Positions 1 through 64,000 of a DNA stretch of 64,000 nt are shown piece by piece. Position 1 is the first letter of the stretch. Every line of letters begins with the position of its first letter. The stretch is taken from NCBI GenBank assembly GCA_001692895.1, contig KV748215.1:186001-250000 (forward strand). Direction: 5' to 3'. The notes under the pieces are model-generated. The model worked only from the letters and a program-made list of their open reading frames with translations. It searched no databases and was not told where the DNA came from. The translations under genes were made by a program, and so were the position numbers. The stretch comes from Cenococcum geophilum 1.58 (Eukaryota > Ascomycota > Dothideomycetes > Gloniales > Gloniaceae).

Positions 1-1652
1 CAGTCACGTGCCGGAGGCACGTGCCCGTAGTATATAGTCTCTACGATCTTAGAGGCCTTACCTCCTCAAGGATTCGTCTCTCTTACCAATCTATCCTATT
101 CCACAATCGTGTCCTTATAGCCCCCTATCTACAAGATCCCCTTACATAAGGACTGTCCCTTTAAATATATTAGTATATAATAAGTCCCGCTTAATCTCTA
201 ATCCTTTTTATAAGTTAGGCGTAAGGCTTAGAGGCTAGGTTTAATTAATGGTTGCCTTATATATATAAGAGCTGTCTACCTCTTTAGGTATACTATTAAA
301 CTGACTTATATTTTAAGTATATATATAAAGTAGATGCAATAATAGATTTAGTACTTTTTAGTTATTAAGCCTCTATTATATAAATACCCAATAGAACTAA
401 AATAAGGTCAGTAATATATATATAGCTAAGTAATTATAGAACACTAAGCTAATTATTAGAAAATGCTATTCTAAATAGTAATAAATAACTCCGCCGCAAA
501 TATTTTCTAGTAGTTAGATATAATATACTAGGTAGTTATATACCTAGCATATAGTAATAAGAACTAAGAGTATATTGCTAAATATATAATATATAGGGAG
601 CGCCTTATTATAAGATAAATAAGAGCTCTATTAGAGTATAGGCTATTTCTTAATTAAAATTTACTCTTGTTTACGTGTTTAGTTTTTTAGTTCTCTTAGC
701 ATTAGTAAGGCAACTAGCTATAAATTTAAATCGCATTATATAAAGGTTAAGATTTTTTTAAGTTAAAGATATAAATTCTCTTGCCCTTAAAGTTTATAGA
801 TATTAGGAGGAGTAGTCCCTAGACCTATCTAATAAAAACTCTACCTATTTTATTTTGCAGCTTCTATAAGATTAAGGTATTATAGTCCTTAAAGGTATAA
901 CTAATATTATTCTAAAGTGGCCGTAAAATAACAAAAATAAGGTTATACTAGTTTTCTTTCCTTTAAGAAAAAAGGGGCTCTACTTACTAATACCTTTAAA
1001 GTTTATAAATGCCATTATTAGTTTTACTAGGGATGGTAGTTTCTATATTTTATATATTAAAAAATATAGCCTCCCTTAATATACCTTACTTTAGCTTAAA
1101 TAATTACTGGATTAGAAATAGCTAGCTAATAACAATAATATTATTACTATTAGTTACTATTACCTTAGAGGAGATATTAATTAGAGATGGATTATATAGT
1201 ATAATCTAGCCCTTTAAAAAAAGAGACTAATAGAATATCTATTATTAAAGCATGTGGAGAGAATATATAAGTAATTATGCCTATTAATTAAACCAGCTCT
1301 TATTAAAATTAGTATTATTTAAAATAGATAGCTAAGATAATTAAGTTTAACTCCTACTATTAGAGAAGGAAATGTAATAGTAGTTTATTATATATAGAAT
1401 GAAAATAGGCCCACCTAATAAAGTAGTAAGATGTAACTAATTTGCGTTATTTAAGATATATTTTATTTAATCTATTTATTAAGAGTTCTAAAGCTATGCC
1501 TATAAACCCTAGCCTGCTCTAAATATAAGATCCCTAAAGGAAATATTAGTAGCGCAAGGTTCTATCCTAAATTTAAAAACCTCCTTACTATAACTTCTTA
1601 GTTTACCTACCAGAAACTTTATATACGGAGCTATATATCTAAAATCCCCTTT
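1..1652. other. Unassigned AT-rich, RIP-like DNA
   Basis: No gene or transposon protein could be recognised on either strand. The stretch is AT-rich and depleted of open frames, as expected for sequence worn by RIP. A small perfect inverted repeat (8-bp arms, 3-bp loop, CACGTGCC/GGCACGTG) lies at 5-23. The stretch ends at the target site of the Ty1/copia element that follows, so it was once continuous with the DNA after 7683. Confidence 0.6.
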
Positions 1653-1657
1653 AATAC
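1653..1657. repeat. Target-site duplication (AATAC), left copy
   Basis: AATAC directly abuts the left LTR and recurs at 7679-7683 directly after the right LTR. A 5-bp duplication is the usual footprint of Ty1/copia integration and fixes both ends of the element. Confidence 0.85.
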
Positions 1658-1849
1658 TATTGGTCTCACAAGGTAATATCACATAGCTACGGTTTATAGA
1701 TAGTATAATAATTGTTATTGATTCTTTAGGGGGGGGCGAGGAGCTTAGGGCTCCTCGCCACACTAGTGCCGCGGCAACACGTGACGGCAACTTACCGCAC
1801 GTAACGGTAACTTGCCGCACGTAACGGCAACTTGCCTATATTCCCAACA
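1658..1849 (-). repeat. LTR of the copia fossil, left copy (3' LTR in element orientation)
   Basis: A 192-bp direct repeat of 7487-7678, with ends of the form TGTT...AACA in the better preserved copy. It holds a G-run followed by a strong hairpin (GGCGAGGAGC / GCTCCTCGCC, 1735-1759) and then about three copies of a 20-bp unit of the type ACGTAACGGCAACTTGCCGC (about 1772-1836). This GC-rich block stands out sharply from the surrounding AT-rich DNA. Confidence 0.88.
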
Positions 1850-4800
1850 TTGGCAACTCTTCTTTTACGGTTGCCATCTACATATAGATACCGCTTGACT
1901 AGCGTAACAAATATCAATCCTCCTTACTTACTATTGCCATTATAATATAAGTCTCACTATCCCAAAAGTTTGCCTCTTAGCACGTGGTGCTTTCTTACTT
2001 AGGAGTCGCAGGTAGATATCTTATTCGGAGGGCCGCTAAGGCGCTAGTAGTAAGCGAGCCAATAGCGATTTTCCATCCCGGGGATGGAAAATCCTAATTG
2101 GCTAGGTTAAGTTAGGGTCTGCAGAATCTAACCAATTAGACAACTTTAACCGGCGGTCGAAGTTCTTAGATATCTTAAGACCTTACGTGACTAAGAAATT
2201 TCTGGGGACTCCCTTTTAACCCAACCTTTAACTTATACACGTAGAGTATTTATATTAATAAGCGTCTCTAGTGCCTTGTTTAGGTTCGCCTTCGTTATTA
2301 TATCTACTGGGTTATCTTAGCCATTAATCTATTAAATCTTAAAGAGTTCTTAACGCTTATAGGATTGCCGAAGTGCCATAATATTAATTATAAGGCGCTT
2401 TTCCTTTATAGTACCAAGCTTAACTAAACACTTATAGAGGGAATATAAGTCAGTGTATATGATTATAGGGATAATAGGAAGTTTAAGTCAATCTATAATT
2501 ATCTTTAGGGTAGTTCCAATTGCAATTGCCATATTAACTCCGTTAACCATTTTATATATCTCTAACGCTAGAACGCTTTAAGTAATACACTTACTCTTAG
2601 TTAAGCTCTAATAGATAAAATTGCCATAGATCGTAAAGTTATTCTCTCTAGTAGATTCGTTCGCGATAATAATCTTATATCCTAGCTAGGAGCTAAAATC
2701 TTTATTATTTATAAACGATCTATTAACAAATACAAAGAGCTTAGTAGTAGGAAGGTTAATAGGCACGTAGAGTAGTCCCCAATTAAGATAGTTTATTTAC
2801 TAGAAAAGACGCTTATTTAAGGCAAGAACGTCTTCCTTAGTTAGTTTCTAGTATTAAGCAGTAACCGAGAGATTAAAGAAAGCCTTAGGTTAATAGATAA
2901 AAGTAATATAAGCTCTATAAGCGCGTTGCTCTATATATCCTTATTTTAGAGAATTAACATTAATAATATCAATCTTCTTACCTTAACCCTTCTGGCGTAA
3001 AGCAATGGAATCCTAGTTTAGGGAAAGGATATATCTATTAAAGAGTAATAGTGTTATTAAATTAAGCTTTTCCTTTAGCTTTACCATTAGATTTACCTTT
3101 ACTAGCTTATCTTCTTTAAGGGCTAAGAATTGGTCGTCTCCTAAAATAATTATATTATTAGTTTATATGCCAATAATTCTAAATAGGGTTCCCGTAGTTA
3201 TAATAAGGAAGTATAGATCGAATATAGACGTAGTTATTAAAAGTTTCTCTTTATGGTGCTTGCTGTAAGTAGCCCACCAATAAGTTCCTGCCTTTGCAAT
3301 TCTATATAACGGCTTAAGTATAACTATAATAGTATCTTCGGGATATTAATGGCGAATTTGCTTTAGAAGGTATGCTAATATTAAGCGCTAAAGGTGCGTT
3401 TCTAATTAGGTGTAGGCCTAAGTAATATCTTATAAATAGACCGCCATTCCATTCTTTATTAAGGAGGAAGCTAGCGTAATAATAACTCGCTAACTAGCTC
3501 GTTAAATTATAGGAGATTATATAAAAATTACCTCCTTACCATTATTATTATAGCCTTAGATAATAAGCCTTAATTTCTCAAATAGGGCGTTAGTAGCTTT
3601 GCCCTTAATCTCGTTAACCATTCTTAACTTAAAGATGCGAACTCTATTAAACTTAATAGGGTCATATTTCTTAAATTTAAAGACTTCTTTTACGATAAGA
3701 CCGTCAATCTCCTGCTTATCGGATGCTTAGAAAGGAGCTCCTAGGGTTATAATACAACCTTCCTTTTAGAGCTATTTTACGAGCTTAAAGTTAGCCTTCT
3801 CTTTAGCTGTCATAAAGGCCATTAATAACTTAACTCTATTCTTAATAGCAGTAACAAATTGTTCTTTAAAATTAACAAGATATTAGCAATTTCGTAATCC
3901 CTTTGGGCGACCTCTACCGCGTCGTGGTTGTAGCATATCTACTATAATTATATTAGGATTGTAGTCGCCTTCTAGAGTACGTTAATCGTAGTTCTCCTTT
4001 AAGGCATCTTCTGGGGTATCCTATAAAGGCTTAAAATTGTTATCTTTATAGTAAGGCTTAATAATAGTTAAACGGAATTAAGTGGGTCTATGAGGTATCT
4101 AAATAGTATAAGTTTAGCCATTAATTGCAATAAGTTGGTATAGGCCTAACTATCCTTCCTTTTTACGCTATACGCGTACTTTAGACTAGAGTGGCAAATT
4201 AAGCGTAGTTAAGGTATTTAGGCCATTTCTTATTCCTAGTGCGTTATTAACCTAGCGTATAGCGTAGAGATATCGTACCTCCTTTATTACCTTACGAATA
4301 GCCTTAGCTTATTATACAATAGAGGGAGATAATAGAGAATTATTAGTTATTTAAAAGTAGGCGCTAAAGACTAGTAATATAGGTATAAGTCTATCCGGGC
4401 CAGCGGAATTATTAATAGCTTTAATAGCCATTTACAAGGTAAGTTCTTCGCTAGCGTCCTTTAGTTCTAAAGAGATAATCTTATATACGCGGCGTAATGG
4501 CGCGTAATATCGCTCTACTTTTTTAATACTATTATATACCTTAACGGGGACTTCCTTAACCTTAATTACTATTACCTTTATCTATTATCGGAACTCTATA
4601 AATAAGAAATTCTTTTCTATATTATAAATAATTTAATTAGGGGGTCCTAAATAGATATTAATCTAGTATAACTAAAGGGTATCCTATACGTTTCTAGCTA
4701 ATATATCTTTTAAGAAACGCGCGGCTTAAAAGGAGGTTAAGAAGTTAATAACTTAGAGCATTGGCTTACCGCTAAGATATATAACGTTAATAATAATATA

Positions 4801-4950
4801 GAAGTTAAAGTTATAGTTATTTTTAAGGGTAAATTTAAATCGGCTAGGGGACTTCTAGTTTATTTAATAGTAATAGTAGTACTTTATAAGATACTTAATT
4901 ACCTTAACCTTAACTTTATAGCCTACTTACTAAAGAACCCTAAGTAATTA

Positions 4951-4987
4951 NTAAANNNATNGGTNNCTAAAANNACGGTATAGTTNN
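4951..4987. other. Scattered ambiguous bases (N)
   Basis: About eleven N positions are interspersed with called bases within the copia fossil. A second cluster lies at 5617-5690 and a single N at 40367. The interspersed pattern suggests unresolved consensus in a multicopy repeat, not a sized scaffold gap. Confidence 0.9.
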
Positions 4988-5616
4988 CGTAACTCTAACT
5001 TAGTTAAATGGCTCTAAGTAATACTCTTTTTTAGTTATTAAAGGAGCAGCTAAGGGTAACCCTACTTACGTATAATAGGCACCCAATTATCTCCCTATAT
5101 AAGTATATTCTTAAGGTTGTTAAGCTTAACGCCTAATTTATCTATATCTTTAATATAGAATAGAAACGGAGTATTTACGGGAATAATATAGAACGTAATA
5201 TATCCTAAGGGGGTTTAGACCCTAATTATGCTAAGAGAGATCGCGATACCCTTACTAAAACGTATTATATATTAGCCTGCTATTAATTAATTAATCTAAA
5301 TAAAGGTATTAAGTTATTAAAGAGCTTAAACTTAAGGTTCTCCTACTATAGATACTCCTACGGCTCTAGTATCTGGCATAATACTATAGAAGACATTTGC
5401 CGAGTATCTATTATTAAAGGAGAACGCGGAGCTTTCCTTTAGCTTATTAAAGATATTTAACTTCATAATAGAATGGAGTGTGGATTGGTTATTAAGAATA
5501 GTAATAGTTTATATACTATCTACCTTACTATACTTAGTAAAGTATTAATTGGGTAAGTAGTCCTTAATTTCCATATCTATAAGGAGCTATTCGGTCTTAT
5601 TAACCTTACCCTTAAG

Positions 5617-5690
5617 NTCTTTTANGCCTTTATATTAAACNAGGAAGCTTTANAANTAGGCNNTAGTAANNTTNTAATTTNNNANATTTN
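5617..5690. other. Scattered ambiguous bases (N), second cluster
   Basis: Numerous single Ns are interspersed with real bases in the integrase part of the copia fossil. The coding reading here cannot be trusted. Confidence 0.9.
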
Positions 5691-7486
5691 TTATACTCTA
5701 ACGGAACTTATTATATACCTCTTTTCGCTTATTAAGGGAGTGTCTAGTTAACTAGTAATTTGGCTTCTTATAAACGTAGCACTTCTTCTAATAATTACTT
5801 TAAAATAAACCTCCATGAGGACCTCTATAATTACCTTATAGTTAACATTAATTATATCCTCTTCTATATTCCCTACCACAGCTACTATATATTTAATTAG
5901 TCTAGTTATAATCGTGTTAGTTAGGAATACTTAGTTAAGTAGGGTTTTTAGTATAGAACTATTAAGATTCTTATATTCGTATTATAGTACCTATAGCAGA
6001 GCGTAGCTTAATATATACTCCTTTAAACGTATCCATAGGTTTATATAGCGCTAAGTTATACTTAGGAACGCTATAGCAGGCTAAAATAACCTAGTCCCTT
6101 AGACTGTTCTTATTTTAGTAAGTTTTAGTAAAGCTACATTAGATTTTCTAAAGTTTATTAAAGAGTAGTTAAAGGCACTCTAAATGAGTCTTTATTGGGT
6201 TAGAAGTAATAACTCTCTAAAATATAGTCTCCCGCTATTTAAATATATAAAGTTAGCAATTCTTATTAGTTTTAAAGTAGGCTCTAGTGAGCTAAAGCAT
6301 TACATTAAAGTTATAGTTTTTACCCGTAATATGGTCGTAATAGAATATTACTACCTATCCCTTTAATATAATGGAGAAGGTGTAGTGGTACTAGTAGTAT
6401 TAAATTTTAACTTTGTTGTAACAGTTATAGAAGACCTATAGTTTTACTCTAAGTATATCGTATAATTCTCCTCTAAACTTCTTCTCTTTGTCCAAATATA
6501 CCTTTATTAGATTCGTAACTTCTTATAGTAGAGGGTTACCGGTTAGCTGGAGTAGAGAAGCTAGAGGCGGCGGAGGTAGAGAAAGAGTACCTCTCGGTAG
6601 GAGAGCACCTTTAGGTAGGAGAGCACCTCTAGGTGGGAAAGTAGCGTTCTAAGGGTTTCGTTCTAAATTAAAGTTACCTTTTAAAGAATATAGGTTAGTT
6701 CTAGGCTTCCGTAATTAATATATAATCTTAGCTTTTATCTATACTAGTTCTTCTATACTAGTAATAACGGCCTAAATATTACTAGTAATTAGGTTACTAT
6801 TCTTAGTAATATATACCCTATTTCTACAAAGGAAGTCTTAAAAATCCCAAATAATATTAACATTGCTAAGTACCCAGGTATTAGCGGTCCATCCTACGAA
6901 ATCCTCCCTAAAATATTCCTATAGCTATACATCGGCGTAATGTCTACTTTAGTAGAATATAATATGGTGTAGAAGAAAGCCATTAACTTATTTTACGGTA
7001 TAAGTTATTATATTAAAGGTAAATTCGTCCTAATTTTTATTAATAAGTTTCGCGTACAAAGCTACCCCTAGTAATAAGGAGTCTTCCCAGTTGTTTAAAG
7101 TAGGCGTAGCCATATTTTTAGAGGGAGGGAAGTGTTATTAGTATAGGGATTGTTATTTAGTACGCGTTCGTTGTTTAGTATGCATTTAGACGTATATTTG
7201 CGATTATAGGGCTTAGGACTAGTTCTAGCCTTAAATCGCGAAGACTTATAAAGCTTATTGTTCTGCGTAATAGACGCAAGAATCCGTAATCTTAGAAAGG
7301 CTTAGGACCAGTTCTGGCCTTTAGATCCTTAGATTTGTAAAAGAGTTCTATTTAAGGTTTAGGACCAGTTCTAACCTTAAAAGATAGCTTCCTTTAGCAC
7401 GAGTAGCGCTGGTATAGTGGCTTATCTCTTCTTAGTGGAATACCTTGCTATTCTATAGTATAACAGTAAAGTTAACTACTAATTAG

Positions 7487-7678
7487 TGTTAGTCTCATAA
7501 GGTGATATCACGTAGTTACGGTTCGTGGATAGTATAATGATTATTATTAATTCTTTAGGGGGGGGCGAGGAGCTTAAGGCTCCTCGCCACACTAGTGCCG
7601 CGGCAACACGTGACGGCAACTTACCGCACGTAACGGCAACTTGCCGCATGTAATGGCAACTTGCCTATATTTCTAACA
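7487..7678 (-). repeat. LTR of the copia fossil, right copy (5' LTR in element orientation)
   Basis: Direct repeat of 1658-1849 with the same length of 192 bp. It begins TGTTAGTCTC and ends TAACA, followed by the AATAC target duplication at 7679-7683. The same hairpin and 20-bp repeats are present. Confidence 0.88.
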
Positions 7679-7683
7679 AATAC

Positions 7684-9980
7684 TATTTCCACTAAACCTA
7701 ACTATAGTAGCACTTAGTAACCCTAACTTAAAGTCCCTTTTAGCTTTAGGTTTAATAGGGGGATTAATATATAGATCTATAGTAAATCTAAAACCCTTTA
7801 TAGTACTACTTAATACTATAGAGAACTTAAACACCCATTTACCTTCTTATAGTTTAGGCTTAATCGCACATAGCGCAGTTCTTAGTACTATAGTAAATTT
7901 AAAGTCTTCTCCTATAAAAGACGTTGGGATAGGTATTTAAGTGCTATCTTTAGCTTTTAAAGTTAAGAGGCCTATTTTAGCGCTTAGAGAATGGATTCTC
8001 CTTAGCTACAGCTATTAAAGCTAGGTTTTAGCAAGTCTGTATAGGGCGTATAAATAGTAGAGTCTTTTATTTATTTTATTTAATTACTAGCCTCTATTAG
8101 TTATAAGTTTATATCTCTATAAGCATTTCTAAAATAATATTACCTTATAATATACTCTTTTTAATATACGCTATAAATAGTATAAATATTTAAGTCCGCG
8201 ATAAAGCTTCTATACTATAAGCTTTCCGCTTATATTAAAGAAGACTAATAGAAGAGTTAAATTGGGTAGATATATATCCTAGTTAAAATAATACTTTAAA
8301 ATCTTATACCTAAACCTCTCTAAAGTTTAATATACTTATAATACAAATCTAGACGCTAGTAACTTTTACTATAATCTTTAATAGGATAATTCTACCCTCC
8401 TTTCAACTTTAAGGGTTAAAAATATCTGGCTTCTATATAATGCTTAAGGGCGAAAATATAACCGGTAACGGCCTTAAGGAAGGCGACTTTGTCCACTTAT
8501 ATTATAAATAATAACCTAAATATCTCCTCTAGAACACTAACTTACATATTAAGATCTTTATATAATATAAACAAACGGTACAATTATAGGTTAGCATCTT
8601 TTCTCTTTAATAGATATTAACGTTTAATAGGTTAGGGGTAAGGTAGAGATATTCCTATAGATGCATTTATTGTATATATTAGTTTCTTAATAAATATTAG
8701 CGTATATACTATCTATAGTATATAAAGAGCTACTTACCGCTATTCCATTTAAAAGTTATTAGATATATTTAACGGGCGGGCGGTTAATAGAATGTCATAG
8801 GTATATATGCCAAGGTTTACCTAGCCTATATTTAAGGTTTTACTATCTAGAGGCCGTTCTAAAGCAAGTTTTATTCGGGCCGGATATATTACTTATCGTT
8901 AGGTTTAGAGAGCATTAAATACTTTATTAAAGATAGTTTGGTTTCTCTACCCTAAATGCTTATTTATAGTATATTTACAAAGAAGAGAGTTATATACGCC
9001 CTTTGCCAGTAATACGTAGCCCCCTTTATATTTATTAAATTATTTCCTCTTTTGCATTTTTATACATATTTAAATGAACCTTTTAGTTTAAGGTGTCTTT
9101 ATAGTCGCCTAGAAGAAATTCTTATATAAGCTTTTTGGGCCTTTATATAGACCTATAAAGGCGCACCACAGTTTTTATTAAGCCTATATTTACTATAATA
9201 GAAATTTTAATTATTTATTAATGGCTTAGGTATTTGCTCTTATATTATAATAACGTTTACTAAATTTCTCTTCTACGTCTCCTAGTATTTTATATACTAA
9301 GCTCTTACAGTATAGCGGAGATAAAAACACTTATAGTAAACCTAGGTATAATTATATATTGCTAGTAGTAAATAAAAGAGAATAGATATTAAAGGATATT
9401 AAATAATAGCAATAAAATTAAACATTTTATTTTTAATAAAAAGGATTACTAATTAAAAGAGCGTATATTGCTTTAAGCGTTAGAAAAACAAGGTACTTAA
9501 AATCTCTATTATTATTAAAGAGTGCTAGGAAATAACAATGTATTTATATAGGAGCTTATATTATATAACACTATATAAGGCCCTCTAGATAAACACTAGA
9601 TAAGTAATAAGTATATTCCCTTTACTATCTTAAGCTACTAGGATTTATTACTAATACTATTAAATCTAGTACGTATATTATAATTGGATTGGATTTTAAT
9701 ACTAGTGCTTATAGTATAGAGCGTCTATAATCTAGTAGTCCCAGTATAAAAGTGTTTATAATTTAGTAGTAATAATATAAAGGCGTCTAGGGTTTAGTAG
9801 TTACTATAAGCCACTAAACTATTTAGGGTTTCGCTATAATTTAGACAAAAGCTAATTAAAGAGCTAACATTATTTTTTTAAAAAATATTATCCTGGATAT
9901 AATATAATCCAAATTATAGAAGATTCTTAAGGTTAAACAACCTAAGCCTTACTCTGCAGCTCTTTATATTTTATAAGCCT
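7684..9980. other. Unassigned AT-rich, RIP-like DNA
   Basis: This is the continuation of 1-1657 across the copia insertion. No reading on either strand matched a family I know. Around 9060-9360 both strands have protein-like runs between stops, so a decayed gene or transposase could lie here, but I cannot name it. It ends at the target site of the first LINE and continues after 15594. Confidence 0.5.
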
Positions 9981-9999
9981 TTAATATAATTATTTAATA
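9981..9999. repeat. LINE target-site duplication, low-coordinate copy
   Basis: The 19-bp sequence TTAATATAATTATTTAATA recurs exactly at 15576-15594. The two copies bracket the LINE and mark its ends. Its last bases merge into the TAA-type repeat tail of the element. Confidence 0.88.
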
Positions 10000-10899
10000 A
10001 TAATAATAATAATAATTCATTGCTTAACGTCCAATTCGGATCCCTATTAGGCCCACACGGACTACTCCTTATGTACATATAGGGAGAAAACTCTATTTAA
10101 GAAAAACCCGTAATCTATCTCCCTGCCTTTTAGGACTCGCCTATAAGGCGCCTACAAGGCGCCTACGAGTTACCTGTAGTGCTCCTACTACCTTACTTTT
10201 TAACCTCCTTAGGAACTACTGCTGCCGTAACAAGCCTACGGACGCGCTAGTATCGCAAACTTTACTCTACTACTATAGAGTTATTAGGGGGCGCCCGTTA
10301 CTCGCCTCCCACCCTCTATTACTATTTCCCTTACAACCTAGAACTAGTTTAGTATATTTTGGCTAATAAGCTACTAGGTAACCGCCTTAAGGCCTTTTTA
10401 TATTAAGAGTAGTATATTATAGTTTTCTATGCTAGTTACTAAAAGTATTACTTCTTAGTTGGTGCGTAAGAGGCATAACAGTATTACGTGTTTTAGTGTC
10501 TGTCTTGGCTAGCCATATTTGCATCTTAGGCTGCCTACTAGAATACCTACCCGGTAGAGCCAGTCTTTTAGTCCTATTATTCCTATTCTTAAGAGTATCG
10601 CTATTATATTTTCTACCTTTATTAGGCCTTCTTAGAGCCCTAGAGTATTTACCCCCTATAGCGTTAATTATGCTACGGCTTAGGTTCCTTTTATCTTAGT
10701 TAGCCTCTGTACCTTTAACTCCTATATACCTCTCCAGCGTTGGTCTAACCAGTATTATATTACGGTAGATAGTTTCCTAGCGTTCTTTTATGCTCTGCTT
10801 TAGCTCCTTTCTCTCTCTTACTATTATCTTTACTAGCCTCTTACGCGTCTCCCTTTCTCCTCTATATAGGCCTAGGCCCTAAAGTAGTACTATTCTTCT

Positions 10900-13740
10900 T
10901 CTGCTTTCTTTACCTATTTCTCTATTATATTTTCCCTACTTTGGGGTTATTAGTTTATTCTCCTATAGGGCGCCCTAGGGTCCCTCTATAGTTTATTTAG
11001 GCGTGTCTTAATATACTTTATAATATTAGAGTTGCGTTTATTTTAGGCCCTTTATATTACAGCGGCTTTAATATATAGTTATAGGGGGGGAATATTAGCT
11101 TCCTTCTTAAGCAGTGCTATGGCTGTTTGCTTATATCCGCCTATTATACTTTAAAGGTAGGCTATTTAGACCTTTTAAAGTGGTTTAAGGAGCAACTTAG
11201 GGGAGCCTTTTTTAGATTCTCTAATGGCCTAAATACTGGACCTATACGTTATAGTTGGCCGGATAACTACTATGTATAGTAGGCGTGACCTTTAGAAGTA
11301 TAGGCCCCATATGGAATTAACGATCCTAGATAATACGATGTACTATACTTAGCCCTTACGGGCCGCTTGCGCCGCATATACGCTCTACTAGAGCTTACTA
11401 TCTACCTATACTCCTAATACCCTTAGGCCCTAAACTGGTTAACCCCTAAAGCCTTAAATGTGGATTATATGCTAAAGATCTACAGATTAGTTGCGTTTTC
11501 TTATAAAATGGATTAGCTGGTATTTCTCTGGTAAGAATTAAACTCTATATCGTCTTGCCTATTCTATATAGGTGTTATAAGCTTTCTCCAGCATTCTGCA
11601 ATTCTCTGCGGCTAATAGCCCGTATATAATTAGGTTTGTGTTATTAACGAAGCCTATCCCCTAAGTCGCCCCTTCCTTAAGGGAGTTAAGTAGGTTGCTT
11701 ATAAAGAAAAGGAAGAGTATAGGCAAGAGGGGTGATTTTTGCGGTATTCCTATTATAACTATAATAGGGGGGCTCTGGTATCCGCTAAAGACTAGTAATA
11801 TTTCTTTCTAACCTATAAACCCTTAGACAAATTATATAATCCATTTTAGGAAGCCTTTTGCCCTAAGGATATATAGGAGACGCTTATGGGGTATATTGTT
11901 GTAGGCGCCACTAATGTCTAGGCTGAGCATTAATACTACAAAGTCCCTTTATATCGCCTATGTAGATTTAATGGTGGCAGCGAGTAGCGTAAGTGCTGAT
12001 AGTGTTAAGCGGTTCTTTCTTACCCCTATTTAGCTCTGTGGTAGTAGGGCGTATTCCTTAGCCGTGTCTGCTATATAGTCCGCTATTACCTTTTCTAAGA
12101 TCTTGCTAAGGGTGTTTTTTAAGGTAATAGGGCGGTAGCTTCCTGGGATTAAGTAATCTGCTTTACCTTCTTTTTATAAGATAACCGTCGTTATGGATCT
12201 TCTAAGTTGTAGGTAGTATCCTATAGCAAAGTATGCTCTAGTTATATCTATAAGCTAAGGTGCTATAAGTAGTCTATAGGTCTTTAAGGCCTTATTTAAA
12301 ATCCTATTTAGACCTAGTGCTATATTATTTAAAAGGCGGCTAATAGTTCTGGCTATTTCCTCTATTATTATGTCGCTGTTGACCCGTAGGCGAGTTACTG
12401 GTGCTTTACCTATAATATTACTAAGGTCTGCTGGAGCCGGTTAGGGGAAGAACCTTTTTATAAGGATCTTTACCTTCTTATCGTTATTATTAGTGGCCTA
12501 TGATTTCCCTGCTCTTCGTAGGGGTAGTAGGTGTAGGTCTTCTACTAGTCGCCCTACCTTTTTTTTTGCCTATTTCGCTATGGCCCACAGGCCCTTATTA
12601 TAGGGGAGGCTTAGGTTAAAAGTGTGCTTATTTATAAATTGTCTCCAGTTATTTCTTACTTCTTTTTTTAAGGTATTCTTTAACTGGTTTCTTGTGTCTT
12701 TATATTATCTTTTATCTTTAGAATTATAACTACTTAAGTATTTCCTTCTTGCTCGTTGTTAGCTAGCTATAAGAACTGCGCATTATGTGGACTAAGCGTA
12801 TTGCGCGTAGGGGCCCGGTCTTAAGACCGGGCAGTGCCCTTTTAGCCCATTTTTAATCGCTGCCTAGATCCTTTTTAGTCTTTAATTAATTTCCTTAGGG
12901 GTGGCTAATAAGCCTCGCTTATTTAATATCGGGTGGATTTCTTCTAGGTCTTAGAGTTGTTATTTAACTGTATTAAGGAAGCTGTTTACCTTAAGCATCC
13001 TTATTACATATCTTTTGCTATTTAGTTACGCCTTAATATCTAAATCTAGCTGTATCTAGATAGGGATATAGTCTAAGGTAAATGCCCATTCTTCTTTAGG
13101 GTTATACCTTTTAAGTCTCTGGTATAGGCCTTCGTCTATAAATATAAGGTTAATTATACTTCTAGCGGATCCTTATTACCATATAATTGCTCTAGGGGGG
13201 GTAGCTAGCTTAAGGCCCTAGGTGTTTATAGCTTTTAGTAGGCACTCTACCTATTATTTAGCAGCGATGTAGATACCCCCCTACCGCGGGTAGTAGAGGT
13301 TTATGTCTCCTAGTAGGATAGACTCTATACCTTTAGTTTTAAGTAAGCTTATTACCAATATAATGTTCTCTATTTATAGGACCCCTTTAACCCTAGGGTT
13401 ATATATATTAATAATTTGTACCGGTCCTCTATATATCTAGATTATTATAACTACAATATCTAGATTAACTGCCTGCTATGACTATAAGGACAGGCTAATA
13501 GTTTTGCTGACTATAAAGCATACGCGTATGGCTGCTTTTAGTTTATATAGAAGCTGGAATCCTTAGGGGCAGTATATTGATTATATATAGGTATTATAGT
13601 ACGGCTCTTATATAGCAAGGATATAGTATTTCTTTAGGTCTAGACTGTCTAGTAAGGGCCTTATAAGACGGTGGTTTGTGTTGCTACAGTTATACTATAT
13701 AATGGATGGGTGGCGGACCCTTAGTGAGGGTCCTTCGCCT
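10900..13740 (-). pseudogene. LINE ORF2 (endonuclease + reverse transcriptase), decayed
   Basis: Read on the minus strand. The N-terminal part is an APE-type endonuclease: LLGDINLYYPR (family form LLGDFNLHHPRWGG) lies near 13316-13280, followed by a SARSIINLIF motif. The reverse transcriptase follows: GSYRPITLKNTLSKILEK near 12110, GVRKNR near 12030, LSLDISGAYNN near 11920, GIPQKSPLLPILF near 11735, and the catalytic box near 11645-11625 reads FVNNTNLI, with the second Asp of the usual FADD/FVDD box changed to Asn. The protein nicks target DNA and primes cDNA synthesis on it. Stops and changed catalytic residues make it inactive. I could not confirm an RNase H domain downstream. Confidence 0.8.
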
Positions 13741-13759
13741 TTTTATTATTCCTCGCTTC

Positions 13760-15130
13760 TTCTATTTCCACTTTCTCTAGAATATTTAAAACTTCTATCT
13801 CTTATATCTATACCCTAGTTACTACTTATTTTATATAGAGCTTTTTATTTCTATATCTTGTGTTCCTACTAGCGCTTCTATATCTAAATCTATTATTGTC
13901 TCCGGTTCTTCCCCTGTTCTTACTAGTTAGCTATATACCCTTTAAGAGTTAGCTACAAATGTTATATTTACCGCGTTAAGTCTTATTCTTAATTATTCCG
14001 GTCTTAAGCTTACTATAGCTATCTATAAGGGTCTTCCTATAGGGCGTCCTCTCCCTTATATCCTCTGTAACCCTTATATCCCTATATAGTCTGGTAATAT
14101 CGCGCGGCGTCGCTTCTGGCCCATTAAGGCTTGGGATAGCTGGCCTATCCCCCTAATATTAAAGGTAGGAAACGCTGGAAAGGTACTTATATTCCCCTAG
14201 CTTATCGTCTATTATTTCTATTTATATAACCTAGTATGTAGTTATTCCCGTAGCTGTTAAGCCCTAACCTTCCGTCTCCTATATTTAATACAGTCTTCTC
14301 TCTCCTATGCCTTATATATGCTTCGGTGGCAGTTTACGCATTTTATTTAGTCTTAATTTAAGCAGTGTCTTATATCGTGGGGGCCTATATAGTGGCCGTA
14401 GTATACCTATACTGCGCATATAGATTGGGTGTGCCCCCATTATATACAGCAATAGTATTATTTTAGGCGGAGTCTGTAGTTATAGAGCCTTGCGTTATAT
14501 ATAAGGCTATTTATAATAATACCTTTTTAAATAAGGAGTTTTTGTATTCCTAGTATATATATGCTAATAATAAGGGAGCTATGCGTTTAACCGGCGTTTC
14601 CCTAGCAAGTCTCTAGCGACCCTTATATTCTTTTATTATTCTTATTATATACTTAGTTTGTATTTTTTATTAAAGCTATTAAATTTAGGTAATCTTAAGT
14701 CCTAGTATAAGGCGTTCCGTTTATTTTACTATCTTATATATAGTTGCTATATTGTCCGCCTAGCGTCCCTTTTCTATCTTAAGGCTTAGGGGAACCGCTA
14801 GGACTTTAACTGGGTAATCTTTATAAAGCACTTTTATGCCAATACGTTTTTTTAGCCTGTCCCCTGCCCTAACGGCTTATTCCTTTGCCTATTAGTCCCT
14901 TAGGGTAACTCTAATATCTCCGCTCCTAAGGTGTTGGACTATAATAGTATTATAGACCTCTTTATAAATCTTTATAAAGACTTCTGTTTCTAATTATCCC
15001 CTAAGCCCCTCTGCTTTTTTTATATTTGGTTATATTATAATTATATACCTAGATATTGTCTTTAGGGGGGTAGGTTCCCTATGCTATGGACGCGCAGCTA
15101 CGGCGGCCTAGGTGCGGTTCGCCGGTAAGG
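13760..15130 (-). pseudogene. LINE ORF1 (Gag-like, zinc knuckles), decayed
   Basis: Read on the minus strand. Between about 14460 and 14290 are three cysteine/histidine clusters in one frame: one with C...WGHTQSIC, a second with GH then GPHDIRHC, and a third CVNCHRS...EREDC. These match the tandem CCHC knuckles at the C-terminus of Tad1/I-type ORF1 proteins, which bind RNA and form the ribonucleoprotein. Some expected cysteines are replaced by tyrosine (TGC/TGT to TAC/TAT, as RIP gives) and several stops interrupt the frame. The start is not resolvable; the bounds are approximate. Confidence 0.7.
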
Positions 15131-15575
15131 AGGGATTTTATTTATTTATAATTTTACTTAGCCATTAGAGGATTTAATTAAGGGTTTACTAGAGGGGCGC
15201 CTAAGGTTCGCTAGACTAGCGGAGCCATTCTACTAGCTATATTAGTTCGTTATAGCTAACGGTTACTCCCCTACAACTATAGATACTAGACGCATTTAAT
15301 AGGCTTTATATTTTATTAGATGCCTTCTTAATAGAGGTCTTTCCGCTTTATGGTGTGGTATTTACCCGTTCTTATTGTGGAGGGCTATTGCTAGGCGTGG
15401 TTCTGGTGGACGCGCGCGAGTATAAACCACCGTCGTTTGACGTATGCCTCCCCTGCGATGCATGCATCTCAGGGGGATTCTCTAGGTGTTTTTTAGGGTT
15501 CTTTTGGTTGGTTTTAGTCTTTTTGGGCCAGGTGCAGCAAGAGCTCCTTTCTCCTTAGTGTTAAATCAACTAGGA

Positions 15576-15594
15576 TTAATATAATTATTTAATA
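15576..15594. repeat. LINE target-site duplication, high-coordinate copy
   Basis: Exact 19-bp match to 9981-9999. It marks the 5' end of the minus-strand LINE and resumes the interrupted AT-rich DNA. Confidence 0.88.
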
Positions 15595-17900
15595 GGCTTA
15601 GTAGGAGCCAATTAGATTTATCCCTAAAGCTTATTACCTATTTAAGAAAATAAGCCGTTTTAAAACCAAAACAATTTAGGAGTATATATACTCTAAATAA
15701 TAGTAATAAGTATAACGTGTGTTCTCTATAAATATTATAGGTAATTAAAGTAGCCCTTTTTCCTAGCTTGTTTCTTTTACCTATATAGCATTTTCTAGAT
15801 ATAGAACTCTCCAAAACTTCTAAAGGTTTAGCTTAAAAGTTTGCTCCCCAATAGCCTATCCTTTTAACTTTTTAAATTTTACTCTTCTACTATCTAGAAT
15901 ATAAAATAGTAGAACGCCTTATACTTTAAATAGAAAGAGATCTAGTATTCTATATTAGGAATACTTATATTACTATATTAATTATTAATACGCCAGATTA
16001 TCCTATATATAATATTAGTGTTAGCGTTATGTTAATATATAGAAACTTTATATCCCGCCTCCTTTTAATAGTCTATATCATTAATTCTATATATTTCTAT
16101 ATTTTAAACTTCTTCAATATTATATATAAACCCGGCCGTTTACTTTTAACTATTAACTACTATAATAAAATGGAAATAGGGAAGTAAAATGATGCTCTGC
16201 CCTATAGGTACTAGAGTTAATAGTTTATCTATAAAGGAGCAGTTACTAATTTAGAAAAGTTATATATATAACTATAGCAATTATATAAAAAATTACTTTT
16301 AAGTAGAGCACTTAAAGCAATACTAATAATCCCATAGGTCTCTACTCTATTTAACTGTAGTGTATATTCCTAACTTTTATAGACACTAAGCTGACTTACT
16401 ATTATAATAAATACTTTAGAGCTTTCTTTTAAGGCGACTTTTTAAGTTATATAAGAAGCATTATAAAATAAAGGCTATTGCTAGCTATAGTTAAGACTTA
16501 TAAATTTAAGTGTTTAGCTTAAAGTAAAGAATAAGATCCCTACAAAGTGAAAATCCATGCCTTTAATACTCCTTTAAGAAACTTAGGTATAATAGTAATA
16601 GCAATAAACCTTACCTAAAATACTTACTGGTAGGTTTATAACATATTTATAAATAGAGGCATAACTAGGTAAATCTTCTAAAAGTATTAAAGAAGGCTAG
16701 AAAATTAGTAGAAGAGATAAATAGGAGAATAATGGGAAATAAAGAGGATAAATTAATGCTAGGAGTTTAGTTCTACTCGCTATCCTTAGATTTATCTACT
16801 ATTCTATCTTCCTTAAACTCCTTAGTGGTTTTACCTAAATAACTATATTACCTAGAACCAAAATTTCTTTTTAAAAACATCTTTTAGTACTAGGTTTGCT
16901 TATATTTAAAGTTCTTTAAAAAGACTAAAACATTGCTATATAGGTGCGGCTATTTAAGGGATAAGCACTATAGCAATATAGAGTATAGTTAGGCTCCTTT
17001 AGGTTTTATACCTCTACTATAGATATATAATAATACTATATTATATACCTCTTCCATTACTTCTTAGTATTATTCTTTAATGCCTTTAGCTAATTTTAGT
17101 ATATATAAGCCCTCTATAATATGCGTAAAATATTAAATAAATATCTAATATACTAGAAAAGTTACCTCCACTAATAATAGAAGATGGTGAATTATTTCCT
17201 AAAAGACATTTTATTAATACTAATAATAGTAAAGCTATATAATTCTAATGTATTTTAAATATACTAAAGCATTATATAATTACTCTTTATACTAAATCCT
17301 ATTAATTTATGAAATATATTTTTATCTGCTAGGCTTTATATAGTAGTATATCCGCGAGGTTAGTTTTATTAATCTGCTTACCTAGTTAGTAAATTATTAG
17401 TAGGGAATATAATATCTTTAAGACTTATAAAGCAATTAACCGAGAATTTAGTTAGTGCCCCTTATCTAAAAAGCATAATTATAATTATCTACTTTATAGC
17501 AAACCCTTTAATATATTAGGAGGTGTATTCTATTACTAAGCCTCTTAACATAAGTATAACTTTATAAAATTTTAGATAAGATTAATTAGCTAGTTAAGGT
17601 ATACTATTTATAAGATCTTTATCTATACTATTAAATATTAGAATAAAATTATATAATAAACTAATAAAATAAATAAAAGGCTATAAAGAATAATAAGATT
17701 GGCGCGTAATAACTAAGAAAAGGTTCTATATATAAGGAACGTATAGTTTTAAATTTACTAGTTATATACCTTTTTATGGATACTAGAGGGTTAGTATAGG
17801 ATTCTCGTATAGGCAAGGCGACTTACCTAGTAGTGCCTCTTAATTAGATACTATACGCTATATATAAGGGCTGCGTGATTTTTAAAATGCTTAAGTCCTT
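15595..17900. other. Unassigned AT-rich, RIP-like DNA
   Basis: Continuation of the DNA interrupted by the first LINE. No protein family could be recognised. The minus-strand reading around 17300-17900 could be an extension of the DUF3435 relic, since that family often has a long C-terminal region, but no zinc-finger or other landmark was visible. Confidence 0.45.
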
Positions 17901-18309
17901 TAACCCACTCTAAATAATAAGGATGCTTATAGTAGAACCCCTACCTAAATACTCCTTCTATAACCTAATTATTAAGATGCTTTCATAGTATATTCTTCTT
18001 TGTAAATAGGTAGGTCCGCCTTAGCGTTAAGAGTTAGTTATCGCTAATATAGATAAGGTAAATAGGATTAGTAAACGTTATAGTATATAGTAGCTATATT
18101 ATTTTAACACCCTTTATCTTAATTAGGACCGCGCTTTATATTTTATTTAGGTTTTTTTTTAAAAAGGTAAGTCTAAGCTAATCTATTCTTTCTGCCGCTT
18201 TGCCTATTTATAGGTACTAGTATTAGTGTTACTTACACCTCTTTTTATACCTATTATACTTTAGCCTACTTTAGACTTAACTTAAAATCTAATAGCCTTA
18301 CTTAGGATC

Positions 18310-20410
18310 TCATTCTGCTAACTCTTTTATTAATTATAATACTTAATAAGATTGCAGATAAACTTTATACGGAGTTTTATAGCGTGCCTTTTTTTAAGCT
18401 TATTTAGCGGCTAAGATAGTAGTTTAGTAATAGCAGCACGTTCGTGAAATTTATACTATATAGCTAAATAGGTAGAAATATCCGTTCTAACGCTACTACT
18501 AAGCTATTTATTAATATTGTAATTATTAATAGTATTATAAAAATTAAGAATAACCTAGTCCTCTTTTTGTTTATATAGGACGTTAAAAATATTATAAAGT
18601 TTATATCTAGCTTCGTTATAACGGTTATATAGTTTTATTCCCTTTATGGTATTAATAAGGTAATATCCCTAGCTCCTAATCTTTTACTTATATTGTTTTC
18701 GTTTCTTATAAAGCTATAAAATATTAGGGTATTAATTAAGTTCTAACTAGAATTTAAGCTTCTATTTATTAGTTAGACCTTTAGGGGCCTACTTATTCCT
18801 TAAGATCCCTATTTATACGGTATATTAAATAAGGTTATCCTATAATAGAGTCTTAAAGTAAATTAACTAGAAATTGCGCTTAATTAAATTAGGTAAATAA
18901 AACCGTTAGTAGGTATTGCTATAATAACCTATTATCTAATTTTGCTTATTTAGAGTAAAGGTATCTAAAAGGGTTAGTTAATAGATATACTTATATTAAA
19001 TTAGATACTTGCTATTTAATTTCCTTTTAAATACTTATTATAGCTAGTAAAGTTTAAGCGATTATTTAAACCTAGCTACTTGGCCTAACTATATATAGTA
19101 ATCGCGGCATTTCTAGTAAGGGAATGCTTTAGTATCTAACACTTCTCTATAACTAGCTCTTATCTTAATATCTTAAAAGATAGGTTGTTCCTCTATCTCC
19201 TTTTTAAACTTTACTTTAAGACTTTCTTTATTTACTAGGATCTTAAGTCTAAAAATCTCTTTTAGTAAAGTGTAATGGCGTTAAAATATATTATCTATAA
19301 TAGTACGGCTTATAAAATGGGATAGGATATAAAAAGCTAAGATGCTTTTAAGATAAAAAATGAACCTTTTACTGTAGGTCTATTAGCGCTATTCGTGCCG
19401 TCTTTAATTGGCATTGCTATATACTATCTACCTTTGCCTCTAAAATTCTTAATATATATAAAACTTATAAGGGCGGCAGTTATAGTTTAATTAAAGTTTT
19501 TTGCATTATTAACTTTTAGGATTATAATATATTTATATAAAGGCGCTTTATTAAAGCCTCCTACGCTTAAACTTTTAATAAGAGCTTAGGGTCCTATTGC
19601 TGTAGACCTAAAGAGAAGGATTGCTCCTATTTATACTTAAAAATAACTATAATAAGGTTTTGCGTCTATTATCTAATAGGCATTAATAATTATATATAAG
19701 TCTTATATATACATTATATGCTTTTCTTTCTCCGACGTACCCAGCTTATATATTAGTGTTAAGTAGGTTAGAGTCCACTATAATAAATCAGTTAAGTTTT
19801 TTTTAAAGTTAAAGATTGTCCTATATCTTATATATTAAGTTCTGCGTTGTTATTTATACTATAGCCTACTATATTTATAAATTTATATAGTATTTATCTT
19901 TAATACGCCTTAATTACGCTTTCCTTTTTAATTTAAGAATTATTTACACGCTATTTAAGGTATATTTTAAACGCGTTGGCTATATACTAATAAAGGGCCT
20001 TAGTTAGGTTAGACTTAACTTTTAAATAGAACCTAAAATAAATCGTTAGTATTATAAGGTAAATTTTAGTTTAAATATAAACGAACTTTTTCTATTTTTA
20101 GAACTTACGCTTAATAAAAGAAGTAGACTAGGGCTTTTGTTTTAACTCCGCTCTTTCTTAATCCTTATAATACGTAATTCTCTACTATAAATATTCCCCT
20201 TTAAAATTGGCGTCTTCCCTAACTCTAAAGTTAGAGTTTAAATCTAAGTCTAAGGCTAGCTTAGAATAAAACGGCTTGCCTAGTTTAAAGTCTAATTTAA
20301 AAACTAAATCTATATTTCGCTATTTCTTGCTTTAAAAGGGTATAGTAGTTAAACGCATAATATTTTAGTGCTTTAGTAGCTGCTAGTTACCTATATATAG
20401 AAGCTAACTT
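18310..20410 (-). pseudogene. DUF3435 / FluG-domain tyrosine-recombinase-like protein, RIP-mutated
   Basis: Read on the minus strand. Near 19560 the reading GAILLFRSTAIGP.ALIKSL, followed by NKAPLYKYIIILKV, matches the hallmark of DUF3435 proteins (a hydrophobic helix, 'TASRPGAL', then 'YKDI'). Upstream are KKESVIKAY and a Lys-rich segment before the core, in the family's order. Downstream, near 19130, SLTRNAAITIY resembles the 'RRxxGNAI' helix that carries the second catalytic arginine. The C-terminal part (about 18840-18330) is charged and helical, ending HAIKLRIKFICNLIKYY. DUF3435 is the catalytic domain of the captain recombinases of Starship elements, but many copies are not captains. 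Stops at Gln codons and at least one frame change show it is dead. Start and end are approximate. Confidence 0.68.
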
Positions 20411-20944
20411 AAGAGTAACTGTTATTAATCGGAACGCTAAAAAAGGCTTTATAGGAGATAGGCGTTCTTAAAAGCGGGATAAGGCAAAAAAAACCCCATA
20501 AGTAGAAACCTAGAAATTAAATATTAGAAGTAAACAATATAATAGTAGGGGGAAATATATATATATATATATAGCTACTACGGGAAAAGGGTTAAAAGGA
20601 GCGTAGTATAAAAGGGAGGTTCTGTTATATAAGGGTAGTACTTTTAGCAGAGGATAAGGATAAAGGTAGAAACTAGATTAGGTAGGCGGTAAATATCTAT
20701 AACTTCTTAAATAGGCGTTAAGGGACGTTTAGGGAGCCTTAAGAGGTACGTTATAGGGCTACACGCACGCTTCTAAGTTTGGTAAGTAAGGGAGCCCTTA
20801 GCGCGCTTAGCATGTTATAAAAGCGGCAATAGATATAGGTCTAAGTAAGGATAAACAGCCTCCTAAAACGGGGGGTAGGAACCTCCAAATCCGGCTACGT
20901 CTTCTCTAACAATAAGATTTTATAAGTAATAGTTAAGTAAATAG
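20411..20944. other. AT-rich spacer upstream of the DUF3435 relic
   Basis: This stretch lies 5' of the minus-strand DUF3435 relic and would contain its promoter if the gene was complete. I see a (TA)n tract near 20551-20573 and a somewhat GC-richer stretch near 20690-20900 with no recognisable protein. Nothing else could be supported. Confidence 0.5.
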
Positions 20945-21044
20945 AGCTAGTATATAGATAAAAGGAGTATCTATATTTATTAGTGATACTTTTTAAAGAT
21001 CTAACACCCTATAGAGGAGGTCTTATTAATCTTAAAATAGGACT
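20945..21044 (+). mobile_element. Fragment of a Ty3/gypsy protease region
   Basis: About 100 bp align with the protease region of the gypsy fossil at 51865-51960 on the plus strand, sharing GGAGGNNTTATTAATCTTAA and the bases around it. It stops exactly at the left LTR of the next element. It is a piece of another copy of the same gypsy lineage. The rest of that copy was not recognised beyond the right LTR at 34137, apart from a weak AT-rich resemblance at 34138-34175. Confidence 0.6.
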
Positions 21045-21465
21045 TATATAATAAAGTCTTATAGGAAGTACTACGGTAGACTTATTAATAGGCTAGGTAT
21101 ATAGGTATAGAATAGTTAATAATATAAACATAACTAGTAGAGTAGTTGCCTAACAGATTAACTCTAATTATATTCTAAGATTTACTATAAAGAAGAGAAA
21201 CTATCTATAGAGACCGTACGTCCTTAAATATATAACTCCTCTCTATAGTAAAGGGTTTAGTATATTAGTACGTTAGTATATTAGTACGTTACGTTCCTAT
21301 ATTCCTATATTTCTATATTTTAAACTTATAACGTAACTTACTATATAACTTAGCTACCCCTTATCCTATAGCTTAATTAGTTCTAGCGTCTCCTATACTA
21401 TCTTAACTAACCCATTTATATCCCTTCTTAGTAGTTACACTACTGCTATTATAAGGTCCGTAATA
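21045..21465 (-). repeat. LTR of the split gypsy fossil, left copy
   Basis: Direct repeat of 33733-34137, 421 bp long. In element orientation its 5' edge corresponds to TGTTACGGAC in the better preserved right copy, a start shared with the other two gypsy fossils in the window. The two LTRs differ in a short internal repeat (about 16 bp length difference) and by transitions. Confidence 0.82.
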
Positions 21466-24400
21466 CTATCTCTCTCCTCTTTATCTTTATTCTTAAAGAT
21501 ATCTCCTATCTCTAAGTTGTTTATTAGAGGTATAGCATTTCTATTTTTAATTTAACGACCTTTATTGTTTCTAATTTCTCCTATTAGATCCTCTATATCT
21601 AATAATTATAACTAGCTAGTAACATTTATTCTTTCTCTTAGTAAAGTTATACCATCCTATTCTTATTATATAGAGAAGAAGTTAGTATATATTGCGATCG
21701 TAGCTCCGTCTAGTTACTAGCCTTCTTTCTATATTAAATATACGCGAGCGAATATATAATTATCCTATAATGTTTAATCCGTCCCTAACGCTAAGTGTAC
21801 ACGTTTTATTATTCTTTATAACTATCTAGTTTCTTATCTAATCTACTTTAAGGTCGCGCGTATTAGTAGCGGCTAAAAAACTAAAAAGTAAGCTGGCTAA
21901 GGCCCTTACTAAAGTTTAGCGTTATTTTAATAAGGCGTCTTAGGCTCTAAAAGCTTAACTAAATACTTATACTCGCTTAAGCCGTCTAGTAAAAGTTTAT
22001 AAAAAGGTATACTTAAAAGAGCTTTATTTAGTAGAGTAAGGTCTATTTAAACTTAAGGCTAAGGAGGCTAAAAAGGGTTCCGTTTAAGAAGAGGCGGAAA
22101 TAGCTAATATACTAGTAGTAGATCCCTTAGATAATCCGGCTTATCTATTACCTTTAACTAATCCTTTTATCTTTAGCTCCTTTTTAATATTATATAACCC
22201 GTTTTCTTTTAATACTCTTATACTTTTTTTATAGCATTTTTTAAGTTCTATAGTAGTTCCTAGGTAGTTTTATTATAGCCTACCCACTTAACCTTATACT
22301 ATATTTTATTGTTAATATCCTTATAACTAACGATCTTTAAAACTTACTATTTATCTTCTTCTTATTCTCTATACGTGTCTACTTTATAAATTAGTAGCTC
22401 AACATTCCCATATACTAGCTTTAGCATTGTGATATACTATATAGGGTAGATTTTTATCCTAGCTAGTAGGTCTAACTTAAATATAACCGGTAAAATCCTC
22501 TATATAATTTTAAAAGGTCCTAGTCTAACATAGTCTAACATCTTACTTAGTTATTAACTCTTAAAATTTTTGTATAGTAGTTATACTTTATCCCCCTCTT
22601 TAAGATCTAGTCCCTTAGATCTCTTAGCATTATAGTATCTTTTTATTCTCTTTTATACTCTTTTTACTAATTCCATAAGGTCTATATAAAGATTTATTAG
22701 TGTCTTTATTCTTTCTTTAGCTATACTACTTATTTTCTTCGCTTATTATAGTAACAATAATATTATTAGCTTATATCTATAGTTTGCCTTAAATAGTAAT
22801 ATGCCTATACCTTCCTGTAGTATTATATTATATATAAATTATATAACTAGTAATAACGATACCTAATTATTCTATATATAATTAATATAATATTTTAGAT
22901 ACTATTCTAACGTCTAATTTAATCTTTCCGTTTAACTATCCGTTTATAGGTAATATATAGTAAAAGTTACTACTCCAACTTCTTGTTCCGCTAAGAATAC
23001 CTCCTAAAATACTACTATAAATCTTAGATCTCTATCTAATATAATCTTACTTAGTACTCTATGTCTTATAAATACTTCTTTAATATAAATTCTAGCGACA
23101 TTTTCCGCTAAGATTTCTTCTGTATATACTATAAAGTAGCCCTATTTAGTTAACTTGTCTACTATTACTAAGATTACATTATATTCTTATCTAGTAATAG
23201 GATCTCTTAACTTTAGTAACTTAATAATAAAGTCCTATAATATGACCTCCTATAGTCTCTCTGGTATTTTAATAGGTTATAGCCCTCCGTATAGCTTATA
23301 CCTTATTAGTTTATTCCTTTAGCAATTTAAATACTCCTTTATTACTTTTCTAGCTATGCCCTAGATTCCGTTAATAATATAATTTTTCTATAGTTTTAAC
23401 ACTAAGCCTATTGCTCCGTTGTGTCCCTAAGTTATTCCCTTATAGAAATCTTCTATAAAATGCTCTGCTATACTCTTTAGGATATACTTTACTTCCTAAT
23501 TCTTATATATATATATCTATAGATCTTCTAGTTATGCTTTTAGAATTCTCTATACTTAAAAGCTCTTTAGTATCTTATAGACTTTCTCTAGTTTATTATT
23601 CTCTTAAGTTACTACTAGCTTAGGGTAATTATATCTAATTAGCCCGTCCTTATCTTTGGGTAGTATTGCTCCTAATAGTTTCTTATTATCCTATAGCCCA
23701 GCCCCCCCACCAAGCACGTCTACTCTTACATTTTTAGTTCCTTTAGTATAATAGATCTCGAAATAGTATTCTATAAGTATCTCTACCTATCTAACCTATC
23801 TCTAGTTAAGTTCTTTTATTATTAGGAACCCCGTTAGGTTTTTATAATCTTTTTTAACTATAAATAGTTTCTCTACGCCTTATAAGAATACTCTTTATTT
23901 TTTAAGTACTATAACTATACCTAATACCTCTTTATTGTAGATGTTATAGTTTAACTCTAGTAGTATTATTTTTCAACTATAGTATAATACTAGGTGCTAT
24001 ATACTTCTATACTTCTATAGTAAATATACTCCTAATATAAAGTTTAATATATCTGTCTCTATAACCGTGTTTAGTCCTAGTTAATAGATCTTAAGGATTA
24101 GCTCCTAGGTAAACAATTCCTTAAGTTCCTTAAATATCTTTATTTATTTATCTCCCTATACCTATAGTTTCTCCTTTTTTATAAGCCTAGTAAATAGTTT
24201 AATATTCTTTAATTACTATGCTATAAACCTTCTATAGTAGTTACAAACCCCTAAAAATAACCTTAACTATATTACATTTTCTAGTTCTTACTAACTTACT
24301 ATAGCTTTAATCTTCTTTAGGTCTATACTAATATAACTTAGTTTAATAATAAATTTAACGAAATCGGTCTTCCTTATTAAAAAACTTGCATTTCTTAATT

Positions 24401-27400
24401 ACTACTAGTATCTGTTCTTCTTATAGTCTCTTTAAGACCTATTTAACGTATTCTCCGTACTCTTCCTTAGTTATTAAGTAGATAATAATATTGTTAAGGT
24501 ATACCATAATAAACTTATTAAGGTATTCTCCTAATACGTTATTAATTCGCTTCTAAAATATTACTAATACATTTATTAACCCGAATTATATAACTAATAG
24601 TTTATATAGTCCTTCTTTTAACCTAAAGGCTGCTTTCTATTTATTGCCTTCCTTAATTCTAATCTAATAGTACGCCTATCTCAGATCTATCTTTATAAAG
24701 ATTTGCGCATTACCTATCTAATCCTAGATTTGGCTAATCAAGGGTAAAGGATACCTATCTTTTTAAGTAATACTATTTAACTATTTATAGTTAATGCATA
24801 GTCTAAGTTTTCCGTTCTTCTTTAGTACGAATAATACTAAATATCCTACTAATAACTGCGATGGTCTAATATATCCCTTTTATAAGTTCTTTTAGACAAA
24901 CTCTTTAAGTGCTCTTAACTCCTTTTAAGTAAGCTTATAGGTTAGAAAGAACCTTAGACTTATTCCTAGTTCTAACTCTATCTTATAGTCCTATACTATA
25001 TAATCTGCTAACCTTTTACTTTTTAGGCTCTATAGCTTCTTGCTATATTTATAATATCTCTTTAATACGTAACTTAAGCCTTACTTAGTCTCCTTATATA
25101 TTGCTCTAACTTAGTACTATACCAACTTAGTCTATTCTTATATTTTACGTTATTAAGTATCTCTAATATTAACCTATTCTATAATTCAATTAATCTTTAG
25201 ATTATATTTCTATAACTAAGGTATTCTTAATACTACCTTATCCCGTCCTAATGGTAGGATATTAAAAGACATCTTAATTTATCTTCCTTTAATAGTTATT
25301 TAAATAGGTCCCGTTTTAAGGTTAATAATCCCTCCTCTATAGGTTATTAGATCTCCTAAAATTATAACTAATAAGTAAGGTTACTCCTTCTGCCTATAAG
25401 GTAATCCCATTCTCTTAACTACTACTAGTAAGATATAGTTCCGCGTTACTCCACTATCTATTAGTGCCTTAAACTACTAATTTTACCAATTAACTTATAA
25501 ATTTAGGTATTATCCTTAAATTCCTTTAAGGGTCTAAGGCTTTACTACTAGCTCTCTCTAGTTTTATAGGCCTCTACTTTTCCTAATTATTAGCTGCTTA
25601 ATCCTATTATACTTAGCTTACTCTTTAGCTAATACTTAGTTCGCTTCTTATCCTCTATATACTATAGATACGTATTCTCTAGGAATTCCTACTACTATTA
25701 TTTATTTAAGCATTCTTCCGTAAAAAATCTTCCTAGTTAAAGTATTAAATCTCCTATCTCTTAAACTCCTACTAGATGCTATCTATACATATATTTAGTA
25801 TTCCTATATTATTACTTATCTAGCGCCTAATATATCCTTATAGGGTACTTCCAATTCTTTTCTTTTGGGTTTTTGTATATTTTGTATATATTATCTATAT
25901 ATATAATCCACGCCAATATATAATACGCTAAGTGCTTTAAGTTAACTCTTAACTTATCTTTATCTTTAAGTTTAAGTTTAAACCTTTACTATATTAATTT
26001 AAACGTTACGACTTTGTTTGCAGGTACTAAGATATATCTCTTACTTCTTTAGTCCTCTAATTATTCCTCTAGATCTTTTAATATTATAATTAAGACTCCT
26101 TTAATATAACTTATTACCTTTTCCATAATAGAGTAATCCTAGATAACTTTTTTATCTAACTATATATATAAATCTTCCTACTTATTATTATGCCTTTATC
26201 TATACCACTTTAGTATAGCTGCTAGAGTGTATACAGCTTATCTATAAGGAAGTATCTTCTTATTACTATATTATTCTTTAAACCTAATAGGGATTCCTAA
26301 ATCCTATTTATCTTCCAGTTTAGTAAGCTACTTAGCTCTTAGTATACCTGCCCTAGGCCTATTAATAATTCTTTATATAGGTGCTCTGTCCCTTATATAA
26401 CCTAGTATACTAGTCCTTTAATCTAGCTTTTATTCTTACTATATAAGGATTCTCTATCTAAATTCCTCTCTAGTTTTTTTTGTTTTTGTTTTATAAGTAG
26501 ATCTTTAAAGTCTTCTTATTTCTTAATCTTAGTATTAATTTTTTAATCTTGTTACTAAGCCTTACTCGCAATTTCCTTAATAGTCTTTATTCTATAACTA
26601 AAATCTTAGTTCTATAGGATTCTTAGTCCTAAGCTTACTTCTTTCTTAAGCTTAGCTCTAGCCTTAGTCTAACTAGGCTTCTATAGTATTCTTATCTTAT
26701 CTTAAGAGTCTTAAATCTTACTTATTTTGTCTTAAGAGTTTTATGCCTTTAGGAAACTTTATCCTAAGCTTATTTATATATTACTAAACTAAGCCGTTAC
26801 TCTGCTCTATTAGTTATCGTCTATTATAGGTCCTTAAGCTTATCTTATTCTATTTAGAAAATCTTAAGCGTCTTATATTTCTTTCTGAGAATCTTAAGCC
26901 TATAGCCTTTTACCTTTATTAAGTGCTAAAGTGGTTCGCTATTCTACTTCTCTTATATCTTATAAAGTAATAGACATCGTGTCTAGTGGGGTCTTAATCC
27001 CTACTAATATTCCCTATTATATAGTGGAATCATCTTTTACCCCCTTTATAATATCTCTTTGGTCTATATATTCTTAGTAAGCTGCCTTTATTACCTTATT
27101 ATTATAAAATGTTTTACTTACGTCGAATTTATTATCCTTAATGTCCGATCTATAAACTAGTTTATTAGTTCCTCCAAACTTTAATAATTTTAGCTCCTAT
27201 AGCTAATAGCTTACGCCATACTTAGCGTCCTTATAAATTTAGTATACGTTATTATAATAAAACGTAAAACTTTTAATTAAATATTTTTTGTTCCTTGCAG
27301 TATATTATTATCCCTCTATATATATATATAGTCTACTAGTCTTATTCCTTTTACTATATAGTAACTCTACCTACTTCTATAATCTCTAATAAAATAACCT

Positions 27401-27565
27401 TATTTTCCGCAATTTATATAAGCTCCTTTTTTAACCCATTTTTTTTGCTATAGAGTCTACTTAAATATCTTTTGCTACTAAGATCCCTAATTCGGCCTCT
27501 ACTCCTTAGACCTTTAATTACTTAATTCTTATCCTCTAGGTTTCTATAGTTATTTATTTTATTTT

Positions 27566-27580
27566 TTATTTTCTTTAATA
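27566..27580. repeat. Second LINE target-site duplication, low copy
   Basis: The 15-bp sequence TTATTTTCTTTAATA recurs exactly at 32843-32857. It adjoins the TAA-repeat tail of the LINE. Confidence 0.85.
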
Positions 27581-27779
27581 ATAATAATAATAAATTCAAT
27601 TTACCGCCCGTCCCGGTCCCCCTAGTGGGTCCACGCAGGCTAATACTTTCTATAGGAAAAACTCTAACTTAGAGAAAACCCCACCTCGGGCCGCGCTGGA
27701 GAGATGGCAGCGTTCCGATATCGGAGCGCTAGCGGCTCGCCTTCTACCTGCCTTTAAGTCTGCATATTAAGCCAACTGG

Positions 27780-30700
27780 CCGCGCTTTGCGGATAATCTT
27801 ACTTTACCCCTTCTTTCCTTATCCTTTTACCCTTATTCTTTTACCAGTCCTCTAGGCTTTAAAAGGGCTGGTATCTACTTATATCCTCTATATCTATTGC
27901 CTTCGCTGCCTAAAACTAGGGTAAAATACCTAACTATACTAGCTATTTTGCTGCCGCTTAGGCGCCCTCTTTATTATTTAGAATATCCTAAAGGTGTTTA
28001 GAGGCGCATTTTGCTATAAAGTCCGCCCTTTAGTAGTGTGGATACTGGAATAGTATATAGTGGACTATCTGCCTTATCTAGCTAAATTTGTACTATAGGA
28101 GAACCGCTAGTATACTAACGGATATAAGCTATATATTAAGCCCTATTACCTCTATATAAAGAAGAAATAGTACTATAGCCTCTGCTTTTGTTAGGTCTTT
28201 ATATAATAGGATTATAGGTTTCCCCTATAGGGTCTTTCACGTGGTTTCTATACGGTCTTTAGCCTTTGCCTACTACCGTCGTCGCTATTCTAAATCTGCC
28301 CATTTTGTAATAAAGGTAATTGCCTGCCTTTAGTGCTAGTGACCTCCTATACGGTAGCGGCGCTTTACCTACGCTCTATTGGCGTTCCGCTGGCCATACT
28401 TATAGGGGTTTATTATAGCTTCCCGCTCTATATAGTCCTTTTAGTGCGTAAGGAAGCCTTATATCTTATTTTTATAGTCCTTTACGCGTTCCCTAAGCGC
28501 TTTTAATAGTACTAGTAGCCGTTTTGTTTTTTGCTGGCGCTTTACTAATATATTCTAGATACCGTTAAGTGCCTCTACTAATTCCTTTTCTACCCTATTA
28601 GAGGCCGTCTTGGCAGCTCTTTAAAGGGCTGTTGTTTTAATATGGAGTTGGATTAAGGGAATAGCCGCTTTCTTCTCTATTATAGCTATTAGTGTTTGCT
28701 AGTATGCCCCTATAACCCTGCGGAGACACTAGTTCTAGACTTTCTATAGTGGTTTAAGTAAGCTTTTCGCTGGCGTTCCGCCGTCGTCCTGTACTTCCTA
28801 CACTTAGGCACTATATAGCATTGCTAGTCGGACGGTAGCTATATATAGGAGGCGTAAGTGGCGTATTAATGGGCCCTATATAGACGCGGTAATCCTTAAT
28901 ATTGCTTTAAAGGCTACTAAGCCCTTACTTGCGGCCTTTTTAACCTATTCTTTTTATTAGAGCTTAGGGTCTACCTAAATCCCTAGGACTCGCATACTGG
29001 TTTTCTGGGGGGCTGTCTTGTAGCTAGTAATACGCACGGTGGACGTAAGGTCTATAGTGGTGTGGCGCTGTTGCCTTATAAAGTGTATAAGCTAGTACTT
29101 CTTAGGGGCGAACGCTGCCCCGTGTTAATTTGCCTATATAGTGTAGTAGTTATAGGCGGCCTCTAATTGTCGACAGTTCTCTACTGTGGAGTCCCCCTAG
29201 GTAATAAGGTTTGTATTATCTACGAAGCTAAACCCTAGCGTGCTACTATTAGGGCGCTAGAATTCCTCTAATAGCTCTAATATAAAAAAGAGGAATAAGA
29301 TTAGTAATAAGGGTGACCCCTAGGGGATACCTATCTGCGTCTAAATCTAATTACTTTTATATTTTATAAACTTAATACGGGTTTTATATGCTATTAGGAA
29401 GCTTTATATAAAGTCTATAAGCCACTTTAAAAAGCCTTTTTTTTTTTAGAATGTAGAGGAGCCTTTTATAGGAAACGTTGTTAAATACCCCTGCTAAGTC
29501 TAGGCTTAGCATTAATACTATATACCTACGGCGCGTTTGCTACGCCGTCTATATATAGGAGCTAAGCAGTCCTACCGCTAATAGTATGGATTATTTACGC
29601 CTTACTCCTATTTAGTTTTAAGGGAGTAGCCTATACTCCTCCGCAGCCTTAGATATAATATTGGCTACGTACTTTTCTAGAACTTTTACTAGCGTGTTTT
29701 TAAGGGTAATTGGTCTATAGCTGCCTAAAAAAGAGTAATCTTTCTTTCCTTCTTTACGTAATACTATAGTTATAGATTCTTTAAGGCTTTCTAGTATTAT
29801 TCCGCTGGTAAAGTAATAACTAGCTACTTCTACTAAATCTTTTATAATAACTAGGGTAACCACTTTAAGGACCTTATTTAGTATGCTATCTAGCCCTAGG
29901 GCTTTTCTATTTAAAAGACTTCTAATAAGCTTACTAATTTCTTCTATTAAGATAGTAGGGCTAATATTAAGTATATTTTATTTCTTTATTGTCTCTATAT
30001 TACTAAGGTCTACTATTTTAGTTTTAGGAAAGAACTTAGCTGTAAGGATATCAGCCTTTATAATATTATTATCTATTAAGGGATTTTTAGTAGACCTCCT
30101 AAGGTCTAGTAGATAGGGGTCCGCCTTTACTACGCTTACTTTTCTACTTTATTTTAATAAAGTCCAAAGTCCCTTATTATATAGTTTTAACTAATCTTTA
30201 GTAAGTTTATAAATAAAGCGTCTCTAGTTATTACGGCTAACTCTCCTAGTCTCTTTTTATAGTTAATTATTTAATATTAAATATTTTTAGTAGTCCTTAA
30301 GGTTGTTATAAGCTTAGAGCTATTATTGCGCCTATTAGGCGCCGGCGTAGAGCTATATAGCCTATAGCAACCATTTTTAACAGGCCTACTAGCTAGGCTG
30401 TACTTATAGGCAGTATTCTTTAAGTGCTTGCTTAATCCCTTCCTAAAGGGCTTAAAAGGGGTCTTTAGATATAGCCCAGTTAAGCTCCTAAATACTTTAG
30501 AGAAAGCCCTATAAGTTTAGCTTCTTAAGGGCGAGGCGCTGGCGTTCCGCTAGCGAATAGCTAGCGTTATTAATTTAGATGCGGATTGGTATATAGTCTC
30601 TTATAAGGGCCTATTCCTTAATTATACTATAAAAGTTAACTTTTCTATATAGATCTAGTGATATAAACGTAAGGTCTATTACATTTTCCTATTACCTTCT

Positions 30701-31250
30701 TTTCCATATAGGCTCTCCTTTTAGTATAGCGAGTACTAGGCCTCTAGTATTAGTTTTAGCCAGAAGGCGTTCTACCTACTCTTTACTAGCTATATGCTTT
30801 CTACCCTATATTAGGTAGTAGGCGTTAAAGTTACCTAAGAGTATAATTTCTCCCTTAGCTTCCTTAATAGCCATTTTAACCTTAGGCCATGCCCTAATCT
30901 AAGGGCTATCTTCGCGTGGGTTATAAATATTAATAATTATAGCCTCTAGCCCCTTTAGGCGTACCCAGAGGGCTATAGTAAAGGGGCCGTACTATCTACG
31001 CTTCTAATATACGGCGTTAATATTCCGGCTAATTATAAAGTAGACCTTTATTATAAGGAGAGCGTTATATATAAGTGTGAATCCCCTAGGGTAGTATATT
31101 AATTTAGTATATCTATTATATACCAGCTCCTAAATTGCAAGGACCTAATAGTCCGCTACCGTAACACTATTAAAGAAGAGGCAATACGCCCCTTAGTTTA
31201 CATTTCCGCAGTTATATTAGATAATTGTGCACTTACTTATTTAAAGTGGG
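27780..31250 (-). pseudogene. Second LINE ORF2 (endonuclease + reverse transcriptase), decayed
   Basis: Read on the minus strand. The endonuclease begins near 31240, and its LLGNFNAYYL motif (usual LLGDFN) lies near 30845-30810, followed by a VIDLTF motif. In the reverse transcriptase, GSYRPITLKNTLVKVLEKYV lies near 29735-29675, GIPQGSP near 29330-29310, and the catalytic box FVDNTNLI near 29225-29200, with one of the two aspartates changed to Asn. Function in the live family is target-primed reverse transcription. Several stops interrupt the frame. The region from about 29100 to 27780 would be the C-terminal part; no RNase H was confirmed. Confidence 0.78.
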
Positions 31251-31349
31251 TATAGGCTTATCCATATCTATATCCTATTCCTCGTTATTTTTGCTATTAA
31301 CTATTATTACTTTATTGGCGTAAGGCTAGAGCCTTAATTATAATCTATT

Positions 31350-32700
31350 TCTGCTTACTATTTTAATAAAAGATAGTCTACCTAGTCCCCGTTTAAGTAG
31401 TTATTCTTAGGTCCCTAGATAAGATATTTCTTATTCTCTTTTTTTATTAGTGCTAATTATAAGGTTTCCTAGTATTAAGGGTTAGTATATTATTTTTGCG
31501 GCTTCTTATATACAGAGCGACTGCGTTAAAAGGGCCATCCTCTTTATTTAGATACCTTTAAGGTAGCTTTAAAAGGTCCTACACTCCTTTCTTTACTATA
31601 CTTTATAGGCTTTACTATAGTTAATATAGGATACCCTTTCCTTAGGGCAATCTGTGGTGTTATATAGTCCTATATATTACCTATATTTTATTTACTTTCC
31701 GTATACGCTTTATATATACCCCTATTAATTATAGCGGTAGCATTACTTTATAATTACGCTATTCTTAAATAGCCTAGTCTTAAAAAGCTAGGATTTAATA
31801 ACTATCCTACTTTTTATAATCTTTTACTAAATTGCTTAGGTTAGGATGCCAATTATAATTATTTTTTTAGTCTTCTTAGGTTCTCTCTAGGCGCTACTAG
31901 GGTTTACCTAGCGTTTTGCCTACGCTTTAGGGTTATATAGCTATTAAATCCTATTAATAGCTATCCTAGGCATAAGGCGCTTTATAGCTTTATAAATAGA
32001 TTAAGTTAATTTTAAATTATCTATATTCCTTTTACTATTAATTAGAGTCTTAAGTGGGACTTCTAGTACTTCTAGAAGGTAATTTTTCCTTAGTATCCTA
32101 AATCCTAGCGTGTCTAGCCTATTTAGGATTTAGTCCTTTATTATTTAGGAGGGGATATAAATATCTACGTCCCCGCTATTAAGGGTGCATATAGCGTATA
32201 CGCTTAGTATTATTCTCTAAATAGTCTTAAAAAGCTCCCCTAGTTTATAGCCTTAGGGCTCCTCCAGCCGGACGCGTATACTTGCTCTCTATAGTACCGC
32301 GACTGCGTTTACTGTACGGGCCGCCTACGCGGCAACGGCTGCCTAGGTTTGGGCCTATACTAGGGGAACTCCTAGGCCTAGGGGTCCTCCTTTACGCGTT
32401 TCTTTTTAGATTTTCTTAATATTATTTTTAATTCGGTTAAGCTAGGCCTTAGTTTTTTATTTTTAGGTTATCTGGGGGACTAGACGCGTTAAAAGGGCTT
32501 TAATATATTATATTGCCTCTTAAATAGAGGCAAGTATTTAGTGCTATAGAGTTTCTTCCTCCTCTTTTATAAGATCGTCTTTAATTTATTTAAGTATTTT
32601 CTTTAGTTTTTACTATTGCTAGCAGCTGTCCTTTTTACGTTGTTACCTACCTAGTTTATAGTTCGGCTCCCGCGCGTCGCGACTCTTACGACTTTAGCGG
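31350..32700 (-). pseudogene. Second LINE ORF1 (Gag-like), decayed
   Basis: The position, upstream of the endonuclease on the minus strand, is that of a LINE ORF1. The reading is rich in Lys, Arg and Glu (visible near 32400-32600), typical of the coiled, basic N-terminal part. I did not find clean zinc knuckles, so the assignment rests mainly on position and size. Bounds are approximate. Confidence 0.45.
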
Positions 32701-32842
32701 GAGGCCTACGCCCCTCCGTCGTCCCCTATACTCTAGATGGGGGCGACGTGGTTTTATAGGGTTTCTCGGTGCGGGGAATAGGATTCCGATATCGGGTTGC
32801 TTTATTAAGTGGTTTTTAGGCTGGTTTTGCTGCTATTACGGC

Positions 32843-32857
32843 TTATTTTCTTTAATA
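32843..32857. repeat. Second LINE target-site duplication, high copy
   Basis: Exact 15-bp match to 27566-27580, after which the gypsy gag sequence resumes. Confidence 0.85.
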
Positions 32858-33732
32858 CTACTTAAGTCTATTAGCTTTACGCCATACTATAGTTTTTAAC
32901 TTTAATTTTATTATTACGTGCTTTACGCCTTATATAACTGTAGAACTCTATCCTAACCCTTCTTAGTCTACTCTCTTTAGTAGATCCTATTATTAATCTT
33001 AATTACTTAATTAATTAAATCCCTAAGAGTATCTACATCTTTTATTAGGATAATTACGTCCTAGACTTTTACTTTAAGTCCTTACTTATACTATGCCATA
33101 AGCACCTTATTATTCCATTTAACTTATATTACTAATATTTAGAACTACGTCGTGTAATTAATTGCTAAAGTTCTTTATACTAGGTTTTAAAGCTTTTTTT
33201 TACTATAATAGTTACCTCTAGGTCTCTAAATATTTGCGTTAGGTATTCTATAAACCTGTTTTAACTTAAGAATATATACTATACCTCCTAGTTAGTAGTT
33301 GTTATACTATACTCTTATATCTCTATAAGGTAAGGCTTAAACTACTTAAGTGCCCTTCCCGTTAAAAATAATCCTATATAAGCGACTTAATCTAATAGGC
33401 GTTTCTAGTTTAACTCCTTCTTACGTAACCTTAGGGTGCATTTACGTAAGGAATCCTTTAAGTTTTAACTTCTCCCCTAAAAATCGCTTAATTAAGGGTA
33501 ACTTAACCTTAGCTACTCCGATTCCATTAATCCTTTCTTTAAATATCCTATTATTATCTATTAATTAATTAACTATTTCCTATAGCCATTTAATAGTAAC
33601 TAGTTGTGAGTTAGTATCTACTATACTAGTGTTATTACCTAATTCTAAGGTAGTCGCTGCTATAGACGCCGTTATAGCTGCTGCTTTTAGTAGTATATAA
33701 TTTAACTTTTTTACTATAACCTTAGTAGTAAA

Positions 33733-34137
33733 TGTATAATAAAGCCTTATAAGAAGTACTACGGTAAACTTATTAATAGGCTAGGTATATAGGTATAGAA
33801 TAGTTAACAACGTAAATATAACTAGTGGAGTAGTTACCTAATAAATTAACTCTAATTATATTCTAAGATTTACTATAAAGAAGAGAAACTATCTATAGAG
33901 ACCGTACGTCCTTAAATATATAACTCCTCCCTATAGTAAAGGGTTTAGTACGTCGGTAAGTTACATTCCTAAATTCCCACGTTCCTATGTTTTAAACTTG
34001 TAACGTAACTTACTATATAACTCGGCTACCCCTTATCCTATAGCTTAATCGGTTCCAGCGTCTCCCGTACTATCTTAACCAACCTATTTATATCCCTTCT
34101 TAGTAGTCGCACTACTGCCGTTATAAGGTCCGTAACA
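33733..34137 (-). repeat. LTR of the split gypsy fossil, right copy
   Basis: About 405 bp, direct repeat of 21045-21465, better preserved. It starts TGTATAATAAAG and ends TCCGTAACA on the plus strand. It is also recognisably related along much of its length to the LTR of the gypsy fossil at 36376-56208. Confidence 0.82.
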
Positions 34138-36069
34138 ACCTACTTAAATAATTGTTAAAAGGAGACTAATAACCTAAGGTAATCGCAATAATATCCCTTA
34201 TAAGTTGCTTCTTTAAGGAAATTAAATTATCTTTAGATAAGGAATAAACGATCTACTATAATAATTAATAGACAATTTAACTACTTATAAAAGACGGATA
34301 AGAGCTCTTTATAAAGCTTTAATACGTTAATATATACCACTACTAGCTACGCTAAGAAGTACGTAATAATTAAATTAGAATTAATCAGATACCTATCGCT
34401 ACTAAAGTCGCAGATAGCTTAATAAAGGCCTTACTATAATAAAGGCATAAAGGATTTATTTAATAATTAAATCTTATTAATATTTAGGATCTAATTTAAT
34501 TTAATTTAGATAATATTTAGATAAGTTAACTCTATAGAGGATTTCTATAACGTGTCCCGCACTACGTCGCTATATAGCTAAAAAAAAAAAATAGAGAAAG
34601 TACTTATAAACTTAAGCGTCTCTTACGGGATCTAATATATATACTCTTGTAATTTCTTTAACTTAACACCAAATTGGTATTATAACTTTTTCTATTTTCT
34701 ATTTAGTTGCTTAGTTAAGACTAAGCAGCTAGGGGGATATATTAAACATTAAAGTCACTATTAAGTGCTACCTTATAACTTATACCTTGTTTCTTACTAG
34801 TTTATATCTTACTATCTATTTTCTATTACCTATTTATTACCTATTACTAACTAAGTAGTAATACCAACCTTACGGCAATTAAGTAATAGTTACTAAATCG
34901 TCGTTAGTATTGTTCTTAGTTTTTAACCCCTACTTTATATATACAAAGAGCTTTTAAAGCCAGCTTTAATTAGTAGAGTTTTTATAAGTAACTTGTCTAT
35001 CTAATACGTACTTACTTTATAACACGGCTAGCACTAGTAAGGATAAGGTTACTTAGCAAGCTTATTTAATATTTATAGCTAAGACGGAGTATATATATTT
35101 GAGGTTAACGGTAGCTTAATCTAAAAACACTAACTACCGGATATGCCTACCCCTTAACCCATCGAAATTCGTCCTATTGTTATCGATAAGAACTAGCCAA
35201 TTAGATTAATTAAATTAAATCGTTATAGGAGTAAAATTGGGCAGCGGCTATGGGTTCGGTAGTGGTTTTTAAGTACATCGATTTGGGTAAACGTTTTATT
35301 GAGTTGGTTAAACAAGGTCTATATTATTAGAAGTATAATTAAAAAGGCATTGTTAAGAGTAATTAGCTATACGCTTTTTTTTATTTTAGTATTTAAGCAC
35401 GGACTAAATTCTAATAGGACGCTAGTGAGTTAAGGGATATACTATACTAAAGGCTCTACATAGACCTCTACTAAAGACTATGCTAGAAGTTCTGCTAAAA
35501 GCTCTATAGGAAGTTCTGCTAAAACTCTATATAGAGATCTACTGAGGCTCTATATAGAGTTCTATATTCTACTCTCTTTTATATAAATAAGGTGGTATTT
35601 CTATAGTCTATGCGTAATATTAAGAATATTAACACTCTCGCATAGGAATGATATATGGGTGTCGACCCTGTTAAATACCACTATATAAAAATGGCCCGTG
35701 TTAGTAGGCGCATATCTATTAACTTAACGCCTTTAAATAAATCCCTATATATAATCTACAACAAAAATATTATATACTTAAGGCTTTATTTAAAATCTTA
35801 CTAATTTAGTAAAATAACTTACCGCCTATATATGCAGCTTTTTGATTAGTGCGCACAAAGCATATTTTATAGAACGTATTTATCTATATAAGGGATAATA
35901 TTTACTATAAAGCTCTATATAGAACTCTATATCTACTATAGTATCTACTATCCCTTATCCCGTTAGCGTTTAACGAATAAATAGCCTATACGCGAATACA
36001 AGTTTTAAAATAACGCGTGCACCTATATAGATTCTATTAATTAATTACCTATTATAGAAAGGATAAGTA
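34138..36069. other. AT-rich spacer with small inverted repeats
   Basis: No gene was recognised. About 35440-35600 and 35905-35945 contain several copies of an AGCTCTATAT-like motif, the same unit that forms the long array in the palindrome further on. Near 35578-35692 a short imperfect inverted repeat (GTGGTATTT ... AAATACCAC) could be a small hairpin element. Around 35173-35340 lies slightly GC-richer DNA of unknown nature. Confidence 0.5.
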
Positions 36070-36370
36070 CTAACGTACTTAACAAGCGAGTTGGCTGTGC
36101 AAGCGAGTCGGCCATCTTAAAACTCACCAAAAATTGGAAAAATTGCACTTTAGTATCTTAACAACTACTAAATAATAATTAATGCAAATTTAATAGCGGC
36201 CTATTAATGCAATAACTAACTTATATAGAAAGTATTAGATATCCTATATAAGTTAGTTATTATATTAATAGGCCGCTATTAAATTTGCATTAATTATTAT
36301 TTAGTAGTTATCGAGATACTAAAGTGCGATTTTTCCAATTTTTGGTGAGTTTTGAGATGGCCGATCCGCT

Positions 36371-36375
36371 TACAC
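36371..36375. repeat. Target-site duplication TACAC, left copy
   Basis: TACAC before the 5' LTR of the gypsy element pairs with TATAC at 56209-56213. The single difference is a CA-to-TA transition, the preferred RIP change. Confidence 0.78.
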
Positions 36376-36434
36376 TGTTACGGACGCTTTAAGTACAATG
36401 TTACGACTACTTGGAGAGGAGTCGGAAGAAGCTA
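36376..36434 (+). repeat. 5' LTR of the host gypsy, first part (59 bp)
   Basis: Begins TGTTACGGACGCTTTAAG and aligns with 55788-55846 over exactly 59 bp. It ends GAAGCTA, where the palindrome starts. Confidence 0.85.
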
Positions 36435-36499
36435 CATCGGGAAAATATTCGCAGGATGAGATTCAAGTAGACTTTAGTTTTCGCGTTTCGCGTAATTAA
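36435..36499 (+). repeat. Terminal inverted segment of the palindrome, left
   Basis: About 65 bp of non-repeated sequence beginning CATCGGGAAAATATTCGC and containing CGCGTTTCGCGTAATTAATA. It is the reverse complement, with transitions, of 48184-48248. As the outermost shared unique DNA it is the natural candidate for a transposase or recombinase binding site. Confidence 0.75.
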
Positions 36500-36815
36500 T
36501 ATGCAATTTAACTAACTCGACACGTAATTAACCAACTTAATACGCAATTAACCAACTTAATATATAATTTAACTAACTTAATATACAGTTAACCTACTTA
36601 ATATATAATTTAACTAACTTAATACGCAGTTAACCTACTTAATATACAATTTAACTAATTTAATTCGCAGTTGACCTACTTAATATATAATTTAACTAAC
36701 TTAATACGCAGTTAACCTACTTAATATGTAATTTAACTAACTTAATATGTAATTAACTACTTAATATATAATTTAACTAACTTAATATATAGTTAACCTA
36801 CTTAACAACTTTAAA
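36500..36815 (+). repeat. Outer TTAAC-rich tandem array, left arm
   Basis: Repeats of about 40 bp built from TTAATATATAATTTAACTAA and TTAATACGCAGTTAACCTAC half-units. The mirror array at about 47640-48183 is longer, about 545 bp against 315 bp. Confidence 0.75.
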
Positions 36816-36945
36816 AGCTAACTATATATTTCTTAACGTGCGATTAAGGTAAAGTTATATAACTATATATTTAACTATTATATATAATCTATATAATCTT
36901 ATACAATCTTATATAATTTTATATAATCTTATAGTCTTATTACTT

Positions 36946-37668
36946 AGAGGCTCTACATAAGGCTCTACACAAAGCTTTACATATAGAGGCTTTATATAAA
37001 GCTCTGCGTATAGGGCTCTATATAAAAGCTCTATACAAAGCTTTATATAAAGGCTCTTTACAAGGCTTTATACAAAGCTCTGCGTATAGAGGCTTTGCAT
37101 AAAGCTCTGTATAAAGCTTTACACGAAGCTCTATATAAAGCTCTATATAAAGCTCTATACGAAGCTTTATATAAGCTCTATATAAGCTCTATATAAAGCT
37201 CTATATAAAGCTCTATACGAAGCTCTGCACGAAGCTCTATATAAAGCTCTACATAAAGCTCTACACGAAGCTCTATATAAAGCTCTGTATAAAGCTCTAT
37301 ATAAAGCTCTGTATAAAGCTCTATATAAAGCTCTATATAAAGCTCTATACGAAGGCTCTATATAAAGCTTATACAAAGCTCTGTATAAAGCTCTGTACGA
37401 AGCTCTGTATAAGGCTTTATATAAAGCTTTATATAAAGCTCTATACAAAGCTCTACATAAAGCTCTACACGAAGCTCTATATAAAGCTCTATATAAAGCT
37501 CTATACAAAGCTCTATACGAGGCTCTATATAAGGCTCTACGCGAGGCTCTACGCGAAGCTCTATATATAGAGGCTCTGTATAAGGCTCTGCGAGAAGCTC
37601 TACGTATAGAGGCTCTGTATAAGGCTTTGCGTAAAGCTCTATATATAGAGGCTCTATACGAAGCTCTA
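36946..37668 (+). repeat. 12-bp CTCTATATAAAG tandem array, left arm
   Basis: Dozens of copies of a 12-bp unit AAGCTCTATATA with variants such as CTCTACACGAAG. Because the unit is a multiple of three, the minus strand stays open by chance and gives a (RALY)n-type reading, which I do not regard as a gene. The mirror array at 47165-47512 is about half as long. Confidence 0.85.
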
Positions 37669-37798
37669 TATTGGGTCCCCGCTATATTCCCAATAGCCTT
37701 TACACATACCTCTACCCTATATAACCACCTTATTTTTTACCCTTCCTTCCTTCTTTATATCCTCCCTACCTAAGGAGGTACTAGAACGGCAGCTAGTA
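37669..37798 (+). repeat. Mirrored unique linker, left arm
   Basis: About 130 bp of single-copy sequence (TTGGGTCCCCGCTATATTCC onward) between two arrays. It is the reverse complement of about 47037-47164. It shows that the arms are homologous beyond simple repeats. Confidence 0.78.
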
Positions 37799-38295
37799 GA
37801 GAACCGTTACTAGAACTAGATAACTGTCGCCAAAACTAGATAACTGTTACTAGAACTAGATAACTATCGCTAGCTAGACGACCGTCGCTAGAACTAGATA
37901 ACTATTGCCAGAACTAGATAACTGTTGCTAGCTAGACGACCGTTATTAGAACTAGACGACCGTTACTAGAGCTAGACGACCGTCGCCAGAACTAGACGAC
38001 CGTTGCTAGCGCTAGACGACCGTCGCTAGAATAAGACGACCGTTGCCAGAGCTAGACGACCGTCGCCAGAACTAGACGACCGTTGCTAGCGCTAGACGAC
38101 CGTCGCCAGAACTAGACAACTGTCGCTAGCTAGACGACCGTTACTAGAACTAGACGACCGTTACTAGAATTAAACAACCGTCGCTAAAACTAGATAACTG
38201 TCGCTAGCTAAATAACCGTTACTAAAACTAGATAACCGTTGCTAGAGCTAGACAACCATCACTAGAACTAAATAACCGTCGCTAGAGCTAGATAA
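37799..38295 (+). repeat. GACGACCGT minisatellite, left arm
   Basis: About 500 bp of 20-23-bp units of the form AGAACTAGACGACCGTYGCC. The mirror array is at about 46440-47036. Confidence 0.85.
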
Positions 38296-38352
38296 TAATA
38301 ACTAGCTAGCCAATACTATAAACGATTTAATCGATTAATTAAATTAAGGTAG

Positions 38353-38357
38353 TATAG
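38353..38357. repeat. Target-site duplication TATAG, left copy
   Basis: TATAG before the left LTR pairs with TATAG at 44768-44772 after the right LTR of the inner gypsy element. Confidence 0.87.
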
Positions 38358-38550
38358 TGTCACGGAACCCCACCGTAGGGGCCTCCATAGGAGAGCCCCG
38401 TGCTCTTACATACACCTCGCGTACAGCTTACGTTAGCTACGCGTAGGTATATCACCTCCTTACGCCCTCGACCCTTACGATCGATCGCGTAATGTCTTGT
38501 AGACTCCCTAAATATATACGCTTTATAGCCATTGCCCACGCTCCATAACA
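38358..38550 (+). repeat. 5' LTR of the inner gypsy
   Basis: 193 bp, TGTCACGGAACCCC to CTCCATAACA. It is GC-rich compared with its surroundings and shares the TGTTACGGA-type start with the other gypsy LTRs. Confidence 0.9.
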
Positions 38551-41500
38551 TTACGTTGCGCCTTTTTTTTTTCTTCTTTACTAACGCTTAGCCTATAACT
38601 AATTCTACGTCTCTATAATACCGCAGATGCTGCTAGAAGCAGCATATCTATAAGTTACCTCACTTTATACTCCTAAAGAATTAACGATAGTAAGACGAAA
38701 TTCCTTACTAGCCACTATGTTAAACTCAAAGAATAACCTAATACCTATATTAAAACCACAACACCAATTAGTCCTAGGAGGATTTAATTTGTTAGCCCTA
38801 GCCTTAACCCCTAAAGGGAAGCCTAGTGGCTTAAAAGACTACAACAACTATAAGGGGGACATTAATAATATCTTATCCTTTATTAACTATATAACCATGG
38901 ATAAATAAGCTAAAGGGCTACTACTTATTAAGATCGAGATACGAAACGCTAAGATATTTATAAAAATAGTAGCATAAGAACCCAATAAATACTACCGCCT
39001 TCTATAGAACTACTATCTAAAGCTTACATAAGCTAAGATGCGTGCTGCTTAAGATTATAATATTATCCAAAACCTACAAGCTTGTAAGGCGCTCGCTAAT
39101 AACATACGCTAAGAGATTAAAGACGACCTCTATGCGTCTAAACGCGACGTCTAACAATTAAAGAAGGCCAAGATTATACTTATTGCTACGGTTACCGAAA
39201 GAGAGGGTATAATTAAATACCTATAATCTTAGCTTAATGAGCACATTTATAATAATACTAGATACCTCTCTACTATATATAACACCACCTAAGTCTCTAT
39301 GCCCCCGGCAACCTTACCTACTTAACGCTTAATAAAAGGTTAGCGCTAAGCAGCTTTACCTAACGGGAACCCCTACTATAGCAGCGGCGACAACAAAAGC
39401 TACAATAATTAAACCTAAACTACTACTATAGGGTCCAATACACGCTACCCTAATCCCCTAATCTTTAAGGGTAACCGTAAGGAATACAGCCACTAGAAGA
39501 TATAAACCCGCGAGAAACTAACCTAGAGCACCTACCTTTTCCCCATAGAAGATACTAAGATTGGCTATATTATTGGACGAACGAAGGGCATCCCGTTTAA
39601 TAGGCTTTTCGCTTAATAGGAGACTAGCAGTCCCTAGAAGTGGTAGTCCCACCAGGAAGTCCTTAATAACCTTAACTAAATATACCACGACTATAACCTA
39701 GTGGCCACTAGTTAAGCTAAACTACGCGCCCTAAAGATAAGTCCTACTAAATTATTCAACGAGTTTTATGTTAAATTCTAGGAATATACCAGAGTCCTCG
39801 CCTAAGACGACGCTAAAGACTAGGAAGATCTCCTTAAAAAAGTCACTTATTGCCTTAGTCACGCAGCCGCCAGCTATAACTATAATAACGTTTATAATAT
39901 GGTAGTAGCCCTATAGAAGATTAAACGACGGCTAAACTAGATTACTACTGCAAACCCCTACCCAAAGACCTCCCTATAGAAGCCCTCCGGACCTACTAAA
40001 CTACCGACGCCTACTACCCTAAGTAACACCACTGGTCCTAATATCGACCTCTCCATACTAGCTTTCCTAAAAAAGCTACTAGATAAAGAGCGTAAGCTAC
40101 TCCGGAAGCTAAGGCGTTGCTATAGATGCCGTTAAGAAGGCTATTATAGCTATAGCTTAAACTGCCTAATAGCTAGGTTTAGCAGCCGCCGTTAAATACC
40201 TAACCCTATGCCCTAGACACTAAATATATTACTACACGCCGCTACTATATAAGACGAAGATGCAGCAATGGTAGTATAATTAGACGCGGAAGCGGAAAAT
40301 ATAAAGTTTTAGCCCTAAGTTATAGGTTAGGATACTCTAATAATAGAGGGATTTATATATCGGCTTNCTTAATAGATAGCTTAGTAAGAATAGAAGGACA
40401 AAAGCAAATAGTCTTACCTATAGAGGGAACTACTGCTAAGAAACAATATAAAACCCGTTCTATAATTAACTACGGAGCTACTAATAAATTTATAGATACC
40501 TAATTTGTACGTACTTATAACCTACCTACTTTACCCCTCACCAAAGCCTGCGCCCTATAACTCGTTGACGGTAGTTATACTATATAAAAGATTACCTATA
40601 TAGCACAACTCTACCTAAATATAAACGGACACTAGGAGGAGCTTTAGGCCTATATTACACCACTTGCGAACTACCCTATTATTCTTAGAATAAACTGGCT
40701 TAAATAATATAACCCCACCATTAACTGGCAAAAGAGAGAAGTAACCTTTAACTCTAAATACTGCAGAGAGACTTACCTAGGGCACGGCCTAGCCGCCTCT
40801 ATTTACTCCCTAGGACATTAACCTAAGGAAACCCTTATTACCCTACCCACGACTAACTGCCACTACGTAAGCGCCGCGGCCTTTTACCGCATAGTATATA
40901 GGAAAGGCTAAACCGTTGCCGTAGCCTCCTAATTATAACTATATAAGCTTAATAAAGATTAGGACTACGTCCTCTATAGTAACAGGATAGATATAGTCAA
41001 TCTCCTAGAAAACAATGCCCCCGCAGAACTCTACGGACTTTCACCCTTAGACTTTAAGAAGTTTATAAAGCTTAAAAAAGGACTTACTAACGAGGAACTC
41101 CGCAAGCTTCTCCCTAAGAGATACTATAACTTTATTAACGTATGCTTACAAAAGAGCGTAGATATACTCCCCCTACATTAACCTAACAACTATGCCATTA
41201 ATATTAAATAAGGAAAAACGTCACTTTATAAGAGACCTTACCCAATATTAAAAGACGAACTCTTAGTTATTAAAAAGTATATTAACGAGCACCTTAATAA
41301 AGGGTTTATTCGTCCTAGTATGTCCCTAGCAGCCGCCCCTATTCTCCTTACTAAAAAGCTAAAAGGAGGTATTTAATTCTATATTAACTATAGAGGACTT
41401 AACGCTATTATAATTAAGAACTGATACCCCGTACCGCTTATACGCGAGACCCTTAAACGGCTTAGCTAAGCCAAAATCTATACTAAACTCGATATTATTG

Positions 41501-44500
41501 CCGCCTTTAACCGCCTCTAAATACGGGAAGGTGACGAATAGAAAACCGTATTCGTATTGCGCTTCGGCCAATTTAAATACACCGTTATGCCTTTTAGCGT
41601 ATGCAACGGCCTAGGCAGCTTCTAAAGCTATATTAATAATGCCTTACGGGACTACCTTAACAACTTCTACTCCGCGTACCTGGACGATATACTTATTTAT
41701 AGCAACGACCCTTTTAAGCATACCGAGCACGTTTAAAAGGTCCTATAGCGCCTTAGAGATGTAGGACTTTACATTAATTTAAAGAAGTACGAATTCTCAG
41801 TTATAGAAGTAAAATACCTTAAACTAATTATTACTACTAAGGGTGTCCGTATGGACCCTAAAAAAGTATACATAATTACTGGATGGTAAACCCCTACCTG
41901 CATTAAGGACGTATAAGCCTTCCTTGGTTTCGCTAACTTCTATCAGAAATTTATATATAACTTCTTGGGTGTTATAGCACCATTTATAGCAATGATGCGA
42001 ATAAAGGGCCTTTCCGCGAAAGAAAGAAAAACACATCTACGTTTTATCTAGATGCCTAAATGCGAAAAGGCGTTCTAAGACTTAAAAGATGCGTTTACCA
42101 AAGCACCTATCCTAGCTTACTTTATACTAGGACGACAACTCTATCTTAAGACTGACTCCTTAGACCACGTCAACGCGGGCGTCCTCTCCTAGATAGGCGA
42201 CGACGGTCTCCTCCACCTAGTCGCATTCTACTCGTCTAAGCTTATACTATAAGAATGTAACTACAAGATCTATAATAAGGAACTCCTCGCAATTATATAA
42301 GCGTTTGAGGAATTTTAACCGGAACTCTCCTTAGCAGAACCTAACTAGCCAACTAAGGTCCTTACGGATTATCGCAACCTTAAGTACTTTATAACTACGA
42401 AATAACTAAACTAACGCTAAGCACGTTAGAACGAGTTCCTCTCTAGTTTTAACTTTAAAATTGTATATAGGCTAGGAGTATAAGGTACTAAGCCTAATAG
42501 CCTAACACGCCGTTTACAAGACCTTCCTCAGTTAAAAGATAACCCTTATAATTAATTCCAACGACAAACAATCCTAAAAGCACAAAACTTAGCCCTAGGC
42601 ATACTACCCAAGATAGAACCAACCGCCCCTTAGCTTTATACCACAGAACTAGAGTTACCCCCTAAAATCGATAAACTCATTACTGTAGTATATAACACCC
42701 CTATTAACCTATTACTGTATTAACTAATTACCGTAAAGATCGCTAGTACCCGTATACTGCCTATTAACCTCCAAAGTTTAGGCCAGATTAATATAGCAGC
42801 CTTAAAAGTAAAAGAGAATAGGCTCTATTATAGAGGCCGTCTATTTATCCCCAACTTAGAAGACCTATAACGGCAACTAATCCAAATGGCCTATAACCTC
42901 CGATTAAGCGGCCACCTAGGTAAAGGAGGAACCTATAAGCTTCTTAGCCAATACTACTTCTGGCCCAAAATAATAGACTTAGTTAAACGCTTTATAAGCG
43001 CCTGCTATAGCTATAAACGTGCTAAAGCATTTCACACAAAATACTAAGGACTACTATACCCTCTACTAGTACCTATATAACGATGGGCAGATATCGCCAT
43101 AGATTTCGTTATTAACCTACCGCCTTATAAGCGATATGGCTGAACCTATAAGAACATCCTTATAATAATATGCTAACTTATAAAAGAACGCCACTACGTC
43201 CTAACTAAAGGCGTAGCCGTAAGCAACATTGCCGACACCTTTCTCCGCAAAGTCTACCGACTATATAGGTTACCCGACTCTATTACGTCTAACTAAGGCA
43301 CATAATTTAACTCTAACGTATAGAGGCGGATCTGCTAACGCCTTAGTATCTCCGTTAAGATGTCTATATCCTTTTACTATAAAACTGCGGGATAACCGGA
43401 AAACGCTAACGCTAGTATAAAGGCGTACTTACGACAGGTAGTCGCCTATAGTTAGGACGACTGGGTAGACTACCTTCCACTAGGTAAATTTGTAGCAAAT
43501 AACTATATCTTAGCCACTACAGGACTTACCCCGTTCTTCGCGAATAAAGGATATTACCTATAATCCGGTATAGAGCCACTAGAGCCTATTGATAAGAAAC
43601 TGCCATATGGAAAACGCCTTAAGATGCTACTTACTAATTAATATGCAGACTGTATAAAAGACCTACTTAACTACTATAAAGGAGAGATGGCCTGGGCCCA
43701 AGCAAAATAAGCTTACTTCGCCGACCGCTATAGAATACTACTACCGGAGATACGTGTTGGTGATTAGGTATGGCTAGATATACGTAATATCTCTACGCAG
43801 AGGCCTATAAAGTCACTTAATTATAAAAACCTCGGCCCCTATCTAATTAAACGAGTTATTAATAGGGGAGCTGCATACGAACTAGAGCTCCCGCCTACCC
43901 TAGCCACCCGCGGGATATAGCCTATATTTCACCCATGGCTACTACACCTTTACTAGCCTAACCCTTTACCGGGACAGACACAGCCTAAACCCCTACTAGT
44001 ACTAATCCGAGATGAGAACAAAGACGAGAACCATAAGGAGTGGACCGTTAAACGAATTATTGACTCTAAATACTTTAGTAAAGGCAGAGGACGACGGCTC
44101 TACTATAGAGCTATCTACATAGGATTTAACATAGATTAGCTAAAATAGTAACTATGGGAAGACTTTAAAAATGCAAAGGACCTAATTAGCGACTTTTACT
44201 ACGCGAACCCACAGAAACCGGGCCTAAGCAGAGATTTTATACCTAATCCTCTATAGGAGCCCTTATAGAGTTAAACCGTTATATATTGCTACGTAAGGGC
44301 AAATTACCGTTAGATTGCCGCAGATTGCTATTATGTAATGGCAAAATACGATCACGTAACCAGAATATTAATAAGATGTTTAGGAACTTCGACCAGCGGT
44401 TAAAGTTATCTAATTAATCGGATTCTTAGGTGCCAAGCCTTATTACATAACATTATTTTAAGCCCTTAGCGATACCCCCTTTACTTTTCCTTCTCTATAC

Positions 44501-44574
44501 CTTAAATGTCCCTTTTATATATATATAGCAACTATAGCGTCGCCGGAGCTCCGCCTCTATAAGAGGGGGGGTAG

Positions 44575-44767
44575 TGTTACGAAACCCCACCGTAGGGGCC
44601 TCCATAGGAGAGCCCTATGCTCTCGCGTACACCTCGCGTACAGCTTACGTCAGCTACGCGTAGGTATATCACCTCCTTACGCCCTTAACCCTTACAATCG
44701 ATCGCGTAACGTCTTATAGACTCCCCAAATACATACGCTTTGTAGCTATTACCCGCGCTCCGTAACA
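44575..44767 (+). repeat. 3' LTR of the inner gypsy
   Basis: 193 bp, TGTTACGAAACCCC to CTCCGTAACA. It follows a purine-rich run (AAGAGGGGGGGTAG) at about 44561-44574 that is placed like a polypurine tract. Confidence 0.9.
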
Positions 44768-44772
44768 TATAG

Positions 44773-45290
44773 ATAGGTAGGCATAAATAGGTAAATACTA
44801 ATAGGTAGGTAGATATAGATAAGTAGGTAGATATAAATAGGTAAATAGATATAGATAGGCAGGTAGATATAGATAGGTAAGTAGATATAGATAGGTAAGC
44901 AGATATAAATAGGTAGGTAGATATAAATAAGTAGATATAGATAGGTAGGCAGATATAGATAGGTAAGTAGATATAGATAGGTAAGCAGATATAAATAGGT
45001 AGGTAGATGCTAATAGGTAGGTAAATATAAATAGGTAGGTAGATATAAATAAGTAGATATAAATAGGTAGGTAGATATAGATAGGTAAGTAGATATAGAT
45101 AGGTAAGCAGATATAGATAGGTAAGTAAATACTAATAGGTAGGTAAATATAGATAGGTAGGTAGATATAGATAAGTAGGCAAATATAGATAGGTAGATGT
45201 AGATAGGTAGGTAATATAGATAGGTAGGTAGATATAGATAGATAGGCGATATAGGTAGGTAGATAAGTTAATAGGTATAATAAATAGGTA
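44773..45290 (+). repeat. TAGATAGGTAGG microsatellite array, left arm
   Basis: About 520 bp of GATA/GGTA repeats (TAGATATAGATAGGTAGG). The inner gypsy landed at its edge, and the target duplication TATAG is part of the array motif. The mirror array is at about 45990-46387. Confidence 0.88.
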
Positions 45291-45989
45291 AAAGAGAACC
45301 ATTGCTATATTATATTAAATTATCTAAAATAATAATATTTATTTTACTAGCCTTACAAATAGCTTTAAAATAGCTTTTATTTATTTAAAATATGCTATTA
45401 GTATAAAAGAGGTAAATATAATTATGGTTACTAAATACGTAAATTGCTGGTAGGTTACGCGTAGGTTATATATAGGTTGCGCGTAGGTTACGTATAGGTT
45501 GCGTATAGGTTACGCGTAGGCTATATATAGGCTATATATTAAAAAAACATAATATAGGCTAGTCGGTCGAGTTACTAAATGACCTTAACTACGCGCTAAT
45601 TGCGTCAACTACTAACTATTAAGGCTATTAAAAGGGTACTATATTTTATTAATATAGTTTATTAGCAAAATATAGTACCCTTTTAATAGCCTTAATAGTT
45701 AGTAGTTAACGCAATTAGCGCGCAGTTAAGGGCATTTAGCAACTTGACCGACTAGCCTATATCGTGTTTTTTTAATACATAGCCTACGCGCAGCCTATAC
45801 GCAACCTACGCGTAACCTACGCGTAACCTACTAGTAATCTACGCATTTAGCAACCATAATTATATTTACCTCTTTTATACTAATAATATATTTTAAATAA
45901 ATAAAAGCTATTTTAAAGCTATTTATAAGGCTAGCAAAATAAATATTATTATTTTAGATAATTTAATATAATATAGCAATAGTTCTCTT
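45291..45989. repeat. Central core of the palindrome
   Basis: Mirrored single-copy DNA meets at a 19-bp spacer (45648-45666) flanked by AGGGTACTATATTTT / AAAATATAGTACCCT. It includes a short array of GGTTACGCGTA units (about 45444-45540, mirrored at about 45775-45850). Apart from the spacer the arms are complementary over more than 300 bp each, so this DNA could fold into a cruciform or its transcript into a long hairpin. Confidence 0.85.
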
Positions 45990-46387
45990 CTACTTATCTA
46001 CCTATTAACTTACCTACCTGCCTATATCGCCTACCTATTTATATTACCTACCTATCTATATCTACCTATCTATATTTACCTACCTATCTACATCTACCTA
46101 CTTATCTATATTTACCTACCCGTTAGTATCTATCTACCTATTTATATCTACTTACCTATCTATATCTACCTACCTATTTATATCTACTTATTTATATTTA
46201 CCTACCTATCTATATCTACCTACCTATTAGCATTTACCTACCTATCTATATCTACTTGCCTATCTATATCTACTTACCTATCTATATCTGCCTACTTATC
46301 TATATCTGCTTACCTATCTACATTTACCTACCTATCTATATCTACCTACCCGTTAGCATCTACCTATTTATGCCTACCTATCTATAC
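45990..46387 (-). repeat. TAGATAGGTAGG microsatellite array, right arm
   Basis: Mirror of 44773-45290 (CCTACCTATCTATATCTA units), about 400 bp. Confidence 0.88.
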
Positions 46388-46439
46388 TACCTTAATTTAA
46401 TCGATTAATTAAATCGTTTATAGTGTTGGCTGGCTAGTC

Positions 46440-47036
46440 GTTGTTATCTAGCTTTAGCGACAGTTGTCTAGTTCTGGCGACGGTTGTCTAGTTTTAGCGA
46501 CGGTCGTCTAGCTCTAGCAACGGTCGTCTAGTTCTGGTAACGGTCGTCTAGTTTTGGCGACAGTCGTCTAGTTCTAGTAACGGTTGTTTAGCTAGTAACA
46601 GTCGTCTAGTTCTAGCGATAGTCGTTTAATTCTAGTAACGGTTATCTGGCTAGTGACGGTTATCTAATTCTAGTAATAGTCGTCTAGCTAGCGACGGTTG
46701 TCTGGTTCTGGTGACGATTATCTAGCTCTGGTAACGGTCGTTTGGTTCTAGTAACGGTCATCTAGCTAGCGACGGTCGTCTAGTTCTAGCGACGGTTGTC
46801 TAGTTCTAGTGACAGTTATCTAGTTCTAGCGACGGTCGTCTAGCTCTAGTAACGGTTATCTAGTTCTAGTAACGGTCGTCTAGCTAGCGACGGTTGTCTA
46901 GTTCTGGCGACGATTGTCTAGCTCTGGCAACGGTCGTCTAGTTCTAGTGACGGTCGTCTAGCTAGTAATAGTTATCTAGTTTTAGTAACGGTTATCTAGT
47001 TCTAGTAACGGTTATCTAGTTCTAGCAACGGTTCTC
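46440..47036 (-). repeat. GACGACCGT minisatellite, right arm
   Basis: Mirror of 37799-38295, about 600 bp, unit GGCGACGGTCGTCTAGTTCT with variants. Confidence 0.85.
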
Positions 47037-47164
47037 TATTGGCTGCCGTTCTAGTGCCTTTTTAGGTAGGGAGGATATAAAGAAAGAAGGAAGGGTAAAA
47101 AATAAGGTGGCTATATAGGGTAGAGGCACGTATAGAGGCTATTAGGAATATAGCGGGGACCCGA

Positions 47165-47512
47165 TATAGAGCTTTGTGTAGAGCCTCTGTACGTAGAGCT
47201 TCGCGTAGAGCCTCGTATAGAGCCTTTATATATAGAGCTTCTCGCAGAGCCTCGTATAGAGCCTCTATATGTAGAGCTTCGCGTAGACCCTTACGTAGAC
47301 CCTCGCGTAAACCCTCGTATAAAGCTTCGTGTAGAGCTTTATATAGAGCCTCTATATATAGAGCTTTATATAGAGCCTTATATAGAGCCTTATACAAAAC
47401 TTTGTATAGAGCTTTATATAGAGCCTCTATACGCAAAGCTTTGTATAGAGCCTCTATACGCAGAGCTTTGTATAAAGCTTCGTATAGAGCCTTATATAAA
47501 GCCTCTAAGTAA
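47165..47512 (-). repeat. 12-bp TATAGAGCTTTG tandem array, right arm
   Basis: Mirror of 36946-37668 in opposite orientation, about 350 bp. Open readings on both strands here are simple products of the 12-bp unit. Confidence 0.85.
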
Positions 47513-47639
47513 TAAGACTATAAGATTGTATAAGATTGTATAAGATTATATAAGATTATATATAATAGTTAAATATATAGTATATAACTTTACCTTAATC
47601 GCATATTAAGAAATATACAGTTAGCTTTTAAAGTTATTA

Positions 47640-48183
47640 AGTAGGTTAACTGTATATTAAGTTAGTTAAATTATATATTAAGTAGGTTAACTACGTGTTA
47701 AGTTAGTTAAATTGTATATTAAGTAGGTCAACTGCGTATTAAGTTAGTTAAATATATATTAAGTAGGTTAACTGCGTGTCGAGTTGGTTAAATTATATAT
47801 AAGTAGGTCAACTGCGTGTTAAGTTAGTTAAATTGCATATTAAGTAGGTCACTACGTGTTAAGTTAGTTAAATGCATATTAAGTAGGTCAACTATGTGTT
47901 AAGTTAGTTAATTACATGTTAAGTAGGTCAACTGCGTATTGAGTTAGTTAAATTGCATGTTAAGTAGGTCAACTGCGTGTTAAGTTAGTTAAATTGCATA
48001 TTAAGTAGGTTAACTGCGTGTTAAGTTAGTTAAATTGCATGTTAAGTAGGTCAACTGCGTGTTAAGTTAGTTAAATTGCATATTAAGTAGGTTAACTGCG
48101 TGTTAAGTTGGTTAAATTGCATGTTAAGTAGGTCAACTGCGTGTCAAGTTAGTCAATTGCGTGTTAAGTTGGTTAAATTGCAT
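47640..48183 (-). repeat. Outer TTAAC-rich tandem array, right arm
   Basis: Mirror of 36500-36815 in the opposite orientation (TTAAGTAGGTCAACTGCGTG, TTAAGTTAGTTAAATTGCAT half-units). CG and CA dinucleotides are kept better here than in the left arm. Confidence 0.75.
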
Positions 48184-48248
48184 ATTAATTACGCGAAACG
48201 CGAAAACCAAAGTCTACTTAAATCTCATCCTGCGAATATTTTCCCGAT
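48184..48248 (-). repeat. Terminal inverted segment of the palindrome, right
   Basis: Reverse complement of 36435-36499, ending TTTTCCCGAT at the junction with the gypsy LTR. Confidence 0.75.
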
Positions 48249-48610
48249 GTTGGTTAATATAAGCACGGTCTAGGATAGAACCCGTAGAACTATATAACAA
48301 GAAATGGTAACTAAGGTCATATAAGGTGCTATAAGAGGAACGAGAGAAATAAAGGGAATTTACGTACCTTATATACAAAACGTATATTATATATAAGAAG
48401 GATTTTATAGGAGTACAGTTATGTATTTAAGGACCCTTAGTCCCTACCTAGATAGTTCCTTCCTTATAGTAATTCTTAGAATACAATTAGAGTTAATCTA
48501 TTAGGCAACCACTCTACCAGTTATTATTACGTTGTTAATTTACTTGCAATACCTATACACCTAGCCCATTAACAAGCCTACTGTAGTCCCTACTATAAGG
48601 CTTCGTTATA
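48249..48610 (+). repeat. 5' LTR of the host gypsy, second part (362 bp)
   Basis: Aligns with 55847-56208 over exactly 362 bp. Together with the 59 bp at 36376-36434 this restores a 421-bp LTR with no base lost or duplicated at the palindrome insertion point. Confidence 0.87.
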
Positions 48611-51600
48611 TAATTACTACTACAGTTACAGTTTTAATAAGTTAAATAACATGCCACTAAAAGCAGCTACTATAACGATATTAATGGCGGCAACTACGTT
48701 AGGATTAGGTAACGATATTAGTATAGCAGACACTGACTTATAATAATTTATAATAGTAGGACAGTTATAAATAATAGTTAATTAGCTAACGGGAGATAAT
48801 ACGGCACTTGAAAATAGGATTAATAGAATAAAAGCAGTAAAGGTTAAGTTACTATTAATTAAAAGATTCTTAGGAGAAAGATTAAAGCTTAAAGGATTTC
48901 TTACGTAAATATACTTTAAGGTTGCGTAGGAAGGAGCAAAGCTAGTAATAACTATGGATTAAGTAGTATATACAGGATTGTTCTTATTAAGAAGAGCACT
49001 TAAATAGTTTAAGCCTTATCTTATAGAGATATAAGCAAATAGAATGATAATAACAAACTAGGAAGTACGGTTTATATTTTTAAGCTAAAATAGATTTGTA
49101 AAGCGATTTATATAAATATTTAGGGACCCGGAAGCAATAACTATAGTAAAAAGAAAGCTTTAGGACCTAACGTAACGGACTTTAGCGATTAAGTATATAA
49201 TATAATTCTAAATACTAGCTATATAACTTAAGTGGAATAATAAGGCGCTTATAGCATAGTATAAATAGGGACTTAAGGCTAAAGTCTAGAACGCAATTAT
49301 TCTAATAGAAGATGCGGACACCCTAAGGGAATTAATAGATTAAGCGATTAAGATTAATAATAGGATCTTCTAAAGGGAATAGGCTAAGAAGGGCTAGGAT
49401 AGAGTTCTATAGTTATATAAGATATAGAGTATATAATGACTAAAGCTAAATTAGAAACTATGGTATAGCGCAAAGCTAATGGACCTAAGCGGTACTAAAG
49501 AAGCCTATAGGAGATAGAGTAAGAAACTATAAAAACCTAGAGGTTAAGGATCTAGTGATTATAGGACTAAGGAGCATAGGCTAAACTAGGGATCTTAATA
49601 GTAGAAGACGTTTAGGCGGACTCTATAATAAAGTTAATAGTTTAGAGACGGAGCTTATATAAATTATAAAAAATAGGGTTACTTTGTAAGGGATTATAAA
49701 GATAGTTAGAGTTACTATATAATAAAGGGAACTAGACCAGTAGTATATAATATATATATATAAAGGGATAATAGTGCGCTATAAGAAATAAAAGAATATT
49801 TAATTAGAAGTTTTGCGTTTTATTATAACAACGTATGCCAAATTTATAAAGACGCTAAGTATAGTGTAAGCTATTGGCTATAAGAGCTAGAGTTAAAGGG
49901 ACTTAGAGGAACTAAAGAGTTAGATAAAAATAAGATTAACTCTATAAGCTGGATTAAGATATTATAGCAATATACGGATAAAGATTAGTAATAATAATAA
50001 TAGAGTCGGAGTACTTATTAATTAATAGTAATAAGGATAGTAAAGGAACTAACTAGGGGTATCTAAACCTTAATAATATAATAGAAGTAGAGACTAAAAC
50101 CGCTATAAAGTAAGGTTTAGTAACGGGTATTATAATACTATTAGATACAGTATCTATTACTTTATAAGACGGAAGAAGTAATATCTAGAAACGATTAAGT
50201 AAGTAAACAACTGCTAGTGCTAGCTTACTACTTAATAAAGGCAAAAAGCTAAAGGCTTAAGATTCTTAAGACAAGATAAAAGATAACTAAGATTCTTAAG
50301 ATAAGATAAGGTAAGCTTAAAGACCTATAATAGACAGAAACCGATAGAGTAGAGTAGTAGCTTAGTTTAAGGATATATAAATAAGCTTAGGATAAGAATT
50401 CCCAACAGTATAAGACTTTTAAGATAAGATAAATGAGATCTAGGACTCTTAAGAAGAGATAAGGATACTAGTTAAGCCTAGTTGGACTAAAGTAGGAGCT
50501 AAGCTTAAGTTAGAAGTAAGCTTAGGATTAAAGAATCTAAGGGGTTAAAAATTCGGAGTATAAATCAGGATACCTATAAGTAAGAAGTAAGAGGCTTCTT
50601 TATAGATTAGAGAATCTATAGCGTAAATAGTAATTAGACTAAGAGACAGATATATAGACCTAGAGGACTTATTAGGGGAATATAGTGTTTAGCCTAAAGA
50701 TTAAAAAGTTAATACCAAGATTAAAAAGCATAAAAACTTTAAAGATCTACTTGTAAGACGCAATATAAAGGAAACCATAGAGGAATTTAGGGTAAGAATT
50801 ACCTTATAGTAAGAACAGAAACTAGATAAAAAATCTAGCATATTAGGACGTATAAAGGATAAAGCACTAATACAAAGAATTACTAATAGGCCTAGAATAG
50901 GCATACTAAGAGCTAAGTAGCTTACTAAACTAAAACAAGAAGAGGATCTAGGGATTCCTACTAGGTTCAAAGAACGACACACTAAAGGCTGTTACAACGT
51001 AGTAATAAAGAGATATTTCCTTACGGACGAGCTATATATACTTAAGCAGCTATACTAAAAGTAGTATAGGCAACAATATAACAATAAGTGGGAAGATTTC
51101 TATATATAGTTGGATAAGAAAGTTATCCAAGACCACCCGATTATAGAGAAGGCTATAACTTATATTAAGGGGGCCTTAATTATAACATTAAAAGATCTAG
51201 AGGAGTAATTAGAGGACTAGAGAAGTAAAAAACGAATCTCGGTACCTGCGAACGAAGTTATAACGCTTAGATTAACACGAGAGAGGTTTAAACTTAAGGA
51301 TAAGGATAAGCCAAGAGTTAACCTAAGATATTAAGCATATTATATACTATTATAGATAGCATATATGGATAATACGTATAATATATATAGAGCACTAAAG
51401 AACAAAAATTAAAAGTATCTAATAAGGATATATTAGATAATAGATAAGGTGAAATATAAAAACGCTAAATATATGTATAGTTAGTACCTAATAGAAGTTT
51501 AAGAATAAGGGGACTTAATACTTTAACTAGGAAGATTCCTTACGGAAAAATACCTAGATAAATAATAATGGTGGGAATGTCTAGAGAATACCTATCTATA

Positions 51601-54600
51601 GTATATTAAAGATAAAAAACGAACTAAGTATTGGCCTAAGTTGGACTAAGTATAAATAGGATCTAGTAGCTAATAGTTAGGAAAAGTAGAGGCCTACAGG
51701 ACTAGAGGGAGCCAGTAGTAGAGCTTTAGACCCTTAAAGGAATTTAAAAACGACACCTAAATTTACAAATTAAGTAGCAAGATTAATAGTTTAAGGCATT
51801 AATAGATAGTGGAGCAATAAGGAACTATATTTTGCTAGTAGTAGTAAAAAGAATGGGATTACTATATAGGTAAAAGGAATGTCCTTACCTATTAGTAACA
51901 ATTTTAGGAGATCTAATAGCCTACAGAGGAGGCATTATTAATCTTAAAATAGGACCTATTTAGTTAACCATTAAAGGAAGACTAGTTAAGATGTCTTTCG
52001 ATATATTACTATTAGGGAATAATAAGGCAGTACTAGGAATGCCTTAGTTATAGGAATATAATCCAAAGATTAATTAGGTTATAGGTTAGGTTAATATTAA
52101 AAATATATAACACCACAAGATACAATAATAAGCCAAGTTAGTATAGTACTAAGTAAAAGTGACCTATAAAGAAACAGAAAAAGGGCTAAGCTATATACTA
52201 AAAAGATACTATAAGTATGGTAAGAAACTATAGTTACCTAAGAGTAAAAAGCTATTAGAGTATATAGTATGGGACTATAAGATAGAATTAGACCTAGGAA
52301 TAAGTCTAAGGTTCTTTCTAATCTATAAGCTTACTAAAGAAAAAGGTAGAGCATTAAAAGAGTTTGTTTAAGAAAACTTATAAAAAGGATATATTAGACC
52401 ATCGCAGTTATTAGCGGGATATCTAGTACTATTTATACTAAAAAAGAATAGTAAACTAAGGCTGTATATTAACTATAGACAGTTAAATAGCATTATTAGA
52501 AAGGATAGATATCTTTTACCCTTAATTAGCGAAATCTAAGATAGGATAGGTAATGCGCAAATCTTTATAAAGATAGATCTAAGATGGGCGTACTATTAGA
52601 TTAGGATTAAAGAAGGCAACAAATAAAAGGCAGCCTTTAGGTTAAAGAAAGGACTATATAAACTATTAGTTATACAATTCGGGCTTATAAACGCACTAGT
52701 AACGTTTTAGAAGCGTATTAATAATATATTAGGAGAACATTTAGATAAATTTATTATAGTATATTTTAATAATATTATCATCTACTTAATAAACAAGGAA
52801 GAGTATGGAGAATACATTAAATAGGTATTAAAGAGACTATAGGAAGAACAGATGCTAGTAGCAATTAAGAAATACAAGTTCTTTACTAGGAAGACCAATT
52901 TTGTTAAATTTATTATTAAACTAGGCCAACTTAGCATAGATCTAAAGAAGATTAAGGCTATAGTAAATTGGCAGGAACTAGAGAACGTTACGCAGTTAAG
53001 ATTATTTCTAGGGTTTTATAATTACTATAGAAGGTTTATAGCGTAATAGTTAAAGGATATTAAACCATTTACACGATTAATAAAGAAAGAAGAACTATAG
53101 GTATAGGGAGAGGAACAGTAAGAACTCTTTAAAAAAGTTAAAGAGTTGTTTACCTAGGAGCTAGTTCTTAAGATCTATTAACTAGGACTAGAGACAGTTA
53201 TAAAAACAGATGCATTAGACTTTATACTAGAAGCATACTTTATATAAAAGCATCCAAATAGATAGCATCTAGTAGCATACTATAGTTAGAAGATAACACC
53301 ACTAGAATTAAACTATAACATCTATAACAAGGAGTTATTAGGTATAGTTACAGCACTAAAGAAATAAAGAGCGTTCTTATAAGGCATAGAAAAACTATTT
53401 ATAGTTAAAACAGACTATAAGAACCTAATAGGATTCCTAATAACAAAGGAACTTAACTAAAGATAGGTTAGATAGGCAAAGATACTTATAGAATACTATT
53501 TTAAAATTTAGTATACTAAGGGTATAGATAACACGTAAGCTAATATATTAAGTTAAAAGGCTAAACTATAAAATAACGATAAGCTATTAGGGGCTTTACT
53601 ATAAAAAGACACAGATGGACTAATTAGGTATAATTATCTAAAGATCGCAGCAATATAAGAAAATAAGTTAGAAAAGAAAGTCTATAAGATACTAGAAAGC
53701 TTTTAGGTATAAAGGATTCTAAAAGCATAACTAGAAGACCTATAGTTGGATATATACAAAAATTGAGAAGCAAAGTATATCCTAAGAGGCATAGTAGAGT
53801 AGTTCGTGGAGGACTTCTATAAGGGACTAACTTAAGGACACAATAGAGCTATAGGCTTAGTATTAAGACTCTAAAAGGAGTATATTATTAACGGAATCTA
53901 AAGGATAGCTAGAAGGGTTACTAAAGAGTATCTAAATTACTAAAGAAACAAACTAATAAGGCATAAGCCGTATGGAGGGCTATAACCTATTAAAATACCA
54001 GAGAGACTATAGGAGGTTATATTATAGGACTTTATTATTAAGTTACCAAAATTAGGAGACCCTATTACCGGATAAGATTACAACGTAATCTTAGTAATAG
54101 TAGATAAGCTTACAAAATAGGGATACTTTATAGCCTATACGGAAGAAATCTCAGCAGAAGATATTACTAGAATCTATATTAAAGAAGTATTCGTAAGATA
54201 TAAAGCACTAAGTAAAATTATATCGGATAAAGATCTAAGATTCATAGCAGCATTTTAGAAAGTATTCTTAGTAAAATAAGGAGTTTAAGTAGTAACTTCT
54301 ACCGTATATTACCTATAGACAGACAGTTAAACGGAAAGATTAAACTAGATACTAGAGTAGTATTTAAGGCACTATATTAATTACGTACAGAATAATTAGG
54401 TATCGCTATTACCAGTTATATAATTTACATACAATACAACACCATAAGAAGGAATAGGTATATTACTATTTAAGGCGAATTATAGATATAAGCTAAGAAC
54501 ATCATTATCGCCATAATAAGTAAAGAAAATAAGTAGTAAAGCTAAGTAAAGAATAGAGACTTTAATAAATCTTTATATAAACCTTATAGAAATAGCTAAG

Positions 54601-55787
54601 ACAGTATAACAAAGAATAAAAAAGTACTATAATGCTAAAAGATCTAAGGGACTAGATCTTAAGGAGGGAGATAAAGTATGGCTACTATATAAAAATTTTA
54701 AGAGTTAACAACTAAGTAAGAAGTTGGACTACGTTAAACTAAAACCTTTTAAAATTACGCAGAAAATTTCATTAGTTACGTTTAAGTTAAACCTACTAGC
54801 TAAAATAAAGATTTACCCTATATAGTATATCGTAATACTAAAGCTAGCACACAGAAATATTAAGCTACTAGTTTATAAAGTAGACATATATAGAGAATAG
54901 GAAGAAGATAAATAGTAAGTTTTAAAGATTATTAGTTATAAGGACGTTAATAATAAAATATAGTACAAAGTAAAGTAGATAGGCTATAATAAGACTACCT
55001 AGGAGCTACTAGAGAATCTAAAGAACGCTATAGGAAAGGTATAGGAGTATTAGAAAAGAAAAGGTTAGGCAATATTAATAAAGAGGAATTACTAAAGAAC
55101 GAGCTACCTAAGGGGGACCTAGGAAGAGCGACTGCCGAACTACTTAGAGTTATTTCCTTCTCTATTAGAAGAGAATCCGTTTTTTTATTACTAAGTTCCT
55201 ATAGACCTTATTTTATAAGTTTCTACTCCTTAAAATAACCCTTTTTATATACCTTCTTAAAACAAAGTAAACGGGTAGACGCCGCGATATAAGCATCTAG
55301 GGCCTTCTATTCCGCATTCTAAGAATATTTAAGCTTAGCAAGGGCCTACGCTAAGTCACTATTAAGCTTTATAGTAGCAGATTAAATATAAAACCCTATA
55401 ATAAATTATTTAGGGAACTTAAAGACTATTAAGAGTTATAGGACGCGTATACTTAGCGTTAAAAGTAGAATAAATATTACAAAACAATTAAATATTTGCT
55501 TTAGTGCACTCTAAATAAAAAAAGGGTTGCCAAGATAAAGGACTTGCTAGCGCAATACATACTAACCCCTCCCTTAAGCAACGAGAATATAGAGATAGCA
55601 TTATTTCACTAAGCGATAATATTACAGCAATAGTGCGAGCACAACGTTGCGCGTATAAAGAGGAAGAAGCTTTAAGTATTATAAGTAATAATATTAACTA
55701 AATTAATTAGACGGATATTACACCTTTAGTAAATAACTTAGAGATACTAAGTATCTTTAAAGACGAAGATAGAGAGGAGGGAGATAG

Positions 55788-56208
55788 TGTTATGGACGCT
55801 TTAAGTATAATATTACAACTACTTAGAGAGGAGTTAAAAAAAGCTAGTTAGTTAATATAAGCACGGTCTAGGATAGAACCCATAGAACTATATAATAAGG
55901 AATAGTAACCAAAGTTATATAAGGTGCTATAAGAAGAATAAGAGAAATAAAGGGAACTTATATACCTTATATATAAAACGTATATTATATACAAGAAGGA
56001 TTTTATAGGAGTACAGTTATATATTTAAGGACCCTTAGTCCCTACCTAGATAGTTCCTTCCTTATAGTAATTCTTAGAATACAATTAGAGTTAATCTATT
56101 AGGCAACCACTCCACCAGTTATTATTACGTTGTTGACTTACTTGCAATACCTATACACCTAGCCCATTAACGAGCCCACCGTAGTCCCTACTATAAGGCT
56201 TCGTTACA
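55788..56208 (+). repeat. 3' LTR of the host gypsy (421 bp)
   Basis: The undivided copy of the LTR. It starts TGTTATGGACGC and ends CTTCGTTACA, followed by the TATAC target copy. It is the reference for locating the palindrome in the other LTR. Confidence 0.88.
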
Positions 56209-56213
56209 TATAC
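56209..56213. repeat. Target-site duplication TATAC, right copy
   Basis: Pairs with TACAC at 36371-36375. The outer end of the hairpin element's right arm resumes at 56214. Confidence 0.78.
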
Positions 56214-56240
56214 GGCCGACTCGCTTATTAAATACGTTAG

Positions 56241-56977
56241 CAGCCTTATATTAAACCACTTAACTCCTAAAATTAGGCCTGTATATTAAATTACTATAAA
56301 ATTAAAAGCTTTATATTCGTTAGAACTAGTATTAAATTTAGCTTAATTATTTAGTTGGTTCTTATTAATAACTATTAAACGCGAATTAATGGGATAAGGG
56401 ATAATATCCCTCCCCCCTTATAACTACGACCCGACTTAACCCAACTCGGCCCAATTTAGCCCAATTTAGCCCGATAATTAGACCTAATTAAACCCGACCT
56501 AATTAGGGCCCGACCACTACGACCTATTATAACGTCTAAGCTTAATAAGTGTAAAATATTATACTTAATAATAATAATAAAGGAAGAATATTTTAAAGTA
56601 TAAAATATTAGCTATATTTTTAATAGTTATTAAAAAAGGTATTATAAAGTAATATACTTTATTAAAGAAGTAAAATCCAAGGAGAAGTTTTAGTTTAAAA
56701 GAAAGGAAAAACATTATTTAAAAAGGGTTATATAAAAAGCATTTATATTATAAACTTATATCTATTAAAATACCTACTAGAATACTTAAATCTAATCTTA
56801 TTTTTACTAAACTATATTAAACTTTTATTAAGTTAAATTAAGTCCTACTATAAAACTACCTCTATAATACTTTATATATACCTACTTATTTCTATTATAA
56901 AGATTATTATTATATATTTGCAATTGGCCTTAAGGGGGGGGAGGTAAGGCGTATATAGTAATAGTTAACAAGAGATA
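56241..56977. other. AT-rich spacer with a short degenerate repeat
   Basis: No gene was recognised. About 56420-56530 contains loosely repeated CCCAATTTAG / CCCGACCTAATT units. A 13-bp GGGATAAGGGATA at about 56386-56398 is an inverted match to about 35957-35969 on the other side of the nest. Confidence 0.5.
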
Positions 56978-57273
56978 GTACACAGAGGGTGGTCAAGATA
57001 TGGGAAACAACAGTACAGCAATCAAATAGCAAGGCCTAGCTAGGACGTAGTAAACCCTAGCTTTGGATAAGCTAGAGAAGAAAGCAGTGGTTCCCAAGGA
57101 GTTCGAACATCTAAGGAGGACAGGACGTAGCCGTAGGCCCGCAGGGCCGCCGCTACGGACGGACATGGCAAAACAGGGGTTTTTCATCCTACTGAGGTGG
57201 CTCATAGGGTTTTTCCGTCCCCTACATCAACAAGGGTTTTCTTCTTGTCAATTTATAAGTTTCCCTTGTGTAC
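56978..57273. mobile_element. Unmutated GC-richer island, possible MITE or SINE
   Basis: About 300 bp that, unlike everything near it, keeps normal CA and TG dinucleotides and balanced base composition. Its edges carry an imperfect inverted repeat, GTACACAGAGGG at 56978-56989 and the complement of GTACACAAGGG at 57263-57273. Open readings on both strands are short and unfamiliar, so I do not call a gene. A GTTCGAAC stretch resembles a pol III B box but does not fit the consensus fully. Being under about 400 bp, it would escape RIP, which needs longer duplicates; it may also be a young arrival. No target duplication was evident. Confidence 0.45.
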
Positions 57274-59300
57274 GGAGTAGTCTACGTAGGCCTAGATAAG
57301 ATCCGTATCAGACGTTAATCAAAGAACTTACTACTACTATATATTCGCAATTTCTACAGTTTCTATAAATTTTTACTAACCTTACTAAATTTTTATTAAA
57401 ACTATAATAACTGTTACTTAAACCCTACTTCGTCCTATATATAGCGCGGCTCTATTAACTTAGTGACTAAGTTAATAATATATACCTCTTCCTTCTATAT
57501 TTAATTTTCTTTCCTTATATAACGTTTTAACTTTACTATATAGTTTATATATATAGCTTAATAATATCTACTTCGCTATATATTATTATTACTTATACTT
57601 ACTCTATAATATTATATTATATTAAATATATACTTTAAATCCCTAAGCACCTACTACTAGACTATATCCTATATTAGAACGAGAAAAATAAAATATAAAG
57701 GCAATTAGGCTCTTCTCTCTCCCTAAAAAAAGTTATTTTATATAAAGAAAGGAAGAGAGGCGCTTTTTCTATTTCTAGATAGAATAGAAATAGCTACTTA
57801 AAAGTGGTTAATAATAATAGGATCTTTAGAAAGAAGTACTTCCTACTAGGTTTCTAGTAGATAGATAATAAAGAGTAAAAGGATAGAAATAAGCTATAAA
57901 TGGGATAGGGGTAGGCGTTAGGGTTTCTTAAATTTTCATAGTCTTTTCTACTATTTATTACTATAGTAAAAACTGGTTAATACGATACGGTTTATACGGC
58001 CAAGCATATTATTATACTAATGGTATTGTTATATAAAGTGTTATATATTGGATTAATAAGCAATATAATAAAGGGCTTTATACTTAAAAAGGCTTAAGAA
58101 GTCTACCTTACCGGCTAAATTAGGCTCCCTCGCATATAAAATCTCTACTGGTTATATCGATTTTAGTAAAAGAGACTTAATAATATTACCAAAAGTTAGA
58201 ATATTGTAATATTACACCAAAAACACTTTAATTAAGGGGTGTAGATTTTAATATAGAGTATATTGTTATAATTGGATATCGTACTAACTAGTTTTTACTG
58301 TACTCCCTTTTAAGTTAACTAAATATCTTTCTAATTCTTATACCTATTTTGGTAAAAGGAATAAGTTACGCTCTTTTTATAAATAGCTTTTAAATAAGCT
58401 AAATAGTAATATTAATTACTATATTACCTCTAATAGCTAATTACGTTATACTATAGGCTACTTAAAATGAGATACTATAGAAACTATATACCTATTCTAA
58501 CTAAACACCATAGAAGAGCCAGTTGCTATAAACTCGGACCCTAGAACTTAGTTATCCCTTAAACTCAGCCATATCGTTAAAATTAAATCACCGACTTGTC
58601 AACCTATTTGCTTTATAACGAATCAATTAATATAGACTAAAAGGAGCAGAACTTATAGATAGTTATTATAAATTTTTAATCTGGTGTTTATAAGTCTTTA
58701 TAAGCAGCTGTACTTATATACGGTATCTCTCTGTAAAATTTAATCGATTAATTAAATCGCAAGCTAGTAAACCAATTTATATATTACTGCGAATAGCAAT
58801 TAACTCCTATATAGGAGGCCTGTTTTACTAATTAAGTACTTAAATAGGACTTATAAGTATTTGTTCCCTTATATATATAATTATAAGAAATAGTTGCCCT
58901 AAACCTTTAATTAAAACAGCGATACTAAGCCCCTTGGTAAAGTATATGTAATTAGCTATTTTAAATAGAATCTATATATTGAATTCTTACTTATCTAACT
59001 AATAGAAAGTATATAAATTAATAGGACATAACTAAAGTAAATTTAAAAATTCTATAACCTTTATATAAAGGTATAAAGGAAGGCTTATATATAAATAGAA
59101 AATACTTAAATTTAGATAAATTTAGAGTTATATTAAGTATATATATAAACTTAATTACCGTAAAAGATACCTCTAAACTGAAATCTCTTATATAGTTACT
59201 AATTAATTGCAAATTAATATATATTATAGAGATAATACCAATCTTAATTAATATAACTTTATATAATATTTAAAGGAAAACATCTGTATAATTACAGCAC
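57274..59300. other. Unassigned AT-rich, RIP-like DNA
   Basis: No protein family could be recognised on either strand. Homopolymer and TA-rich tracts dominate. It ends at the presumed left edge of the second copia element. Confidence 0.55.
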
Positions 59301-59301
59301 C

Positions 59302-59502
59302 TGGTGTACGAACGCGTAAATACGCGTTCGTGCACCAACCACCTACGTGCTGACTAATCAGGGGGGAGGCGCGTCAGTATATAGACCACGTAGTCTACCT
59401 CAATAGAATCAACAGTTACCACCGTCTAAATAAGCATACGATACTATACGTATTTTGTGCCCCTAGACACGACTTACTTATACCATTAAATTGGTACCAA
59501 CA
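59302..59502 (+). repeat. Presumed 5' LTR of the second copia fossil
   Basis: Tentative. The left edge is a perfect hairpin (ACGAACGCG/CGCGTTCGT) beside TGGTG, and a plausible right edge is ...GGTACCAACA at 59502. The matching LTR is outside the window, so neither end can be confirmed. Confidence 0.35.
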
Positions 59503-59544
59503 CTGATTAGTGAGCGCGCACAGATTAGGAGATACGCACTTGCT

Positions 59545-60000
59545 TGGAAGACGTCCAACGCTCTACCTTGCAAGCCCCTATTTTAGTTGAAGAGAATTAA
59601 AGTACTCTAGATTTGGAAGACGTCTGACGCTCCATCTTACCTAGAATTACCTTAAATCTACCCTGGTTTTGGAAGACGTTTACGCTCTACCTTAATTAGA
59701 GATATTGACCACTGTACTAGTAGTTAACGCGACTACGTTAAGAACACGATTACACTAAGAACGCAACCACTATACCCTACTAAAATACCCCGGCCTCCTC
59801 TCTGACCCCTTACAGAGACCTCTTACCCTTTTACGAACCGTTACGGACCCGTTAATTACTTTTACGGACCGTTACGGAGACCTCTTACCCTCCTGCGAAC
59901 TACTACGGACCTGTTAAGACCCTATGGAGACCCTTTTACCCTTCTACGAACCGTTATGGGCCCGTTAACCGATTTTACGGACCCTTATAAGACCTCTTCC
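59545..60000 (+). repeat. Short repeats in the copia leader
   Basis: Two repeat sets lie between the presumed LTR and Gag. Three copies of TTGGAAGACGTCYRACGCTC occur at about 59545-59690. Then come three looser copies of a unit containing CTCTTACCCT...TTACGGACCCGTTAA at about 59818-59990. Repeated leaders can hold packaging or translation signals, but that is inference. Confidence 0.6.
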
Positions 60001-63000
60001 ACCCGCTACGCACTATACTACACTATACAGTATGGCAGACATTAGTAAGCAGGTTGATGAAGGTCAAAAGAAGTGGAGATAAGGAGTTGATGTTACGTCT
60101 ATAGATGATGTTAACAATTATATTAAATTTAAAATCCTTGAGTATGAATACTTTAAGCTTATGAACGTTGACCTATGGGAGTAATACTAGGAAGACTTTG
60201 CGGACTTTATAGAAGCTATCTTTAAGGAATGCAACCCTACTACTATCCGTAACCTACGGACCCTTTTACGTAACCAAGGTGTATAGGTTGAAAGGAATAA
60301 ACGGGTTACTGTTGCACGGTCCTTGTATAATATAATATATGAGGAGGACCGAACGGAATGGACTAAGGAAGAAATTTTAGACGAGTATAACACTACTAAG
60401 GAACTCTTTGCTTCTTCCAAACTTAATGTGATTGCTGGCCTTATACCTGACCCTCTTAACCAAATTCGTCCTATAAACCTAAGCAGTTTTGGAATTAATC
60501 TTACTGGCCAAAGTATACCTAGTACTTATGTTATGGACCGTAATACCCCCGTAACCCAAATTACGGACTATAATACCCCCGCGAACCAAAATATGGACTA
60601 AACCCCTCCCGTTGTTTAAACTATAGATCCGCAACCTATATATCCGCAACCTATAAATCCGTAAGCTATAGACCCGCAAACTACCTAAGTAAAGACCTAC
60701 GGTAAGGAGCTAGTTAACCTAGCTAAGCTCTATACCGACGAATCTAAGTACAGCGGTGAAAACGACAACTTTGACTTTAAACTGACTATCTTTACGGACC
60801 TCTGTTAGAAGGCCGATATTTCTAAACAGGAGTTTAGCTAAGCCTACTCTACTATGCTGCGCGGCCTAGTACTTGACTACTACTATACTAACCTTAAAAG
60901 TAACCCCCTTGGTGTTCCCTTTGATAAGCTATGCGAAGCTATATGCAACTACTTTGAAGGACCGGAATATAGGCGTGATATTCTTACCTAATGGAATGCG
61001 ACCAAGTTACGGACCGTAATGGACAAGAATACTGAAAAATTAACCATAGAGTGCCTACAAATCCTTATTAAAGACCTCCGCTACCTATAGTACGGTCTTG
61101 ATATTAAGCTTTGAACGGACGACTTCTTGTATAATAAACTGATTACGGCCTGCTAGGAAATGGAACCCTGTAAATACGCCTGTTACAAGCCTGCAGACAC
61201 TATAGCTGGCCTTATTAATGATTTACGGTCCTCTATTGCAACGTACGAAGCCTTAAACCCGCCAGGTAGTACTTAAGCTTTTATTACGGACCTGCAAAAT
61301 CCGCAACCTGATTTAGATGCCTACTTTACGGACCGCCGATACCGCCAGCAGTATCCGTATTGACTAGGTTCTACCCGCAACCTCTGCAGTAACTTCCGTA
61401 TGAAAGTATACCCCCGCAGACGAACCAGTTAGAAGTGCTTTGTGTGCGGTAAGGAAGGATGTTGGTCTATAAGGCATACCCAGGAAGAACGTGACAGGTC
61501 TAAGAAGAGATTTGATAAACGGATTAGCTAGTTTATCTTAGAATACGAAGGAGAGGAAGAAGAGGAGCCCCCTGATGAGTTAATAGAAGCTCTTATAATT
61601 GACTTTAACCTAGACGACTAGGAATAGGAGACCCCAGAGACGTTTCTAACTACTTTTGGACCTTTTATGGACAGCTAAGCCTTTAATATTACGACCGTAT
61701 TAGCCGACCGTTCCTTTATACACTTAGTTGCGCCTAAAAACTATTCCGTAAGCACCCCCGTTACGGACGTTATAGATTATGAGTAGGACCCATTTGTATA
61801 TATCACTACAGAACGCTATACCCCCAAGGAATTCTACGGTGTTATGATCGACACAGGCGCCTCTAAGAAGTCTACTGTAGGCTACGGATAATACCTTGTA
61901 TATAGGACCACCGCAAATGACAATACGGATATTAATATTACGTAAACTGGGGCCGTAAACGTCCAATTCGGCATTGGCTTAACTGTATTAATTGGATTAG
62001 TTGCAGTTAAGACCCTAATTGGCCTAGTTAACTTCCATATAGTAAAAGCAGACACCCCTTTCTTACTTTGCCTTGCGGACATGGATAGGTTACAGGTTTA
62101 CTACAACAATATTACGGATACCTTAATCGGCCCCGTAACTGCCCTAGGAAGCAAGTATATTACCCTGCCAATTACACGACGATTTGGATACCCGTTCCTT
62201 ATATGGGGAGAGACTTTACAGACCTACATTTAGGAATTTTTCGACTATAACCCGTGCTACCTTACTAGTACGGAGATCTACCGTCTGTACCGCCGTTTCG
62301 GCCACCTGTTAGCCGAAAAGCTATATAGAGTCCTTAAACGCTCTGGACACGACGACGTTGATAGAAAGGCAGTTAATTACCTAACTAAATACTGCTCCTT
62401 TTGCCAGAAATACGGACGTTCCCTAGGCCGATTTAAGTTCACCCTTCGCGAGGACCTTAACTTTAACCACTTAGTGTATGTAGACATTATGTATATTAAC
62501 GGCAGCCCAGTATTATATATAATTGATGAGGTAACCCGCTACTAAGCCGCCCGTTGGTTGCAAAATATATCCGTAAAGTATACTTAGGATATCTTACGGA
62601 CCTGCTGGATTGACACGTACGTTGGACCTCCTAAGTATATTACCTACGACGCCGGTAGGAACTTTATTAGCAAGGAATTCCAGCAGTATGCTATGGCTAT
62701 GGCTATATTAATAAAAGCTGTTCTAGTTGAGGCGTATTAGTCCGTTGGGCTTATTAAGCGAGCTTACCTAGCTCTACGGAGAGCTTATTAGATTATTATG
62801 GACGAGTGTAAGGACATCTAAAAGGAACTGGCTTTATAGATGGCCGTAAAAGCCGTTAATGATACCGCTGGCCCTGACGGACTAGTACCCACCCTCTTGG
62901 TTTACGGAGCCTACCTAAGGATGAGCAGCCTAGGCCCTTCTGCCCCGTCTATTACGGAATGAGCAGCTGTAATACGGAAGGTAATGGCCGAAATAGTTAA

Positions 63001-64000
63001 ATTACGGGCTAAACAAACTGTTAATAACGCTTTATACCACCGCAACGGACCTAATACGACCTTAGTATACAACCTCCCGCTTAACTCTAAAGTCCTCGTA
63101 TGGCGTAAAAGCGGTAGTTGGAATGGACCTTACCGTCTACTGGCCGTAGAAAACGAGACGTGCTGTGTACAGCTTCCTAGCGGGCTAACTAGCTTCAGAA
63201 GCACGTCCGTAAAACCCTACTTTTGGCCTGAAAACACCTATGACGTCGAGCTAGATGAACTAGAAGCAACCGCCGAACCAGACGAACCAGAAACGACTGC
63301 CGAATTAGATAAACTGGAGGCACCCTTGCCTACCCTAGAGGTCCCCCAGAAACCTACTAAACCTACCGAACCTGCCGTAAAGCGTGGCCGAGGACGCCCC
63401 TGTAAGAATCCCGTAATGGAGAACTACCTGACCTCTGTAGGCATATCCGTAAAGCAATCTCCGCCTGCGGATATATTAGTTCTAGTATAGGAAACCCCTT
63501 TTACGGACTTATGGCGTAAAGAGATTAACGGACTACTTAAAAAGGGTGTCTTTGCGATTATAATGGAGAGAGACGTTCTGTAAGGCGTCCGTATATTTAA
63601 CTTACGCTTTATTGACGAGATTAAGCACCCTAGTACTGACAAAGCCTTTAAGAAATTAAGGCTTGTTGTATAAGCTTATAACGACTAGGGAAAGGACCTA
63701 GTCCTTACGCAATTACCTATAATTTAACGGGTCAGTTAACGGATTATACTCGCACTTACGCCTAGACTACAGCAAACTAAATCCGTAGCCCTTTACTTAC
63801 GGGACATCTTACAAGCCTACGTGTAGTCTAATACCTACCTAAGTAGGGATATCTTTATACGACTACCCTATGAGCTCAACCTATAACTAGGAACAATTTT
63901 ATGGGTCGTAAAACCTCTTTACGGAGTACTAGAAGCCGGAAACCATTGGTTTAAGACATACTACCAGCACCACGTTAGTAAACTTAAAATGGAACAGTTG

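Follow-up and report, generated by a model that had tools for sequence, protein, structure and literature searches.

Introduction

To our knowledge, it is poorly explained how foldback elements move and how they keep two long arrays matched. Among the described elements, Tetris of Drosophila virilis has inverted arms, up to 1,735 bp long, in which a flanking outer domain accompanies internal tandem repeats whose number varies, and its three structurally complete copies are reported to be without conserved ORFs (PMC4079207). Tm1, a Mutator/Foldback element of root-knot nematodes, is flanked by duplications of 8-10 bp; because this is reported for 45 of the 53 complete elements, a single copy without a duplication is, on that account, not unheard of (PMC3169594). 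Helitrons, according to PMC4522978, make no target-site duplication, and fold-back annealing at natural inverted repeats of 3-15 bp, which leads to inverted duplications, has been studied in yeast (PMC10622511).

Here, we describe a palindrome that lies in a window of 64,000 nucleotides, the whole stretch of DNA that was analysed. It resembles Tetris, as described in PMC4079207, in its long inverted arms, outer domain and internal tandem arrays, whereas each arm carries five or six unrelated arrays instead of one repeat of ~220 bp, the arms reach 2.6-2.8 kb around a middle of 19 bp, and the target-site duplication of 8-10 bp is absent. With Tm1, as described in PMC3169594, it shares composite inverted ends that contain tandem arrays with unequal repeat numbers between the arms, but not the arrays of one ~14-bp motif, the usually 9-bp duplications, the many copies or the transposase predicted for one group. 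The undescribed element class proposed in the initial annotation is not established, foldback elements with long inverted arms and internal arrays being known from both of these reports.

Results and Discussion

Architecture of the palindrome

With the nested LTR retrotransposon set aside, positions 36435-48248 form an inverted repeat of about 5.4 kb, and the measured arms of 2798 and 2582 bp and the 19-bp spacer (Table 1) agree with the initial annotation, which had put the arms at about 2.8 and 2.6 kb and the spacer at 19 bp. The longest exact inverted match was 55 bp, compared with a maximum of 20 bp in 100 first-order Markov sequences, and the stretch 45536-45780 had a folding energy of -107.2 kcal/mol, with a z-score of -24.28 relative to 200 shuffles. 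Arrays of 41-, 12-, 20-, 18- and 11-bp units follow each other in mirror order, with unequal lengths in the two arms. Five kinds of array had been claimed in this order, which holds for the five main ones, but a short 10-bp array within linker C makes them five or six. Read from the centre, the right arm runs through core K, J, I, H, G, F, E, D, C and B to the terminal end, and the mirrored single-copy linkers described earlier were found in both arms.

The shared 65-bp ends were recovered as well, with 62 identical positions, 2 transitions and one unpaired base; they read CATCGGG...CCCGAT(G), the inverted ends being out of register by one base. We know of no named family that matches the terminal motif CATCGGG. 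Two traits of foldback type are present here: the long inverted arms contain tandem arrays, and a single-copy outer end is followed by array domains. No support was found for descent of the array units from one another or from the terminal ends, p-values of 0.03 or less being reached in 3 of 84 pairings. MITEs are short non-coding TIR elements of less than about 1 kb, and a MITE was rejected because the element exceeds that size even without the nested retrotransposon.

Table 1. Positions of the palindrome, its parts and the surrounding retrotransposon sequences in the window.
Feature	Position	Strand	Remarks
Whole insert (palindrome and nested retrotransposon)	36435-48248	.	missing from empty site
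Left arm	36435-38357 and 44773-45647		2798 bp
Left terminal single-copy end	36435-36499	+	CATCGGGAAAATATTCGCAGG...
Array B, left copy	36500-36812	+	41-bp unit
Linker C	36813-36944	+	holds short 10-bp TATATAATCT array
Array D, left copy	36945-37671	+	12-bp unit GCTCTATATAAA
Linker E, single copy	37672-37796	+	against mirror copy: 112 identical, 13 transitions
Array F, left copy	37797-38308	+	20-bp unit
Linker G	38309-38357	+	closes with TSD TATAG (38353-38357) of nested retrotransposon
Nested LTR retrotransposon, outside palindrome proper	38358-44767	+	6.4 kb; LTRs 38358-38550 and 44575-44767
Array H, left copy	44773-45290	+	18-bp unit TAGGTAGATATAGATAGG
Linker I, single copy	45291-45446	+	146 identical, 10 transitions
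Array J, left copy	45447-45535	+	11-bp unit GTAGGTTACGC
Inner core K, left copy	45536-45647	+	104 identical, 7 transitions, 1 transversion
Central spacer (loop)	45648-45666	.	19 bp
Right arm, mirror of left	45667-48248	-	2582 bp; 1977 identical, 255 transitions, 10 transversions in 2242 aligned positions
Array J, right copy	about 45776-45850	-	
Array H, right copy	about 45990-46386	-	
Array F, right copy	about 46428-47037	-	
Array D, right copy	about 47160-47510	-	
Array B, right copy	about 47627-48186	-	
Host retrotransposon 5′ LTR, first part	36376-36434	+	TSD TACAC at 36371-36375
Host retrotransposon 5′ LTR, second part	48249-48610	+	
Host retrotransposon 3′ LTR (empty site)	55788-56208	+	AAGCTA/GTTAG at 55846/55847; TSD TATAC at 56209-56213

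Insertion into a retrotransposon LTR

A clean boundary inside a retrotransposon LTR had been noted, and the outer boundary was confirmed there, the 3′ LTR of the host retrotransposon being the empty site. When 36435-48248 was left out, the two host LTRs aligned 421 to 421 without gaps (388 identical positions, 33 transitions and no transversions). Because of this ungapped alignment, the palindrome entered the 5′ LTR as one finished unit, without a target-site duplication and with the loss of at most one target base. The insertion point lies between A and G in the target AAGCTA/GTTAG, and the junctions carry no filler. Scanning the junctions for exact direct repeats of 3 bp or more yielded none in the registers scanned; a transition-tolerant scan gave five registers, of which the longest was GCTA/GTTG (4 bp), and GCTAGTTA is already present in the empty site. 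The empty site in the same window shows that the palindrome came in whole, the unit order of at least two of its arrays already being mirrored.

A half-element that inserted into the LTR first and was then mirrored in place by replication template switching would account for single-copy arm parts that are near-perfect copies. We consider this very improbable because the two LTR parts fit together to the base. On the right, the LTR resumes with the very position that follows the left junction, and copying in place would have had to stop there by chance. The copying of a half-element that the initial annotation had suggested is therefore well suited to explain how the mirror arose, though not at the present site.

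In having no target-site duplication, the element resembles Spy of the PHIS superfamily, which moves by cut-and-paste, yet Spy as described in PMC4482050 prefers AAATTT, whereas here the arms are of kilobase length and the target is AAGCTA/GTTRG, or AAGCTA/GTTAG in the empty site. The fungal Helitron2-like FoHeli elements (PMC5148889) likewise belong to a rolling-circle class without target-site duplications, but their ends are described as asymmetric inverted repeats of ~12-16 bp, with TNAT/A as the insertion site of FoHeli1/2. Short asymmetric ends and insertion at AT (TNAT/A in FoHeli1/2) would be expected of a Helitron or Helitron2; neither agrees with ends that are symmetric over kilobases (2.6 kb) and an insertion point between A and G. 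The 8-11 bp target-site duplication expected of a Mutator-like element is absent. The duplication of ~8-10 bp that is typical of foldback elements was also absent from this one copy, by the empty-site comparison and the exact repeat scan.

The missing duplication would also suit an immobile palindromic linear fragment that arose elsewhere, by fold-back copying where a minisatellite-rich region had broken, and was captured by end joining at a double-strand break in the LTR, and fold-back copying at breaks is described as a source of inverted duplications (PMC10622511). Such a capture is possible but on the whole unlikely: apart from one base, the two ends are of identical sequence, as need not be the case for a randomly broken fragment, and neither filler nor a loss of more than one base is seen at the junctions.

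Decay of the arms and the nested retrotransposon

Transitions between the arms far outnumber transversions (255 against 10; Table 1), and 175 of these 255 transitions lie in a CpA/TpG context, compared with 58 of 643 unchanged C/G columns. Because transitions dominate and are enriched in this context, the decay of the arms is RIP-like. The single-copy parts of the arms were near-identical at insertion. The arms came to differ afterwards, through C-to-T changes at CpA of the kind seen in repeat-induced point mutation, and this decay serves as a marker of the time elapsed since insertion.

After the arrival of the palindrome, linker G of the left arm received a second LTR retrotransposon, whose own empty site is found in the mirror arm near 46360-46410. 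Its LTRs of 193 bp (173 identical positions, 20 transitions) are flanked on both sides by the duplication TATAG, and a fragment of its integrase zinc-binding domain was identified at 42871-43047 (Pfam Integrase_H2C2, E 1.9e-12). The same fragment gave a zf-H2C2 match below the cutoff.

We give virtually no weight to an assembly artefact. Scattered N bases do point to an imperfect assembly, and arrays are hard to assemble, so array lengths could be mis-assembled; however, 255 transitions separate the arms, a retrotransposon is present in only one of them, and at both outer junctions the sequence is consistent with an empty site found elsewhere in the window.

Order of variant units and origin of the mirror

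As a phase-keeping control, array units were cut in phase and compared with 500 shuffles under three scorings. The unit order shared between the arms was reached by none of the 500 shuffles in any scoring for array D and by 3, 0 and 0 of them for array H. Array B (17, 21 and 80 of 500) was suggestive without being clearly shared, array F was mixed (204, 35 and 3 of 500 shuffles; 13, 8 and 4 of 27 rotations), and array J (500, 57 and 57 of 500) was uninformative. When the arrays were instead cut at a fixed length, which breaks the phase, the counts were 0 of 300 in each of B, D, F and H, and 2 of 300 in J. With the sequences reduced to purines and pyrimidines, only F and H of the five arrays had a longest between-arm match that exceeded both within-arm matches.

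The common unit order in D and H speaks for copying after array expansion. For the expansion of the arms by slippage that had been put forward initially, the unequal array lengths are favourable, the shared order in D and H is not, and B, F and J are undecided.

Taking this together with the empty site, we think it somewhat probable that the palindrome is a non-autonomous foldback-type DNA transposon that was moved in trans and in which one arm was copied from the other. The initial annotation had also read it as a non-autonomous foldback element, and the architecture and the insertion as a unit bear this out, but the target-site duplication expected of such elements is absent. The mirror would have been made or renewed when a single strand folded back on itself at the 19-nt loop, so that one arm served as template for the other and the two outer ends came out identical. 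The unit order common to both arms in D and H fits such fold-back copying. A transposase supplied in trans would recognise the ends, perhaps aided by the subterminal arrays, and move the unit. If further copies also proved to be without target-site duplications, the usual cut-and-paste model of foldback elements would not cover the element. We regard as improbable a new class of mobile palindromes that consist entirely of repeats, move without target-site duplications and renew their symmetry in each cycle through a hairpin intermediate, with one arm, arrays included, being copied anew from the other.

Copies and coding content

Within the window, no second copy of the ends was detected, and the two ends matched only each other. 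When 14 module queries were run on the window, similarity to array D was found outside the element at 35442-35567 (58.1 bits), 35906-35932 and 54553-54588 (41.0 bits each) and 28122-28161 (37.4 bits), compared with 36.5 bits as the best of 20 Markov sequences. The absence of further copies from the window and the array-D-like repeats at 35442-35567 would both agree as well with a fragment captured by end joining. The region 35380-36010 rose above its 60 Markov controls for array D only; of the other queries, the end together with B and minus-strand E came nearest, at levels attained by 2 and 3 of the 60 controls, respectively. Linker G had an exact 23-bp match at 58737-58759 (42.8 against 31.0 bits), which was rejected as a copy of the element, being an AT-rich stretch with surroundings that by eye are unlike the element.

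Three motifs had no exact match in a viral contig collection, one motif had none in bacterial and archaeal genome contigs, and 45262-46015 had no match in a plasmid collection; given what these collections contain, their empty results carry little weight for a presumed fungus.

No gene was found in the palindrome, and neither a transposase nor terminal motifs of any known superfamily could be recognised. It is distinctly unlikely that a larger autonomous element with very long inverted ends, such as a MULE- or Maverick-like one, lost its coding core and left the palindrome as a deletion derivative or terminal remnant with the 19-bp spacer. Just 19 bp are present between the arms, and MULEs have duplications of 8-11 bp and, in the set of PMC6446971, inverted ends that measure 14-500 bp, both of which misfit.

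The window contains 10 stop-free frames of at least 120 aa, of which 9 overlap the arm arrays and read as array repeats, and a coding relic or partner gene of the element was accordingly rejected. Two of the array units, at 12 and 18 bp, have lengths divisible by three. Two sets of chosen window fragments, 6 and 10 in number and all from outside the arms, were scanned against Pfam; apart from the matches in the nested retrotransposon, the hits, all below the cutoff, were to RVT_1 at 29618-29977 and GH-E at 60287-60601.

A mirrored element inside a long terminal repeat

Self-comparison of the window revealed a large inverted repeat at 36434-48250, in which exact inverted matches extend to 55 bp; none of 100 Markov sequences exceeded 20. 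Within this palindrome, tandem arrays (B, D, F, H and J) and linkers (C, E, G and I) run in mirror order from the single-copy ends to a core, K. As is expected of any palindrome, core K and its loop fold into an almost perfect hairpin, with a z of -24 relative to 200 shuffles. Nine of the ten stop-free frames of at least 120 aa in the decayed window overlap arrays (37167-37736, 44798-45304, 45972-46400, 47062-47517 and others) because the 12- and 18-bp units preserve frame, and these are probably not genes.

Features of the palindrome and of the insertions around it
Feature	Position	Description
Left arm	36435-38357 + 44773-45647	2798 bp, nested LTR element set aside
Spacer	45648-45666	19 bp
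Right arm	45667-48248	2582 bp
Outer end	both arms	single-copy, 65 bp
Array B	both arms	41-bp unit; next inward of single-copy end
Linker C	both arms	between B and D; holds short 10-bp array
Array D	both arms	12-bp unit; between C and E
Linker E	both arms	between D and F
Array F	both arms	20-bp unit; between E and G
Linker G	both arms	between F and H
Array H	both arms	18-bp unit; between G and I
Linker I	both arms	between H and J
Array J	both arms	11-bp unit; between I and K
Core K	both arms	innermost module
Nested retrotransposon	38358-44767	193-bp LTRs, 173 identical + 20 transitions
TATAG duplication of nested retrotransposon	38353-38357 and 44768-44772	
5′ LTR of host retrotransposon	36376-36434 + 48249-48610	split by palindrome
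3′ LTR of host retrotransposon	55788-56208	
Host retrotransposon flanks	36371-36375; 56209-56213	TACAC; TATAC, one transition apart
Small inverted-repeat element	36071-36375 and about 56214-56239	arms 36097-36228 and 36244-36375 (132 nt), 15-nt spacer

With 36435-48248 taken out, the 5′ LTR of the host retrotransposon aligns ungapped with its 3′ LTR over 421 positions (388 identical, 33 transitions, 0 transversions), and therefore the palindrome came in complete and its target was not duplicated. The insertion point lies between AAGCTA and GTTGG. An exact scan of the registers around the junctions found no direct repeats of at least 3 bp, and a scan allowing transitions gave five registers, the longest of which, GCTA/GTTG, is no duplication because the empty 3′ LTR already holds GCTAGTTA. 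The palindrome begins with CATCGGG and ends with CCCGAT, and the next G is assignable to element or target; if it counts as the element's, one target base was lost in this single copy.

The uninterrupted right arm likewise provides an empty site for the nested retrotransposon, a fragment of which matches the Integrase_H2C2 zinc-binding domain. The host retrotransposon in turn sits within, and splits, a small inverted-repeat element with 92% complementary arms, which seems to pick up again past 56213, with TA at each end, and is the outermost of four nested levels.

Divergence of the arms

Among 2242 aligned positions, the arms share 1977 and differ by 255 transitions and 10 transversions. A CpA/TpG context accompanies 175 of the 255 transitions and, among the 643 C or G columns that did not change, 58 (Fisher test, p about 2e-71); it was scored when present in either arm, which tilts the comparison somewhat toward changed columns. 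Repeat-induced point mutation (RIP), which operates in filamentous ascomycetes, leaves this signature. Within each LTR pair, too, every difference is a transition (33/421, host; 20/193, nested); the context counts cover only the arms. Indices calculated by region are RIP-like throughout the window, with TpA/ApT at 1.55-1.85 in 12 of 13 regions and lowest (1.22) in the small inverted-repeat element. Because the single-copy linkers differ between arms nearly by transitions alone (six stretches; 661 identical positions, 49 transitions, 3 transversions), the arms were mutual copies.

Unit order and the origin of the mirror

Copying after expansion was tested by shuffling the right-arm units and comparing the score with that observed. 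In a first control, which broke phase, 2 of 300 shuffles attained the observed score for J and none of 300 did so for any of B, D, F and H. A second control kept the units in phase and used three scorings of 500 shuffles each; the numbers of shuffles attaining the observed score were, for D, 0, 0 and 0; for H, 3, 0 and 0; for B, 17, 21 and 80; for F, 204, 35 and 3; and for J, 500, 57 and 57. Unit order is therefore common to both arms in D and H; for B this is suggestive, the signal in F is mixed, and J is uninformative. In purine/pyrimidine code, the longest between-arm match exceeds both within-arm matches in F and H only. The left arm lacks stretches of 242, 20, 18 and 60 bases, and the right arm stretches of 1, 1, 9, 15, 49, 319, 2, 86, 18, 18, 5 and 33; five of these 16 differences are exact unit multiples of their own array (20, 60, 18, 18 and 33), the rest being near multiples or not.

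From the arm comparison and the shuffle tests, we therefore conclude that one arm was copied from the other and that at least D and H had expanded beforehand. A known route to such mirrors, described for yeast in excerpts of PMC10622511, starts with fold-back annealing at short inverted repeats and proceeds through fill-in and replication. Copying in place at the LTR is disfavoured because the right end rejoins the LTR where the left end departed.

Comparison with known elements

According to excerpts of the respective papers, the foldback elements Tetris (arms up to 1,735 bp, ~220-bp repeats; PMC4079207) and Tm1 (~14-bp repeats; PMC3169594) combine long inverted arms with internal arrays, as the palindrome does; unlike it, they have target-site duplications, of 8-10 bp in Tetris and, for Tm1, of 8-10 bp in 45 of 53 complete elements. 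Spy (PMC4482050) and fungal Helitrons (PMC5148889), as excerpted, differ from it in target and ends. No element of this kind in fungi was described among the titles and abstract openings listed, in a literature collection that covers only a minority of subscription journals. The word "foldback" is absent from the available portion of a Mycosphaerella graminicola transposable-element paper (PMC4522978) and occurs once, for Drosophila, in that of a giant-transposon review (PMC6431247).

Because its sharp ends match, its insertion is precise and its anatomy is that of known foldback elements, we lean towards regarding the palindrome as a transposon, known here from one copy (the collections searched being viral, bacterial/archaeal and plasmid), and consider the end-joining capture of a palindromic fragment less likely.

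Other sequences in the window

A 551-bp stretch at 35419-35969 is bounded by inverted repeats of 34 nt, imperfect at 74%, and carries array-D-like subterminal repeats (35442-35567 and 35906-35932); it is possibly a small relative with the same repeat type. Linker G has a 23-bp exact match on the opposite strand at 58737-58759, which exceeds shuffled controls and lies in AT-rich, otherwise unrelated surroundings. The window itself is AT-rich (GC per kilobase 0.25-0.44). N bases are scattered in runs of 1-3 at 4951-5690 and 40367 and mark uncertain assembly base calls. Weak RVT_1 similarity (E 0.012, under the family cutoff) at 29618-29977 on the minus strand is perhaps a LINE remnant. Several LTR-element copies occur within the window, and related LTR-element stretches at 21045-26550 and 50697-56210 lie in opposite orientation with 77% identity across 5.5 kb.
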